Of a stretch of DNA of 36,653 nucleotides, positions 1 through 36,653 are shown piece by piece (positions within the stretch are counted from its first letter, which is position 1; the number at the start of each line of letters is the position of its first letter). The translations under genes and the position numbers were made by a program. The notes below the pieces were generated by a model that was not told the DNA's origin, did no database searches, and worked only from the letters and a program-made list of their open reading frames with translations. The DNA comes from Minisyncoccota bacterium (GTDB lineage Bacteria > Patescibacteriota > Microgenomatia > PFEM01 > JAFGMK01), in assembly GCA_016927565.1 (NCBI GenBank), contig JAFGMK010000012.1, positions 1 to 36,653 on the forward strand, given 5' to 3'.

Positions 1-101
1 CGTCCCAGAAAAAGACTGGGCTATTATACCCCAAGCGAAGTATTTGAAAAGGAGACAGGCTGGGGCATTTGAACATTGAATTCAGCTATTTATGATAAGG
101 C

Positions 102-130
102 TTGAGCCAGTCTTGATGATGTCGTAAAAT
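102..130 (+). promoter_or_regulatory. Promoter of the TraB-like gene, leaderless type
   Basis: TTGAGC at 102-107 and TAAAAT at 125-130 are separated by exactly 17 nt. Only 7 nt separate the -10 box from the ATG at 138, so transcription should start at or next to the start codon. The same arrangement with identical boxes and spacing recurs at 9670-9698 in the truncated gene copy, which supports its functional importance. Confidence 0.6.
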
Positions 131-137
131 TAGCTTT

Positions 138-1229
138 ATGGAAGAAAAAACTGATTATCAAGATCCATTTCTTAACCCAAGGCGAGAATTTATTAAAACT
201 GCTGCCTTTGCTTCGGCCTCAGTTCTGGCTACTTTTTGGGCTTATGACCTTTGCGCAAGATTTCAGGGAAATGATGAGGTGGCTAAACAAAGAAGAAGAC
301 AATTTGCCGAATGGATGGGGTGGGACAATCTTGATGATGAAAGATCAAGTCTTTATGAACCATTTGAGCCAATTGAGCTTCACGATGGACAGTTTGAAAT
401 GATTGGCGTTTCTCATACTGCCCAAACCCTTCATCTTCACCAAGAAGAAATGAGGGCAAAGGTTGCTCAAGCACCATTTGTTTTCTCTGAGTATTTTAGT
501 CCAGGTGTTCAGCGGGTAGCTCGTCTCGAAGTTACCTATGATCAGCTTAAAGCCCCTGAAAACTTTCATTTAGCTTTTTTTGGGGGGTTAGGGAAAATGT
601 GCGCAGAACAGGGGAAAGATATTGTTATTACTAATCCCCAAAATAAACCCTCCGAATTATTAGAATTTTATTTAGCTGGAGGGATTCCAGTTGGTCTGAC
701 TGGAATCGGACTTGTAGAAGCTTCTAAACTACTAGCTGATTTGTTTAAAAAACGATTTACCCGAAGACAAATTCTAAAAGGGATGTTTACTCAAGTTCCT
801 GCGTGGGCTTTAGTAAAAGCGCTGGCCATGGGCCCAACTGCTGCGGTTTGGGCTAGTTGGGAGGGATATACTCAAAAGGTACAATCAGCCCTAGTTGAAA
901 AGGGCTTAATTAATTCTGATTTACCACCCGAGGAACAAGCTCAGCTTCTGTCTTGGTACATGGTTGATTGGCGAGATGTTGAAACTGCTGAGGGAACAGA
1001 CAAAGCAATGAGTCTTTATGCAGGAGAAATTAGCCCAAGCCAAACAGCGCCAATGTTTCAGGGTTATGGACATGGGGGAATGAACGAATATCTTAAAAAT
1101 CCTGATTTAAGAAAAAAGAAGTTAGCCCACTATCCTCACTACCATGCTGTTGGCGAAACCAGCATCCGCCGTTATAGCCATGATCAAAAAAGCGATACTT
1201 GGAAGTTAGTTCAAAAGGTTGACTACTGA
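138..1229 (+). CDS. Putative TraB/GumN/Tiki-like protein with Tat-like N-terminus
   Basis: This 363-residue protein begins with a twin-arginine-like segment (R15-R16-E-F followed by a small-residue hydrophobic stretch to about residue 36), suggesting export or an N-terminal anchor. Spaced motifs resemble the TraB/PrgY/GumN/Tiki superfamily: a G-V-S-H motif near residue 93, E118 in F-S-E-Y, D280 after W-R, and a G-Y-G-H motif near residue 312. That family is a metal-dependent hydrolase-like fold, but the catalytic role here is inferred from motif spacing only. A second RR pair near 209-210 precedes a hydrophobic segment (about 212-240). The ATG is placed 7 nt after a good -10 box and there is no Shine-Dalgarno. 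A truncated homologue lies at 9706-9837. Alternatively it is a lineage-specific exported protein of unknown function. Confidence 0.6.
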   Translation: MEEKTDYQDPFLNPRREFIKTAAFASASVLATFWAYDLCARFQGNDEVAKQRRRQFAEWMGWDNLDDERSSLYEPFEPIELHDGQFEMIGVSHTAQTLHLHQEEMRAKVAQAPFVFSEYFSPGVQRVARLEVTYDQLKAPENFHLAFFGGLGKMCAEQGKDIVITNPQNKPSELLEFYLAGGIPVGLTGIGLVEASKLLADLFKKRFTRRQILKGMFTQVPAWALVKALAMGPTAAVWASWEGYTQKVQSALVEKGLINSDLPPEEQAQLLSWYMVDWRDVETAEGTDKAMSLYAGEISPSQTAPMFQGYGHGGMNEYLKNPDLRKKKLAHYPHYHAVGETSIRRYSHDQKSDTWKLVQKVDY

Positions 1230-1308
1230 ACGCCTTCTGAGAAATCTCTACTGGAGCTTTTTTTGTTTTTTCACTCTAAATTCCAGGGTGGCTGACGGCC
1301 GCGCTCGC

Positions 1309-1337
1309 CCCGCAAGCCAGCTTGCTGGCGTTGCGGG
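1309..1337. repeat. Palindromic insert inside R2 copy 1
   Basis: A long hairpin: CCCGCAA and GCCAGC on the left pair with GCTGGC and TTGCGGG on the right across a two-base loop, with one bulged G. It splits the tRNA-like sequence GGTGGCTGACGG / GGATTTGAA, which is contiguous in the related tRNA-His end, so it looks like a small palindromic (REP- or MITE-like) insertion. Confidence 0.5.
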
Positions 1338-1461
1338 CAGGGATTTGAAGACGCCGCTTGTCCTTTAGATTGTTTGCGAACTTCCTTTTGAATTGAGAAA
1401 CCCTGCTGTGTTTTTAAGTTGCCGACCCTTGGCGGGTTCATTCACTCATCAGCCGAAAGAA

Positions 1462-1495
1462 AAATTGCCCCCGGAATAGAGGCAATTTCTTCTTT
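1462..1495. terminator. Bidirectional intrinsic terminator (R2 copy 1)
   Basis: The stem AAATTGCC (1462-1469) pairs with GGCAATTT (1481-1488) and is followed by CTTCTTT. The opposite strand also ends in a T-rich run (TTTTTCTTTC), so it could stop transcription both from the upstream gene and from the minus-strand gene at 1806-2936. Confidence 0.55.
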
Positions 1496-1516
1496 GGATG
1501 ACTGACGGGATTTGAA

Positions 1517-1667
1517 GACGACGAAGTAACACCTTTTCATCTAGGACATTCACCAACGCAAGATGAGATTTGTTCTCTTGTGGCGCTTTACAGATTCTTA
1601 CGAATCCTGCGGGTTCTCACCCGCCATCCACAAAATTACTTGACCGCTTGGGTCAACTAATTTTCTG
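1517..1667. other. Non-coding stretch between R2 and R1 copy 1
   Basis: An open frame of about 43 codons runs from roughly 1537 to a stop near 1660, but it lacks a start codon and a Shine-Dalgarno. A small hairpin (GCGGGTtctcACCCGC) lies near 1607-1622. Apart from these I see no supported gene; it may be decayed coding sequence or part of the repeat system. Confidence 0.3.
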
Positions 1668-1698
1668 GGGTCCCCTATGCAACGACGTTCGAACCTGG
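1668..1698 (+). repeat. R1 repeat, copy 1 (no REP units)
   Basis: The core runs GGGTCCCCTATGCAACGA then CGTTCGAACCTGG. This copy contains none of the 23-nt tandem units seen in longer copies. Weakly conserved trailing sequence (an AGAGAAAGAGTTAG block and a T-rich segment) continues to about 1760. It separates the R2/TraB-like module from the gene at 1806-2936. Confidence 0.75.
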
Positions 1699-1805
1699 AT
1701 TGGGGGGGTTGAGGATAAAGAGAAAGAGTTAGTAGGAAGATTTTTGGGATATTCGAATTTTGCCTTCTCTGCTAGCAAAGTTAGGGCCAGTTCTATCTTT
1801 TCAAA

Positions 1806-2936
1806 TTAGGTTGAGGGTGCAAGTTTTGCTTTTGAGGTGAATAACTCCAATAAGCTTTCGGGGGTAAATTCGCTTAGTCGTCTGGTAAGGGGAATTTTGA
1901 CAGTTTGCTTGCCTTCTTGATGGACAAGGATTTCGTTTTCGGTAAGTTCAGTTCTTGGAGGAATTAGTGGAGGGACAACCCTTCTTCTTCTCCAAAATCT
2001 TCTTCCCCTTTCCTTTTCAGCCGCTCTTTGACGGCTGCGCTGTCTCGCGAGGGGAGCTGAATTATCGTCTAGCACGCAAGTGCCGTCTTCTACTTTATAA
2101 TCCCAATGATCTTCTTGTCCTCCGAGTGGTGTTAGGGAGGGAGGGGGTTTTAAATGTTCGGGTAAATCAGCTTTGACAGAAAACTCTTTAAGATGGGCAG
2201 CCCCACCTTCTTCTAATTCTTCATATTTGGCAAAATAGTGACCATTGCCTGCCGGGTCGTTTTCTGGATTTTTCCAAGATACTTGAGTTATTAATGGCCA
2301 CCTTTTAGCATATCTTTCTGGAAATCTAAAGTTAAAAAGGCTGTAGTCGCCTCCTCTTCTAGTATGCCCCCATTGGGTGAGAAGGTATCCTGCTTCGTTT
2401 CGGCTGCTTTGTTTGTCACTATCAATAGCGATTCTGCCCGATTCGAAAGCAGGAAGTAGTAGTTTAGCGCGAGGAAAGAGTCGGTTAAAATTGAAGGTTA
2501 AGACTCTAGCGTTCTTGACGTACATTATATTAATCCCGCATGGCCAACGGATGCTTTTCTCTTCCATCTCGGCCATCATTTCGCCTTCCGGCCTTTGAAC
2601 ATAATAACGAATTTCAGCTCCCTGAGGATTTGAGGAAGGGGGGAATTTAAATTCGATTCGATCAATTTCTGAACGATATTCTACTCTTCCTGGAAAGTCA
2701 GGAGGTAAAAATTCTCTTAGTCTCTCTCGGTGATCTCGGTCTGTTAGGTCGCCGCTAGCAAAAAGACCCTTAGCGTAGTCATAGGCTGTTCTTTTGAGGC
2801 CGAGGCAGGTTGAAACACGCTCGCAAAGACTAACCTCGTACTGAGTTAAATCTCGCTCAGCTTCCAGAATTGCTGGCGTTAATTCTGTTTTACTTTCTTC
2901 GTGAAGAAAGTAGCTTTCATCAGCATTCTCTTCCAT
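1806..2936 (-). CDS. Hypothetical protein, module gene 1
   Basis: A 376-residue soluble protein with no signal peptide or membrane segment that I can see. The N-terminal half is acidic and mixed. The centre contains aromatic-rich beta-like segments (for example W-P-C-G-I-N-I-M-Y and F-N-F-N-R-L-F). Around residues 300-325 there is a strongly basic Arg-rich linker (R-R-F-W-R-R-R-R), which could bind nucleic acid or be flexible. No family is recognised. The ATG at 2936 lies 8 nt from an extended -10 box and has no Shine-Dalgarno, indicating a leaderless mRNA. The gene points towards R1 copy 1, and its promoter sits directly against the end of the IS110-type element, whose insertion may have removed any upstream regulatory sequence. 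Confidence 0.75.
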   Translation of the reverse strand: MEENADESYFLHEESKTELTPAILEAERDLTQYEVSLCERVSTCLGLKRTAYDYAKGLFASGDLTDRDHRERLREFLPPDFPGRVEYRSEIDRIEFKFPPSSNPQGAEIRYYVQRPEGEMMAEMEEKSIRWPCGINIMYVKNARVLTFNFNRLFPRAKLLLPAFESGRIAIDSDKQSSRNEAGYLLTQWGHTRRGGDYSLFNFRFPERYAKRWPLITQVSWKNPENDPAGNGHYFAKYEELEEGGAAHLKEFSVKADLPEHLKPPPSLTPLGGQEDHWDYKVEDGTCVLDDNSAPLARQRSRQRAAEKERGRRFWRRRRVVPPLIPPRTELTENEILVHQEGKQTVKIPLTRRLSEFTPESLLELFTSKAKLAPST

Positions 2937-2944
2937 TTGAGTTA

Positions 2945-2953
2945 ATTATAGCA
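2945..2953 (-). promoter_or_regulatory. Extended -10 promoter of module gene 1
   Basis: On the minus strand this reads TGCTATAAT, a perfect extended -10 box, followed by 8 nt and then ATG. It lies 4 nt from the IS inverted repeat, so the -35 region is now IS sequence and shows no -35 match. Confidence 0.6.
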
Positions 2954-2956
2954 CCT

Positions 2957-3124
2957 ATGAAACTGCTTCTCCCAGTTTTACTGGGATTTTAACATAAATT
3001 TCCCACATAGGCACCTATTCGTGACGACTTTTAGTCTCACCTGATCTCGGTTCTTGTTTGATCAACACCGTTCGGGCTATTCATTCAAATCTCGCGAGCC
3101 TCAGAGCTCAGGTACAATAACGAA
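2957..3124 (-). ncRNA. Candidate bridge RNA region of the IS110-type element
   Basis: This is the non-coding interval between the transposase stop and the inverted repeat. It can form several hairpins, including CCCAG-tttta-CTGGG near 2972-2986 and GAGCCTCAGAGCTC near 3097-3110. The octamer GCACCTAT spanning the element/flank junction (2951-2958) recurs inside at 3011-3018, as expected if a loop of a bridge RNA recognises the DNA at the junction. Presence of the RNA and its exact ends are inferred. Confidence 0.4.
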
Positions 3125-4135
3125 TCAACCTCCCGGTGCTTGCTGCTGATAAACCCGATCGTCAACTAAAAGCCGCCAGGATAAAACGGCTATCTTTCTG
3201 GCGATGGCCACAATCGCTTTCTTCTTGCCCCTTCTGGCAGCTAGAGCCGCAAAGTTCAGTTTAGTTTGGATATCACTCCTAACCAGGCGATGAGCGGCCT
3301 GGACCAAAACCCAACGGGCATAAGGGTTGCCTAACTTAGTAATCCTCCCTGATCTTTTAGTTTTTCCTGATTGATAAAGGCTGGGAACCAAGCCCAGGTA
3401 GGCAGCCAGTTTTTTGCCTGAGTCAAACCTTTCAGGATCACCGATTTCAGCCAGAAGAATAAAGGCGGTGATCTCACCAAAGCCGGGAATGCTTTTTAAG
3501 ATCTCTATCTGACGATTGCCCAAACAACGCTGAGAAATAATCTTTTCCAAGGTCTTGATTCTTAACCGAGTATTAACCAGAAGTTTAAGAAATTCATCAA
3601 TCACCAGTCTTTTGGTTTCATCAAGCTTTTGTTCTTTTAACCAAGCTTGGCCTTTAGTGCCGAAAAGATCACTCATTGGCGGGTGCAAATTGGCTTTGGT
3701 TAAAACAGCGTGGATCTGATTTTTACACCAGGTCTGCTGCTTGACCAATTGACATCTGGTCCGGGCCAACTCCCGGTTAGCCTGTTCTTGTCTGGTGGTA
3801 ATGTAGCTGGGGGGCACTAAGTTAGATCTTAACAGGTGAGCCAGGGTGGTGGCATCCAAAACATCATTCTTGATCCTGGCACTGGCAATCGCCTTGGTCT
3901 TCAAAGGATGAGCCAAAGACACCGGCACCTTAAACTCTTGGAAAACCTCTACCAGCCACATCCAGTTTTGGGTGGCTTCAATCACCGTTGAGGGTTTTTC
4001 CGGACACTGAGCCAGCAAAGACAAGACTTCCTCACGGGTGTTCCCGTACTGCTGACAATGCAGAACCTCCCCGACCTGATCCATGACCACGGCCTGAAAA
4101 CTCTTTTTATGAAGATCAATTCCAAGATAATTCAT
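3125..4135 (-). CDS. IS110-family transposase (DEDD recombinase)
   Basis: A 336-residue transposase with the RuvC-like N-terminal domain: D7 (G-I-D-L-H-K-K), E53 (V-I-E-A-T), D91 and D94 (K-N-D-V-L-D-A), the expected DEDD set. The C-terminal Transposase_20 region (I-P-G-F-G-E ... L-A-A-Y-L-G-L-V-P ... S-G-R-I-T-K-L-G-N-P-Y-A-R-W) contains the Ser/Gly-rich segment bearing the family nucleophile. Length is normal and no frame disruption is seen, so it is probably active. The start is preceded by AAAGGAGGTGA, a near-perfect Shine-Dalgarno, unlike most neighbouring genes. Part of that site can pair with GTGAAGCAG/CTGCTTCAC across 4137-4178, which may restrain translation from read-through transcripts. 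Confidence 0.93.
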   Translation of the reverse strand: MNYLGIDLHKKSFQAVVMDQVGEVLHCQQYGNTREEVLSLLAQCPEKPSTVIEATQNWMWLVEVFQEFKVPVSLAHPLKTKAIASARIKNDVLDATTLAHLLRSNLVPPSYITTRQEQANRELARTRCQLVKQQTWCKNQIHAVLTKANLHPPMSDLFGTKGQAWLKEQKLDETKRLVIDEFLKLLVNTRLRIKTLEKIISQRCLGNRQIEILKSIPGFGEITAFILLAEIGDPERFDSGKKLAAYLGLVPSLYQSGKTKRSGRITKLGNPYARWVLVQAAHRLVRSDIQTKLNFAALAARRGKKKAIVAIARKIAVLSWRLLVDDRVYQQQAPGG

Positions 4136-4184
4136 TCTGCTTCACCTCCTTTCTTCTTAAAGGATATCAGTGAAGCAGTTTCAT

Positions 4185-4270
4185 GGGATCAGAATAAGTT
4201 GCTCTTCTTGTACAGAAGGGGCTTGTGGGCTTTGTTAGAATCTTTTTCTGCCTTTTTACTCTAAATTCCA
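4185..4270. other. Flank between IS and R1 copy 2
   Basis: No gene is supported here. The right part (TTTTTACTCTAAATTCCAGGGT, about 4254-4274) is shared with the left edge of R2 copy 1 at 1269-1289 and resembles the 3' flank of tRNA-His at about 14,346-14,365. This links R1, R2 and the tRNA. Confidence 0.4.
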
Positions 4271-4370
4271 GGGTCCCCTATGCAACGAAGCTTGGCCTGA
4301 GTATGCCGAAGGGTTTATCCTGAGTATGCCGAAGGATTTATCCTGAGTATGCCGAAGGATTCGAACCTGG
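4271..4370 (+). repeat. R1 repeat, copy 2 (three REP-like units)
   Basis: GGTCCCCTATGCAACGA is followed by AGCTTGG, three tandem 23-nt units each starting CCTGAGTATGCCGAAGG, and the end block GGATTCGAACCTGG. Each unit is an imperfect palindrome (TCCT...AGGA). Trailing conserved sequence after the core includes a segment near 4425-4440 (TTCCCCCACCGGCTCG) that resembles the tails of other copies. Confidence 0.8.
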
Positions 4371-4530
4371 TTTGGTGCTGTTGGGTATAGGGAGGCGGAT
4401 TACCTAGAGAGTTTTTTGGTTCCCCCACCGGCTCGTTCTTCACATGGCTTTTTGGCTGATTGAGTGATATGGAAATGTCACCTTGTCCAACTGACGGCCG
4501 AAGTTTGGTTGATGTTGGCGGCATTATTCT

Positions 4531-5664
4531 TTAGGTCATGAGTGGTGGTAAAAATGGAGCTTCTAGTCTTGTTGAAAAGAAGTCGGTTAAAGTTTCAGTT
4601 GCCCGTGTGGTTTTGTCAGGCTCTGTTCTGGCCATTAGGGCCAACTTAGGAACTAATACAGCTTCTCTGTTTTCCCATATCTGGCTTAAAACACCTCTTT
4701 CGTGAATGTCGAAAAGCTGAGCAAGTTGGGCTAACAAGTAAGTAGCCCATGAGTACTTAATCCGGCCATAATCGACAGGGTCTTGAGTTGAAAAGGCAGC
4801 CCATGATAACTCGTCGAATCCGCGACTGGCTATTTCAACAAGCCTTGCTTTTAATTCCAAAGGAAATCGTTCCGGAAAGTCATGTTCTTGGGACTGAGCT
4901 GAGTTTCCTAGAACCAGGTTTTGAGCCACGAATCTTAGGCATTGGTCTCTTATTTCTGGCTGCGACCCTACAAGCGTGTTGAGTTGAGGAGAAAGGTAGT
5001 GCGCCTGAACTTCACTAAGAATACCTTCTGGGGCTCTAAAAACGGGATTACTAAGAAATTCCCATTTGTCTAAATCACGAAGTATGTAGCAAAAACGGTA
5101 TGCATCTTCAGACAGTTGGCTTGCTCCCTCTGGGGAGGGAACTGTTTTTTCGGAGTGCCAATATGCCGCATAGAGGATTATGTACTGAATGTCTGGAGGC
5201 AACTCTTTTAAAACTAAGTTGTCGACCAAAAACCAAGCGCTTAAAACTCCGTGTCTCCTGCCTGTTTCTTGACTATTCCACCTCAAGCATGCTTCGGGAG
5301 GTCGACCGACATCATGGAGAGATAAAAGCTTTAAGACAGTTGCTTCTTTCGGGTCCAGGCCTAGAAAAGCTGTCATTTCTGGCACCTCTTTGATCATTTC
5401 TTTCATATGAGCAATCTTTTTCTTTCCGGCCATATGTCCGGGTTGTCTTTGTTCTACAAAAGATACCCATGGAGTGAGGGCTTGGAAGGCAACGGCAAGG
5501 GCCCTATCGGATTGGCCGCTAAGCTGATTTAAACTAGGTTGAGCTGATACCTGACCTGCTTCTGCCCAGATCTTGGTTTCTTCAAGAAAAGCATCAACCC
5601 GACTAACAATCTCCCCAGGGTCTATTTGTGTTATGTAACTTTCTATTTCTGCAAAACCTTTCAT
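4531..5664 (-). CDS. HD-domain phosphohydrolase, module gene 2
   Basis: A 377-residue soluble protein with an HD metal-dependent phosphohydrolase core: H86 as the likely first ligand, H117-D118 in S-L-H-D-V-G, H138 in R-R-H-G, H170 in Y-W-H-S, and D197/D199 in L-R-D-L-D-K. That pattern fits nucleotide or cyclic-nucleotide hydrolases, but the substrate cannot be told from sequence. The N-terminal 70 residues and the C-terminal third (about 250-377) are helical and unrecognised. The ATG is 8 nt from an extended -10 box without a Shine-Dalgarno (leaderless). It is the only gene between R1 copies 2 and 3 and points towards copy 2. Confidence 0.8.
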   Translation of the reverse strand: MKGFAEIESYITQIDPGEIVSRVDAFLEETKIWAEAGQVSAQPSLNQLSGQSDRALAVAFQALTPWVSFVEQRQPGHMAGKKKIAHMKEMIKEVPEMTAFLGLDPKEATVLKLLSLHDVGRPPEACLRWNSQETGRRHGVLSAWFLVDNLVLKELPPDIQYIILYAAYWHSEKTVPSPEGASQLSEDAYRFCYILRDLDKWEFLSNPVFRAPEGILSEVQAHYLSPQLNTLVGSQPEIRDQCLRFVAQNLVLGNSAQSQEHDFPERFPLELKARLVEIASRGFDELSWAAFSTQDPVDYGRIKYSWATYLLAQLAQLFDIHERGVLSQIWENREAVLVPKLALMARTEPDKTTRATETLTDFFSTRLEAPFLPPLMT

Positions 5665-5672
5665 GTTATAGG

Positions 5673-5681
5673 ATTATATCA
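5673..5681 (-). promoter_or_regulatory. Extended -10 promoter of the HD gene
   Basis: On the minus strand this reads TGATATAAT (TG-n-TATAAT), followed by 8 nt and then the ATG at 5664. No Shine-Dalgarno fits between, so a leaderless transcript is expected. Confidence 0.6.
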
Positions 5682-5727
5682 CTTGATTGAAAAAAGTTGG
5701 AATTTTTTGAGGTGGGGATTTTTCCTG

Positions 5728-5826
5728 GGGTCCCCTATGCAACGAAGCTTGGCCTGAGTATTCCGAAGGGTTTATCCTGAGTATTCGAAGGGTTTATCCT
5801 GAGTATGCCGAAGGATTCAAACCTGG
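5728..5826 (+). repeat. R1 repeat, copy 3 (three REP-like units)
   Basis: Same core as copy 2, with three tandem units: one has TATTCC in place of TATGCC and another has lost a base (TATTCG). The end block reads GGATTCAAACCTGG (one mismatch). The tail (GAGAAAGAGCTGG, then a T-rich run and TTATTCCCCAGCTGGCTTTTG at about 5872-5892) closely matches the tail of copy 8 at about 13,346-13,366. Confidence 0.8.
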
Positions 5827-5892
5827 TTTGGGAGGGTTGGGGAGAAAGAGCTGGTGTTTTTGAAAGGCTTGTTTATTCCCCAGCTGGCTTTT

Positions 5893-6045
5893 GTCTTAGG
5901 ATAGTTGGGCGTGTCCCCTCTTCGTAATAAGGTTCCAAAGTTTTCGAACCGACTTTATGGGTTTTCAAGCATTCTTATGATGGGTTTTTAGATTTCGGGA
6001 CGGGGATTTTAGGGGAAAAGCCTATTGGGGGTTTAAAAGATGTTG
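5893..6045. other. Non-coding gap downstream of module gene 3
   Basis: No credible open frame or RNA is seen. The interval contains short G- and T-rich stretches and no clear terminator. Confidence 0.3.
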
Positions 6046-6561
6046 TTATTTCATTCCCAATTTACGCAGGAGAGCCTCTTTGGGTGCTTCGTGAACTAGC
6101 TCTCCGGTGAGAGTGGCGCGAGTGTCCGTTTCCAACTGGTCAAGACTTGACCGGTCGACTAATTGAGCGGTGGTAAACAGTCTTTGGAGCTGTTCGAGTA
6201 TCTCGGGAGTAACATCGATTAATTGATGGGCAAAAGCGACGAGTTGGTGGGTTCGCTCAGCTCCTTTTTTCATTAGAGGTTGATCTGCTTGGGGGAGGTG
6301 GAGTTGATGAGTGGCTTCTGCCGGGGAGAAGGGCTTATCATCAGGGCAAAAAAGCATACGATAACCTTCAGTTTGTTGGCCGGGTGGAGTTGGCTCGTCA
6401 TAACCATGAAAACCGATAGTTACTAGGTCAAATTTAGTTCCGTGGAGAGTGCTTACTGTGGAGGCGGCGACGACATCTCCGAGATGGGGATGTTTTTCTT
6501 GAAAATCATCAATTGGTTCAGGTGGGAGAGGAATAGTAACATCTTCATGTGCGGGGTCCAT
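6046..6561 (-). CDS. Hypothetical protein, module gene 3
   Basis: A 171-residue soluble, His- and Pro-rich protein with no signal peptide or membrane segment. The N-terminal half is Pro-rich with a short beta-like core (F-D-L-V-T-I-G-F-H-G-Y-D-E); the C-terminal half (about 95-171) is helical and Leu/Gln-rich. It matches no family I recognise. The ATG has a good Shine-Dalgarno (AAAGGAGGG, 9 nt upstream), unlike several neighbours that look leaderless. It is the sole gene between R1 copies 3 and 4. Confidence 0.7.
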   Translation of the reverse strand: MDPAHEDVTIPLPPEPIDDFQEKHPHLGDVVAASTVSTLHGTKFDLVTIGFHGYDEPTPPGQQTEGYRMLFCPDDKPFSPAEATHQLHLPQADQPLMKKGAERTHQLVAFAHQLIDVTPEILEQLQRLFTTAQLVDRSSLDQLETDTRATLTGELVHEAPKEALLRKLGMK

Positions 6562-6671
6562 TTTTTAGTTTCCCTCCTTTTATGATTTGATTTTTATTAT
6601 TTTAACATTTTTTGATAATTTGGACATTTCCAATTTTGTTTTTAAGTCTTAACTGATTTGTCCTTACCATA

Positions 6672-6749
6672 ATGGCCAAGCGCAAGAAATATCACCCGGG
6701 AATTAGGAATTTAATTCGCAATGAAAAAAGGCGAGATTCTTCTTTATGA
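6672..6749 (+). CDS. Possible 25-residue basic peptide
   Basis: A short frame starting ATG-GCC-AAG-CGC encodes M-A-K-R-K-K-Y-H-P-G-I-R-N and ends R-R-D-S-S-L. It is very basic (K and R are about a third of residues). CATAAT overlaps the start, which might act as a leaderless -10 only if placed further upstream, so expression is uncertain. It shares a module with the gene at 6046-6561. It may be chance. Confidence 0.2.
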   Translation: MAKRKKYHPGIRNLIRNEKRRDSSL

Positions 6750-6796
6750 AATAGCCTCAAAAAGCCGACCAGAGGCGTTCGAACGTCGTCCCGTCA

Positions 6797-6850
6797 GGGT
6801 CCCCTATGCAACGAAGCTTGGCCTGAGTATTCCGAAGGATTCGAACCTGG
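6797..6850 (+). repeat. R1 repeat, copy 4 (one REP-like unit)
   Basis: Core GGGTCCCCTATGCAACGA, AGCTTGG, one 23-nt-type unit (CCTGAGTATTCCGAAGG) and the end block GGATTCGAACCTGG. Upstream, a palindromic CGTTCGAACG (about 6776-6785) and CCCGTCA partly match the left arm of copy 5. The trailing AAAGAGAAAGAGTTA block matches copy 1. Confidence 0.78.
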
Positions 6851-6926
6851 TGGAGGAGAATCTCGGGTAAAGAGAAAGAGTTAATAGGAGGATTTTTAAC
6901 AGGCCAAAGCTTATCTTGTGTTTAAC

Positions 6927-9335
6927 CTAAATAAAATCAGGCATTAGGTTGGGGTCATATCGAAGCTCGTTTGGCAGAATTGCGATACCCTTAATTGACT
7001 TGTCTACTTCACGCGCAAAGGTTAAGTATTGGTTGGGCAATAATGAACCAACCTTTCTTCTTCTTAGCATCTCTCTGTAAATATCGATCCCGTAATCCTC
7101 CAGTATTTCTTGAGCATGAGTTCTTGCAGTGTCAGACTGCATCGTAATCACCCGATTTGGAGTCGATTGTAAAACCATATAATGAGCCCTTCGAAATTCT
7201 AATCTTCTTGGAGCCGGTTCTTCACCTGGGCCTCTGACTTCCTGGTCCTGAGCTAGTAGCCCAGAGGTTATGAAATAAAGCCTTCGGAGAAGCAAATTAG
7301 CAAAAACATCTCTTTGGGCAACGTCTGCCATAAATTTTTGTCTTGAGTATCCTAGCATATTGCCTTGAGTATCAAGCCAAAGAGTTAGGGGGTCATCTAA
7401 CCCAGCGATCCAAATTTCAGCTTGATGTTCTCTTGGGAAATCAGGGTCGATTCTAAAGGTGACCGATTGAATCATCCTAGAAGCTAGCTCAGGATCACCA
7501 TGTTGAGAAAAACGATCTCCTCGAGGAGAAACAAACCAAGTATTAAAATCGTTAATTTGTTTCCACAGGGCTTCATTCTCTCTGGCCGCTAAGTCAACTG
7601 TTTCTGCATCTTCTTGCCAAAAAAGCCTTAAGTATCTTCGAAATAGCTCTTCCTGCAAAGTTGCCTCTCGAGATTCGAAAACACCATCTCTCCTGGCACC
7701 CCTTAAGAATCTTCTTAAATGTTTTATGCGTTCAGGAGCCTCCTCTCCTTGAAGTCTTAAAAGTTCCTCATTAACCGGGAAATGGCCTTTTGCTTCCGCT
7801 ACGGTTTCTACAGTAATTAGATTAGCACCAGCAGCCGACGCTAATACATGTAAGTCTGCTTCAATCCCGAACCTTTCCATAACAACCCTCACCGGCTCCA
7901 TTGCCATGGCATCCTCAGCATACCCGTCGGCTCCACTTTCTTCACTATGCGCTCGACGCCCCTGCTTGGCAAAATGCATAATTTTTTTGTTGGCCTGCAC
8001 AAGAATTTTCGACCTTGCCATTGCTACTAGCGGATGATCCCCTTTAAGTTTACTTAAGGCTGTAAAGCCCTCAATTATGCGTCTTTCATCTGTTGCTCGT
8101 GCTTGGTCTACCAAATCAAGACTCTTTTTTTGCTGTATATAGAGCTTAGCTAGTTCTGGTGGATACCGACCTGCCTCAAGGAATAAATCAACCACAGGCT
8201 TTCTAACGGTGTCGTAGTATCTGGATACCAACCGCGCAGCTTCCTCTTCTGGGCTTGCCTCACGAAAAATTGCCCCTAACTCTGTTGTAACAGATTGAAC
8301 CGCTAGAGTTTTGCCTTGAAACAGAGCCGCGGTTGCCATATCGTATGCAAGTGAAACCTGAGGATAGGCTTCGCCAAAATCGTGGTGGGAAAAATAGGCT
8401 GCTCGATTTTTTAAAAAAGTGAAATATCCTCTTTTTAAGTCTGCAAACTGCCTATCGTTTTGCCCGGCAGCTTCAGGTTCTTCACCAGCTGTTGGAAAGC
8501 TTATAACCGTGCCAAGGACCTCACAATCTCTTGCCGTTGCAACTAACCCGGGAGTCTCACGATAATGATACCGAGTAAACAAGCCTCTATCTCTTGTTCC
8601 AGCCATAAATTGAGTAAGATTTTCTAAGAAATAGTCAATTGGACCAGCTTCGTAACCTTCATGTTTGCTTGTATTAGCAATTAAATCTTGTCCTTCGTTA
8701 ACTAAGCTAGGTAACCTAGCCAGAGCGGAGGAAGAAAATGAATCATCGGCTTCGTCATTTCCAAGAGAGAAGATATCAACCACTGCCTTAGCCATAATTA
8801 ATTCTTGAACTCTTTCGGCTCTTCTTACAGCAAGAGACAGTGTTTGTATCTGAGGCTCATACTGTTGTTTCCATAAGTTCGATACTCTTCTTTGTCTTTT
8901 TGCTTTTCCTTTTGTCCTGCCACTGCCCATAATTTCTGCTTTTTTTGCTTCATAGTCAGCTCTTGCTTGCTCAGAAGCATCATAATGATCTTGACGAACC
9001 TGCCGATACTCACCCACCAACTCCACATAAGCAAATAACCTTGCCTGGTCCCCGCCAATCGGTCTTTCTACTCCATAGGCCTTGGCAAGAGTTGAATCTT
9101 TAACATCAACTAAAAAGTTAGCCTGGATGGCCTGAAGCCTGCCCTCTAAGGCCCGATCTACTTCCTCAGCCGACCTTTCACTTGCCAATAACCAGGCATC
9201 ATCTCTTAACTCAACTTCCACAAGCTGATCTTGTGGTTGGCCTGTTTCGGCGCTTCGGAGTCTGATATGTTCTTGCTCTTGGACGTCCCCCGACTCAGAT
9301 GACATGATAACTAACCCGAAATCTTGATAATTCAC
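6927..9335 (-). CDS. Very large hypothetical protein, module gene 4
   Basis: An 802-residue, mostly helical, charged protein and the largest in the repeat array. No signal peptide or transmembrane segment is visible. Residues about 105-180 look like coiled coil with a basic patch near 145-160 (K-G-K-A-K-R-Q-R-R). The C-terminal part (about 610-720) has a more globular, beta-like section. I recognise no catalytic motif; a structural or scaffold role is a guess. The GTG at 9335 lies 4 nt from an extended -10 box; an alternative ATG is codon 11 (9305), which would give a leader of about 30 nt without a Shine-Dalgarno. It is alone between R1 copies 4 and 5. Confidence 0.75.
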   Translation of the reverse strand: MNYQDFGLVIMSSESGDVQEQEHIRLRSAETGQPQDQLVEVELRDDAWLLASERSAEEVDRALEGRLQAIQANFLVDVKDSTLAKAYGVERPIGGDQARLFAYVELVGEYRQVRQDHYDASEQARADYEAKKAEIMGSGRTKGKAKRQRRVSNLWKQQYEPQIQTLSLAVRRAERVQELIMAKAVVDIFSLGNDEADDSFSSSALARLPSLVNEGQDLIANTSKHEGYEAGPIDYFLENLTQFMAGTRDRGLFTRYHYRETPGLVATARDCEVLGTVISFPTAGEEPEAAGQNDRQFADLKRGYFTFLKNRAAYFSHHDFGEAYPQVSLAYDMATAALFQGKTLAVQSVTTELGAIFREASPEEEAARLVSRYYDTVRKPVVDLFLEAGRYPPELAKLYIQQKKSLDLVDQARATDERRIIEGFTALSKLKGDHPLVAMARSKILVQANKKIMHFAKQGRRAHSEESGADGYAEDAMAMEPVRVVMERFGIEADLHVLASAAGANLITVETVAEAKGHFPVNEELLRLQGEEAPERIKHLRRFLRGARRDGVFESREATLQEELFRRYLRLFWQEDAETVDLAARENEALWKQINDFNTWFVSPRGDRFSQHGDPELASRMIQSVTFRIDPDFPREHQAEIWIAGLDDPLTLWLDTQGNMLGYSRQKFMADVAQRDVFANLLLRRLYFITSGLLAQDQEVRGPGEEPAPRRLEFRRAHYMVLQSTPNRVITMQSDTARTHAQEILEDYGIDIYREMLRRRKVGSLLPNQYLTFAREVDKSIKGIAILPNELRYDPNLMPDFI

Positions 9336-9339
9336 CTGT

Positions 9340-9348
9340 ATTTTAGCA
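9340..9348 (-). promoter_or_regulatory. Extended -10 promoter of module gene 4
   Basis: On the minus strand this reads TGCTAAAAT. Transcription from it would begin around the GTG at 9335, consistent either with a leaderless GTG start or with a short leader to the ATG at 9305. Confidence 0.5.
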
Positions 9349-9450
9349 TAGAACGGGTATTTTAAGGGTGATTATTTAACCCATAGCTGAGGAAGTGGGG
9401 AGGTTTTATTGAAACATCTTTATTTCTTAGATTTCTATGACTAACTAAGG

Positions 9451-9544
9451 AGGTTCGAATCCCGTCAGGGTCCCCTATGCAACGAAGCTTGGCCTGAGTA
9501 TTCCGAAGGGTTTATCCTGAGTATGCCGAAGGATTCGAACCTGG
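9451..9544 (+). repeat. R1 repeat, copy 5 with 12-bp outer inverted repeats
   Basis: The most complete copy. AGGTTCGAATCC (9451-9462) and GGATTCGAACCT (9531-9542) are perfect 12-bp inverted arms enclosing GGGTCCCCTATGCAACGA and two REP-like units. The tail near 9590-9610 (TTACTCCCCTACCGGCTTAT) matches tails of copies 3 and 8. The arms contain the GGTTCGAATCC sequence of a tRNA T-arm. Confidence 0.8.
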
Positions 9545-9669
9545 TGGAAAAACACTAAGAGAAGTAAGTTGGGGTTTTTAAAGAGTTTTCTTACTCCCCT
9601 ACCGGCTTATATCTTTCGATAGGCGGTGGGAGATTGAAGAATTTCTTCCTCTCAGATTTATCGTAAAGC

Positions 9670-9698
9670 TTGAGCTTGCCTCAGCGATGTCGTAAAAT
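9670..9698 (+). promoter_or_regulatory. Duplicated promoter upstream of the gene fragment
   Basis: TTGAGC (9670-9675), 17 nt, TAAAAT (9693-9698). It is the counterpart of the promoter at 102-130, with identical boxes and spacing, and lies 7 nt before the GTG at 9706. It may drive both the 43-codon fragment and the overlapping gene at 9830. Confidence 0.55.
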
Positions 9699-9705
9699 TA
9701 GCCTT

Positions 9706-9837
9706 GTGGAAGAAAAAACCGAATCTCAAGATCCAACTCTTGCCCCGAGGCTAGAGTTTATTAAAACCGCTGACTTTGCCTCGGTCTCGGTTCTAGCTAC
9801 TCGTTGGGCGTATAATAGGGAGGACAATTATGGGTGA
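9706..9837 (+). pseudogene. Truncated copy of the TraB-like gene, now a possible uORF
   Basis: The frame (GTG start, 43 codons) aligns with the first 36 codons of the gene at 138: both open with V/M-E-E-K-T, share Q-D-P and E-F-I-K-T-A, and keep L-A-T-x-W-A-Y. The twin Arg pair has become R-L, removing the Tat-like motif, and homology stops after A-Y. The stop TGA at 9835-9837 lies within the first codons of the next gene (ATG at 9830), so ribosomes ending here could re-initiate there. DNA similarity extends upstream through the promoter to about 9650. Confidence 0.7.
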
Positions 9838-11434
9838 TGGCGAACTGGGAGCAGAGAAGCCTTCGGTTGGAGAACAGCGTCTTGGTTTGGGGGTAGTGAA
9901 TAAGTTGGCTGATAGGTATTTTATTCGAGGACGCCAGCCAGAATGCCTTTCGGTAACTAGGGTGTTTGAGTATAGGCAAATGCTTCCAGAGATCCAGCGG
10001 TGTTACGCTGGGGCTGGAAGTTGGCACGGAACGGGAAGATTTCAATACCGGGATGGGGAGCGGGTTGATATTTTGGAAGGTATTTTGGTAAACAAGGGAT
10101 TGGCTCCTCAACAAGACAGTTGGGATCCTCAAACAGGGACAGTTCACCGGATTTCGACGGCACCTTCCAGAATGTATGCTCGTCTTTATGCAGGGATGCA
10201 TTTTCATGAGGGTCAGGGATTAGTTAATCCTTGTGGGGATACTAAGTTATGGGTTGATTTTTTTATTGGTTCGTTGACCCTGGAGGTGATTCGTGAGTTT
10301 GGGTCAATAGGAAATTTGCTTCGGTCAAAAGGTAGTAGCCGGAAGTTCTGGTCTGAACTGGAGAAGAAACATAATTTTAGTTTGGCTGAAAATGTAGAGA
10401 AGTGGCGAGGTAAGGTTACCCAGAAAAAGATCCCGGTGACGCGGGTGTTTATGGCCGGTTCTGATATTTCTGGTAACTACCCGATCTTAATTGGAATTAG
10501 GAAGGGATCAGTTGTTCCTGCTGAGGCCTCAAGAAGTATTCAAAAACATGAGGTTAGGGTTGCTGAGGCCATAAGTCTGGACGAGTTTACTCATCTTGAA
10601 GTTCCCTTAAAGAATGTGGTTGAAACTTTGGCGTTTTTGCAGGATCGGGGGAGGGGGGATGTTCCAGTAATTCCTTTGGAGTTTGGAGAAGAATATTCCC
10701 GGGGCCTTCCGTTTTCGGCGTTGGTTCGTGGTGGGGTGATGGAACCAGGGGATCAGGTTGGAAGAGAAGTGGCTAGAGAGGTTGTCTTTCCTCAATCGGA
10801 GAGTATTCCCAACGCCGGCTCCCTGGCCCAGTTTGCTCCTCAAGTTGGCTGGTTTCCTTCACCCGAAAGAGCGTTTGATTGGGTCCATGGGATTGGACAT
10901 CATGCTCGGGTTCTAGTCTTACAAGAGGTTCGAGCTCAGTCCCTGATTGAGTCTGGTGCTGTTCCGGCCGACATTGACAGAGAGGCTTTGAGGTGGACAG
11001 CAGTGACTCATGATGCTCGAAGAAGAAGCAATCTTCGCTCGCTTGATCATGGGGTAGAAGCAGCGGCTTGGGTGGATGCTGTTCTCCCTTCTGATTTGCC
11101 AGCAGAAACTTGCCAAAAGATTAAGCTTATTTTGGCTCACCATGATGATGAAGATGGAAATTTGGCCCAACAACTGCCTGAACTGGCGATATTAGGAGAT
11201 GCAGATAAGCTGGAAAGGTGTCGGTTAGAACATTTATTACCTCCGCGGACGCCGGCGAAGTTGAGGCGAAGAGTAGGATTGGATCCTACTTATCTACATT
11301 ACTCTGATTCTATTCTTTTTGCTCCTTTAGCGGAGGCGTTGTTTCTTTTGAGTAGGCAAAATCAAAAAAGATACCAACGAAATCCTTTTCAGAGTGTGAT
11401 GGATGCGGCTTTGGTTTTGGGGGTGGTGAAATAA
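9830..11434 (+). CDS. Putative ADP-ribosyltransferase-like/HD-domain fusion
   Basis: A 534-residue soluble protein. The N-terminal half resembles the H-Y-E class of ADP-ribosyltransferases: H66-G67-T68, then I-L-E-G-I-L-x-N-K-G-L-A-P, a segment S-T-A-P-S-R-M-Y-A-R-L-Y-A (Y116/Y120), and E241 in H-E-V-R-V followed by a L-D-E-F-T-H-L-E-V-P strand. The C-terminal half has an HD core: H357/H358, H394-D395, H407, H437-H438-D439 and D457/D459. A base- or nucleotide-modifying enzyme paired with a phosphohydrolase is one reading; substrates are unknown. The HD part is firm, the ART part tentative. The Shine-Dalgarno AGGGAGG is 6 nt upstream, and a TATAAT sits immediately before it. The first codons overlap the end of the 43-codon fragment. 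Confidence 0.75.
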   Translation: MGDGELGAEKPSVGEQRLGLGVVNKLADRYFIRGRQPECLSVTRVFEYRQMLPEIQRCYAGAGSWHGTGRFQYRDGERVDILEGILVNKGLAPQQDSWDPQTGTVHRISTAPSRMYARLYAGMHFHEGQGLVNPCGDTKLWVDFFIGSLTLEVIREFGSIGNLLRSKGSSRKFWSELEKKHNFSLAENVEKWRGKVTQKKIPVTRVFMAGSDISGNYPILIGIRKGSVVPAEASRSIQKHEVRVAEAISLDEFTHLEVPLKNVVETLAFLQDRGRGDVPVIPLEFGEEYSRGLPFSALVRGGVMEPGDQVGREVAREVVFPQSESIPNAGSLAQFAPQVGWFPSPERAFDWVHGIGHHARVLVLQEVRAQSLIESGAVPADIDREALRWTAVTHDARRRSNLRSLDHGVEAAAWVDAVLPSDLPAETCQKIKLILAHHDDEDGNLAQQLPELAILGDADKLERCRLEHLLPPRTPAKLRRRVGLDPTYLHYSDSILFAPLAEALFLLSRQNQKRYQRNPFQSVMDAALVLGVVK

Positions 11435-11611
11435 GCGACTCTGTTCCTGGAGCGGTTTGAGTATAACCAAAATTTACACCTTCCGGGTGTGTTGGTTTGA
11501 CCCCTAGTTACCATCTGTTTGCTAACGAAATTTTTCACTAGGGCGTGAAGTCAAGACGCTTTCTAGGTCTACTCCGCTAGGCGCACTCCTACTTCTGAAC
11601 TTTGAAATCTG
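11435..11611. other. Non-coding gap with a weak hairpin
   Basis: A bulged hairpin (AACCAA...ACACC-ttcc-GGTGT...TTGGTT, about 11,466-11,498) follows the ART-HD gene. It lacks a T-run, so terminator function is doubtful. No open frame is supported. Confidence 0.3.
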
Positions 11612-11642
11612 GGGTCCCCTATGCAACGACGTTTGAGTCTGG
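11612..11642 (+). repeat. R1 repeat, copy 6 (short, diverged)
   Basis: GGGTCCCCTATGCAACGACG is followed by TTTGAGTCTGG in place of TTCGAACCTGG. No tandem units are present. It separates the ART-HD gene from the small membrane protein. Confidence 0.65.
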
Positions 11643-11708
11643 TGGAAAAATATTTTGGTGAGAGAGAGGGGTAGTGAAGGTGATTTTGAAAGAGAAGTTT
11701 TGTTTTCT

Positions 11709-11996
11709 CTAGTGTCGAGGTTGTTCCGAAGGCCGGACGCAAATCCCTAAGCAGCCGAAGCATGTGCTCGGCAAAAAATTTGGTTCTGGGATATTCCAAT
11801 CGACTTTTGGCTCTTTACATACGAAGCCTGGGAGGCACCTACGCTTGGCTCCTGGGCCAGTACAATTCTTATAGGGTAGATCGTAAAATAAATAGACATA
11901 AATAATCAAGAAGATTATAAGGACTCCAGCCAGGATTAAGGGGAGGCGCCAGCCTGACTTGAAACTTCTCAAAGCTTTTTTATTTTTGCTTTCCAT
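11709..11996 (-). CDS. Small Cys-rich membrane-anchored protein, module gene 6
   Basis: A 95-residue protein with a positively charged N-terminus (K-rich, then R-L-P-L), one transmembrane helix (about residues 19-38) and an outside segment with six Cys in a compact area (N-C-T-G, R-R-C-L-P-G-F-V-C-K, C-F-G-C-L-G-I-C), suggesting disulfides or metal binding. No family is recognised. The ATG lies 8 nt after an extended -10 (TGATATACT on the minus strand) with no Shine-Dalgarno, which supports both the start and a leaderless mRNA. It is the only gene between R1 copies 6 and 7. Confidence 0.6.
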   Translation of the reverse strand: MESKNKKALRSFKSGWRLPLILAGVLIIFLIIYVYLFYDLPYKNCTGPGAKRRCLPGFVCKEPKVDWNIPEPNFLPSTCFGCLGICVRPSEQPRH

Positions 11997-12004
11997 TGAT
12001 TATA

Positions 12005-12013
12005 AGTATATCA
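12005..12013 (-). promoter_or_regulatory. Extended -10 promoter of the Cys-rich membrane gene
   Basis: On the minus strand this reads TGATATACT, then 8 nt, then the ATG at 11,996. It has the same geometry as the promoters at 2945, 5673, 17,123 and 27,609. Confidence 0.55.
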
Positions 12014-12027
12014 CACTAGATTTTCTG

Positions 12028-12290
12028 GGGTGGCTGACCCTCCAAAAATTCCGGCTTTGCCAAGAATATTTAGGCGGGCCGCGTCAAGCGCGGCGGGCAG
12101 GCGGGATTTCCTCCTTCGCTAAAGCTTTGGAAGGACTTTGTGAAGACGACGCTTGTCTTTTGGATTGTTTACAAGCTGCTTTTTAAATTGAGAGATTTTG
12201 CTTTGTTTTTAAACTGCCGACCCTTAGCGGGTTCATTCACCCATCAGCCGAAAGAAAAATTGCCCCGGAATGGGGGCAATTTTTTCTTTG
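12028..12290. repeat. R2 repeat, copy 2
   Basis: It matches R2 copy 1 (1271-1500) in its left edge (GGGTGGCTGAC), the GAAGACGACGCTTGTC block, the GCGGGTTCATTCAC block and the terminator hairpin, and runs directly into R1 copy 7. Between GGCTGAC and GGGATTT it carries an insert with a GC-rich hairpin (CCGCGtcaagCGCGG, about 12,078-12,092), at the position where copy 1 also carries a palindrome. Confidence 0.6.
12255..12285. terminator. Bidirectional intrinsic terminator (R2 copy 2)
   Basis: A perfect 12-bp stem: AAAAATTGCCCC (12,255-12,266) pairs with GGGGCAATTTTT (12,273-12,284), with a T-run on both strands. It would isolate the minus-strand gene on the left from the plus-strand gene on the right. 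Confidence 0.75.
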
Positions 12291-12320
12291 GGTCCACTAT
12301 GCAACGAAGTTCGAACCTGG
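12290..12320 (+). repeat. R1 repeat, copy 7 (short)
   Basis: GGGTCCACTATGCAACGAAG followed by TTCGAACCTGG. There are no tandem units. It abuts the R2 terminator, showing that the two repeat types join directly. Confidence 0.72.
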
Positions 12321-12408
12321 TGGAGAGAGGTTTCAGATAAAGAAATTGTTTTTTGGAAAGACTTTTTAAACGCGGGGCTTGATTCTTTTGCTTTTATATA
12401 GATGCGGT

Positions 12409-12417
12409 TGATATAAT
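12409..12417 (+). promoter_or_regulatory. Extended -10 promoter of module gene 7
   Basis: TGATATAAT, with a possible TTGCTT -35 at 12,388-12,393 (18-nt spacer). The leader is about 28 nt and carries a Shine-Dalgarno (AAGGAGG). Confidence 0.55.
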
Positions 12418-12452
12418 AAATTAGTTATTCTAACCTTCTTAAGGAGGCTTAA

Positions 12453-13181
12453 ATGGGTGAAGCTAGTGACGTTGAAAGTAGAGAGGTAGATAGTAGGCAT
12501 GCCGATAAATTTGCCGCCCTCAGCGCCTTGACTCAGGCTTGGAAAGAATATGATGCCTTTCAAGAGGCGGCTGATCAAAGTACGCCTATGGAGGCACAAC
12601 TAGCAGCTGAGAGGGCGCATGCTACGGCAATCAGAGATGCGGAGGCTGCCGGAGCAACCCAGTTTGATCTTGATCACGCCTGGTTGGAAGCGTGCTCTTC
12701 GGAGCGAAGGCAGGACACCTATAGTTGGATTTGCGATCAAACCACCTTGTCTGATGCCCAGCTGCAAGCTTTACGAGAAATTTATGGCTTGAGGGAAGAA
12801 AGAGTAAGAAGGACTGCTGAGGATCAGGCGGAAAGATTAAATGGTGCTTTAGGTAGGTTAGATCAGCTTGTTCAAGCTCATACTGCAGCGGGGTCTGTGG
12901 AGGTTCCTCAAAAACTGAATCCGATGATATTAGATGAGTTGGACTGGGATGGCGAGGAGTCTGTTCGAGCTCTTTTTAGGCAATATCGAGGGACCAAGAA
13001 GCCAATAACTGCAGCGGCAAACGCCTTACATAGGGGGCGCGTTTCTTCCTTAAATGATGTTTTGGGAGCTAATGGGGCTGATGTGAGAAAGATAAGACAG
13101 ATTGGAGAAATCGGTGAAACCCTTTTTAATTTAACGAAGAATCTTTTGCTGGTTTGGCAGGAGACTCACCCCGAAGAATAA
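12453..13181 (+). CDS. Hypothetical helical protein, module gene 7
   Basis: A 242-residue acidic, Ala- and Glu-rich protein predicted to be almost entirely helical, with coiled-coil-like segments around residues 25-70 and 100-140. It has no signal peptide, membrane helix or catalytic motif that I recognise. Start choice is firm: AAGGAGG lies 7 nt before the ATG and a TGATATAAT box lies further up. It is the only gene between R1 copies 7 and 8, on the plus strand like the next module gene. Confidence 0.75.
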   Translation: MGEASDVESREVDSRHADKFAALSALTQAWKEYDAFQEAADQSTPMEAQLAAERAHATAIRDAEAAGATQFDLDHAWLEACSSERRQDTYSWICDQTTLSDAQLQALREIYGLREERVRRTAEDQAERLNGALGRLDQLVQAHTAAGSVEVPQKLNPMILDELDWDGEESVRALFRQYRGTKKPITAAANALHRGRVSSLNDVLGANGADVRKIRQIGEIGETLFNLTKNLLLVWQETHPEE

Positions 13182-13254
13182 ATAAGCCATTGGTTGTTAA
13201 CTTGTTTTTTCCCAACCTCGACTAATAAAGGATCTTTCAAGAATCTAACTAGGT

Positions 13255-13300
13255 AGGTTCGAATCCCATGGGTCCTCTATGCAACGACGTTCGAACCTGG
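13255..13300 (+). repeat. R1 repeat, copy 8 with inverted arms
   Basis: AGGTTCGAATCC at 13,255-13,266 mirrors the end block; the inner 9 bp AGGTTCGAA / TTCGAACCT (13,290-13,298) are perfect. The core reads GGGTCCTCTATGCAACGACG with no tandem units. The tail to about 13,366 (GAGAAAGAGTTGG, then TTTTTACTCCCCGGCTGGCTTTTG) leads straight into the promoter of the next gene. Confidence 0.78.
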
Positions 13301-13385
13301 TTTGGTGGCGTTGGCGAGAAAGAGTTGGGATTTTTGAGGGGGCTTTTTACTCCCCGGCTGGCTTTTGCCTTAGCTTAGGACTTGT

Positions 13386-13394
13386 TGGTATAAT
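13386..13394 (+). promoter_or_regulatory. Extended -10 promoter of the JAMM-like gene
   Basis: TGGTATAAT with a plausible TTGCCT about 18 nt upstream. The ATG at 13,405 follows after 10 nt without a Shine-Dalgarno. Confidence 0.6.
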
Positions 13395-13404
13395 TCTCTT
13401 TAAG

Positions 13405-14313
13405 ATGGGTGAGTTGACAGGTGATAACTTTATGTTGGAGGATTCTTGCGAGAGAGAAGCAGGGCAAACTCTTGCTCGGGTAAGTGAATCGGCGAGGTTG
13501 GGTTTACAGGTGATGATTGGCCATGAATTTTCAGCGGATGACAGCCCGCCTCGGGAAATCCGCTGGCAACATCCTACCCTTAAAGAATATTTAACAACGG
13601 TTGCAACTACTCCCAAGCAAGAACAGGCTTTAACTGTTGGATATTTTGACCCAGTTAGTTTAGATGGGAGTGATGCAGTAGTTGTTCGTGGTGCTGAAGA
13701 AAAGTCCACTATGTTTCCACCTGGTCTTTCGAAAGAAGAGAAATCTCGAGTTAATACGCCCCTAATTATTCTCCATTCTCACCCTGTTCCGGCTCAAATG
13801 CATTTGAGAGAGCCTTGGTTTACTAGTGAAAATGACCCTCTGCTTCGGCTTTGGAGATTTAAAGGAAGGGTTCGGCCTTGGGGAATTGTGGGCGTTAGCT
13901 ATCCCACGGGAATTAGCGACCTTTATTGGACTGATCTTTACTTGATGCCAAAAAACCTTTCAGAGCCAGAAAGAATTGTCGAAGAATTTAAAGCGCTAAG
14001 ACAGGGTGGATTATCATTTGCATCACTAGCGGAGATTATAGCTTTAGCGTTGACAATGCCGGGGAGGTTGAGATCAGCGGCGAGAGAAAAGCTTGTTAAC
14101 TTCGTTGTGGCGGAGCTTAACGATCGGGCTTCTGAACGGGCAATAGAAGAGCGACCCTCCTTTGATGTCTTTTCTCCAGAAAGCAGAATAAAGAGGGCTC
14201 AGGTTGATAGGTTTTGTCAAAGGCTGGGGATTATCCAATACCGAGCCGCGACAACTAAAGAAGAAATGCAATCCGGTTGCGAGACGTTGACTTTTAAACT
14301 CCTAGATCAATAA
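13405..14313 (+). CDS. JAMM/MPN-like metalloprotease candidate, module gene 8
   Basis: With the ATG at 13,405 the protein has 302 residues. The longer open frame from 13,279 begins inside R1 copy 8 and crosses the promoter, so it is not used here. The segment H124-S-H126-P followed by S141-E-N-D144 resembles the zinc-binding H-x-H-P...S-x-x-D signature of JAMM/MPN+ isopeptidases, but the gap to the Ser is about seven residues longer than usual. A glutamate upstream (E98/E99) could be the catalytic acid. The N-terminal 60 residues and the helical C-terminus (about 190-302) are unrecognised. No ubiquitin-like partner is visible in the window. Moderate confidence in the fold, low in the substrate. 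Confidence 0.65.
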   Translation: MGELTGDNFMLEDSCEREAGQTLARVSESARLGLQVMIGHEFSADDSPPREIRWQHPTLKEYLTTVATTPKQEQALTVGYFDPVSLDGSDAVVVRGAEEKSTMFPPGLSKEEKSRVNTPLIILHSHPVPAQMHLREPWFTSENDPLLRLWRFKGRVRPWGIVGVSYPTGISDLYWTDLYLMPKNLSEPERIVEEFKALRQGGLSFASLAEIIALALTMPGRLRSAAREKLVNFVVAELNDRASERAIEERPSFDVFSPESRIKRAQVDRFCQRLGIIQYRAATTKEEMQSGCETLTFKLLDQ

Positions 14314-14362
14314 AATCCTTCCTTGCCTAGACTCTTTTTTATTTTTTTACTCTGAAACCCAG

Positions 14363-14435
14363 GGTGACTGACGGGATTTGAACCCGCAACATCCGGCTCC
14401 ACAGGCCGGCGCTCTACCATTGAGCTACAGCCACC
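14363..14435 (-). tRNA. tRNA-His (GTG)
   Basis: A complete cloverleaf on the minus strand: acceptor GGTGGCT pairs with AGTCACC (one G-T), the anticodon loop CTGTGGA sits in a CCGGC/GCCGG stem (anticodon GTG), and the T-arm is CGGGTTCAAATCCCG. The extra 5' G (G-1) opposite C73 is present. CCA is not encoded. The 3' part and its flank are echoed in the R2 and R1 repeats, and the gene marks the right boundary of the repeat array. Confidence 0.95.
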
Positions 14436-14446
14436 ATTAGGTTATT

Positions 14447-14455
14447 ATTTTAACA
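14447..14455 (-). promoter_or_regulatory. Extended -10 promoter of tRNA-His
   Basis: On the minus strand this reads TGTTAAAAT, 11 nt before the tRNA 5' end. Near-identical boxes precede tRNA-Gly, -Pro and -Leu. Confidence 0.6.
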
Positions 14456-14461
14456 AACCTG

Positions 14462-14490
14462 TTGCGCCAATGCCAGGTTTAGACTAGAAT
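14462..14490 (+). promoter_or_regulatory. Promoter of the hypC operon
   Basis: TTGCGC (14,462-14,467), 17 nt, TAGAAT (14,485-14,490). The leader of about 28 nt contains AAAGGA 7 nt before the hypC start. Confidence 0.45.
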
Positions 14491-14524
14491 AGTTTAAGAT
14501 CTTTATTTATTAAAGGATTTTATT

Positions 14525-14752
14525 ATGTGCCTCGGAATTCCCGGGAGGGTAATCGAGATTAAGGAAAATCAGGCAAAAGTTGAACAAGATGGCCATAGTC
14601 ACTGGTTGGATTTGGGATTGATAACCGAAAAAGTAGAAGTGGGCGATTTTTTGTTGAGCTATCAGCAAATGGCGATAAATAAAGTAGCCCCTCGAGAAGC
14701 TCAGAAAACTTTAAAACTATTCGACAAGGCTCAAAAGTGTGAGCAGAGCTGA
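14525..14752 (+). CDS. hypC: [NiFe]-hydrogenase maturation chaperone HypC
   Basis: A 75-residue HypC/HupF family protein opening with the diagnostic M-C2-L-G-I-P-G, in which Cys2 is the residue that carries the Fe(CN)2CO precursor to the hydrogenase large subunit. The short OB-like barrel follows (R-V-I-E-I ... A-K-V-E). The usual second motif, G-D-Y-V-L-V-H-x-G-F-A-I, reads G-D-F-L-L-S-Y46-Q-Q-M-A-I, so the conserved His is replaced by Tyr. Length is normal. It overlaps the next gene by 14 nt, and the fused hydrogenase gene lies convergently just beyond. Other hyp genes are not in this window. The Shine-Dalgarno AAAGGA supports the start. Confidence 0.9.
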   Translation: MCLGIPGRVIEIKENQAKVEQDGHSHWLDLGLITEKVEVGDFLLSYQQMAINKVAPREAQKTLKLFDKAQKCEQS

Positions 14753-15410
14753 AACTGAAATTGACCCCAGGCTTCTTTTAACCTACGCGTCTCAGACAAT
14801 AATCAATCAAGATGGAGTTGCGGCCGCTTTGGAGATGATTTCTGCTTTGAGACGGAGGGGGGCAAAGTGCAAGTTAGAGGAAAGTAAAGTTCCCGTTGAT
14901 AAATCTGTGGTTAGCCTAGCTGGTTTTCAAAAATTCTTGCCGGTTTTGGGAACGGCTGTCCTTTTTTGGGCTTTTGATAACCGCTTGCCGGAGGTTTCCC
15001 GCTTTAATGTTTACGAATCTCTTGCCAGTAGATTTCATTTTCGTTTTAGGGTTAAAAGCATAGAGGCTGATAAGAGAGCCTATCAGATAGACAAGAGTGA
15101 GGTTGAATGTTTTTTTCTCTATGATTTAATGGTGCCCGGGAAAATTCAAAAAAAAGGCCCCCTTTTTTCTGTTAATTATTCCCCTGCCGGTTATGATTGG
15201 CAGATTTCATTCGGGCTTCGGGAAGGAGAGGTTTCTGAAGCTGATATCGGTCATTTGGTTTTAGCCCATTTAGGTTTAGTAGTTGAGAGAGATATTCCTC
15301 TTCAATGGCAACAAAGAATTGATGCAGTCTTACAATCCCAGGAAGAGATTTGGCCGATATTTGAAAAACTTCAGGGAACAGCGATCAGGAGCTTTCAAAG
15401 GGACGACTGA
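14739..15410 (+). CDS. Hypothetical protein coupled to hypC
   Basis: A 223-residue soluble protein starting with GTG inside the last codons of hypC (14-nt overlap, different frame), so translation is probably coupled. The N-terminal 90 residues are helical with a hydrophobic patch (L-P-V-L-G-T-A-V-L-F-W-A-F). The centre is beta-rich (F-H-F-R-F-R-V-K-S-I, Y-D-W-Q-I-S-F-G-L-R) and the end is helical. I recognise no family. Its position between hypC and the hydrogenase suggests a role in maturation or regulation of that enzyme, but this is context only. Its stop lies 8 bp from the stop of the convergent hydrogenase gene. Confidence 0.75.
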   Translation: MSRAETEIDPRLLLTYASQTIINQDGVAAALEMISALRRRGAKCKLEESKVPVDKSVVSLAGFQKFLPVLGTAVLFWAFDNRLPEVSRFNVYESLASRFHFRFRVKSIEADKRAYQIDKSEVECFFLYDLMVPGKIQKKGPLFSVNYSPAGYDWQISFGLREGEVSEADIGHLVLAHLGLVVERDIPLQWQQRIDAVLQSQEEIWPIFEKLQGTAIRSFQRDD

Positions 15411-15418
15411 TTTTTTAT

Positions 15419-17113
15419 TTAGTGAACCGCACATGTAATGCAGGGATCGAAAGCGCGGATTAGTTTCTCAAGGTCTTGTTTCAGTTTTGATTGGTTTCGG
15501 CTGATTGCTTGGCTGATAAATTGCTGGGCTTCGGCTTCAAGCGATGCAAGGTTTATTTGAGTGGGGGGGATAATATTGTAATCTTCAATCTTTCCCTTCG
15601 GACTAAGCCTGATCTGGTGGATTAGAATTCCCCGGGGAGCTTCAAGACAAGCTTGGCCTTCAACCTTCTTGTGGGGTTTGAATAAAGAAAGACCTCTGGC
15701 TTTTTCCAGATTTCCTTTCAAAAGCAGATCGGTTGTTTTCTGGATAGTTTCCAGGAAATGAAGAATTTCAATTGTCTGGGCAAGGTTATTATGATAGGGA
15801 TTGGTATAAGAAAAAGGTTTTTCGGTCAGGGCTTTCCCGGCCTTCGGGTTTAGCAAATCAGCGTAATGAGTCAATCGAGCCAGGGCGCCGACTTTGACAA
15901 TCTTGCCGTTAGGCAAGAGACCAATTTTAGCGGTGGAATCATGGCTGATCATTTCTTTAATTTCCGGAGGAACCCGGCTTTGATAGAGGGGATAATCACC
16001 CGAAAAAGGCTGGGTGGTTAAAAACTGAAGCTGGCTTTCAAATTTGGGGAAAGGAAGTTTGGCAAAAAGATTGATCAGGTCGTGAGCTTCATCAACAACA
16101 TCGTCGATTTCCGGACGCAGCTTAAAAAATTCATCTCTTTCGGGCGGTTTAATAAATCCGGCCAAAGTAGTGTTGGTGGGAAATGTATTAGAGCCGCCGA
16201 CAAGATGAAGAACTTTTTCAGAAACTCTTTTAATATTAAGCATAAGGTGGAATTCAGCCGGATATTTTTGGGAGAGTTCAATTGAGCTTTTAACCTTGGC
16301 AAAGTCCGGCAGAACCAGGAAAAACAAATGCAGAAGATGGCTCTTGATCATCTGGGCCGCCAGATAAATTTCCCGTAGAAGTCTGGTTTCCAGAGAAATT
16401 TCAAGGTCCAAAGCATTTTCAATTGCCTTCCAGGAACAAAGATTGTGAGCTACCGGGCAGATGCCGCAGATGCGGGCATTGATAAAAGGGGCGGCTTGAA
16501 AGTTTTTACCCAGAAGCAGTCCTTCAATAAGCCGTTCACTTTCTTCAACCCTGAAAACAGCTTTTTTTTGAACAAAGTTAACTTTAAGTTGGCCGTGGCC
16601 TTCAATTTTAGCGACATAGTCCGGCGGCTTGACCGATTGGATTTTGGAAGTGATTTTTTCTTTTTTAAGACTTTGGATAAATTTTTTAAACTTAGTCAAA
16701 TCAGGGGGGCAGCCGGGAATTGTTTTGTCGACTTTAATAAATTTTTTAACCGGTTCAAGAAATTTGGCTTTGAGCTGATAATTCCGATTGTAAATTTTAC
16801 TGGCTAATTTTGGCCGTTGATTTTCGGGTATTTGGGCAAAGACATTGCCCGAAATGGCACAGGCGCCGATGGCAACCACTATCTTTGAAGTCTGGCGGAT
16901 TTTTTTTAACAGGCGGATGTGTTCCCGGGTGGTGACTGCTCCTTCGATCAGAGCCACATCAAAATCGCTTTCTTCATTTTGGGATAAAAGCCGCCAGTGG
17001 GTGATTTCAAAATCCTGGAAAAGGTCAAGCAAATGCTCGTTTAAAGACAGAAGATGAAATTCGCAGCCTTCACAACCGGTCAGGTCAAAAAAAGCAATTT
17101 TAAGTTTCTCCAT
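15419..17113 (-). CDS. Fused small-large subunit [NiFe] hydrogenase
   Basis: One 564-residue chain carries both halves of a [NiFe] hydrogenase. Residues 1-160 are a short small subunit with the four ligands of the proximal [4Fe-4S] cluster: C14 and C17 (C-E-G-C-E), C85 (G-A-C-A) and C135 (P-G-C-P-P); the medial and distal clusters are absent. Residues about 168-564 are the large subunit: E171-G-H-G, the L1 motif R-I-C216-G-I-C219-P-V-A-H, and the L2 motif D-P-C558-I-T-C561-A-V-H564. All four Ni/Fe cysteines are intact, so this is not a NuoB/NuoD-type homologue. The protein ends exactly at the His after which maturation proteases normally cut, so no C-terminal extension needs removal. The motifs fit soluble group 3-like enzymes; no diaphorase or ferredoxin-type partner gene is adjacent. 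The ATG lies 9 nt from an extended -10. Confidence 0.92.
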   Translation of the reverse strand: MEKLKIAFFDLTGCEGCEFHLLSLNEHLLDLFQDFEITHWRLLSQNEESDFDVALIEGAVTTREHIRLLKKIRQTSKIVVAIGACAISGNVFAQIPENQRPKLASKIYNRNYQLKAKFLEPVKKFIKVDKTIPGCPPDLTKFKKFIQSLKKEKITSKIQSVKPPDYVAKIEGHGQLKVNFVQKKAVFRVEESERLIEGLLLGKNFQAAPFINARICGICPVAHNLCSWKAIENALDLEISLETRLLREIYLAAQMIKSHLLHLFFLVLPDFAKVKSSIELSQKYPAEFHLMLNIKRVSEKVLHLVGGSNTFPTNTTLAGFIKPPERDEFFKLRPEIDDVVDEAHDLINLFAKLPFPKFESQLQFLTTQPFSGDYPLYQSRVPPEIKEMISHDSTAKIGLLPNGKIVKVGALARLTHYADLLNPKAGKALTEKPFSYTNPYHNNLAQTIEILHFLETIQKTTDLLLKGNLEKARGLSLFKPHKKVEGQACLEAPRGILIHQIRLSPKGKIEDYNIIPPTQINLASLEAEAQQFISQAISRNQSKLKQDLEKLIRAFDPCITCAVH

Positions 17114-17122
17114 TTCGAATTA

Positions 17123-17131
17123 ATATTAGCA
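17123..17131 (-). promoter_or_regulatory. Extended -10 promoter of the fused hydrogenase
   Basis: On the minus strand this reads TGCTAATAT, then 9 nt, then the ATG at 17,113. No Shine-Dalgarno fits, so a leaderless mRNA is likely. Confidence 0.5.
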
Positions 17132-17154
17132 CAAAGCTAAAAAAAAGGAAAAAA

Positions 17155-17769
17155 CTACTTTTTGCGGCGGACGAGAAAAATCATCAGAAAAGTAACGCTG
17201 ATCAGAGCCAGAGCCGGCAGCAGGGTGGAGCCCTTAAAAAGGCCTGATTTTTTTTCTCCTTCTTCACTTATTTGGAGCGGCTCAGTTCCTGTAGGTATTT
17301 CGGAGTTTGGCTCGGTAGGGGTTCTGGTTGGTTCAACAACTTCGATGGATTGTAAAAAAACCAGCGGCCTGACAGTGCCGCTCATGACAGTTGGTCCGGT
17401 TGGTTCCTTGGTGGCGGCGTCTCGTTCCTTGGTGATATAAAAATTATTAAAGGCCGGAGCGATATTGGTTCCCAATTTGCCCTGGCCGAGATTGCCCAAT
17501 TTTATCAAGCCGCCTCCGTCGCTTTGACTGACCCAGAGACTGTAAACGAGGTGCTCGGCATCGGGCGGATAGCGGAGATTGCGGCAGGAAATCAAGATAT
17601 GATAAAGATTGTCATCCATAAAGGTGGAAAAGGCAAAACAGCGGCCATTTTCGTCAGTAGCGCCTCTCAGTTCAGCATAGCCTTCAGAAGCTGACGCCGG
17701 TTCTTTAAACAAGCCGGTCAGGAAAATAAAAAACAAGAGAAGAGGAAGGATTTTTTTCCAAAACTTCAT
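17155..17769 (-). CDS. Exported protein with C-terminal membrane anchor
   Basis: A 204-residue protein with a signal peptide (M-K-F-W-K-K, hydrophobic core about residues 7-21, likely cleavage near A-S-A-S-E), a beta-type domain with two Cys (near residues 43 and 62), a Pro/Thr/Glu-rich linker (about 140-170), and a C-terminal transmembrane helix (about 180-200) followed by R-R-K-K. This architecture anchors the domain on the outer face of the cytoplasmic membrane. No family is recognised. It is divergent from the large lytic-transglycosylase-like gene with 117 nt between starts, so both may serve envelope functions. Confidence 0.8.
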   Translation of the reverse strand: MKFWKKILPLLLFFIFLTGLFKEPASASEGYAELRGATDENGRCFAFSTFMDDNLYHILISCRNLRYPPDAEHLVYSLWVSQSDGGGLIKLGNLGQGKLGTNIAPAFNNFYITKERDAATKEPTGPTVMSGTVRPLVFLQSIEVVEPTRTPTEPNSEIPTGTEPLQISEEGEKKSGLFKGSTLLPALALISVTFLMIFLVRRKK

Positions 17770-17855
17770 TTTTTAAGCCTTAAAATGATTTAAAATCGTT
17801 TTTTTGATTTTAACCAATAAAAAGATACTTTACAAGTGAGAAAATGAATATATTG

Positions 17856-17861
17856 TATAAT
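17856..17861 (+). promoter_or_regulatory. -10 box of the lytic-transglycosylase-like gene
   Basis: A perfect TATAAT preceded by TG. Upstream TACAAG at 17,831-17,836 gives a 19-nt spacer, a weak -35. The start codon follows after 25 nt. Confidence 0.45.
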
Positions 17862-17886
17862 ATCTGAATTACCTCAATGTTCAAAG

Positions 17887-20800
17887 GTGGCCGAAAATCA
17901 ATTGATGCGGGACAACCGGGTTTTAACTGGCGGCGGCCAAGGAATTTCCCGAAGGCATTTTGTAAGAGTTAGCGCCTTTGCGGCAGCAGCGGCAATCCTT
18001 CCTCAACCCAGTCCCCTGCCGAACTCCGGAACTAAGCCAGAATCGGAAAAGGAAAAAACAATAACGGCCCGGCCCGTGCCGCCATCAATCCCGGAGGTTT
18101 CTGCTGGGGAAAATGGCAAACAAGCCGAGGCTCTCCTTTCGGTTGCCGAGGCCGAATCTGGGGTTGAAAGAGTTAAAGATGCGGCTGGTTGGCAATTGCC
18201 GCCTTCTTTGACAGAAAAGAGGCTGGATCGGGAGCCTGTCTCGACTCCTGAACCTGATTCAGTTTACGATCAGATGAGAACGGCGGCGGTGCCAAGCCGG
18301 GAGGAGGTGCTGAATGGAATTGTGAAAGCAGAGCTGTCAATGGGTAGTTGGGATTGTCAGGCAGGATTTGCTGAATTAGTCAGAGATGGTGCTTTCGAGA
18401 GACGGGAAGATACGGGAATCATTCAGAAGAAACTGGAAAGTGCTAATGAATTTTTAAGCCAATTTGGAATAAAAGTTACCGGCACCCATTGGGATTTTTT
18501 GGATATGGTTCAAGCAAGATATGATGGTTGGCTTAAGGAGAATGAAACTTATAAGCGAGCTTCAGAGGTTTGGAGGCAATCAGGTGCGGCTGGTGAAGAG
18601 CCTGAACTTCCTTATGTGGGGGTTGATCCGAGCAAAAGAGAACTTGATATGATGATTGATCGTTTCGGCAGAATGATTGGACAACCGCCGAAAGACCTGA
18701 TCAAAATGGTGCATTTGTTTGCTTGGCGGGAAAGCGGCGGCCGCGGCCGTTTTGCTGCCGCTGGGCATGGTGATAATTTCCATTATCCCTTGGGAGGAAT
18801 AATGGAAATCAATCCTGATGTAGTTGATAGAAACCGGGACAGGCGGCTTGAGCCTTGGGAAAATGGGTTTTATTGGGGAACTTATCTTCCCAAAAAAGAA
18901 GAGCCTGTTCCCTGGGAAGAAGTTGAAAAAGAGAATAAAGTAGCTTCTTTTAAAGTAATTGAGACAGATCCGGGAACAGGAAAGGGACAGGTTAAGGCAG
19001 AGAGAGTTATGGCGGTGCCGGCCGATTTCGTGCTAGATGATGCTTTTGCCAACTTAGCCTTTGGTTTGGCGATCGTTGTCAAGGACTTGATTTATATGGC
19101 GGCGGAGATGCAGGAGGGCGGGCCTTACCGGGATATGTATGAGTATTATTTAGAAAAAAAGCCCGACTGTTTATTTGCCTGGTTCTCTGATGAACAGAAT
19201 GAGAGGCTGACGCAAAATCAAGCGCTTCCCGATCTTTTAGACGGCAAGGGACTTTTTATGGCGTTGCTTTATGGCAGTTATCATTCCGGAGCTTCTCAGG
19301 CAAGGGAAAATATTGTTTATTATCCGCCTACGGTTGCAGCGCTTGAGCGGTATGTTAAAACTCAGGAAGAACAGGGCCAAATGACGGCTTTGCTTGAGAA
19401 AACTAAATGGGGCCGGGCAGTCGGATTAGCGGTTTGGTCTTGGCTTGATCCTCAATGGGAACAAGCGCGATATTTTGGTCCCGGACTAACGCCCGAAACT
19501 ATGGATGAAGAATTTTATTATAATGTTCCTCCTGATATTCGGGAAAGAAAGATGGATATTGCGGATTTGCCTCATGGAGAGATTTTGAGTTTCCAGGATC
19601 AGGCTGACTTGTTTTGGAGTTATTTTTATGAAGATGAATTAGCGGAAAATCTTTCTCAGAGAGAAAAAACAGCCAAGGTTCGAGTTTTTTTCTGCCGCTT
19701 GCTGGAAGAACATAGAATTTACCGGCATTACTCACCTGAATTGAAGCAGGAAATGGCTTTGCTTGGGGCTGAGGTTTTCGATCAATTACCGAGTGATTCT
19801 CAGGAGCGGGGCCGCTCTCAACTTGAGGCTTTTTTTGCTTCTGCAGCGACGGCGGCTGACTATCCGGTCAACCAACAGGAAATGAAGGCAAGATATCAAA
19901 AGGCCGTTATTCTTTTAGAAAGATATAAAAGGGAAACCAGAGAAAGATTAGCCAGTTTAATGATGTGGGAAAAATCAGTTTGTTCCCGTTCGGATCTGGA
20001 GGAAACAAAAAAGCCGAATCCGCTGATTGAAGATCGGACCGGTCGCCGATCTGTTTTAAAGGAAGTGAGGGCTTATCGTGACTTGGTTCGGGAATATACA
20101 ACAGGAGAAAATGAAAAAACAACTTTGGCCCTGCTTGATCGTTTAGAAGCTTTTTTCTCCGCGGCAGAACTTTGTGAAGGGTTAAATGACAACGAAAGGC
20201 TTTTGATAAGTCCGATGATAGAAGAATACAGCCGGAGAGTGAGAATTTTGAGTTCTTTCTCTGCTGGAATGGGTGGGGTGCAGATAGCCAGCGAAATGAT
20301 TCGGAGTAATTTTGAGCGAGAGGAAGATTTATTAAGGAAAGGATATGATTATGAATTGGCTTATGGTCAGATAGATTTAGTTGCTAAGGTAGAACGGGCG
20401 AAAAGAGTGATGAAAGAAGTCGAGGTGGCGGCGGGTTTTAAGCCTCCGTCTGAAGCGAACTGGGAGGAAATGACTATTGACGAAGCGCTGGCCATTTTAC
20501 CGCCGGCGGAGTTTGATCCTGATGTTTATGTGGGGATTTATGAAGGAGGTTTCTTGCCCATACGCGCAGCTAAGATTTTAGCCGATTATCAATCGCCTGA
20601 TTACTATCGGATACTGACGGTCTATTCTGCCTCAGCGGGTTTGAGGGGTTTGAAGAAATTAGCGGCTAATCAGCCGGCGGAATCTGAACTTTTGGAACAG
20701 TTTAAAGAGGACATTCTGAAAGGTCTGGCGGCAAGTTTCAATCCGGGGGCAGATTATAAATCCTGCCGGCTGCAGGTCTCTGATTTTTTGTTGAGGCCGA

Positions 20801-21186
20801 TTGTTAAGCCTTATCTCAGTGATGACCCTCCGGAAAATTTTGATATTAAAATGGCTTATTATTACTTTACTCAAGTGGCAGATTGGCAAAAGATTGCCGA
20901 AGGAATTGATATGTCGGGAATGACCAAAGCGATGGTTAGAGATGCAGCTAAATTCACGCCCTATTCTTTTTATAGCCAGATTGAGGTAGGCGGAAGGTTT
21001 TTAAAATTAGAAAGAGAGGCGTTGGCATATCTCAGGTCAGGATTGGCAACAAAAGAAGAAATCCGAGATTATCTGGATCATAAAAATGGGATCCACTTTC
21101 CTGCCGACTCCTGGTTTTTGCCGGATTTTCGGAAAGCGGCAAGGAGAAAAGGGACTAATAAGAGAGGGCCAATCATATCCGAATAG
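17887..21186 (+). CDS. Large exported lytic-transglycosylase-like protein
   Basis: A 1099-residue protein with a twin-arginine-like signal near residues 20-38 (S-R-R-H-F-V followed by an Ala-rich core), then a Pro/Glu-rich region. Residues about 255-495 resemble an SLT-type lytic transglycosylase: E282-S in R-E-S-G-G-R (putative catalytic acid), G-G-I-M-E-I-N-P at 303-310, and L-L-Y-G-S-Y-H-S-G followed by Y-P-P-T-V-A-A-L-E-R-Y-V (about 460-490), matching the A-Y-N-A-G...Y-V ending of the fold. Residues 314-325 form an EF-hand-like loop (D-R-N-R-D-R-R-L-E-P-W-E). The remaining 600 residues are helical and unrecognised, perhaps substrate- or partner-binding. The start is GTG at 17,887; ATG at codon 7 is an alternative. 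Likely role: peptidoglycan cleavage or remodelling outside the membrane. Confidence 0.75.
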   Translation: MAENQLMRDNRVLTGGGQGISRRHFVRVSAFAAAAAILPQPSPLPNSGTKPESEKEKTITARPVPPSIPEVSAGENGKQAEALLSVAEAESGVERVKDAAGWQLPPSLTEKRLDREPVSTPEPDSVYDQMRTAAVPSREEVLNGIVKAELSMGSWDCQAGFAELVRDGAFERREDTGIIQKKLESANEFLSQFGIKVTGTHWDFLDMVQARYDGWLKENETYKRASEVWRQSGAAGEEPELPYVGVDPSKRELDMMIDRFGRMIGQPPKDLIKMVHLFAWRESGGRGRFAAAGHGDNFHYPLGGIMEINPDVVDRNRDRRLEPWENGFYWGTYLPKKEEPVPWEEVEKENKVASFKVIETDPGTGKGQVKAERVMAVPADFVLDDAFANLAFGLAIVVKDLIYMAAEMQEGGPYRDMYEYYLEKKPDCLFAWFSDEQNERLTQNQALPDLLDGKGLFMALLYGSYHSGASQARENIVYYPPTVAALERYVKTQEEQGQMTALLEKTKWGRAVGLAVWSWLDPQWEQARYFGPGLTPETMDEEFYYNVPPDIRERKMDIADLPHGEILSFQDQADLFWSYFYEDELAENLSQREKTAKVRVFFCRLLEEHRIYRHYSPELKQEMALLGAEVFDQLPSDSQERGRSQLEAFFASAATAADYPVNQQEMKARYQKAVILLERYKRETRERLASLMMWEKSVCSRSDLEETKKPNPLIEDRTGRRSVLKEVRAYRDLVREYTTGENEKTTLALLDRLEAFFSAAELCEGLNDNERLLISPMIEEYSRRVRILSSFSAGMGGVQIASEMIRSNFEREEDLLRKGYDYELAYGQIDLVAKVERAKRVMKEVEVAAGFKPPSEANWEEMTIDEALAILPPAEFDPDVYVGIYEGGFLPIRAAKILADYQSPDYYRILTVYSASAGLRGLKKLAANQPAESELLEQFKEDILKGLAASFNPGADYKSCRLQVSDFLLRPIVKPYLSDDPPENFDIKMAYYYFTQVADWQKIAEGIDMSGMTKAMVRDAAKFTPYSFYSQIEVGGRFLKLEREALAYLRSGLATKEEIRDYLDHKNGIHFPADSWFLPDFRKAARRKGTNKRGPIISE

Positions 21187-21229
21187 GAAAGAGTCGGGCC
21201 GGATGGCGGCCAGATCTTCAAATTGCTTC

Positions 21230-21886
21230 TCACCGGCTCATTTTGAGGGTAGGAAGAATCTGATTGCCGATCAGGTTAAAAATCTCCAGGAAGTCAGATT
21301 TTTCTTTGAGGCCGGCAATGTTAAAAGTGATCAAATGGTCCTTGAGATTCTTAAAATAATAACAACCGGCAAGCTCTCCTTCTTTTGCGCCGCCGAGAGT
21401 TACCTGGGCGCTTAAAATAAGTACGCCATTTCTTAAAGTCAAGGTTGGTTCTTGATTGATTGACTTAATCCACCGGGTGTCACAGGCGCTGCCCAGGCTT
21501 AGATGCTCTTCAAACTCGGCCGGGGAAATGCCGGTTTCTCCGGCCGGAAAAATGACGAGATTGAACAGCTCTTTAAGACCAGAATCTGAAAAAGTAATGG
21601 TCTCAAGAGACGGCGGATTGGTACCGGAAATTGTTTCGCCCCGGTTTAACTTTTGCTGTTCTTCATTCGGGCCGCTGGAGGTAATTTGCCAATTCGGAGG
21701 ATATAAAAATTCAAAGCCGAATTGTGAGTTCAGATATTTGGTCGGGTTTGTATTATTTCCCGTAGCTTCTGGAGCCGGGGAGGAGGCTGGAGGCCGGCTG
21801 GTTTCTTTGAAGGCACATCTTCCGACAGCGAGGATGATCGGGCTTAGAATCAATAGGGCGAGGATTAAAAGCTTTTTTTGATTCAT
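21230..21886 (-). CDS. Membrane-anchored PsbP-like or unknown extracytoplasmic protein
   Basis: A 218-residue protein with an N-terminal signal anchor (about residues 5-22, after N-Q-K-K). Cys24 follows G-R, which does not fit a standard lipobox, so lipidation is doubtful. A Pro/Ser linker precedes a beta-rich domain starting Y-L-N-S-Q-F-G-F-E-F-L-Y-P-P-N-W, which recalls PsbP-like domains common in these bacteria. Two further Cys (near residues 133 and 173) could form a disulfide. It is convergent with the transglycosylase-like gene (43 bp between stops). Confidence 0.7.
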   Translation of the reverse strand: MNQKKLLILALLILSPIILAVGRCAFKETSRPPASSPAPEATGNNTNPTKYLNSQFGFEFLYPPNWQITSSGPNEEQQKLNRGETISGTNPPSLETITFSDSGLKELFNLVIFPAGETGISPAEFEEHLSLGSACDTRWIKSINQEPTLTLRNGVLILSAQVTLGGAKEGELAGCYYFKNLKDHLITFNIAGLKEKSDFLEIFNLIGNQILPTLKMSR

Positions 21887-21910
21887 TTTTTGATCTTTAA
21901 TTTCTTGCTG

Positions 21911-21925
21911 TGTTATATTTTAACA
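21911..21925. promoter_or_regulatory. Overlapping divergent extended -10 boxes
   Basis: TGTTATATT (plus, 21,911-21,919) faces the methyltransferase gene. TGTTAAAAT (minus, 21,917-21,925) faces the membrane-anchored protein. They overlap by 3 nt, so initiation in one direction should exclude the other. Confidence 0.5.
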
Positions 21926-21948
21926 TATTACATCGGTTACGGTTTCGG

Positions 21949-22659
21949 ATGTCTTTACTGGATCGCAGGGCCCGACTGATAAGACAAATTGGCAGACTGA
22001 CTGTTGAGAAATTGTATGTTTTTGGCGAAATAAAGTTATTTCTTGATAGGCATACCTTAGCCCCTCACTATAATACGGCAAAGCTAATTAATCTGGCGTC
22101 GGGAGTGATAAAAAAAGATTCTTCTTTAATGACAATCGCCGATGTCGGCACCGGCTCGGGCTTTATTGCGATTTCCCTGGCCCGGCAGTATCCGGAAAGA
22201 AGTTTTTTGGCAAGTGATATTTGTCCTCACTGTATCCGGCTGGCAGAAAAAAGTGCGAAGGAAAATGGAATAAAAAACATAAATTTTTTTTTGAACAAGG
22301 ATCGAATATGGCTAAGCGAATTTTCCAATCAAAGACTGGATTTTATAATTTCTAATCCTCCGTTTATCGGGGAAAAAGAATTTCGCAGTGAAGAATTTAA
22401 AAAGTCTTGTCCTGAGCTGGAATTTGAACCGGTTGAGGCCTTGTTAACTCGAGGCGACGAGTTGGGGATGGGGCCTCTTCTGGAAATAGTTAAAAATTCC
22501 CGGAAGAATAAAACATCCGCCTATCTTTTTATGGCAAACTGTTTAACAATTGAGGATGTTAAGAAAAAGCTTCTTCAGGAAGTAAACGCCAGAATATCTA
22601 TTGTTAAAGATTTTGAGGGTTTGAAGCGGTTTCTTTTGATATTTCCCGACAGGCGGTGA
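21949..22659 (+). CDS. PrmC/HemK-like class I methyltransferase
   Basis: With the ATG at 21,949 the protein has 236 residues. It shows the SAM-binding motif D-V-G-T-G-S-G-F-I-A-I (about residues 65-75), an acidic residue after the second strand (A-S-D-I), and N-P-P-F (136-139), the signature of amide/amine N-methyltransferases such as PrmC, which methylates the glutamine of release-factor GGQ motifs. The N-terminal release-factor-binding region of true PrmC is short or missing, so it may modify another substrate. The GTG at 21,910 is rejected because it overlaps the promoter. Confidence 0.8.
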   Translation: MSLLDRRARLIRQIGRLTVEKLYVFGEIKLFLDRHTLAPHYNTAKLINLASGVIKKDSSLMTIADVGTGSGFIAISLARQYPERSFLASDICPHCIRLAEKSAKENGIKNINFFLNKDRIWLSEFSNQRLDFIISNPPFIGEKEFRSEEFKKSCPELEFEPVEALLTRGDELGMGPLLEIVKNSRKNKTSAYLFMANCLTIEDVKKKLLQEVNARISIVKDFEGLKRFLLIFPDRR

Positions 22660-22683
22660 ATTATTGGAGGAAATTTTCTTTGT

Positions 22684-22755
22684 GCGCCCGGGAGGAATCG
22701 AACCTCCAGTCTACTGCTTAGAAGGCAGTTGCTTTGTCCGTTAAGCTACGGGCGC
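22684..22755 (-). tRNA. tRNA-Arg (TCT)
   Basis: Acceptor GCGCCCG pairs with CGGGCGC; the anticodon loop CTTCTAA lies between ACTGC and GCAGT (anticodon TCT, reads AGA/AGG); the T-arm is GGAGGTTCGATTCCTCC. CCA is not encoded. Confidence 0.95.
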
Positions 22756-22872
22756 AAATAGTATATTAGTCTTTTTCTTGATATATCCCCTGCCGAAGTT
22801 AATCTCCAAAGTTAACTCCTGGACTGCTGGTCTAAGTTGTTTTATTTTACCAAAGAGAAATTTTAATTTCTA

Positions 22873-23613
22873 TTACATCCTATCGAGTGCTGAAGCAAAA
22901 ACGGCGGTTTCAAGAAAGTGGCTGACGCTTTGGTTGATTTCTTGAGGGCGATTGGCGTGCGGCATGTGGCAGTTGGTTTCTACCAGCAAAAACTGAGATT
23001 TGGGAATTAGTCGGTGCATTTTAAAAGAACGGCTTGTCGAAATTAAACGGTCTTTTCTGGCGGCATAGATCAGGCAGGGACAATTAATTTGGTTAAGCTC
23101 CCTTTTTTTGTGATAGGAGAAAAGAGCCAGAGCTCTTTGATAGTGGATTTCGAAAGCTGAATCCAATTCCTGAGGAGAGAGATTCTTAAAACTATTAGAG
23201 ACTGGCTCGAAGTTGACTCTTTTGAAAAAAGCCCGGTAAAGCTTTTTTTTTGGCATTTTTCTGATCACCGGCTTTGAGAAACGAATGACCGGCTTTATGA
23301 TGCGCCTGAATCTGAAAGCGTGATTAGTACAGCCAAGAATAATCGCCTTAGTTTGGCCGGAGTATTTTAAGGAGTATTCCAGAACGCCAAGGCCGCCGTA
23401 AGATACTCCCCAGATAATTGGCTGGTCGATTTTTTGACTGATCACAAGTTCTCTGATATGAGCGGCAACCTGAAAAGGAGTGATATCCCAGCGGGAATAA
23501 GAAAGAGTGTGAACCCGGTAATCATCCTTAAAAAAACTGACTTGTTTTTGAAAGAATTGACTATCGCCCAGAATTCCGGGAACGAAAATGAGATTTTTTT
23601 GTTTGTTTTTCAT
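22873..23613 (-). CDS. Alpha/beta hydrolase
   Basis: A 246-residue single-domain alpha/beta hydrolase: oxyanion-region V-P-G-I-L-G-D (11-17), nucleophile S71 in G-V-S-Y-G-G, acid D188 in A-A-R-K-D-R-L-I, and His 216 or 219 in N-C-H-M-P-H-A. The lid region (about 100-160) is basic and helical. It is probably an esterase or lipase-like enzyme; the substrate is not predictable. The ATG is only 4 nt downstream of the 3' end of the tRNA-Gly gene on the same strand, with no room for its own promoter or Shine-Dalgarno, so the mRNA is probably released by tRNA 3' processing. Confidence 0.88.
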   Translation of the reverse strand: MKNKQKNLIFVPGILGDSQFFQKQVSFFKDDYRVHTLSYSRWDITPFQVAAHIRELVISQKIDQPIIWGVSYGGLGVLEYSLKYSGQTKAIILGCTNHAFRFRRIIKPVIRFSKPVIRKMPKKKLYRAFFKRVNFEPVSNSFKNLSPQELDSAFEIHYQRALALFSYHKKRELNQINCPCLIYAARKDRLISTSRSFKMHRLIPKSQFLLVETNCHMPHANRPQEINQSVSHFLETAVFASALDRM

Positions 23614-23617
23614 TAGA

Positions 23618-23689
23618 GCGGGAGACGGGATTCGGACCCGCGACCTTCTCCTTGGAAGGGAGACGCTCTGCCAGCTGAGCTACTCCCGC
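23618..23689 (-). tRNA. tRNA-Gly (TCC)
   Basis: Acceptor GCGGGAG pairs with CTCCCGC; the anticodon loop CTTCCAA lies between TCTCC and GGAGA (anticodon TCC); the T-arm is CGGGTCCGAATCCCG. CCA is not encoded. The hydrolase gene starts 4 nt after its 3' end. Confidence 0.95.
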
Positions 23690-23707
23690 ATAGTAGAAAC
23701 AAAATAT

Positions 23708-23716
23708 ATTTTAACA
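23708..23716 (-). promoter_or_regulatory. Extended -10 promoter of tRNA-Gly and hydrolase
   Basis: On the minus strand this reads TGTTAAAAT, 18 nt before the tRNA 5' end. It is the only visible promoter for the tRNA-Gly/hydrolase unit. Confidence 0.55.
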
Positions 23717-23756
23717 GAAATTATTAGCTGCGGACAATAAACAAAAAGCGGCTTGG

Positions 23757-25571
23757 TTACCGGCTGATTTCTGATTTTTTTTCTTTTAAAAAGGAGCTCC
23801 AGTTTTCCACAAAGCCAATAAAACTGGAGAAAGGAGTATCAACCAGAGCCATGAAAAATACCGAAACGATATTGTACTCTTTCCATTTGGCTGAAAGCCA
23901 TTGGCCGAGTTTGGCCATAGGAACAGAAAGAATATCCAGAAAAAATTCCCAAAAGCTGGTTCTTTCTTCAACGGTTAATTCTTTGGCTCTCTGTTTGATG
24001 ATGGTGGCGGCAAAAAAGATCATGGCGACATTAAGGGTGTCGATATAAAGAGAGGTAGCTGGCACCCGGGCAAGTTTGAAAGCCCAAAAAACCAGGGCCA
24101 ATGAGGCGATGCTGCCTAAAAGATAAAGAAAACTGACCAGGTAATTTAAGAGTTTGCTTTTTTTCTGACGGACCTTCAGTTCGTAAACATCCATTTCTTT
24201 GGTGGGATAGGCAATTTTCAAAGTTTCTCTAATTACCGTGTCTAGGTTAGATTTTTTGGGAGGGCTGATCATGGCAACCAGAATTGCCATGACAGCGGTT
24301 GGCAGAAGCAAATCGACCACCACAGCAGTCGGCTCCCATTCGCCGTAAACCAAACTGGCCAAGGGCACTTCAAACGCAAAAAGAGATAATCCGCCGGCCA
24401 CAAAAATTGAAAGGGTTGAATAAACTGCGGCTCGATAAAGCCTTTTTTTTAAGGTTTTTATTCTTTTGTTGTAAACTTTCTTAATCTGAGACCTTAGATC
24501 TTCGGGTTTGACGATTTTAGCCGGGATTTCCTCAGGTTTATCGGCGTAAGTTTCCAAAATATCAGCCAATAAAAGGTAAAGAGTGTCATATTTTTCACAA
24601 ACTGCGGCTAATTTGCCTGAAAGGGGGTCGTTAAGTTCTTTTTCCACTCTCTCAATCAGAGGAAAGATATTTTGGGTTATCTGATCCAGAAAGGCCGGAG
24701 TGGGGTTTTCCCATTGAGGCCAGCGGTTCTTTATTAGCCGATAGCCAATGATCGGAGCATCAAGATGGAAAAGGGTGCGATGAATGGCAATATAGAGGTT
24801 TTTTCTTATTTCCTCAGCGGAGATTATCCCGGCGGGAGTTATTCTGATCCGTTCTTCCATCAGGGCCAGCATACAGTCAATTAGGGCGTTCTGCCTGACC
24901 GGCGGTTCTAAGGTTTCCTCGATTTCACAAGCGGCAATTTCCAGGGCCCAGTTATAAAGATTAATTTTAAGCTTTATTTTGCGGGATTGTTCCTTATCTT
25001 TACTCAAAGGGTTGTTTTGGAGGATGTACGAGTATTTTTCTAACGTTTTTCTGATAGCCTCAATTATTTGCCGGGGAATTTTGTCATTGGGAAAATGGCC
25101 CCCGCGGATTAATTCCATTACCAGTTGTTCAGCAATTTTAATCGAGTTAAAATCAACTCCCCGGCTGATTTTGGCGATTTTGGAAATCATTTTTCTTTTT
25201 AAAATTCTTTCAATCGCCGATCGCCGGACTAAATGTTCTTCCTTCCAGTCAATTATCTTTCTGATGCCTTCATAAAAAAAAGCCAGCTTGGAAGCAATTT
25301 CGTCAACATGGATAACGGCAATATCGGCTTTAAATTGTTGATGGCGGTAGAAATCCTGATAAGTTTTAAAAAGCCTGGCAATCGGCGGAGTGAAAACTTT
25401 AAACGATGCCGTTTGCGGGAGAGGTCCCAGCGGCGATGATTGGTTGTTTGCCGCCATAATCTTTCCGGTTTGCCCGGGTGAGGGCAGGGCAGAACCATTT
25501 TTAGCAGGAAGTTCTGTTTGTCTAGCCTGGTTTTCTCCGTTGGTTTCCGGGGAGGCAAAAATTGTAACCAT
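23757..25571 (-). CDS. Four-helix membrane protein with large cytoplasmic domain
   Basis: A 604-residue protein with a Pro/Gln-rich N-terminus (about 1-55), a long helical soluble domain (about 60-380) and four predicted transmembrane helices (roughly 390-412, 425-447, 488-512 and 525-545) in two pairs separated by a charged loop, then a short helical tail. There is no signal peptide, so the large domain is probably cytoplasmic. No family or enzyme motif is recognised. The gene lies 60 nt downstream of tRNA-Pro on the same strand and ends in the spacer before the tRNA-Gly promoter. The start has no strong Shine-Dalgarno (AAAGAAACAGGC before the ATG). Confidence 0.8.
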   Translation of the reverse strand: MVTIFASPETNGENQARQTELPAKNGSALPSPGQTGKIMAANNQSSPLGPLPQTASFKVFTPPIARLFKTYQDFYRHQQFKADIAVIHVDEIASKLAFFYEGIRKIIDWKEEHLVRRSAIERILKRKMISKIAKISRGVDFNSIKIAEQLVMELIRGGHFPNDKIPRQIIEAIRKTLEKYSYILQNNPLSKDKEQSRKIKLKINLYNWALEIAACEIEETLEPPVRQNALIDCMLALMEERIRITPAGIISAEEIRKNLYIAIHRTLFHLDAPIIGYRLIKNRWPQWENPTPAFLDQITQNIFPLIERVEKELNDPLSGKLAAVCEKYDTLYLLLADILETYADKPEEIPAKIVKPEDLRSQIKKVYNKRIKTLKKRLYRAAVYSTLSIFVAGGLSLFAFEVPLASLVYGEWEPTAVVVDLLLPTAVMAILVAMISPPKKSNLDTVIRETLKIAYPTKEMDVYELKVRQKKSKLLNYLVSFLYLLGSIASLALVFWAFKLARVPATSLYIDTLNVAMIFFAATIIKQRAKELTVEERTSFWEFFLDILSVPMAKLGQWLSAKWKEYNIVSVFFMALVDTPFSSFIGFVENWSSFLKEKKSEISR

Positions 25572-25631
25572 GCCTGTTTCTTTGGCTGATTTATAATAAA
25601 AATAAAACTTTCAGTTCTAACGACTTTCGGT

Positions 25632-25703
25632 CGGAGAGCCGGGATTTGAACCCGGGACCTCACGGTCCCAAACCGTGCGCGCTGCCAACTGCGCTACTCT
25701 CCG
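25632..25703 (-). tRNA. tRNA-Pro (TGG)
   Basis: Acceptor CGGAGAG pairs with CTCTCCG; the anticodon loop TTTGGGA lies between CACGG and CCGTG (anticodon TGG); the T-arm is CCGGGTTCAAATCCCGG. The 3' flank reads ACCG, not CCA-encoding. Confidence 0.95.
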
Positions 25704-25712
25704 GATAAGAGT

Positions 25713-25721
25713 ATTTTAACA
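25713..25721 (-). promoter_or_regulatory. Extended -10 promoter of tRNA-Pro
   Basis: On the minus strand this reads TGTTAAAAT, 9 nt before the tRNA 5' end; identical to the tRNA-His and tRNA-Gly boxes. Confidence 0.6.
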
Positions 25722-25849
25722 AAATTAAGAACCGGATACCATCAAGGATAGTTTTTTTAAGGCTGTTGAGATTGGCTTTTGGGGGCCGGTTTGTTAATTT
25801 GAGACAGTTAAAGCTCAAAAGGAGAAAAATCAAAACCTTGAGTTTGCTC

Positions 25850-26806
25850 TTATAATCGCTCTTCCCAATAGTCAACTATGTCGGCGAGGGTTTTTTCAAA
25901 CGGAATCTTTGGCTTCCAGCCGGTTTTTTTGGAAAACTTAGTGTTATCACCGTGAAGAATTGGAACATCAGATGGCCTCATTCTGTCAGGGTCTTTTTCG
26001 ATTTTAACCTTGATGCCGACAATTTTGATTAGTTTTTCTAGGACATCGGAAATCTGGTAGGTTTTCCCGGAAGCGATTACATAGTCTTCGCCCGGATCAC
26101 ATTTTTCAACCGAAAGCAGGTAGGCCCTGACGACATCTCTGACGTCGGTAAAATCTCTTTTGGCTTCCAAGTTGCCGACTTTAATGATTGGATCTCTAAG
26201 GCCTTTTTTTATTTCCACTAATTGTTTGGCGAAGTTAGAACATACAAAGGCCTCAGCCCTTCGAGGTCCGGTGTGGTTAAAGGCTCGGGTCCGGATAATT
26301 CTCATTCCGTAACTCTTGAAGTATTGGTAGCCTAAGAGGTCCATTGCCGCTTTGGAAACGGCGTAGGGTGACAAAGGCCGAAAGGGATTGGTTTCTTTAA
26401 CCGGCAGTTCGGCGGGTTTGACCAGTCCATACTGTTCTGAACTGCAGGCAATCTGGATAACCGGATCAATATTAAGTCCGCGGACAGCTTCAAAAAGATG
26501 AACAGAGCCTAAAACATTGACCTCCATTGTGGTGGCCGGAGATGTCCAGGAAGCGGGGACAAATGATTGGGCGGCCAGGTGGAAAATATATTCGGGTTTA
26601 ACTTTTTTGACCAGCTCGTAAAGGGAGTGAGAATCCAGAATATCGGCTGAAAAAATAGTGATTTTGTTTCTGAGATGATTGATGTTTTCCTGATTGCTCC
26701 GGTGGCGGGCGGTGCCGACAATCTCAAAATTTTTTTCTTCAAGCAATAATTCAGCCAGGTGAGAACCAACGAATCCGGTGATGCCGGTGATTAAAACTTT
26801 TTTCAT
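25850..26806 (-). CDS. NDP-sugar epimerase/reductase (GDP-6-deoxymannose type)
   Basis: A 318-residue extended short-chain dehydrogenase: the NAD(P)-binding G8-x-x-G11-x-x-G14, the S-S-E-Q-Y-G motif (122-127), catalytic Y148-x-x-x-K152 in S-P-Y-A-V-S-K, and the N-H-T-G-P-R-R motif near 197-203. The pattern is closest to GDP-mannose 4,6-dehydratase and GDP-4-keto-6-deoxymannose reductase enzymes, which make deoxysugar donors for surface glycans. The exact sugar is not provable from sequence. It has a consensus-like promoter with a 16-nt spacer and a leader with AAAGGGGG. The start follows a standard M-K-K-V-L-I opening. Confidence 0.88.
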   Translation of the reverse strand: MKKVLITGITGFVGSHLAELLLEEKNFEIVGTARHRSNQENINHLRNKITIFSADILDSHSLYELVKKVKPEYIFHLAAQSFVPASWTSPATTMEVNVLGSVHLFEAVRGLNIDPVIQIACSSEQYGLVKPAELPVKETNPFRPLSPYAVSKAAMDLLGYQYFKSYGMRIIRTRAFNHTGPRRAEAFVCSNFAKQLVEIKKGLRDPIIKVGNLEAKRDFTDVRDVVRAYLLSVEKCDPGEDYVIASGKTYQISDVLEKLIKIVGIKVKIEKDPDRMRPSDVPILHGDNTKFSKKTGWKPKIPFEKTLADIVDYWEERL

Positions 26807-26823
26807 AATCCCCCTTTCGGCTT

Positions 26824-26851
26824 ATTTTAGACTTAGCCCGCGTTTTGTCAA
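26824..26851 (-). promoter_or_regulatory. Promoter of the epimerase gene
   Basis: On the minus strand TTGACA (26,846-26,851), 16 nt, TAAAAT (26,824-26,829): the best -35/-10 pair in the window. AAAGGGGG follows before the ATG at 26,806. Confidence 0.65.
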
Positions 26852-27103
26852 GAGTGTGTGGGTTTTCGAGAGCGGAACTCGAAAACGTCTCGGTAGATGA
26901 AACCAATCTTTTCTCTTACCTGTGTTATTCAAGAGATTCCAGGCTAATCTCTTTGTCTTATTGATTTTTTGCTGGTTCTCGCCCGCCACTGCCAATTTCA
27001 AAACTGTGCGTTTGTTTGACAAAATCCGAGCCTTTTTTGAACGAAACTGATGAAGCGCTTCGTAGGGCAAAATCCGTTGGTAAAGTTCCTGAAAGTTTAA
27101 TTC
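26852..27103. other. Spacer between epimerase promoter and tRNA-Leu
   Basis: Contains a perfect inverted repeat GTTTTCGAG / CTCGAAAAC (about 26,862-26,886) just upstream of the epimerase -35 box, a possible operator or an mRNA-end hairpin for the tRNA-Leu transcript. The long minus-strand open frame here begins inside the tRNA and is not supported as a gene. Confidence 0.35.
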
Positions 27104-27190
27104 TGGTGCCGAGGGCGGGACTCGAACCCGCACGAAGTTGCCTCCACGAGATTTTAAGTCTCGCACGTCTACCAATTCCGTCACCTCGGC
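27104..27190 (-). tRNA. tRNA-Leu (TAA) with encoded CCA
   Basis: Acceptor GCCGAGG pairs with CCTCGGC, then discriminator A and an encoded CCA (27,104-27,106). The anticodon loop CTTAAAA lies between CGAGA and TCTCG (anticodon TAA). A long variable arm (TGGAGGCAACTTCG) marks a class II tRNA. It is the only tRNA here with CCA in the gene. Confidence 0.96.
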
Positions 27191-27199
27191 TTAGGCCTG

Positions 27200-27208
27200 A
27201 TTATAGCA
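27200..27208 (-). promoter_or_regulatory. Extended -10 promoter of tRNA-Leu
   Basis: On the minus strand this reads TGCTATAAT, 9 nt before the tRNA 5' end. Confidence 0.6.
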
Positions 27209-27240
27209 GAATTTTCCTGGGTTTTTCCGGTAATTCTTTT

Positions 27241-27600
27241 TTAGATTTTCAAGTTCTTTTTGAGCTGTCTGATCATTTTGACAATTTCTTCTTGTCTTTT
27301 TTCTGCTTTTTTATCCAGGATCAGATCCTGGTTCAGGATTTTCATTGTTCTTTCCTGGGAAATGCGGCCTCTTTGTTCTCTTTCTCGCTCGGCTTCATTA
27401 GCCGCCATTAAAAGGAAGATGCCGATATAAATGGCCTCCATCGAAAGAATTAGAGTCAAAAGGTGAATATTCCAATCAGCGGCCAACCAGACGGCAAACC
27501 ATAAAGTGTGAGCCGTTATTCCCCACCAACTGCCCATAAACCAGGCGATAGTGTGGCTTATTTTATCGAGAAGACCTTGTTGGCCGTGGTTTTTTTTCAT
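27241..27600 (-). CDS. DUF1003 family membrane protein
   Basis: A 119-residue protein with two transmembrane helices. Residues about 20-70 match the DUF1003 pattern (G-S-W-W-G ... W-F-A-V-W-L ... W-N-I-H-L-L-T-L-I-L-S-M-E-A-I-Y-I-G), followed by an R/E-rich cytoplasmic helix. The function of the family is unknown. It is shorter than most members. The ATG follows an extended -10-like TGCTAAAAA by 8 nt without a Shine-Dalgarno. It lies downstream of the deacetylase and phosphohexomutase genes on the same strand (34-nt gap), so it could also be read from their transcript. Confidence 0.85.
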   Translation of the reverse strand: MKKNHGQQGLLDKISHTIAWFMGSWWGITAHTLWFAVWLAADWNIHLLTLILSMEAIYIGIFLLMAANEAEREREQRGRISQERTMKILNQDLILDKKAEKRQEEIVKMIRQLKKNLKI

Positions 27601-27608
27601 TGTCTCTA

Positions 27609-27617
27609 TTTTTAGCA
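27609..27617 (-). promoter_or_regulatory. Possible extended -10 of the DUF1003 gene
   Basis: On the minus strand this reads TGCTAAAAA, then 8 nt, then ATG. The hexamer matches the consensus at four of six positions. Confidence 0.35.
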
Positions 27618-27634
27618 GATGAAAAATGAATTGT

Positions 27635-28306
27635 CTATTCTTTGATTAAAAAAGCCTCACCGTAAAGTTTTTCGTGATCGAAAATACCGGCCGGTTTTCC
27701 CATGAGTTCTTTGCCCATTTCGCCTCGGAAAAGATTCAGACCCTTAACGGCCCTTAGAAAATTCAATCTTTCAAGTTGCGAGCGGTGACAACTGATCGCC
27801 TCGGCTTTTTTTGCCATTTTTTCCTCTTTAAAAAAGAAGATAAAATTAGGCTTGTCCAGAGGACTCCACGAATCATAAAACCAGGTTTGACGGACTGAAA
27901 CGGATTTGGCTGCGGCTTTAACTATGCGGACTACTTTTCGATGAGTCGGGTGCGCGTCGGTTGCCGGCGGTAAAAAGATAATTGTCGGCCTAAGTCTTTT
28001 GAGTAGGCAGTTTATTTCTTTGATGTTTGCCTGATTGAAAATCAGCTTAGGCCGATCAAGGTCTAAGAAAACCGGTCTTGTGCCCATAATTTGACAGGCG
28101 GTCCGGGCTTCACGGTGCCTGATCTTTCTCTTTTCTTCAAGCAGCAAAGAGCCGCTTACTCCTCGGGGGCTGCTCGTGGGATAAATCGAGAAAATCTGAT
28201 TCTTTCTGGCAATTAAATCAAAGATCAGAGCTCCGGCTGAGATACAATCATCATCCGGGTGAGGTGAGAAAAAAGCAATTGTTTGGTTTCGGGGTAGGGC
28301 AATCAT
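27635..28306 (-). CDS. PIG-L family deacetylase (LmbE-like)
   Basis: A 223-residue zinc-dependent N-acetylglucosaminyl deacetylase-type protein: F-F-S-P-H16-P-D-D-D near the N-terminus supplies the metal ligands and catalytic Asp, and D-A-H-P-T-H122-R the third ligand. Family members deacetylate GlcNAc-containing lipids, mycothiol precursors or antibiotics; the substrate here is unknown. The start ATG shares one base with the stop of the phosphohexomutase gene (TAATG), so the two are translationally coupled, pointing to one sugar pathway. Confidence 0.88.
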   Translation of the reverse strand: MIALPRNQTIAFFSPHPDDDCISAGALIFDLIARKNQIFSIYPTSSPRGVSGSLLLEEKRKIRHREARTACQIMGTRPVFLDLDRPKLIFNQANIKEINCLLKRLRPTIIFLPPATDAHPTHRKVVRIVKAAAKSVSVRQTWFYDSWSPLDKPNFIFFFKEEKMAKKAEAISCHRSQLERLNFLRAVKGLNLFRGEMGKELMGKPAGIFDHEKLYGEAFLIKE

Positions 28307-29775
28307 TAGGGCCTTTTGGGATTAAAATGGGGCGGAATAGATTTGGATCGACGGGTTAAGGCCGGAGATAATTCTTTTTTCCGGAAAAAAGGCGAAGCCT
28401 GTTTTTTAGCCGCGGAAATCAATTTCTCAACCTGTTTTGAGGTGTCTGCTTCGGCGATAATTCTGATTATTGGCTCAGTTTTTGAGGGGCGAATCAAAAG
28501 CCAGCTGTCTTTGAATTCCAGTTTCAATCCATCCAGCGAGCTTGACCAAATCTTTTTTTTTGACCAGTGGTATTTTAATAATTTTTGCCAGAGTTGGGCC
28601 AGTTCCTTTCTGCTGAGAGTGGCGATTTTTTCTTGTTGACGGTAATAGACGGGAAAAGCGCCGGCAATTTGAGAAAGTTTTTTTCCGGTTTTTGCTAAGT
28701 GTTCCAAAATTAAAGCCATGGCTAAAAAACTGTCCCTGCCCGGACTTAGTTTTGAAAAGATCAGACCGCCGATATTGCCCTCGCCGCCAAAAAGAGCTTT
28801 TTCTCTGGCCATTGTTTTGACCAGGTTAATTTCTCCGACAGCTGATTTAATCAGCTGTCCTTGATGTTTTTCGACCAGATCATCAATCAGTTTTGAAGTA
28901 GCCAGATTAATCACTACTTTTTTGTTTTTAAAGCGGCGCTGGCTTAGTAAATGAAGCACGGCAATTGCTAAAGTGCCTTCATCGCTCAGAGATTCCCCTT
29001 TTTCGTTAATCAGGATCAGGCGATCGGCATCAGCATCTTGGGCAAAACCGATATCGGCCTTTTTCAAAACCACTGTCTGTTTCAAAAGAGAAAGATTATC
29101 GGCAGTGGGTTCGATTCCCCGCCGGAAATGTCCGTCTTTTTGGCAATTAACTTCAAAAACGGTACAATTCATTTTTTCCAGAAAAATCTTATCCAAAAAA
29201 GCGCCGGCTCCATTAGCACTGTCGACCGCAACCCGGAATCGTTTGTTTTTAATTAAGCTCAGATTAATCCATCTGAAAATTTGGTCGAAATGGTATTGAT
29301 AGGCTTTTTTTAGAGGGCCGGAAAGACAGCGGTGGGTGGTGAGATTAAGTTTGGGAAGAGGCTTTTTTTCTTTAAAAAACCGGATTATTTTTTCAATTTT
29401 TTGGTGGTCAAAAATCCGGCCTCTGGGATCGAGAAATTTGAGGCCGTTGTATTCCGGAGGATTATGGGAGGCAGTGATCATTAAGGCGCCGGCAACATGC
29501 TGTTGCCGGGTGTTTATTTGGAGAGTGGGAGTGGGAATAATACCCAAATCAGAGATTTTAAAACCCTGACTTTTGAAGGCTGTCTTAGCCAAAGAAAATA
29601 TTTTTTGACCTGAGATTCTAGTGTCCCGGCCGATTAAAATGGTTTTTTGTTTTGATTTCCGGTAAATTTCACTTGCGGCCAGACAAAGCTTGAGAGTAGT
29701 TTCTTGGCTCAGGCCTTTTTGCCAAATTCCTCTAATGCCGGAAAGAGAAACGACCAAGTCGTCTTTGCGGTACAT
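28306..29775 (-). CDS. Phosphoglucomutase/phosphomannomutase family enzyme
   Basis: A 489-residue alpha-D-phosphohexomutase with all four expected signatures: the phosphoserine S103 in T-A-S-H-N-P-P, the Mg-binding loop D247-A-D-A-D-R, the sugar-specificity segment G-E-G-N-I-G-G near residue 335, and the phosphate-binding R-P-S-x-T-E-P-I-I-R-I near residue 430. It interconverts hexose-1- and hexose-6-phosphates and would feed mannose- or glucosamine-type nucleotide sugars, such as the donor for the epimerase at 25,850. The C-terminal tail of about 25 residues is basic. TATAAT near 29,796 (minus strand) is a plausible promoter. Confidence 0.9.
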   Translation of the reverse strand: MYRKDDLVVSLSGIRGIWQKGLSQETTLKLCLAASEIYRKSKQKTILIGRDTRISGQKIFSLAKTAFKSQGFKISDLGIIPTPTLQINTRQQHVAGALMITASHNPPEYNGLKFLDPRGRIFDHQKIEKIIRFFKEKKPLPKLNLTTHRCLSGPLKKAYQYHFDQIFRWINLSLIKNKRFRVAVDSANGAGAFLDKIFLEKMNCTVFEVNCQKDGHFRRGIEPTADNLSLLKQTVVLKKADIGFAQDADADRLILINEKGESLSDEGTLAIAVLHLLSQRRFKNKKVVINLATSKLIDDLVEKHQGQLIKSAVGEINLVKTMAREKALFGGEGNIGGLIFSKLSPGRDSFLAMALILEHLAKTGKKLSQIAGAFPVYYRQQEKIATLSRKELAQLWQKLLKYHWSKKKIWSSSLDGLKLEFKDSWLLIRPSKTEPIIRIIAEADTSKQVEKLISAAKKQASPFFRKKELSPALTRRSKSIPPHFNPKRP

Positions 29776-29843
29776 GGAATATCATATCATATTCTTATTA
29801 TATCTGCTTGTTGCCGGAAGTTAATAATCGGGAAACGTTTCCT

Positions 29844-31064
29844 CTATCGGTTGACGGCGAATCTCTCAAGTCCCTGCTGATAGGTAATAACCGGAAGCCC
29901 GCTTTGAGAAACAGTCTCAATCATTTGGGAAAAAATTGCGGGATCAAGATGATAGGCGTCATCGCCTTCGCTGGCCAAGGTATGAAAAACAACTACCAGC
30001 CAGCGGTGATTATCCCGGGCTTCGTTCATCCAGGACTGGAGCTCCTGAATTGAGGTTGTTTCCAGGATTCCTCGGACTTTGATATCGTAGGGAAAGGCTC
30101 CCTGGGGATTACTTCCCTGTTCATAGGCCCGAAGAGAAGAGTAAAACTTAGCGCCGGTAGCCAAAATCTCCCCGTTGTAGGCTCCGTAGGGAAGGGCAAA
30201 ATTTCTAACCGTTAAGCCCTGACGTTGCAGCTTTCTTTGGGAGTTAGCCATTTCCTGCCGGGCTTGTTTGGCCGATATTAGGGTCAGGTCGCTGTGAGTG
30301 AGGGAATGGGAAACAATTTCCCAATCGCTACTCTGAAGGGATTTTATTTCATTGAGATTCATAAAGCCCGGCTCGCCGATCATTTCCCAGATGATGGCAA
30401 CACTGGCTTTAAAACCGAAATTATCAAGAACCGGTTTGGCGACGCTTAGAGCGGTTTCTTCGCCGTCATCAATCATAATAGTAACGGCAGCTTGGTTAGG
30501 ATCAAATTCGGTTACTCTTATTTCGTCAAAAATCGCAACTCCGGTTGCTTGGCCGAGAACCGGAACGACAAAAATGTGGCTGATCGGCTGGTTAACGGTG
30601 GCAACAGTTCCGGTATTAAAACCGATCCATCGCCAACCGAAACTGCCGAAGTTGCCGATTGAATTCCAATAAGCAACGGAGCCATCCTGAAGATGAATTT
30701 CGGCGTAAAGACTGGCCCCAAAATAGCCGCCCGAAGAATTATTGATTTTGTTTCCCCGAACCCATCCGCCGATAAAAACAGGCTTTTGTACGTTTTGATT
30801 AAGGTCGATCCGCTGCCAAGCGCCGGCGAATTGATTGGCTTGGGCGGTAGCAAGTCTTATCCCCCATTCTCCCTGTTGGGCATTTTTGACTCGCTTATAA
30901 CCTTGGCCAAAATCAAACCAATTGAGAGCCTTGCTGTCGCCATCGGCTTCTTCGAAACCGGGATTGATGAGCTCTGCAGCCCGAGCCGGCTGAGTCAGAG
31001 AGCCTGTCAGGAGAAAAATGATGATGAACAGAAAGAATAACCGGGAAAATTTTTTCCAACTCAT
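29844..31064 (-). CDS. Exported polysaccharide deacetylase with N-terminal carbohydrate-binding-like domain
   Basis: With the start at 31,064 (codon 14 of the longer frame) the protein has 406 residues and a clear signal peptide (M-S-W-K-K-F, hydrophobic core, A-R-A-A). Residues about 30-188 form a beta-sandwich opening N-P-G-F-E-E, typical of carbohydrate-binding modules. Residues about 192-400 are a NodB-type deacetylase: D199-D200, H253-S-L-T-H257, and L-P-Y-G-A-Y. It belongs to the PgaB/IcaB group that deacetylates poly-N-acetylglucosamine outside the cell. The two neighbouring genes match the other parts of that system. The deacetylase and hydrolase, fused in E. coli PgaB, are separate here. 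Confidence 0.88.
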   Translation of the reverse strand: MSWKKFSRLFFLFIIIFLLTGSLTQPARAAELINPGFEEADGDSKALNWFDFGQGYKRVKNAQQGEWGIRLATAQANQFAGAWQRIDLNQNVQKPVFIGGWVRGNKINNSSGGYFGASLYAEIHLQDGSVAYWNSIGNFGSFGWRWIGFNTGTVATVNQPISHIFVVPVLGQATGVAIFDEIRVTEFDPNQAAVTIMIDDGEETALSVAKPVLDNFGFKASVAIIWEMIGEPGFMNLNEIKSLQSSDWEIVSHSLTHSDLTLISAKQARQEMANSQRKLQRQGLTVRNFALPYGAYNGEILATGAKFYSSLRAYEQGSNPQGAFPYDIKVRGILETTSIQELQSWMNEARDNHRWLVVVFHTLASEGDDAYHLDPAIFSQMIETVSQSGLPVITYQQGLERFAVNR

Positions 31065-31067
31065 TTG

Positions 31068-31076
31068 TGTTAAAAT
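31068..31076 (+). promoter_or_regulatory. Extended -10 promoter of the GHL10-type gene
   Basis: TGTTAAAAT followed by 9 nt and the TTG at 31,086. It supports the TTG start as a leaderless one. A TATAAT on the minus strand at 31,095-31,100 may serve the deacetylase gene. Confidence 0.5.
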
Positions 31077-31085
31077 CAGGTTAAC

Positions 31086-32345
31086 TTGGTTAAAATTATA
31101 CATAAAAATAAAAGTTTGTCGAGGGTCAAAAAAAACTCCGTTTTTTTGGTTTTGATTGCCCTGGTAATTATTTCACTGGCAGTTTTCATCCCGAAAAAAC
31201 AAAAGGGAGTCAATTTAGAAATCAATCAGGAAAAAACCGGAGCTCGAGAAGTTCCTTCTCCTGTTTCAGATCCAAAAAGAAAAACCATGATTAAATCAGT
31301 CCGAATTGATCTTTCGTCCCTTCAGGTACCGGATAAGATGGATCAGTTTCCGGCTGAAATCATGGCTCGGCTTCTGGCGACCGGGGCAAATACGGTTTTT
31401 ATTAATCCTTGGAGTGACGGTGAAGCTAATTATCAAAGCCGGCAGGCTTCTTTGAGCGTTTGGGGAGAAAACAGCTTTTTGGAAAGCTTTGTCGCTCAGG
31501 CTCATCAGGCCGGCTTGGAGGTCTATGCCTGGTTTGTGGTAGGCCGGGATGATTTTCCTTTTATTAGAGAGCCTGACTGGTTTGCTCAGACCCTGACCGG
31601 GGAAAATTACTATCACGAAGACGAACCGGGTCTTTTTTTACCCGCGGCCTCATTAGCCAACCCGGAATATCTTAAATATCATCTTTTGCTTCTTGATGAG
31701 GTGGCTGATTTGCCGATTGACGGTTGGGTGATTTCCGAACCTTTGGCCAGCTGGTCGGATCGCTACGATGCTGACTATGCTGATTTTTCTCCGCCGGTTT
31801 TAGATCGATTTATTAACCAATTCGGCTTTAATCCCCGGACTTTCTTTACGGCCGGAGAACAGTCCTCAGAAAAATATCAGCTTTGGGTTGATTTTCGAGC
31901 CGGGATAGTGACTGAATTTGTCGAGAAAACTCTGGAAGCTATTCGTCACCGTTCTCCGAAACCAGTGGTGATCACGCTTTTTACCGAGCCGGGCCCTGAT
32001 GGCAAATTGAAGTCTTTTGCAAAACTGAAAGAGTGGCTGGGCGAAGATATTGATTCTCTCTTAGAACTTAAACCCGACTATTTAGAAATTCAAAACTTGT
32101 ATGCTGATTTTGAATTTCCCCAAAAACCTGAGTGGGCGACCAGTTTCATTAATCAATTTAGAAATCAACTTGACCAGCCTGTTCCTCTGATGGTAAGCAT
32201 TCAGGGTTTTTCGGTTGAGCCGGTCGATTTTTCAAAAGTAATGGCTCTGACTTTGGCTGAGCCGGTAGAGGGAGTCAGCTTTTACGGCTTTCATACTCTT
32301 CCTGATTTGGCTTGGGATTTCTTGCGGGAGATTTGGCAAAACTAA
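31086..32345 (+). CDS. GHL10-type glycoside hydrolase, membrane anchored (PgaB C-domain-like)
   Basis: A 419-residue protein with an N-terminal signal anchor (about residues 19-36, after basic K/R residues), a short linker and a TIM-barrel-like domain of the GHL10/DUF187 type: R-L-L-A-T-G-A-N-T-V-F-I-N, then the signature G-L-E-V-Y-A-W-F-V-V-G-R-D-D, and later D-G-W-V-I-S-E-P and G-V-S-F-Y-G-F-H. In PgaB the equivalent domain (GH153) cleaves partly deacetylated poly-GlcNAc. It is divergent from the deacetylase (about 20 bp between starts) and its last 71 bp overlap the end of the convergent glycosyltransferase gene. The TTG start is supported by the promoter position. Confidence 0.82.
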   Translation: MVKIIHKNKSLSRVKKNSVFLVLIALVIISLAVFIPKKQKGVNLEINQEKTGAREVPSPVSDPKRKTMIKSVRIDLSSLQVPDKMDQFPAEIMARLLATGANTVFINPWSDGEANYQSRQASLSVWGENSFLESFVAQAHQAGLEVYAWFVVGRDDFPFIREPDWFAQTLTGENYYHEDEPGLFLPAASLANPEYLKYHLLLLDEVADLPIDGWVISEPLASWSDRYDADYADFSPPVLDRFINQFGFNPRTFFTAGEQSSEKYQLWVDFRAGIVTEFVEKTLEAIRHRSPKPVVITLFTEPGPDGKLKSFAKLKEWLGEDIDSLLELKPDYLEIQNLYADFEFPQKPEWATSFINQFRNQLDQPVPLMVSIQGFSVEPVDFSKVMALTLAEPVEGVSFYGFHTLPDLAWDFLREIWQN

Positions 32346-33588
32346 CCTGGTACCTCTGGGGTGAAATCCAGGAACCGCTGGAACTTGTCAGCCAAGCTTT
32401 GGGCAAATTAAAAACCAGGGTATAAGCATCAATCATTTTTAAAAAAGGAAAAAAAAGGCCGTAAATTAAATAGCCTGCGCGGCCTTTGGCTATCACGGTA
32501 AGACAGGTTAAAAGGTAATCAGGCAAATAAAAAGAATAAAAAAGAAGCGGCAGATCAGTCAAGGAAAAAAGCAGATTATAGGTGGTTTTAAAGTACGGCA
32601 ACTCCAGAATCAGGCCATTGCTGAGGCCGGGCAAGAGAAGAATGATTGCCAGGATTGGCAGACAAAGAAGAATAAGGCTGCTTAAAACAACCTCAGTTAA
32701 ATAAATCAGCAGTACTACCCAAAAGAAACTGGGCCAAACCCCGTGATGGCGGATGGTTTGCCAGAAACCCAAAGACCAGCGATTCATTTGTTTGAAATAA
32801 TCGCGGAGCCGGCTGGGATCCTGGGTGTTGCCGTAAACTCCGGGATGATAAACAATTTTTCCCAGTTTTTTTTTGTGAACTTCGAAGGTCATATTGAAAT
32901 CTTCGATAATAATCCCCGGCTTTTTAATTTTGATTTTTTCTAAAGCCTGCGAACGATAAAGACTGGCAAAGCCGGGAATTATCGGGCAAACATTAAAAGG
33001 GCCCCAGGTTTGGCCGTAGCGGATAAGGATTTGGGTTAAAAAATACATCCGTTCCCGATGGGCAATGATGACAGAATTCCAAAATGATTGTTTCTCAGGC
33101 TGCCAGAGAGTTTTAGCAGAGCCGGCAATGGCGGCTACTCGGGAATCATTGAAGAAAGGCAGGGCGTTCTTCAGATAGTTTTTTCCGATAATAGTGTCGG
33201 CATCAACAAATAACACCGCCTTGAATTTTTTTGTAAGCTTGAAGAAATTAATTCCGGCGGTCAGAGCACCAGCCTTTCCCTTTGATTTCTTAAAGGCTAA
33301 AACATTCACTTTTTCTTTTCGGGCAATTTTCTCGGTATCGTCACTTGAGCCGTCGGAAACAACATGGATATTTTTCGGGGGCAAAAACTTTTTTAGGGAG
33401 GCAATTGTTTTTTTAATTACCGGGGCTTCGTTTTTAGCGGGAACGATCGCGGCAACTTGAGCAGAGTTTATTTTTAAGTTAGCTTTCTTCGGTTTGTCTC
33501 TTCCCAAAATAAACCGGCTTAAACCCATCAGTCCCCAGAAACCGTAATTCAGGCTGAATAAAAACAAGGGTGTTCCCGGTACGGCCAT
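32275..33588 (-). CDS. Membrane family 2 glycosyltransferase (PgaC-like)
   Basis: A 437-residue processive GT2: an N-terminal hydrophobic segment (about 6-27), a GT-A domain with V-V-S-D-G-S-S-D-D (76-84), D129-A-D131 (UDP-sugar/metal), E229-D230 (catalytic base region) and Q267-x-x-R-W271, then several C-terminal membrane helices (about 285-400). This set is diagnostic of chitin, hyaluronan, cellulose and PNAG synthases, which polymerise and export sugar chains. With the adjacent deacetylase and GHL10 genes the most likely product is a beta-linked GlcNAc polymer. The single N-terminal helix is short for the family, so the real start may lie elsewhere. The start has no clear Shine-Dalgarno. 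Confidence 0.88.
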   Translation of the reverse strand: MAVPGTPLFLFSLNYGFWGLMGLSRFILGRDKPKKANLKINSAQVAAIVPAKNEAPVIKKTIASLKKFLPPKNIHVVSDGSSDDTEKIARKEKVNVLAFKKSKGKAGALTAGINFFKLTKKFKAVLFVDADTIIGKNYLKNALPFFNDSRVAAIAGSAKTLWQPEKQSFWNSVIIAHRERMYFLTQILIRYGQTWGPFNVCPIIPGFASLYRSQALEKIKIKKPGIIIEDFNMTFEVHKKKLGKIVYHPGVYGNTQDPSRLRDYFKQMNRWSLGFWQTIRHHGVWPSFFWVVLLIYLTEVVLSSLILLCLPILAIILLLPGLSNGLILELPYFKTTYNLLFSLTDLPLLFYSFYLPDYLLTCLTVIAKGRAGYLIYGLFFPFLKMIDAYTLVFNLPKAWLTSSSGSWISPQRYQVSFAKSPARNPKPNQEEYESRKS

Positions 33589-33739
33589 ATTACAAATGGA
33601 AAAACAGGTCTTTAATAAATTGAACCAGGGGCAGAAGTTTCAAACGACCTATTTATATCAGAAAAGAGCTTCGGATTGCAAATTTTTCGGAAACTTTCAG
33701 ACTTAAGCCCGGATTGGGCGTTTTGGCTCGGGCGGCAAA
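33589..33739. other. Short non-coding spacer
   Basis: Lies between the acyl-CoA synthetase stop and the glycosyltransferase start. I see no clear terminator, RNA or credible open frame. Confidence 0.3.
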
Positions 33740-35914
33740 TTACCGGCTTTGATTGGGAGGAATAACCAGGTGGCCGAAGGGGTTGGTTGGTTTGAGCGGG
33801 CAATCGAGATCCAAAATAATTTTAGCGTCCAGGACTTGATAACAACTCCCGCTGACGGCCAAAGGGTTAATGTCAACCTCCTTGATTTGAGGAAAGTCAA
33901 TTAACATTTTGGAAAACCGACAAAGTAAAAAAATAAGTTTTTTTAAGTCTGGTTTGGTTTGTTTCCTGAAACCGGTGAATAAGCAGGCAATTCTGGTCTT
34001 CGAAATTAAATTTTCCGCTAGTAACGGATTAAGAGGAGGTAATTCGGTAACGATATCATTGGTTAATTCGATATCGATTCCGCCCCGGCCGAAAACAATT
34101 ACCGGGCCGAAGATGGAATCTTTTTTACCGCCCAGAAAAAGCTCGTACCGATGAGAGAGCATCGGTTCAATCAGGACACCGGCAAAATGAGAATCGGGGA
34201 ATTGTTTTAGAAATCCTTTTTTAATATCGTCGTAGGCTTTTCTTACTTCCTGGGGTGAGTCCAGATTAAGTTTGACACCATTCAATTCTAGTTTGTGGAG
34301 AGTTTCGGTTGTGTGAAGTTTTAAAACTACCGGGAAGCCGATTTTTTTAGCCTGTTTAACAGCTTCAAAAGCAGTTTTGGCCAAACGGAAATCGAGGGTG
34401 GGAAAGGAATAGGCTCTGATTAATTTTTTGCTTTCATATTCTGATAAAAAAGCTCTTTTCTCTTTAAATGCCCGCCGGATAATCCCGGCGGCTGATTTTG
34501 ATCTGGGGTCGTTTTCGGTTGGCGGAAGGGAAAAAGCCTGATTCAGGTTTTTTAAATTTTTATGGTAGGAGTAAAGGTAAAGAAAAGTGCGGATCCCCTG
34601 GCCGGGAAACTGATAGGCCGGAATTTGGGCTCGGTGAAGTGTTTTTAATCCTTCGGCTTCACCCATCCAAACCGCCAGAATAATTTTTTTACCGGCGGCG
34701 TCTTTTAACTTGGCAATCGCCCGGGCGGCGCCTTCGGCATCAGTGACTCCCTGAGGGGTGAGGATGACTAAAAGGCCATCTACGCCGGAATCGCAGAGGC
34801 AAATTCTGGCAGCCTCATAGTAAAGTTCGGGGGTGGCGTCACCCAGAAGATCAACCGGATTTTTAAGCGAGCTGGCCGACGGAAGAATTGTTTTAAGCTT
34901 TTTAGTTGTTCTTTTTTCAAACTTGGCTAATTGGCCCTGGTTTTTTTCCAAAATGTCGCTGGCAATAACCCCTGGGCCACCGGCGTTGGTAATAATCGCC
35001 AGGCGATTGTTAAGGGGGATATTTTGTTTAGCTAAAGCAGAAATGCAGTTGAAAAGATCCTCCAGGCTGTGGACTCTTAAGATTCCGGCCCGTCTAAAAA
35101 CAGTGTCAAAAACCAACTCGTTTCCGGCGAGATTGCCGGTGTGAGACAGAGCGGCTCTGGCGCCGGCTGTACTGGTGCCGCCTTTAAGAATGACAATTGG
35201 TTTTTTTCTGCTTAAAGATTGAGCTGCTCTTATAAATAAGCGGGGCTTAGAAATTGATTCCATGTAGATCAGCAAACTGTTCGTAGTCGGATCGTCAGCA
35301 AAGTAATCCATTAATTCGCCGAAGGATATGTCCAGCATTTCGCCCAGAGAGACAAAATTGGCAAAGCCGATCTGGTGCTGTTTGGCCCAGTTTAAGACCG
35401 CGGCGCCCAGAGCTCCGCTTTGAGAAAGAAAGGTAACCCGGCCGGATTGGGCCTCTTCGCCGGAGAAGCTGGCATTAATTTTCAAATGAGGGCGGATAAA
35501 ACCCAGACAATTCGGTCCTAAAACCCGAAAAGAATTTCGTTTGATGTTTTTTTTAATTTGAGATGATAATTTTTTGCCTTTAGCTCCGGTTTCGGCGAAT
35601 CCGGCCGAAATGACGGCGGCACCGCCGATTTTTTTTCGGATGCATTCTTCTATGATCCCGGGGACAGTGGCTGCCGGAGTTGCAATTAAAGCCAGATCAA
35701 TCCCGTCAGGCAAATCCACCACTTGGTGATAAACGGCTTGTTTGGCAATTGTTTGCCGCTTGGGGTTGACAAAGAAGACTTCACCGGGGAAATGATTGTT
35801 TATAAGGTTTTTTACCAGGGAATTACCGACGCTTCCCGGCCGATTGCTGGCGCCGATAATAACAATTTTTCTCGGATTGAATAGGCGGTTAAGATTTTCT
35901 TTTTTGTCCTCCAT
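33740..35914 (-). CDS. ADP-forming acetate/acyl-CoA synthetase, fused alpha-beta
   Basis: A 724-residue protein with the alpha and beta parts of ADP-forming acyl-CoA synthetase in one chain: a CoA-binding Rossmann domain (I-I-G-A-S-N-R-P-G-S-V-G, 19-30), ligase regions with S-Q-S-G-A-L-G (164-170), the phosphorylated His of the S-H258-T-G-N-L-A-G loop, and a C-terminal ATP-grasp domain (about 490-700; E-P-M-L, G-G-K-K-D, F-G-R-G-G, E-V-D-I-N-P-L). It converts acetyl-CoA, ADP and phosphate to acetate, ATP and CoA, a substrate-level phosphorylation step in fermenters. There is no GNAT domain, so it is not a Pat-type protein acetyltransferase. The 29-nt gap to the upstream gene suggests shared transcription, although TATACT lies 10 nt before the ATG. 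Confidence 0.92.
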   Translation of the reverse strand: MEDKKENLNRLFNPRKIVIIGASNRPGSVGNSLVKNLINNHFPGEVFFVNPKRQTIAKQAVYHQVVDLPDGIDLALIATPAATVPGIIEECIRKKIGGAAVISAGFAETGAKGKKLSSQIKKNIKRNSFRVLGPNCLGFIRPHLKINASFSGEEAQSGRVTFLSQSGALGAAVLNWAKQHQIGFANFVSLGEMLDISFGELMDYFADDPTTNSLLIYMESISKPRLFIRAAQSLSRKKPIVILKGGTSTAGARAALSHTGNLAGNELVFDTVFRRAGILRVHSLEDLFNCISALAKQNIPLNNRLAIITNAGGPGVIASDILEKNQGQLAKFEKRTTKKLKTILPSASSLKNPVDLLGDATPELYYEAARICLCDSGVDGLLVILTPQGVTDAEGAARAIAKLKDAAGKKIILAVWMGEAEGLKTLHRAQIPAYQFPGQGIRTFLYLYSYHKNLKNLNQAFSLPPTENDPRSKSAAGIIRRAFKEKRAFLSEYESKKLIRAYSFPTLDFRLAKTAFEAVKQAKKIGFPVVLKLHTTETLHKLELNGVKLNLDSPQEVRKAYDDIKKGFLKQFPDSHFAGVLIEPMLSHRYELFLGGKKDSIFGPVIVFGRGGIDIELTNDIVTELPPLNPLLAENLISKTRIACLFTGFRKQTKPDLKKLIFLLCRFSKMLIDFPQIKEVDINPLAVSGSCYQVLDAKIILDLDCPLKPTNPFGHLVIPPNQSR

Positions 35915-35943
35915 GGCTCTTTGAAGTATAAATGATTTGGCCT

Positions 35944-36483
35944 TTATTTCCCAGAACTATCCGGGCGGTGGTTTGGCTGTTGGCTGAATTTCCAGTTTTC
36001 CTTGTTCAAGAAATAAATGCCACCTTTTAAAGAAAATTCCATTCCTAGGGTTTCAAAACTTCTTCGATAAGCATCCTGATAACTAAGTCGGGCTTCAATT
36101 AAGGCCGGGTTTTGGCTTAAAATCGCGGCCATAAGCTTGGTATTAAACTTGATTTTGAGGATTTTTTTTTCGCCAATCTCAAGACATCTTTTATTGAGGA
36201 CTTCTACTCCTCTGATCGAAAGGCGGAGATTTTTTGCAACTGCCTGGCCGATATTTTTAACAGGCAGCCTCAGTTTGCCGTCAAGTTCCAACTGGCCGTT
36301 TTCTTCGGGAATGATTAGGGGCAGAAGATCGTTTTTTTTCAGTCTGCCTGCCTCAACAATGGTTAAAAAAGATCCGGCGGCGGCTACCAAAGCGGTTAAT
36401 GGAGCAAACACTTCAGAAGGAGTACCGATCGCTTCGGCGATCAAGTCAATTTTCTGCATTGTTTTAAAAAAATTTTCGTTCAT
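35944..36483 (-). CDS. Hypothetical protein upstream of acyl-CoA synthetase
   Basis: A 179-residue protein from the ATG at 36,483 (a TTG one codon upstream is less likely). The N-terminal 45 residues contain a hydrophobic helix (about 20-44: A-P-L-T-A-L-V-A-A-A-G-S-F-L-T-I-V) that may be an anchor. The rest looks like an Ig-type beta-sandwich (L-P-V-K-N-I-G-Q-A-V-A-K-N-L-R-L-S-I), recalling CARDB-like adhesion domains. No family is firmly recognised. AAAAGG lies 8 nt before the ATG. Confidence 0.7.
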   Translation of the reverse strand: MNENFFKTMQKIDLIAEAIGTPSEVFAPLTALVAAAGSFLTIVEAGRLKKNDLLPLIIPEENGQLELDGKLRLPVKNIGQAVAKNLRLSIRGVEVLNKRCLEIGEKKILKIKFNTKLMAAILSQNPALIEARLSYQDAYRRSFETLGMEFSLKGGIYFLNKENWKFSQQPNHRPDSSGK

Positions 36484-36615
36484 CAATAATGCCTTTTATA
36501 TTTTTAGATAGCTATCCTTCTAAGAATAATCGAATCGAAGGGAGTTTTCAAGCAAAGCAGGAGTCACCAGAGTTCAAGTTTGAAGTGCCCCACTTGAAGA
36601 AGTATCATGTGGAGC

Positions 36616-36653
36616 ATGAAAAAATACAAACATCTTTCTATTAAGGAAAGAGA
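36616..36653 (+). CDS. IS30-family transposase, 5' fragment cut by window end
   Basis: The last 38 nt encode M-K-K-Y-K-H-L-S-I-K-E-R, the typical opening of IS30-family transposases (helix-turn-helix region), with GGAG just before the ATG. The preceding 80 nt contain inverted stretches (TTCAAGT...ACTTGAA, about 36,573-36,597) that may belong to the left terminal repeat. The gene continues outside the window. Confidence 0.5.
   Translation, partial: MKKYKHLSIKER

Follow-up and report, generated by a model that had tools for sequence, protein, structure and literature searches.

The window, the whole 36,653-nt contig C14 of a 1.19-Mb genome assembled in 31 contigs, contains a tandem array in which R1 repeats on one strand separate mostly single genes, and which ends at tRNA-His. 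Its size and that of its class mates suggest that the genome is from an uncultured candidate-phyla (Patescibacteria) bacterium. The best explanation of the array is that small cassettes were integrated site-specifically, one after another, at tRNA 3' ends by a trans-acting recombinase, a reading to which sequence comparison lends a probability of roughly 60%. A preliminary description of the window had offered two routes, serial site-specific integration or mobilization of single-gene units through RNA or single-stranded DNA. The first was favored by a second array behind tRNA-Trp, by flanks exchanged between junctions and by the confinement of R1 to the array. The second was abandoned: neither a reverse transcriptase nor TnpB was found in the genome, and R1 folds no better than shuffled sequences. 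The system is known from this single draft assembly.

The R1 core is an 18-nt sequence, GGGTCCCCTATGCAACGA, near-invariant across copies. A genome scan allowing up to two mismatches returned nine forward matches, no reverse matches and no control matches; a five-mismatch scan returned merely dispersed, weaker matches. Nine of nine cores on one strand at one locus is far beyond chance. The eight same-strand copies of the preliminary description were all present on the plus strand of the window, and the random copies elsewhere that it had named as the contrary case were not found: at two mismatches or fewer, the rest of the 1.19-Mb genome contained no core outside this array. The ninth core was located at C1:6981, no more than 112 nt from the end of contig C1, which breaks at this core within a tandem of CCTGAGTATTCGAAGGGTTTAT; an R1 half site was found at C1:4337. 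Contig C1 probably continues the C14 array, although C14 starts in an 86-nt repeat common to other contig ends. A join error through R1 is unlikely because contig-end overlaps reached ~87 nt, as against 57 nt for the longest exact repeat between R1 copies. R1 was absent from 58 relatives, the nearest of which belong to other families of the same order, and the exact core had no match in IMG/VR. A lone exact match among GTDB species genomes, in a genome titled Alkalicoccus, was taken as chance.

R1 is modular, combining the core with a conserved right flank of 60–75 nt and, in five copies, palindromes of the CCTGAGTATTCCGAAGG type inserted between core and flank, one to at least four in tandem. 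Mean pairwise identity of the right flanks was ~45–54% over 60–75 nt and then fell to background. One such flank occupies 13290..13365 (plus), its minus strand ending in ACCAGGTTCNAA; the equivalent flanks start at 1688, 4360, 5816, 6840, 9534, 11632 and 12310. On the minus strand, in the direction leading away from tRNA-His, the 60–75-nt arm ends in ACCAGGTTCNAA and is followed by the core, CGTCGTTGCATAGGGGACCC, in some copies with palindromes. Drift of the arms beside a stable core means that the core is under constraint or is exchanged. As R1 copies without palindromes exist, these REP-like elements are most simply read as later insertions.

The cores of the window, all on the plus strand, were: copy 1 (1668..1685); copy 2 (4271..4288), followed by three tandem palindromes to ~4358; copy 3 (5728..5745), also with three tandem palindromes; copy 4 (6797..6814), with one palindrome and the left arm GTTCGAACGTCGT CCCGTCA; copy 5 (9468..9485), with two palindromes and the left arm GGTTCGAATCCCGTCA at 9452–9467, one mismatch from the tRNA-His T-arm; copy 6 (11612..11629), without a palindrome insert; copy 7 (12290..12307; one mismatch), which abuts the second R2a copy directly; and copy 8 (13270..13287; one mismatch), with the left arm GGTTCGAATCCC at 13256. 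Six copies started as first described; the starts at 9451 and 13255 proved to be those of left tRNA-like arms, with the cores at 9468 and 13270. The suggested relation of R1 to tRNAs held for the arms and the outer edge and not for the core, which matched none of the tRNAs of the genome.

A 363-residue cassette gene at 138..1229 (plus; no Pfam family) lies to the left of copy 1. The R1 intervals then contained, in order: a 376-residue gene (1806..2936, minus; no Pfam family) with an IS110-family transposase gene (3125..4135, minus; family name read from the sequence); a 377-residue gene (4531..5664, minus) with a weak HD-domain signal; a 171-residue gene (6046..6561, minus; no Pfam family); an 802-residue gene without a family (6927..9335, minus); a 534-residue gene (9830..11434, plus) with a gene fragment; a 95-residue gene (11709..11996, minus) with the second R2a copy; a 242-residue gene (12453..13181, plus); and a gene at 13406..14313 (plus), followed by the anchor of the array, tRNA-His (GTG; 14362..14434, minus). 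For the last gene, a start at 13406 was favored over the listed open reading frame start at 13279 because a TATAAT-like box lies just upstream. Gene orientation was mixed across intervals. The rule of one main gene per interval, with the extras as first described, was borne out in the window; an interval on C1 holds two genes, making it a tendency and not a rule.

The strongest internal evidence came from flanks common to R1, tRNA-His and copies of the tRNA-His end. A first flank type, ending in CTCTAAATTCCAGGGT, precedes both R2 (1257–1289, plus, where it adjoins R2 and ends in CTAAATTCCAGGGT) and R1 (4242–4274), and a related form precedes the tRNA-His 3' end (14333–14365). This flank thus meets three different ends: R2 at 1278, R1 at 4271 and tRNA-His at 14362. 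A second type, ending in ATTTTCTGGGGT, precedes R1 (1656–1667) and R2 (12014–12030). In each case flank similarity does not extend past the junction; the tRNA-His end, its copies and R1 therefore hold the same place relative to the flanks. This is the trace expected of attachment sites that recombine with one another, and exchange among them is the likely source.

A second array lies behind tRNA-Trp on contig C10. Exact matches to ACCAGGTTCNAA numbered nine in the genome, five on C14 and four, on the same strand, on C10. By arithmetic, chance would give ~0.6 per genome and 0.01 for C10, figures that are somewhat optimistic because the motif was derived from the His array and generalized once C10 had been seen. 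The C10 sites (7253, 8365, 9585, and 15977) all lie downstream of tRNA-Trp (4994–5065) and, like those of the His array, face away from their tRNA. The junction core differs between the two arrays: at C10:8365 it is CAAAGTTCACCAGCCCCTGC, the last eight bases of which are the tRNA-Trp 3' end. The C10 intervals contained a NUDIX-like gene, a Y1 transposase gene and a nucleotidyltransferase-like gene, then a TIM-barrel-like gene, then a gene without a family, all names except Y1 being read from the sequence. On this comparison C10 qualifies as a second array with the same junction motif, and it supports the view that the arrays are recombination-built. IS110-like elements abut the expected core position at both C10:9585 and C1:4337, and IS110 therefore seems to use R1 as a target at these two sites.

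Copies of tRNA ends were also found in the R2 family, or tail units, which comprised ten copies of ~130 nt each with GAACC near the start, a central CTTGNATAACG and a terminal CCGCGGCGTC. Tail units lie behind seven tRNAs (Trp, Cys, Glu, Val, Lys, Leu, and His), the Leu and Lys units having been found by a model built without them; a unit on C28 has no tRNA beside it. Within the window R2 accounts for three of the ten copies: R2a copy 1 (1278..1458, minus), whose tRNA-His-like end carries an insert; R2b (1497..1632, minus), which starts with the inverted tRNA-His T-arm; and R2a copy 2 (12026..12254, minus), which shares ~85% identity with copy 1 across 152 nt. The unit behind tRNA-Leu (TAA) occupies 26868..26996 (minus), outside the array.

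Each tail unit starts with an inverted copy of the T-arm region of its own tRNA. Among 40 tRNAs, the own tRNA ranked first for this match (ties included) in eight of 11 units and second in the other three; the 11 include two partial units, behind tRNA-Arg and tRNA-Thr. After GGCGTC follows the 3' end of the own tRNA from the T-loop onward, exact for Val, Cys, and Glu, with one mismatch in R2b (1497–1517, tRNA-His); the Trp, Lys, and Leu ends are degraded or interrupted. Altogether, the tRNAs with end copies were those for Val, Cys, Glu, Ile, Trp, and His. Copies from T-loop to 3' end bound inserts at Val, Cys, Glu, Ile, and R2b, and at R1 the outer edge alone matches the tRNA end. Behind tRNA-Val, the tail unit is followed by a one-gene unit (no Pfam family) that a second exact tRNA-end copy closes, so that the tRNA 3' end stands in exact copy on both sides of this unit. 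No such copies were found in 30 stretches around relatives' tRNAs, mostly tRNA-His, where low-mismatch matches were neighboring tRNAs or isolated chance occurrences. Matches of the tail-unit model in 186 other genomes of the class were weak (best E 0.002 per genome) and were set aside as noise. The short motif GGCGTCTTCRANTCC occurred four times here and once each in two other genomes, with no tRNA end there.

From the array, its junction structure, the common flanks, the second array and the tRNA-end copies, all directly visible, we infer recombination and its direction, a candidate enzyme and possible present mobility. Small cassettes would have accreted in tandem at the tRNA-His 3' end by repeated site-specific recombination, with exchange between double-stranded junction sites. 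Going away from the tRNA, a unit would begin with a short flank, continue with a gene (usually a single one, of either orientation) and the 60–75-nt arm ending in ACCAGGTTCNAA, and close with the core. The R1 core occupies the position that the tRNA 3' end holds, so R1 and the tRNA end would act as exchange partners.

The recombinase would be encoded outside the array. The absence of an integrase from the window array, as first described, was confirmed, and both tyrosine and serine recombinases sit elsewhere in the genome. Three large serine recombinases were detected by PF07508 (C5:2405, C5:22399, and C20:71815) and a fourth by its Resolvase domain (C28:41482–43206); none lies in the His array. 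The stop codon of the C20 gene (open reading frame 71116–72615) lies inside tRNA-Asn (71070–71145), and the frame of the C28 gene continues across a copy of the tRNA-Glu end (C28:43121). These serine recombinases lodged in tRNA 3' ends would be the best candidates, tyrosine recombinases being the alternative.

The closest parallel is with the ssrA islands of Dehalococcoides, which are associated with the serine recombinase DsiB and lie in tandem, each closed by a copy of the ssrA 3' end (PMC3146451). They insert at the T-loop, a conserved motif lies beside the repeat, the repeat is embedded in the serine recombinase gene, and many islands lack a recombinase (PMC3146451). The present system likewise has tandem units behind an RNA gene, some without a recombinase (the His and Trp arrays). 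Serine recombinase genes overlap tRNA-Asn and, elsewhere, a copy of the tRNA-Glu end, with none in the His array. A trans-acting serine enzyme on the His and Trp arrays is suggested by this Dehalococcoides-like arrangement of the C20 and C28 genes. Unlike the ssrA islands, the units here are ~0.7–2.7 kb and usually hold one gene, the system uses several tRNAs, and its R1 core is no plain tRNA-end copy. In kind, the system would belong with tandem islands anchored on RNA genes, here cut down to units of mostly one gene and placed at several tRNAs. Tycheposons and other tRNA-nested islands also accrete accessory genes at tRNA anchors. Such islands, as generally described, encode tyrosine recombinases of their own and exceed the units here in size.

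Tyrosine-integrase islands at tRNA T-loops, with R1 and R2 as attachment sites and the cassettes as deletion remnants, are an unlikely origin with some points in their favor. The integrase of mycobacteriophage Ms6 is of the tyrosine type. Exchange of Ms6 takes place at the tRNA-Ala T-loop, with a core extending to the tRNA 3' end, and an altered attP core redirects it to another T-loop at lower efficiency (PMC1762012). The copies here also span T-loop to tRNA 3' end, and an Xer-like gene adjoins tRNA-Ile. However, Ms6 is a single phage with no arrays and no inverted T-arm copy. The tyrosine recombinases of the genome were two Xer-like genes and one remnant on C5; the remnant is short, the two intact ones resemble Xer proteins, and none of the three lies beside an R1 or R2 site or within the His or Trp array.

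It is doubtful that the cassettes form a retargetable system, in which the ends of one element family, the one with an inverted T-arm copy and the other with a direct copy of the tRNA 3' end, would be matched to their own tRNA and let one machinery serve many tRNAs, with the R1 arrays as its cargo store. In such a system a guide, or copying during insertion, could account for the matching.

It is improbable that the tail units, rather than being attachment sites, are functional RNAs coupled to their tRNA, such as antisense RNAs or mimics of tRNA ends. The inverted T-arm, ranking first or second in 11 of 11 units, and the position of most units directly behind a tRNA would suit such RNAs; however, other genes and 3.4 kb separate the Trp unit from its tRNA, the three His units are 2–13 kb from tRNA-His, folding is ordinary, the units have no consensus structure, and they had no Rfam match in the window, which also argues against a group I intron.

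R1 as a self-jumping short repeat of MITE or REP type, lying between genes by accident, is slightly harder still to credit. The REP-style palindromes in five R1 copies and the presence of Y1 transposase genes in the genome are in keeping with it, yet nine cores occur in one array on one strand with no dispersed copies, the flanks are common to R1 and the tRNA end, and some copies lack palindromes. The Y1 gene within the Trp array looks like the REP-associated type, which would fit the palindromes and not the cassettes.

An integron-like array of the CALIN type, with attC cassettes lacking a nearby integrase and recombined as folded single strands, shares rows of single genes, mostly without a family, and one-directional junctions with the present arrays, and integrase profiles weakly matched the Xer-like recombinases, but it is highly improbable: RYYYAAC..GTTRRRY occurred in none of eight R1 copies and none of eight tail or palindrome units, R1 folded no better on either strand than dinucleotide shuffles did (z −0.9 to +1.9) and tail units likewise showed no unusual folding, all three tyrosine recombinases fell far below the integron integrase cut-off, so that no integron integrase is present, and gene orientation is mixed. 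Ordinary R1 and R2 folding together with the missing motif leaves the integron unsupported; the initial statement that no attC core is present thus stands, and the folded-hairpin reading was dropped after the motif and shuffle tests.

Integrons are the textbook route by which bacteria collect single genes. If serial integration at tRNA ends is correct, there would be an alternative to them, by which a very small genome gathers single genes of no known family in tRNA-anchored rows. ACCAGGTTCNAA arms together with tRNA-end copies would then serve as a search key for such arrays, offering a route to the origin of genes without known function in small-genome bacteria and possibly a recombination system matched to many tRNA targets.

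None of ten proteins tested from C14 and C1 had a Pfam match above cut-off; a phosphomannomutase-like gene, located on C1, was the exception among the cassette genes. Of the nine genes lying to the right of tRNA-His, five have Pfam families. Defense, phage, and NCBI family libraries gave no confident function for any cassette gene, weak matches being limited to HD-type, helicase-type, and ZapD-type families. Homologues of the 534-residue protein were patchy: four other genomes of the class had matches at E < 1e-10 and one more a weak match, and the best was 61% identical in a different family, with none in its own order. No viral relative was found, no tRNA lay near the homologues in the stretches read, and the best homologue, the sole one read for repeats, had no array. 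The IS110 gene at 3125..4135 is homologous to two further stretches of IS110-like sequence in the genome, and the first 37 codons of the 363-residue gene recur at 9706–9816.

Two IS110-like remnants, one on the contig that carries the tRNA-Trp array (C10:9587-9804) and one on a further contig of the draft genome (C1:4138-4346), shared 77% identity. Both remnants stopped exactly at a half R1 site (..ATAGGYGTTSGAACCTG), and the core of this junction repeat therefore appears to have served as a target of IS110.

Short units consisting of GGGATGAGAAGTTTACCCTGAG..CGAAGG, each with an end copy of tRNA-Ile or tRNA-Glu after it, were located at C3:3329-3472, C28:43112-43190 and C8:1-70. These units are palindromic REP-like repeats that sit at T-loop positions behind tRNAs. 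The 499-aa serine recombinase gene at C20:71116-72615 had its 3' end within tRNA-Asn; a search of the assembly for a further tRNA-Asn end copy found none.

Within the window, positions 88-245, covering the start of the 363-aa cassette gene and the region upstream of it, matched positions 9656-9813 at 80%. The second copy was a 37-codon fragment ahead of the 534-aa gene and is a broken duplicate of a cassette gene. The left edge of the window (positions 1-86) held an 86-nt sequence common to the ends of contigs C3, C15, C21 and C22, a multi-copy repeat left unassembled.

The N-terminus of the 363-aa protein (window 138-1229), RREFIKTAAFASASVLATFW, looks like a twin-arginine signal. Weak HD-domain matches occurred in three genes within or near cassette sites: window 4531-5664, window 9830-11434, and C28:28257-29006.

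What the first reader, a model, noticed from the sequence alone, without database searches (positions are those of the whole stretch)
2951..3124. Candidate bridge RNA with a junction-matching octamer
IS1111-type elements are expected to carry a structured RNA after the transposase gene. GCACCTAT, which spans the IS/flank junction, occurs again inside this region at 3011-3018, where a guide loop could be.
Basis: partly seen in the sequence, partly recalled or inferred. Interest (0 to 1): 0.5.

Follow-up and report, generated by a model that had tools for sequence, protein, structure and literature searches.

The report
Guide RNA of an IS1111 element
A jumping DNA element carries a guide RNA that appears to recognise the element's own end and its landing site by base pairing; the repeated 8-letter word is where that RNA matches the joint between the element and its host, so this is a new example of a recently discovered kind of RNA-guided mobile element.

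Summary
The octamer is real (about 0.005 expected). The element (2954-4191, minus strand) meets every IS1111 feature tested, and the region encodes a bridge/seek RNA. But the octamer is not a target guide. On the gene's strand it is ATAGG (the element's own right end) + TG (core) + C (flank): a left donor guide. Relatives with other ends carry the matching change in the RNA (ATAGATG, ATAGGTA, ATGGGTG, ATAGATT). The predicted target loop lies upstream at 3119-3086, with the same fold in 7 of 7 related elements and IS4321. Its right guide fits this insertion site (P 0.015-0.03); its left guide does not (P 0.45). The octamer's eighth base comes from the target flank: across 28 elements that RNA base equals the target base in 18 (expected 10.6, permutation P 0.0007), the next base shows no signal. 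This suggests a mirror image of the handshake guide known in IS621, but the test was post hoc and small. Verdict: ordinary member of a known kind, with one testable new detail.

The parts
2954..4191 (-). IS1111-type element (1238 bp, core counted in the left end)
   Evidence: sTIR, 7+3 extensions, transposase
3125..4135 (-). DEDD transposase, 336 aa
   Evidence: PF01548 + PF02371; D7, E53, D91, D94 invariant in the alignment; GLVPSLYQSG motif
4172..4184 (-). left subterminal inverted repeat ATGAAACTGCTTC
   Evidence: only this pair in the genome without mismatch
4185..4191 (-). 7-bp left extension TGATCCC, beginning with core TG
2957..2969 (-). right subterminal inverted repeat GAAGCAGTTTCAT
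2954..2956 (-). 3-bp right extension AGG
2952..2953 (-). core TG repeated in the right flank
3064..3140 (-). target-binding domain of the RNA: outer helix 3140-3134/3070-3064, inner helix 3130-3119/3085-3075, internal loop, apical hairpin 3109-3096
   Evidence: z -2.2; same architecture in 7 of 7 elements there and IS4321
3111..3119 (-). predicted right target guide UAUUGUACC
   Evidence: against flank GCTATAATT scores 6 exact + 1 wobble of 9; P 0.015, 0.029 with three registers
3086..3094 (-). predicted left target guide CGAGAUUUG (by position)
   Evidence: position as in relatives; fit to this left flank not better than chance, P 0.45
3042..3046 (-). possible right donor guide GAUCA (complements TGATC of the left end); weak
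   Evidence: not significant in an unconstrained test; may be part of a stem instead
3021..3040 (-). donor-domain hairpin GUGAGACUAAAAGUCGUCAC
3012..3018 (-). left donor guide AUAGG + core UG
3011..3011 (-). candidate handshake base C (eighth base of the octamer)
2970..2986 (-). 3' hairpin UCCCAGUAAAACUGGGA

Best explanation
The region encodes the bridge RNA (seekRNA) of an IS1111-type element. The RNA begins at the 3' end of the transposase gene and has two guide domains. Domain 1 (3140-3064) holds the target guides either side of a hairpin; domain 2 holds the donor guides. [quoted passage not shown] Its last base would pair with the target strand after exchange. Shown here: ends, core, covariation of guide and end, common fold of domain 1. 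Inferred: transcription, binding, circle formation, strand exchange.
For: Transposase family and motif. sTIR with 7+3 extensions and TG at both junctions. The 7-mer (5 end + 2 core) recurs once in the own non-coding region in 6 of 6 CPR-type elements, and each of three sequences occurs only in its own group; 11 of 11 elements, six sequences, (four ends placed partly by the match); L002 with ends set by its best sTIR; 24 of 27 IS4321-clade rows with a located end, of 34 rows. Domain 1: same fold in 7 of 7 with unrelated sequences, z -2.2 to -6.6; IS4321, whose target is known, same fold and a 9 of 9 right guide one base from the hairpin. Right target guide at the fixed position fits own flank in 4 of 4 TG-core elements, P 0.015, <0.00005, 0.0005, 0.046.
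Against: The left target guide does not fit this insertion (P 0.45). With the guide position left free, the target matches are not significant except in L010. L022 and L039 right flanks fit poorly. The right donor guide is weak. Domain 2 alone has no convincing fold energy. L106 has a long sTIR but no 7-mer. No clear promoter at the joined ends. No expression data.
Confidence: 0.87

Rival explanations
1. The octamer copy is a target guide that selected this flank.
For: It spans the junction and its eighth base matches the flank; that base tracks the target in 18 of 28 elements.
Against: Seven of eight bases are element end plus core; L010 keeps the loop with a different flank; a separate loop with target complementarity exists upstream.
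Confidence: 0.06
2. The octamer match is chance and the region is an untranslated tail without guide function.
For: Window domain 1 fold z is only -2.2 and some sub-segments give z near 0; left target guide fails.
Against: 6 of 6 and 11 of 11 recurrence at one offset with covarying sequences; same fold in all 7 relatives examined.
Confidence: 0.03
3. The short repeat is a protein-binding site shared by the right end and the non-coding region (DNA-level recognition by the transposase), not an RNA guide.
For: Covariation of two DNA copies would look the same for a DNA-binding site; no RNA was measured.
Against: The copy sits next to a hairpin on the transposase strand in one fixed orientation, as expected for characterised seekRNA/bridge RNA systems (PMC11187229, PMC11208160); its next base follows the target rather than the donor in 15 of 22 cases.
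Confidence: 0.04

Closest known systems
IS1111 seekRNA (ISEc11, ISKpn4, ISPa11; PMC11187229: abstract, three of four parts of Results, passages)
   Same: Downstream non-coding region, sTIR, 7+3 extensions, transposase 330-350 aa with GL-P----S(t)G; top-strand guide lies 5' of bottom-strand guide
   Different: The parts read there name only target matches; here a donor guide is the best-supported match
IS621 bridge RNA (PMC11208160: passages and section 12; PMC11208158: passages)
   Same: Two guide loops, target and donor; nine-base left target guide; core included in guides; handshake guide beside the core-pairing bases
   Different: IS621 is IS110 group with the RNA in the other (left) end and opposite guide order; its handshake bases pair with positions left of the core, the candidate here pairs right of it
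IS4321/IS5075 (target: ends of Tn21-family transposons, from the reference title seen)
   Same: Same domain-1 fold, 9 of 9 right target guide, left donor guide ATAGATT in the RNA
   Different: 26% transposase identity; second core base differs between left end (A) and target (T)

Membership tests
IS1111 group of the IS110 family | DEDD + Transposase_20 transposase, 330-350 aa, GL-P----S(t)G motif | tested here: met
   definition from PMC11187229
IS1111 group of the IS110 family | Subterminal inverted repeats, usually 11-13 bp | tested here: met
   13 bp perfect
IS1111 group of the IS110 family | 7-bp left and 3-bp right extension | tested here: met
   TGATCCC and AGG, fixed by the TG repeat at both junctions; no empty site available
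IS1111 group of the IS110 family | Long non-coding region downstream of the gene | tested here: met
   171 bp between stop codon and right end against 49 bp between left sTIR start and start codon
Bridge RNA / seekRNA | Structured RNA with target guides | tested here: inconclusive
   Fold conserved, right guide fits, left guide does not
Bridge RNA / seekRNA | Donor guide matching the element end and core | tested here: met
   (left donor guide only; right donor guide weak)
Bridge RNA / seekRNA | RNA expressed and bound by the transposase | not testable with these tools
   needs RNA data
IS110 group (IS621-like) | Non-coding region upstream, no or short sTIR | tested here: not met

The most novel reading that the evidence does not exclude
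IS1111 bridge RNAs carry a handshake guide that is the mirror image of IS621's: the base directly 3' of the left donor guide's core pairs with the first target base to the right of the core after strand exchange, so each element's donor loop encodes one base of target preference. The octamer's eighth base is that base here.
Probability: 0.45. Interest if true: 0.6.

Novelty: new member of a known kind. Interest (0 to 1): 0.42.

Why it matters
It is a clean comparative demonstration that IS1111 elements encode a donor guide at a fixed place, including in small-genome bacteria that are probably of the candidate phyla radiation (one search for candidate phyla radiation + IS110 + transposase listed only a TIGR-Tas paper). 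It also suggests a mirrored handshake base, which would explain why one target base next to the core follows the donor loop and would matter for anyone programming IS1111 recombinases.

Tried and rejected
Octamer as target guide: rejected because L010 keeps the loop with another flank. A 3-bp core: rejected because the left end has A after TG while the RNA and right flank have C. Free-position search for target guides: not significant apart from L010, so only position-fixed tests are claimed; the positions themselves were settled after looking at matches. Right donor guide GAUCA: not claimed as shown. Fold of the donor domain as independent proof: rejected, z between -2.4 and +0.6. Promoter at the circle junction: nothing convincing. 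Domain-1 fold for L002 and L009: not resolved. ISEc45, ISLin1, IS5708 as further controls: no usable sTIR found, not scored. Other copies in this genome: none of the RNA, one degenerate relative and a fragment. Relatives of this transposase in viral contigs: none.

Limits of the counts. In one search the ends of L009, L021, L053 and L054 were placed partly with the help of the match itself. In one search, 17 loci were scanned; six were used (L102, L107, L108, L109, L111, L053), chosen among sTIR candidates because the 7-mer recurred, but without using the eighth base; L106 has a 15-scoring sTIR and no 7-mer and was left out; L103, L105, L113 and L052 gave chance-like hits and were left out; L104, L110, L112, L114, L056 and L054 gave none (L054 entered as a starred row by homology with L053). 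The label 'ends found without the match' is therefore too strong for the alpha group. In one search, 34 rows, 27 with an end, 24 with the 7-mer, 8 marked duplicate; only one per element went into, and L076/L101 (IS4321-type element at a TG site) were not counted separately. Several IS4321-clade rows share a T-rich target; collapsed to unique combinations the result is 8 of 16, expected 4.1, P 0.028. L010, L009 and L054 have no donor base in that table.

Full report
What is there. The window holds one element of 1238 bp (2954-4191) on the minus strand. Its only gene (3125-4135) matches PF01548 and PF02371 and has GLVPSLYQSG, which fits the IS1111 motif GL-P----S(t)G given in PMC11187229. Its ends carry a perfect 13-bp inverted repeat. 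Outside this lie TGATCCC on the left and AGG on the right, i.e. the 7 and 3 bp that PMC11187229 gives for IS1111, and TG follows AGG in the right flank, so TG stands at both junctions and is the likely core. The RNA region occurs once in this genome. A degenerate relative lies on another contig.

The octamer. On the gene's strand it reads ATAGGTGC: two bases of the repeat, AGG, the core TG and one flank base. Its second copy is at 3018-3011, directly after a hairpin (3040-3021). About 0.005 such octamers are expected in the region.

Comparison. Relatives were sought in 373 genomes of the class and 379 of the phylum, in other collections and from further centres. Six CPR-type elements with readable right ends were compared first. 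The 7-mer made of five end bases and two core bases occurs in the element's own non-coding region in 6 of 6; the three versions (ATAGGTG in window, L010, L006; ATAGATG in L023; ATAGGTA in L022, L039) occur only in their own groups; other non-overlapping offsets reach at most 2 of 6. With five further elements it is 11 of 11 and six versions, with the caveat that four ends were placed partly by the match. L002, whose end follows from its best inverted repeat, gives ATGGGTG. In the IS4321 clade 24 of 27 located ends (34 rows) show it; the three others differ from the RNA only at the second core base. One clear miss is L106. This is what a left donor guide predicts (PMC11208160, passages), and Durrant et al. 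predicted donor-binding nucleotides in IS1111 (section 12).

Target loop. The first 80 nt or so of the RNA, starting in the last codons of the gene, fold in 7 of 7 elements into an outer helix, an inner helix, an internal loop of about 11 nt per side and a hairpin, although the sequences are unrelated outside close pairs; z runs from -2.2 (window) to -6.6 (segments were centred on the hairpin by hand). IS4321 folds the same way and there the arm before the hairpin complements its right target flank at 9 of 9. In the four TG-core elements the same position fits the own right flank: window 6.5 of 9 (P 0.015; 0.029 with three registers), L010 9 (P below 0.00005), L006 7 (0.0005), L023 6 (0.046). 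In genome G644 three insertions of one element share the left flank TTCATA, which is in its RNA after the hairpin, while its relative L039 has GTGTA in both places. Against this, the window's own left guide does not fit its left flank (P 0.45), nor does L023's (0.29), and the right flanks of L022 and L039 fit poorly. So this copy may sit at an imperfect site or its guide has changed since insertion.

The eighth base. L010 keeps C after the core in the RNA but has A in its flank, so by itself the eighth match looked like chance. Across 12 elements, however, the RNA base after the core equals the first target base in 8 (permutation P 0.015). With 28 elements it is 18, expected 10.6 by permutation within three groups (P 0.0007); 16 of 25 without starred rows (P 0.0012); 8 of 16 after collapsing related rows (P 0.028). 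The next position shows nothing (6 of 28). Where target and donor differ, the RNA follows the target in 15 of 22, the donor in 3, neither in 4. Within nearly identical IS4321-clade RNAs it is C, G or T according to the target. In IS621 handshake guides pair with the non-cognate strand at the bases next to the core (PMC11208158, passages). IS1111 has the reverse guide order (PMC11187229), so the same base is expected on the other side, which is what is seen. A search for at least two of 'handshake', 'bridge recombinase' and 'IS110' listed only that paper and one unrelated one. The pattern was found after looking at the data and needs an independent set.

Verdict.

Noticed in passing
1671-1685, 4274-4288, 5731-5745, 6800-6814, 9471-9485, 11615-11629: TCCCCTATGCAACGA occurs 7 times in the genome, all on one strand, six of them in the first 12 kb of this window between ORFs (three neighbours tested had no Pfam match); looks like an array of repeat-separated genes.
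   Followed up: partly
2945-2953: The right flank TGCTATAAT is a perfect extended -10 box only 8 bases before the start codon of the gene 1806-2936; the element has replaced whatever lay upstream, and a transcript from it would be nearly leaderless.
   Followed up: no
4296-4364: Three tandem 23-nt copies of CCTGAGTATGCCGAAGGATTTAT just beyond the element's left end.
   Followed up: no
L006 (G000:C10:9831-10698): A decayed second IS1111 relative in the same genome (stop codon, split frame) whose end and RNA still agree over ATAGGTGTT, nine bases.
   Followed up: partly
L047 (G530:C29): A related element sits at the end of a tandem run of TTCATAA units, which is also the target word of its relatives.
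   Followed up: no
3046-3042: GAUCA recurs in window, L010 and L006 next to the donor hairpin and can pair either with the left end or with an upstream UGAUC; which one is unresolved.
   Followed up: partly
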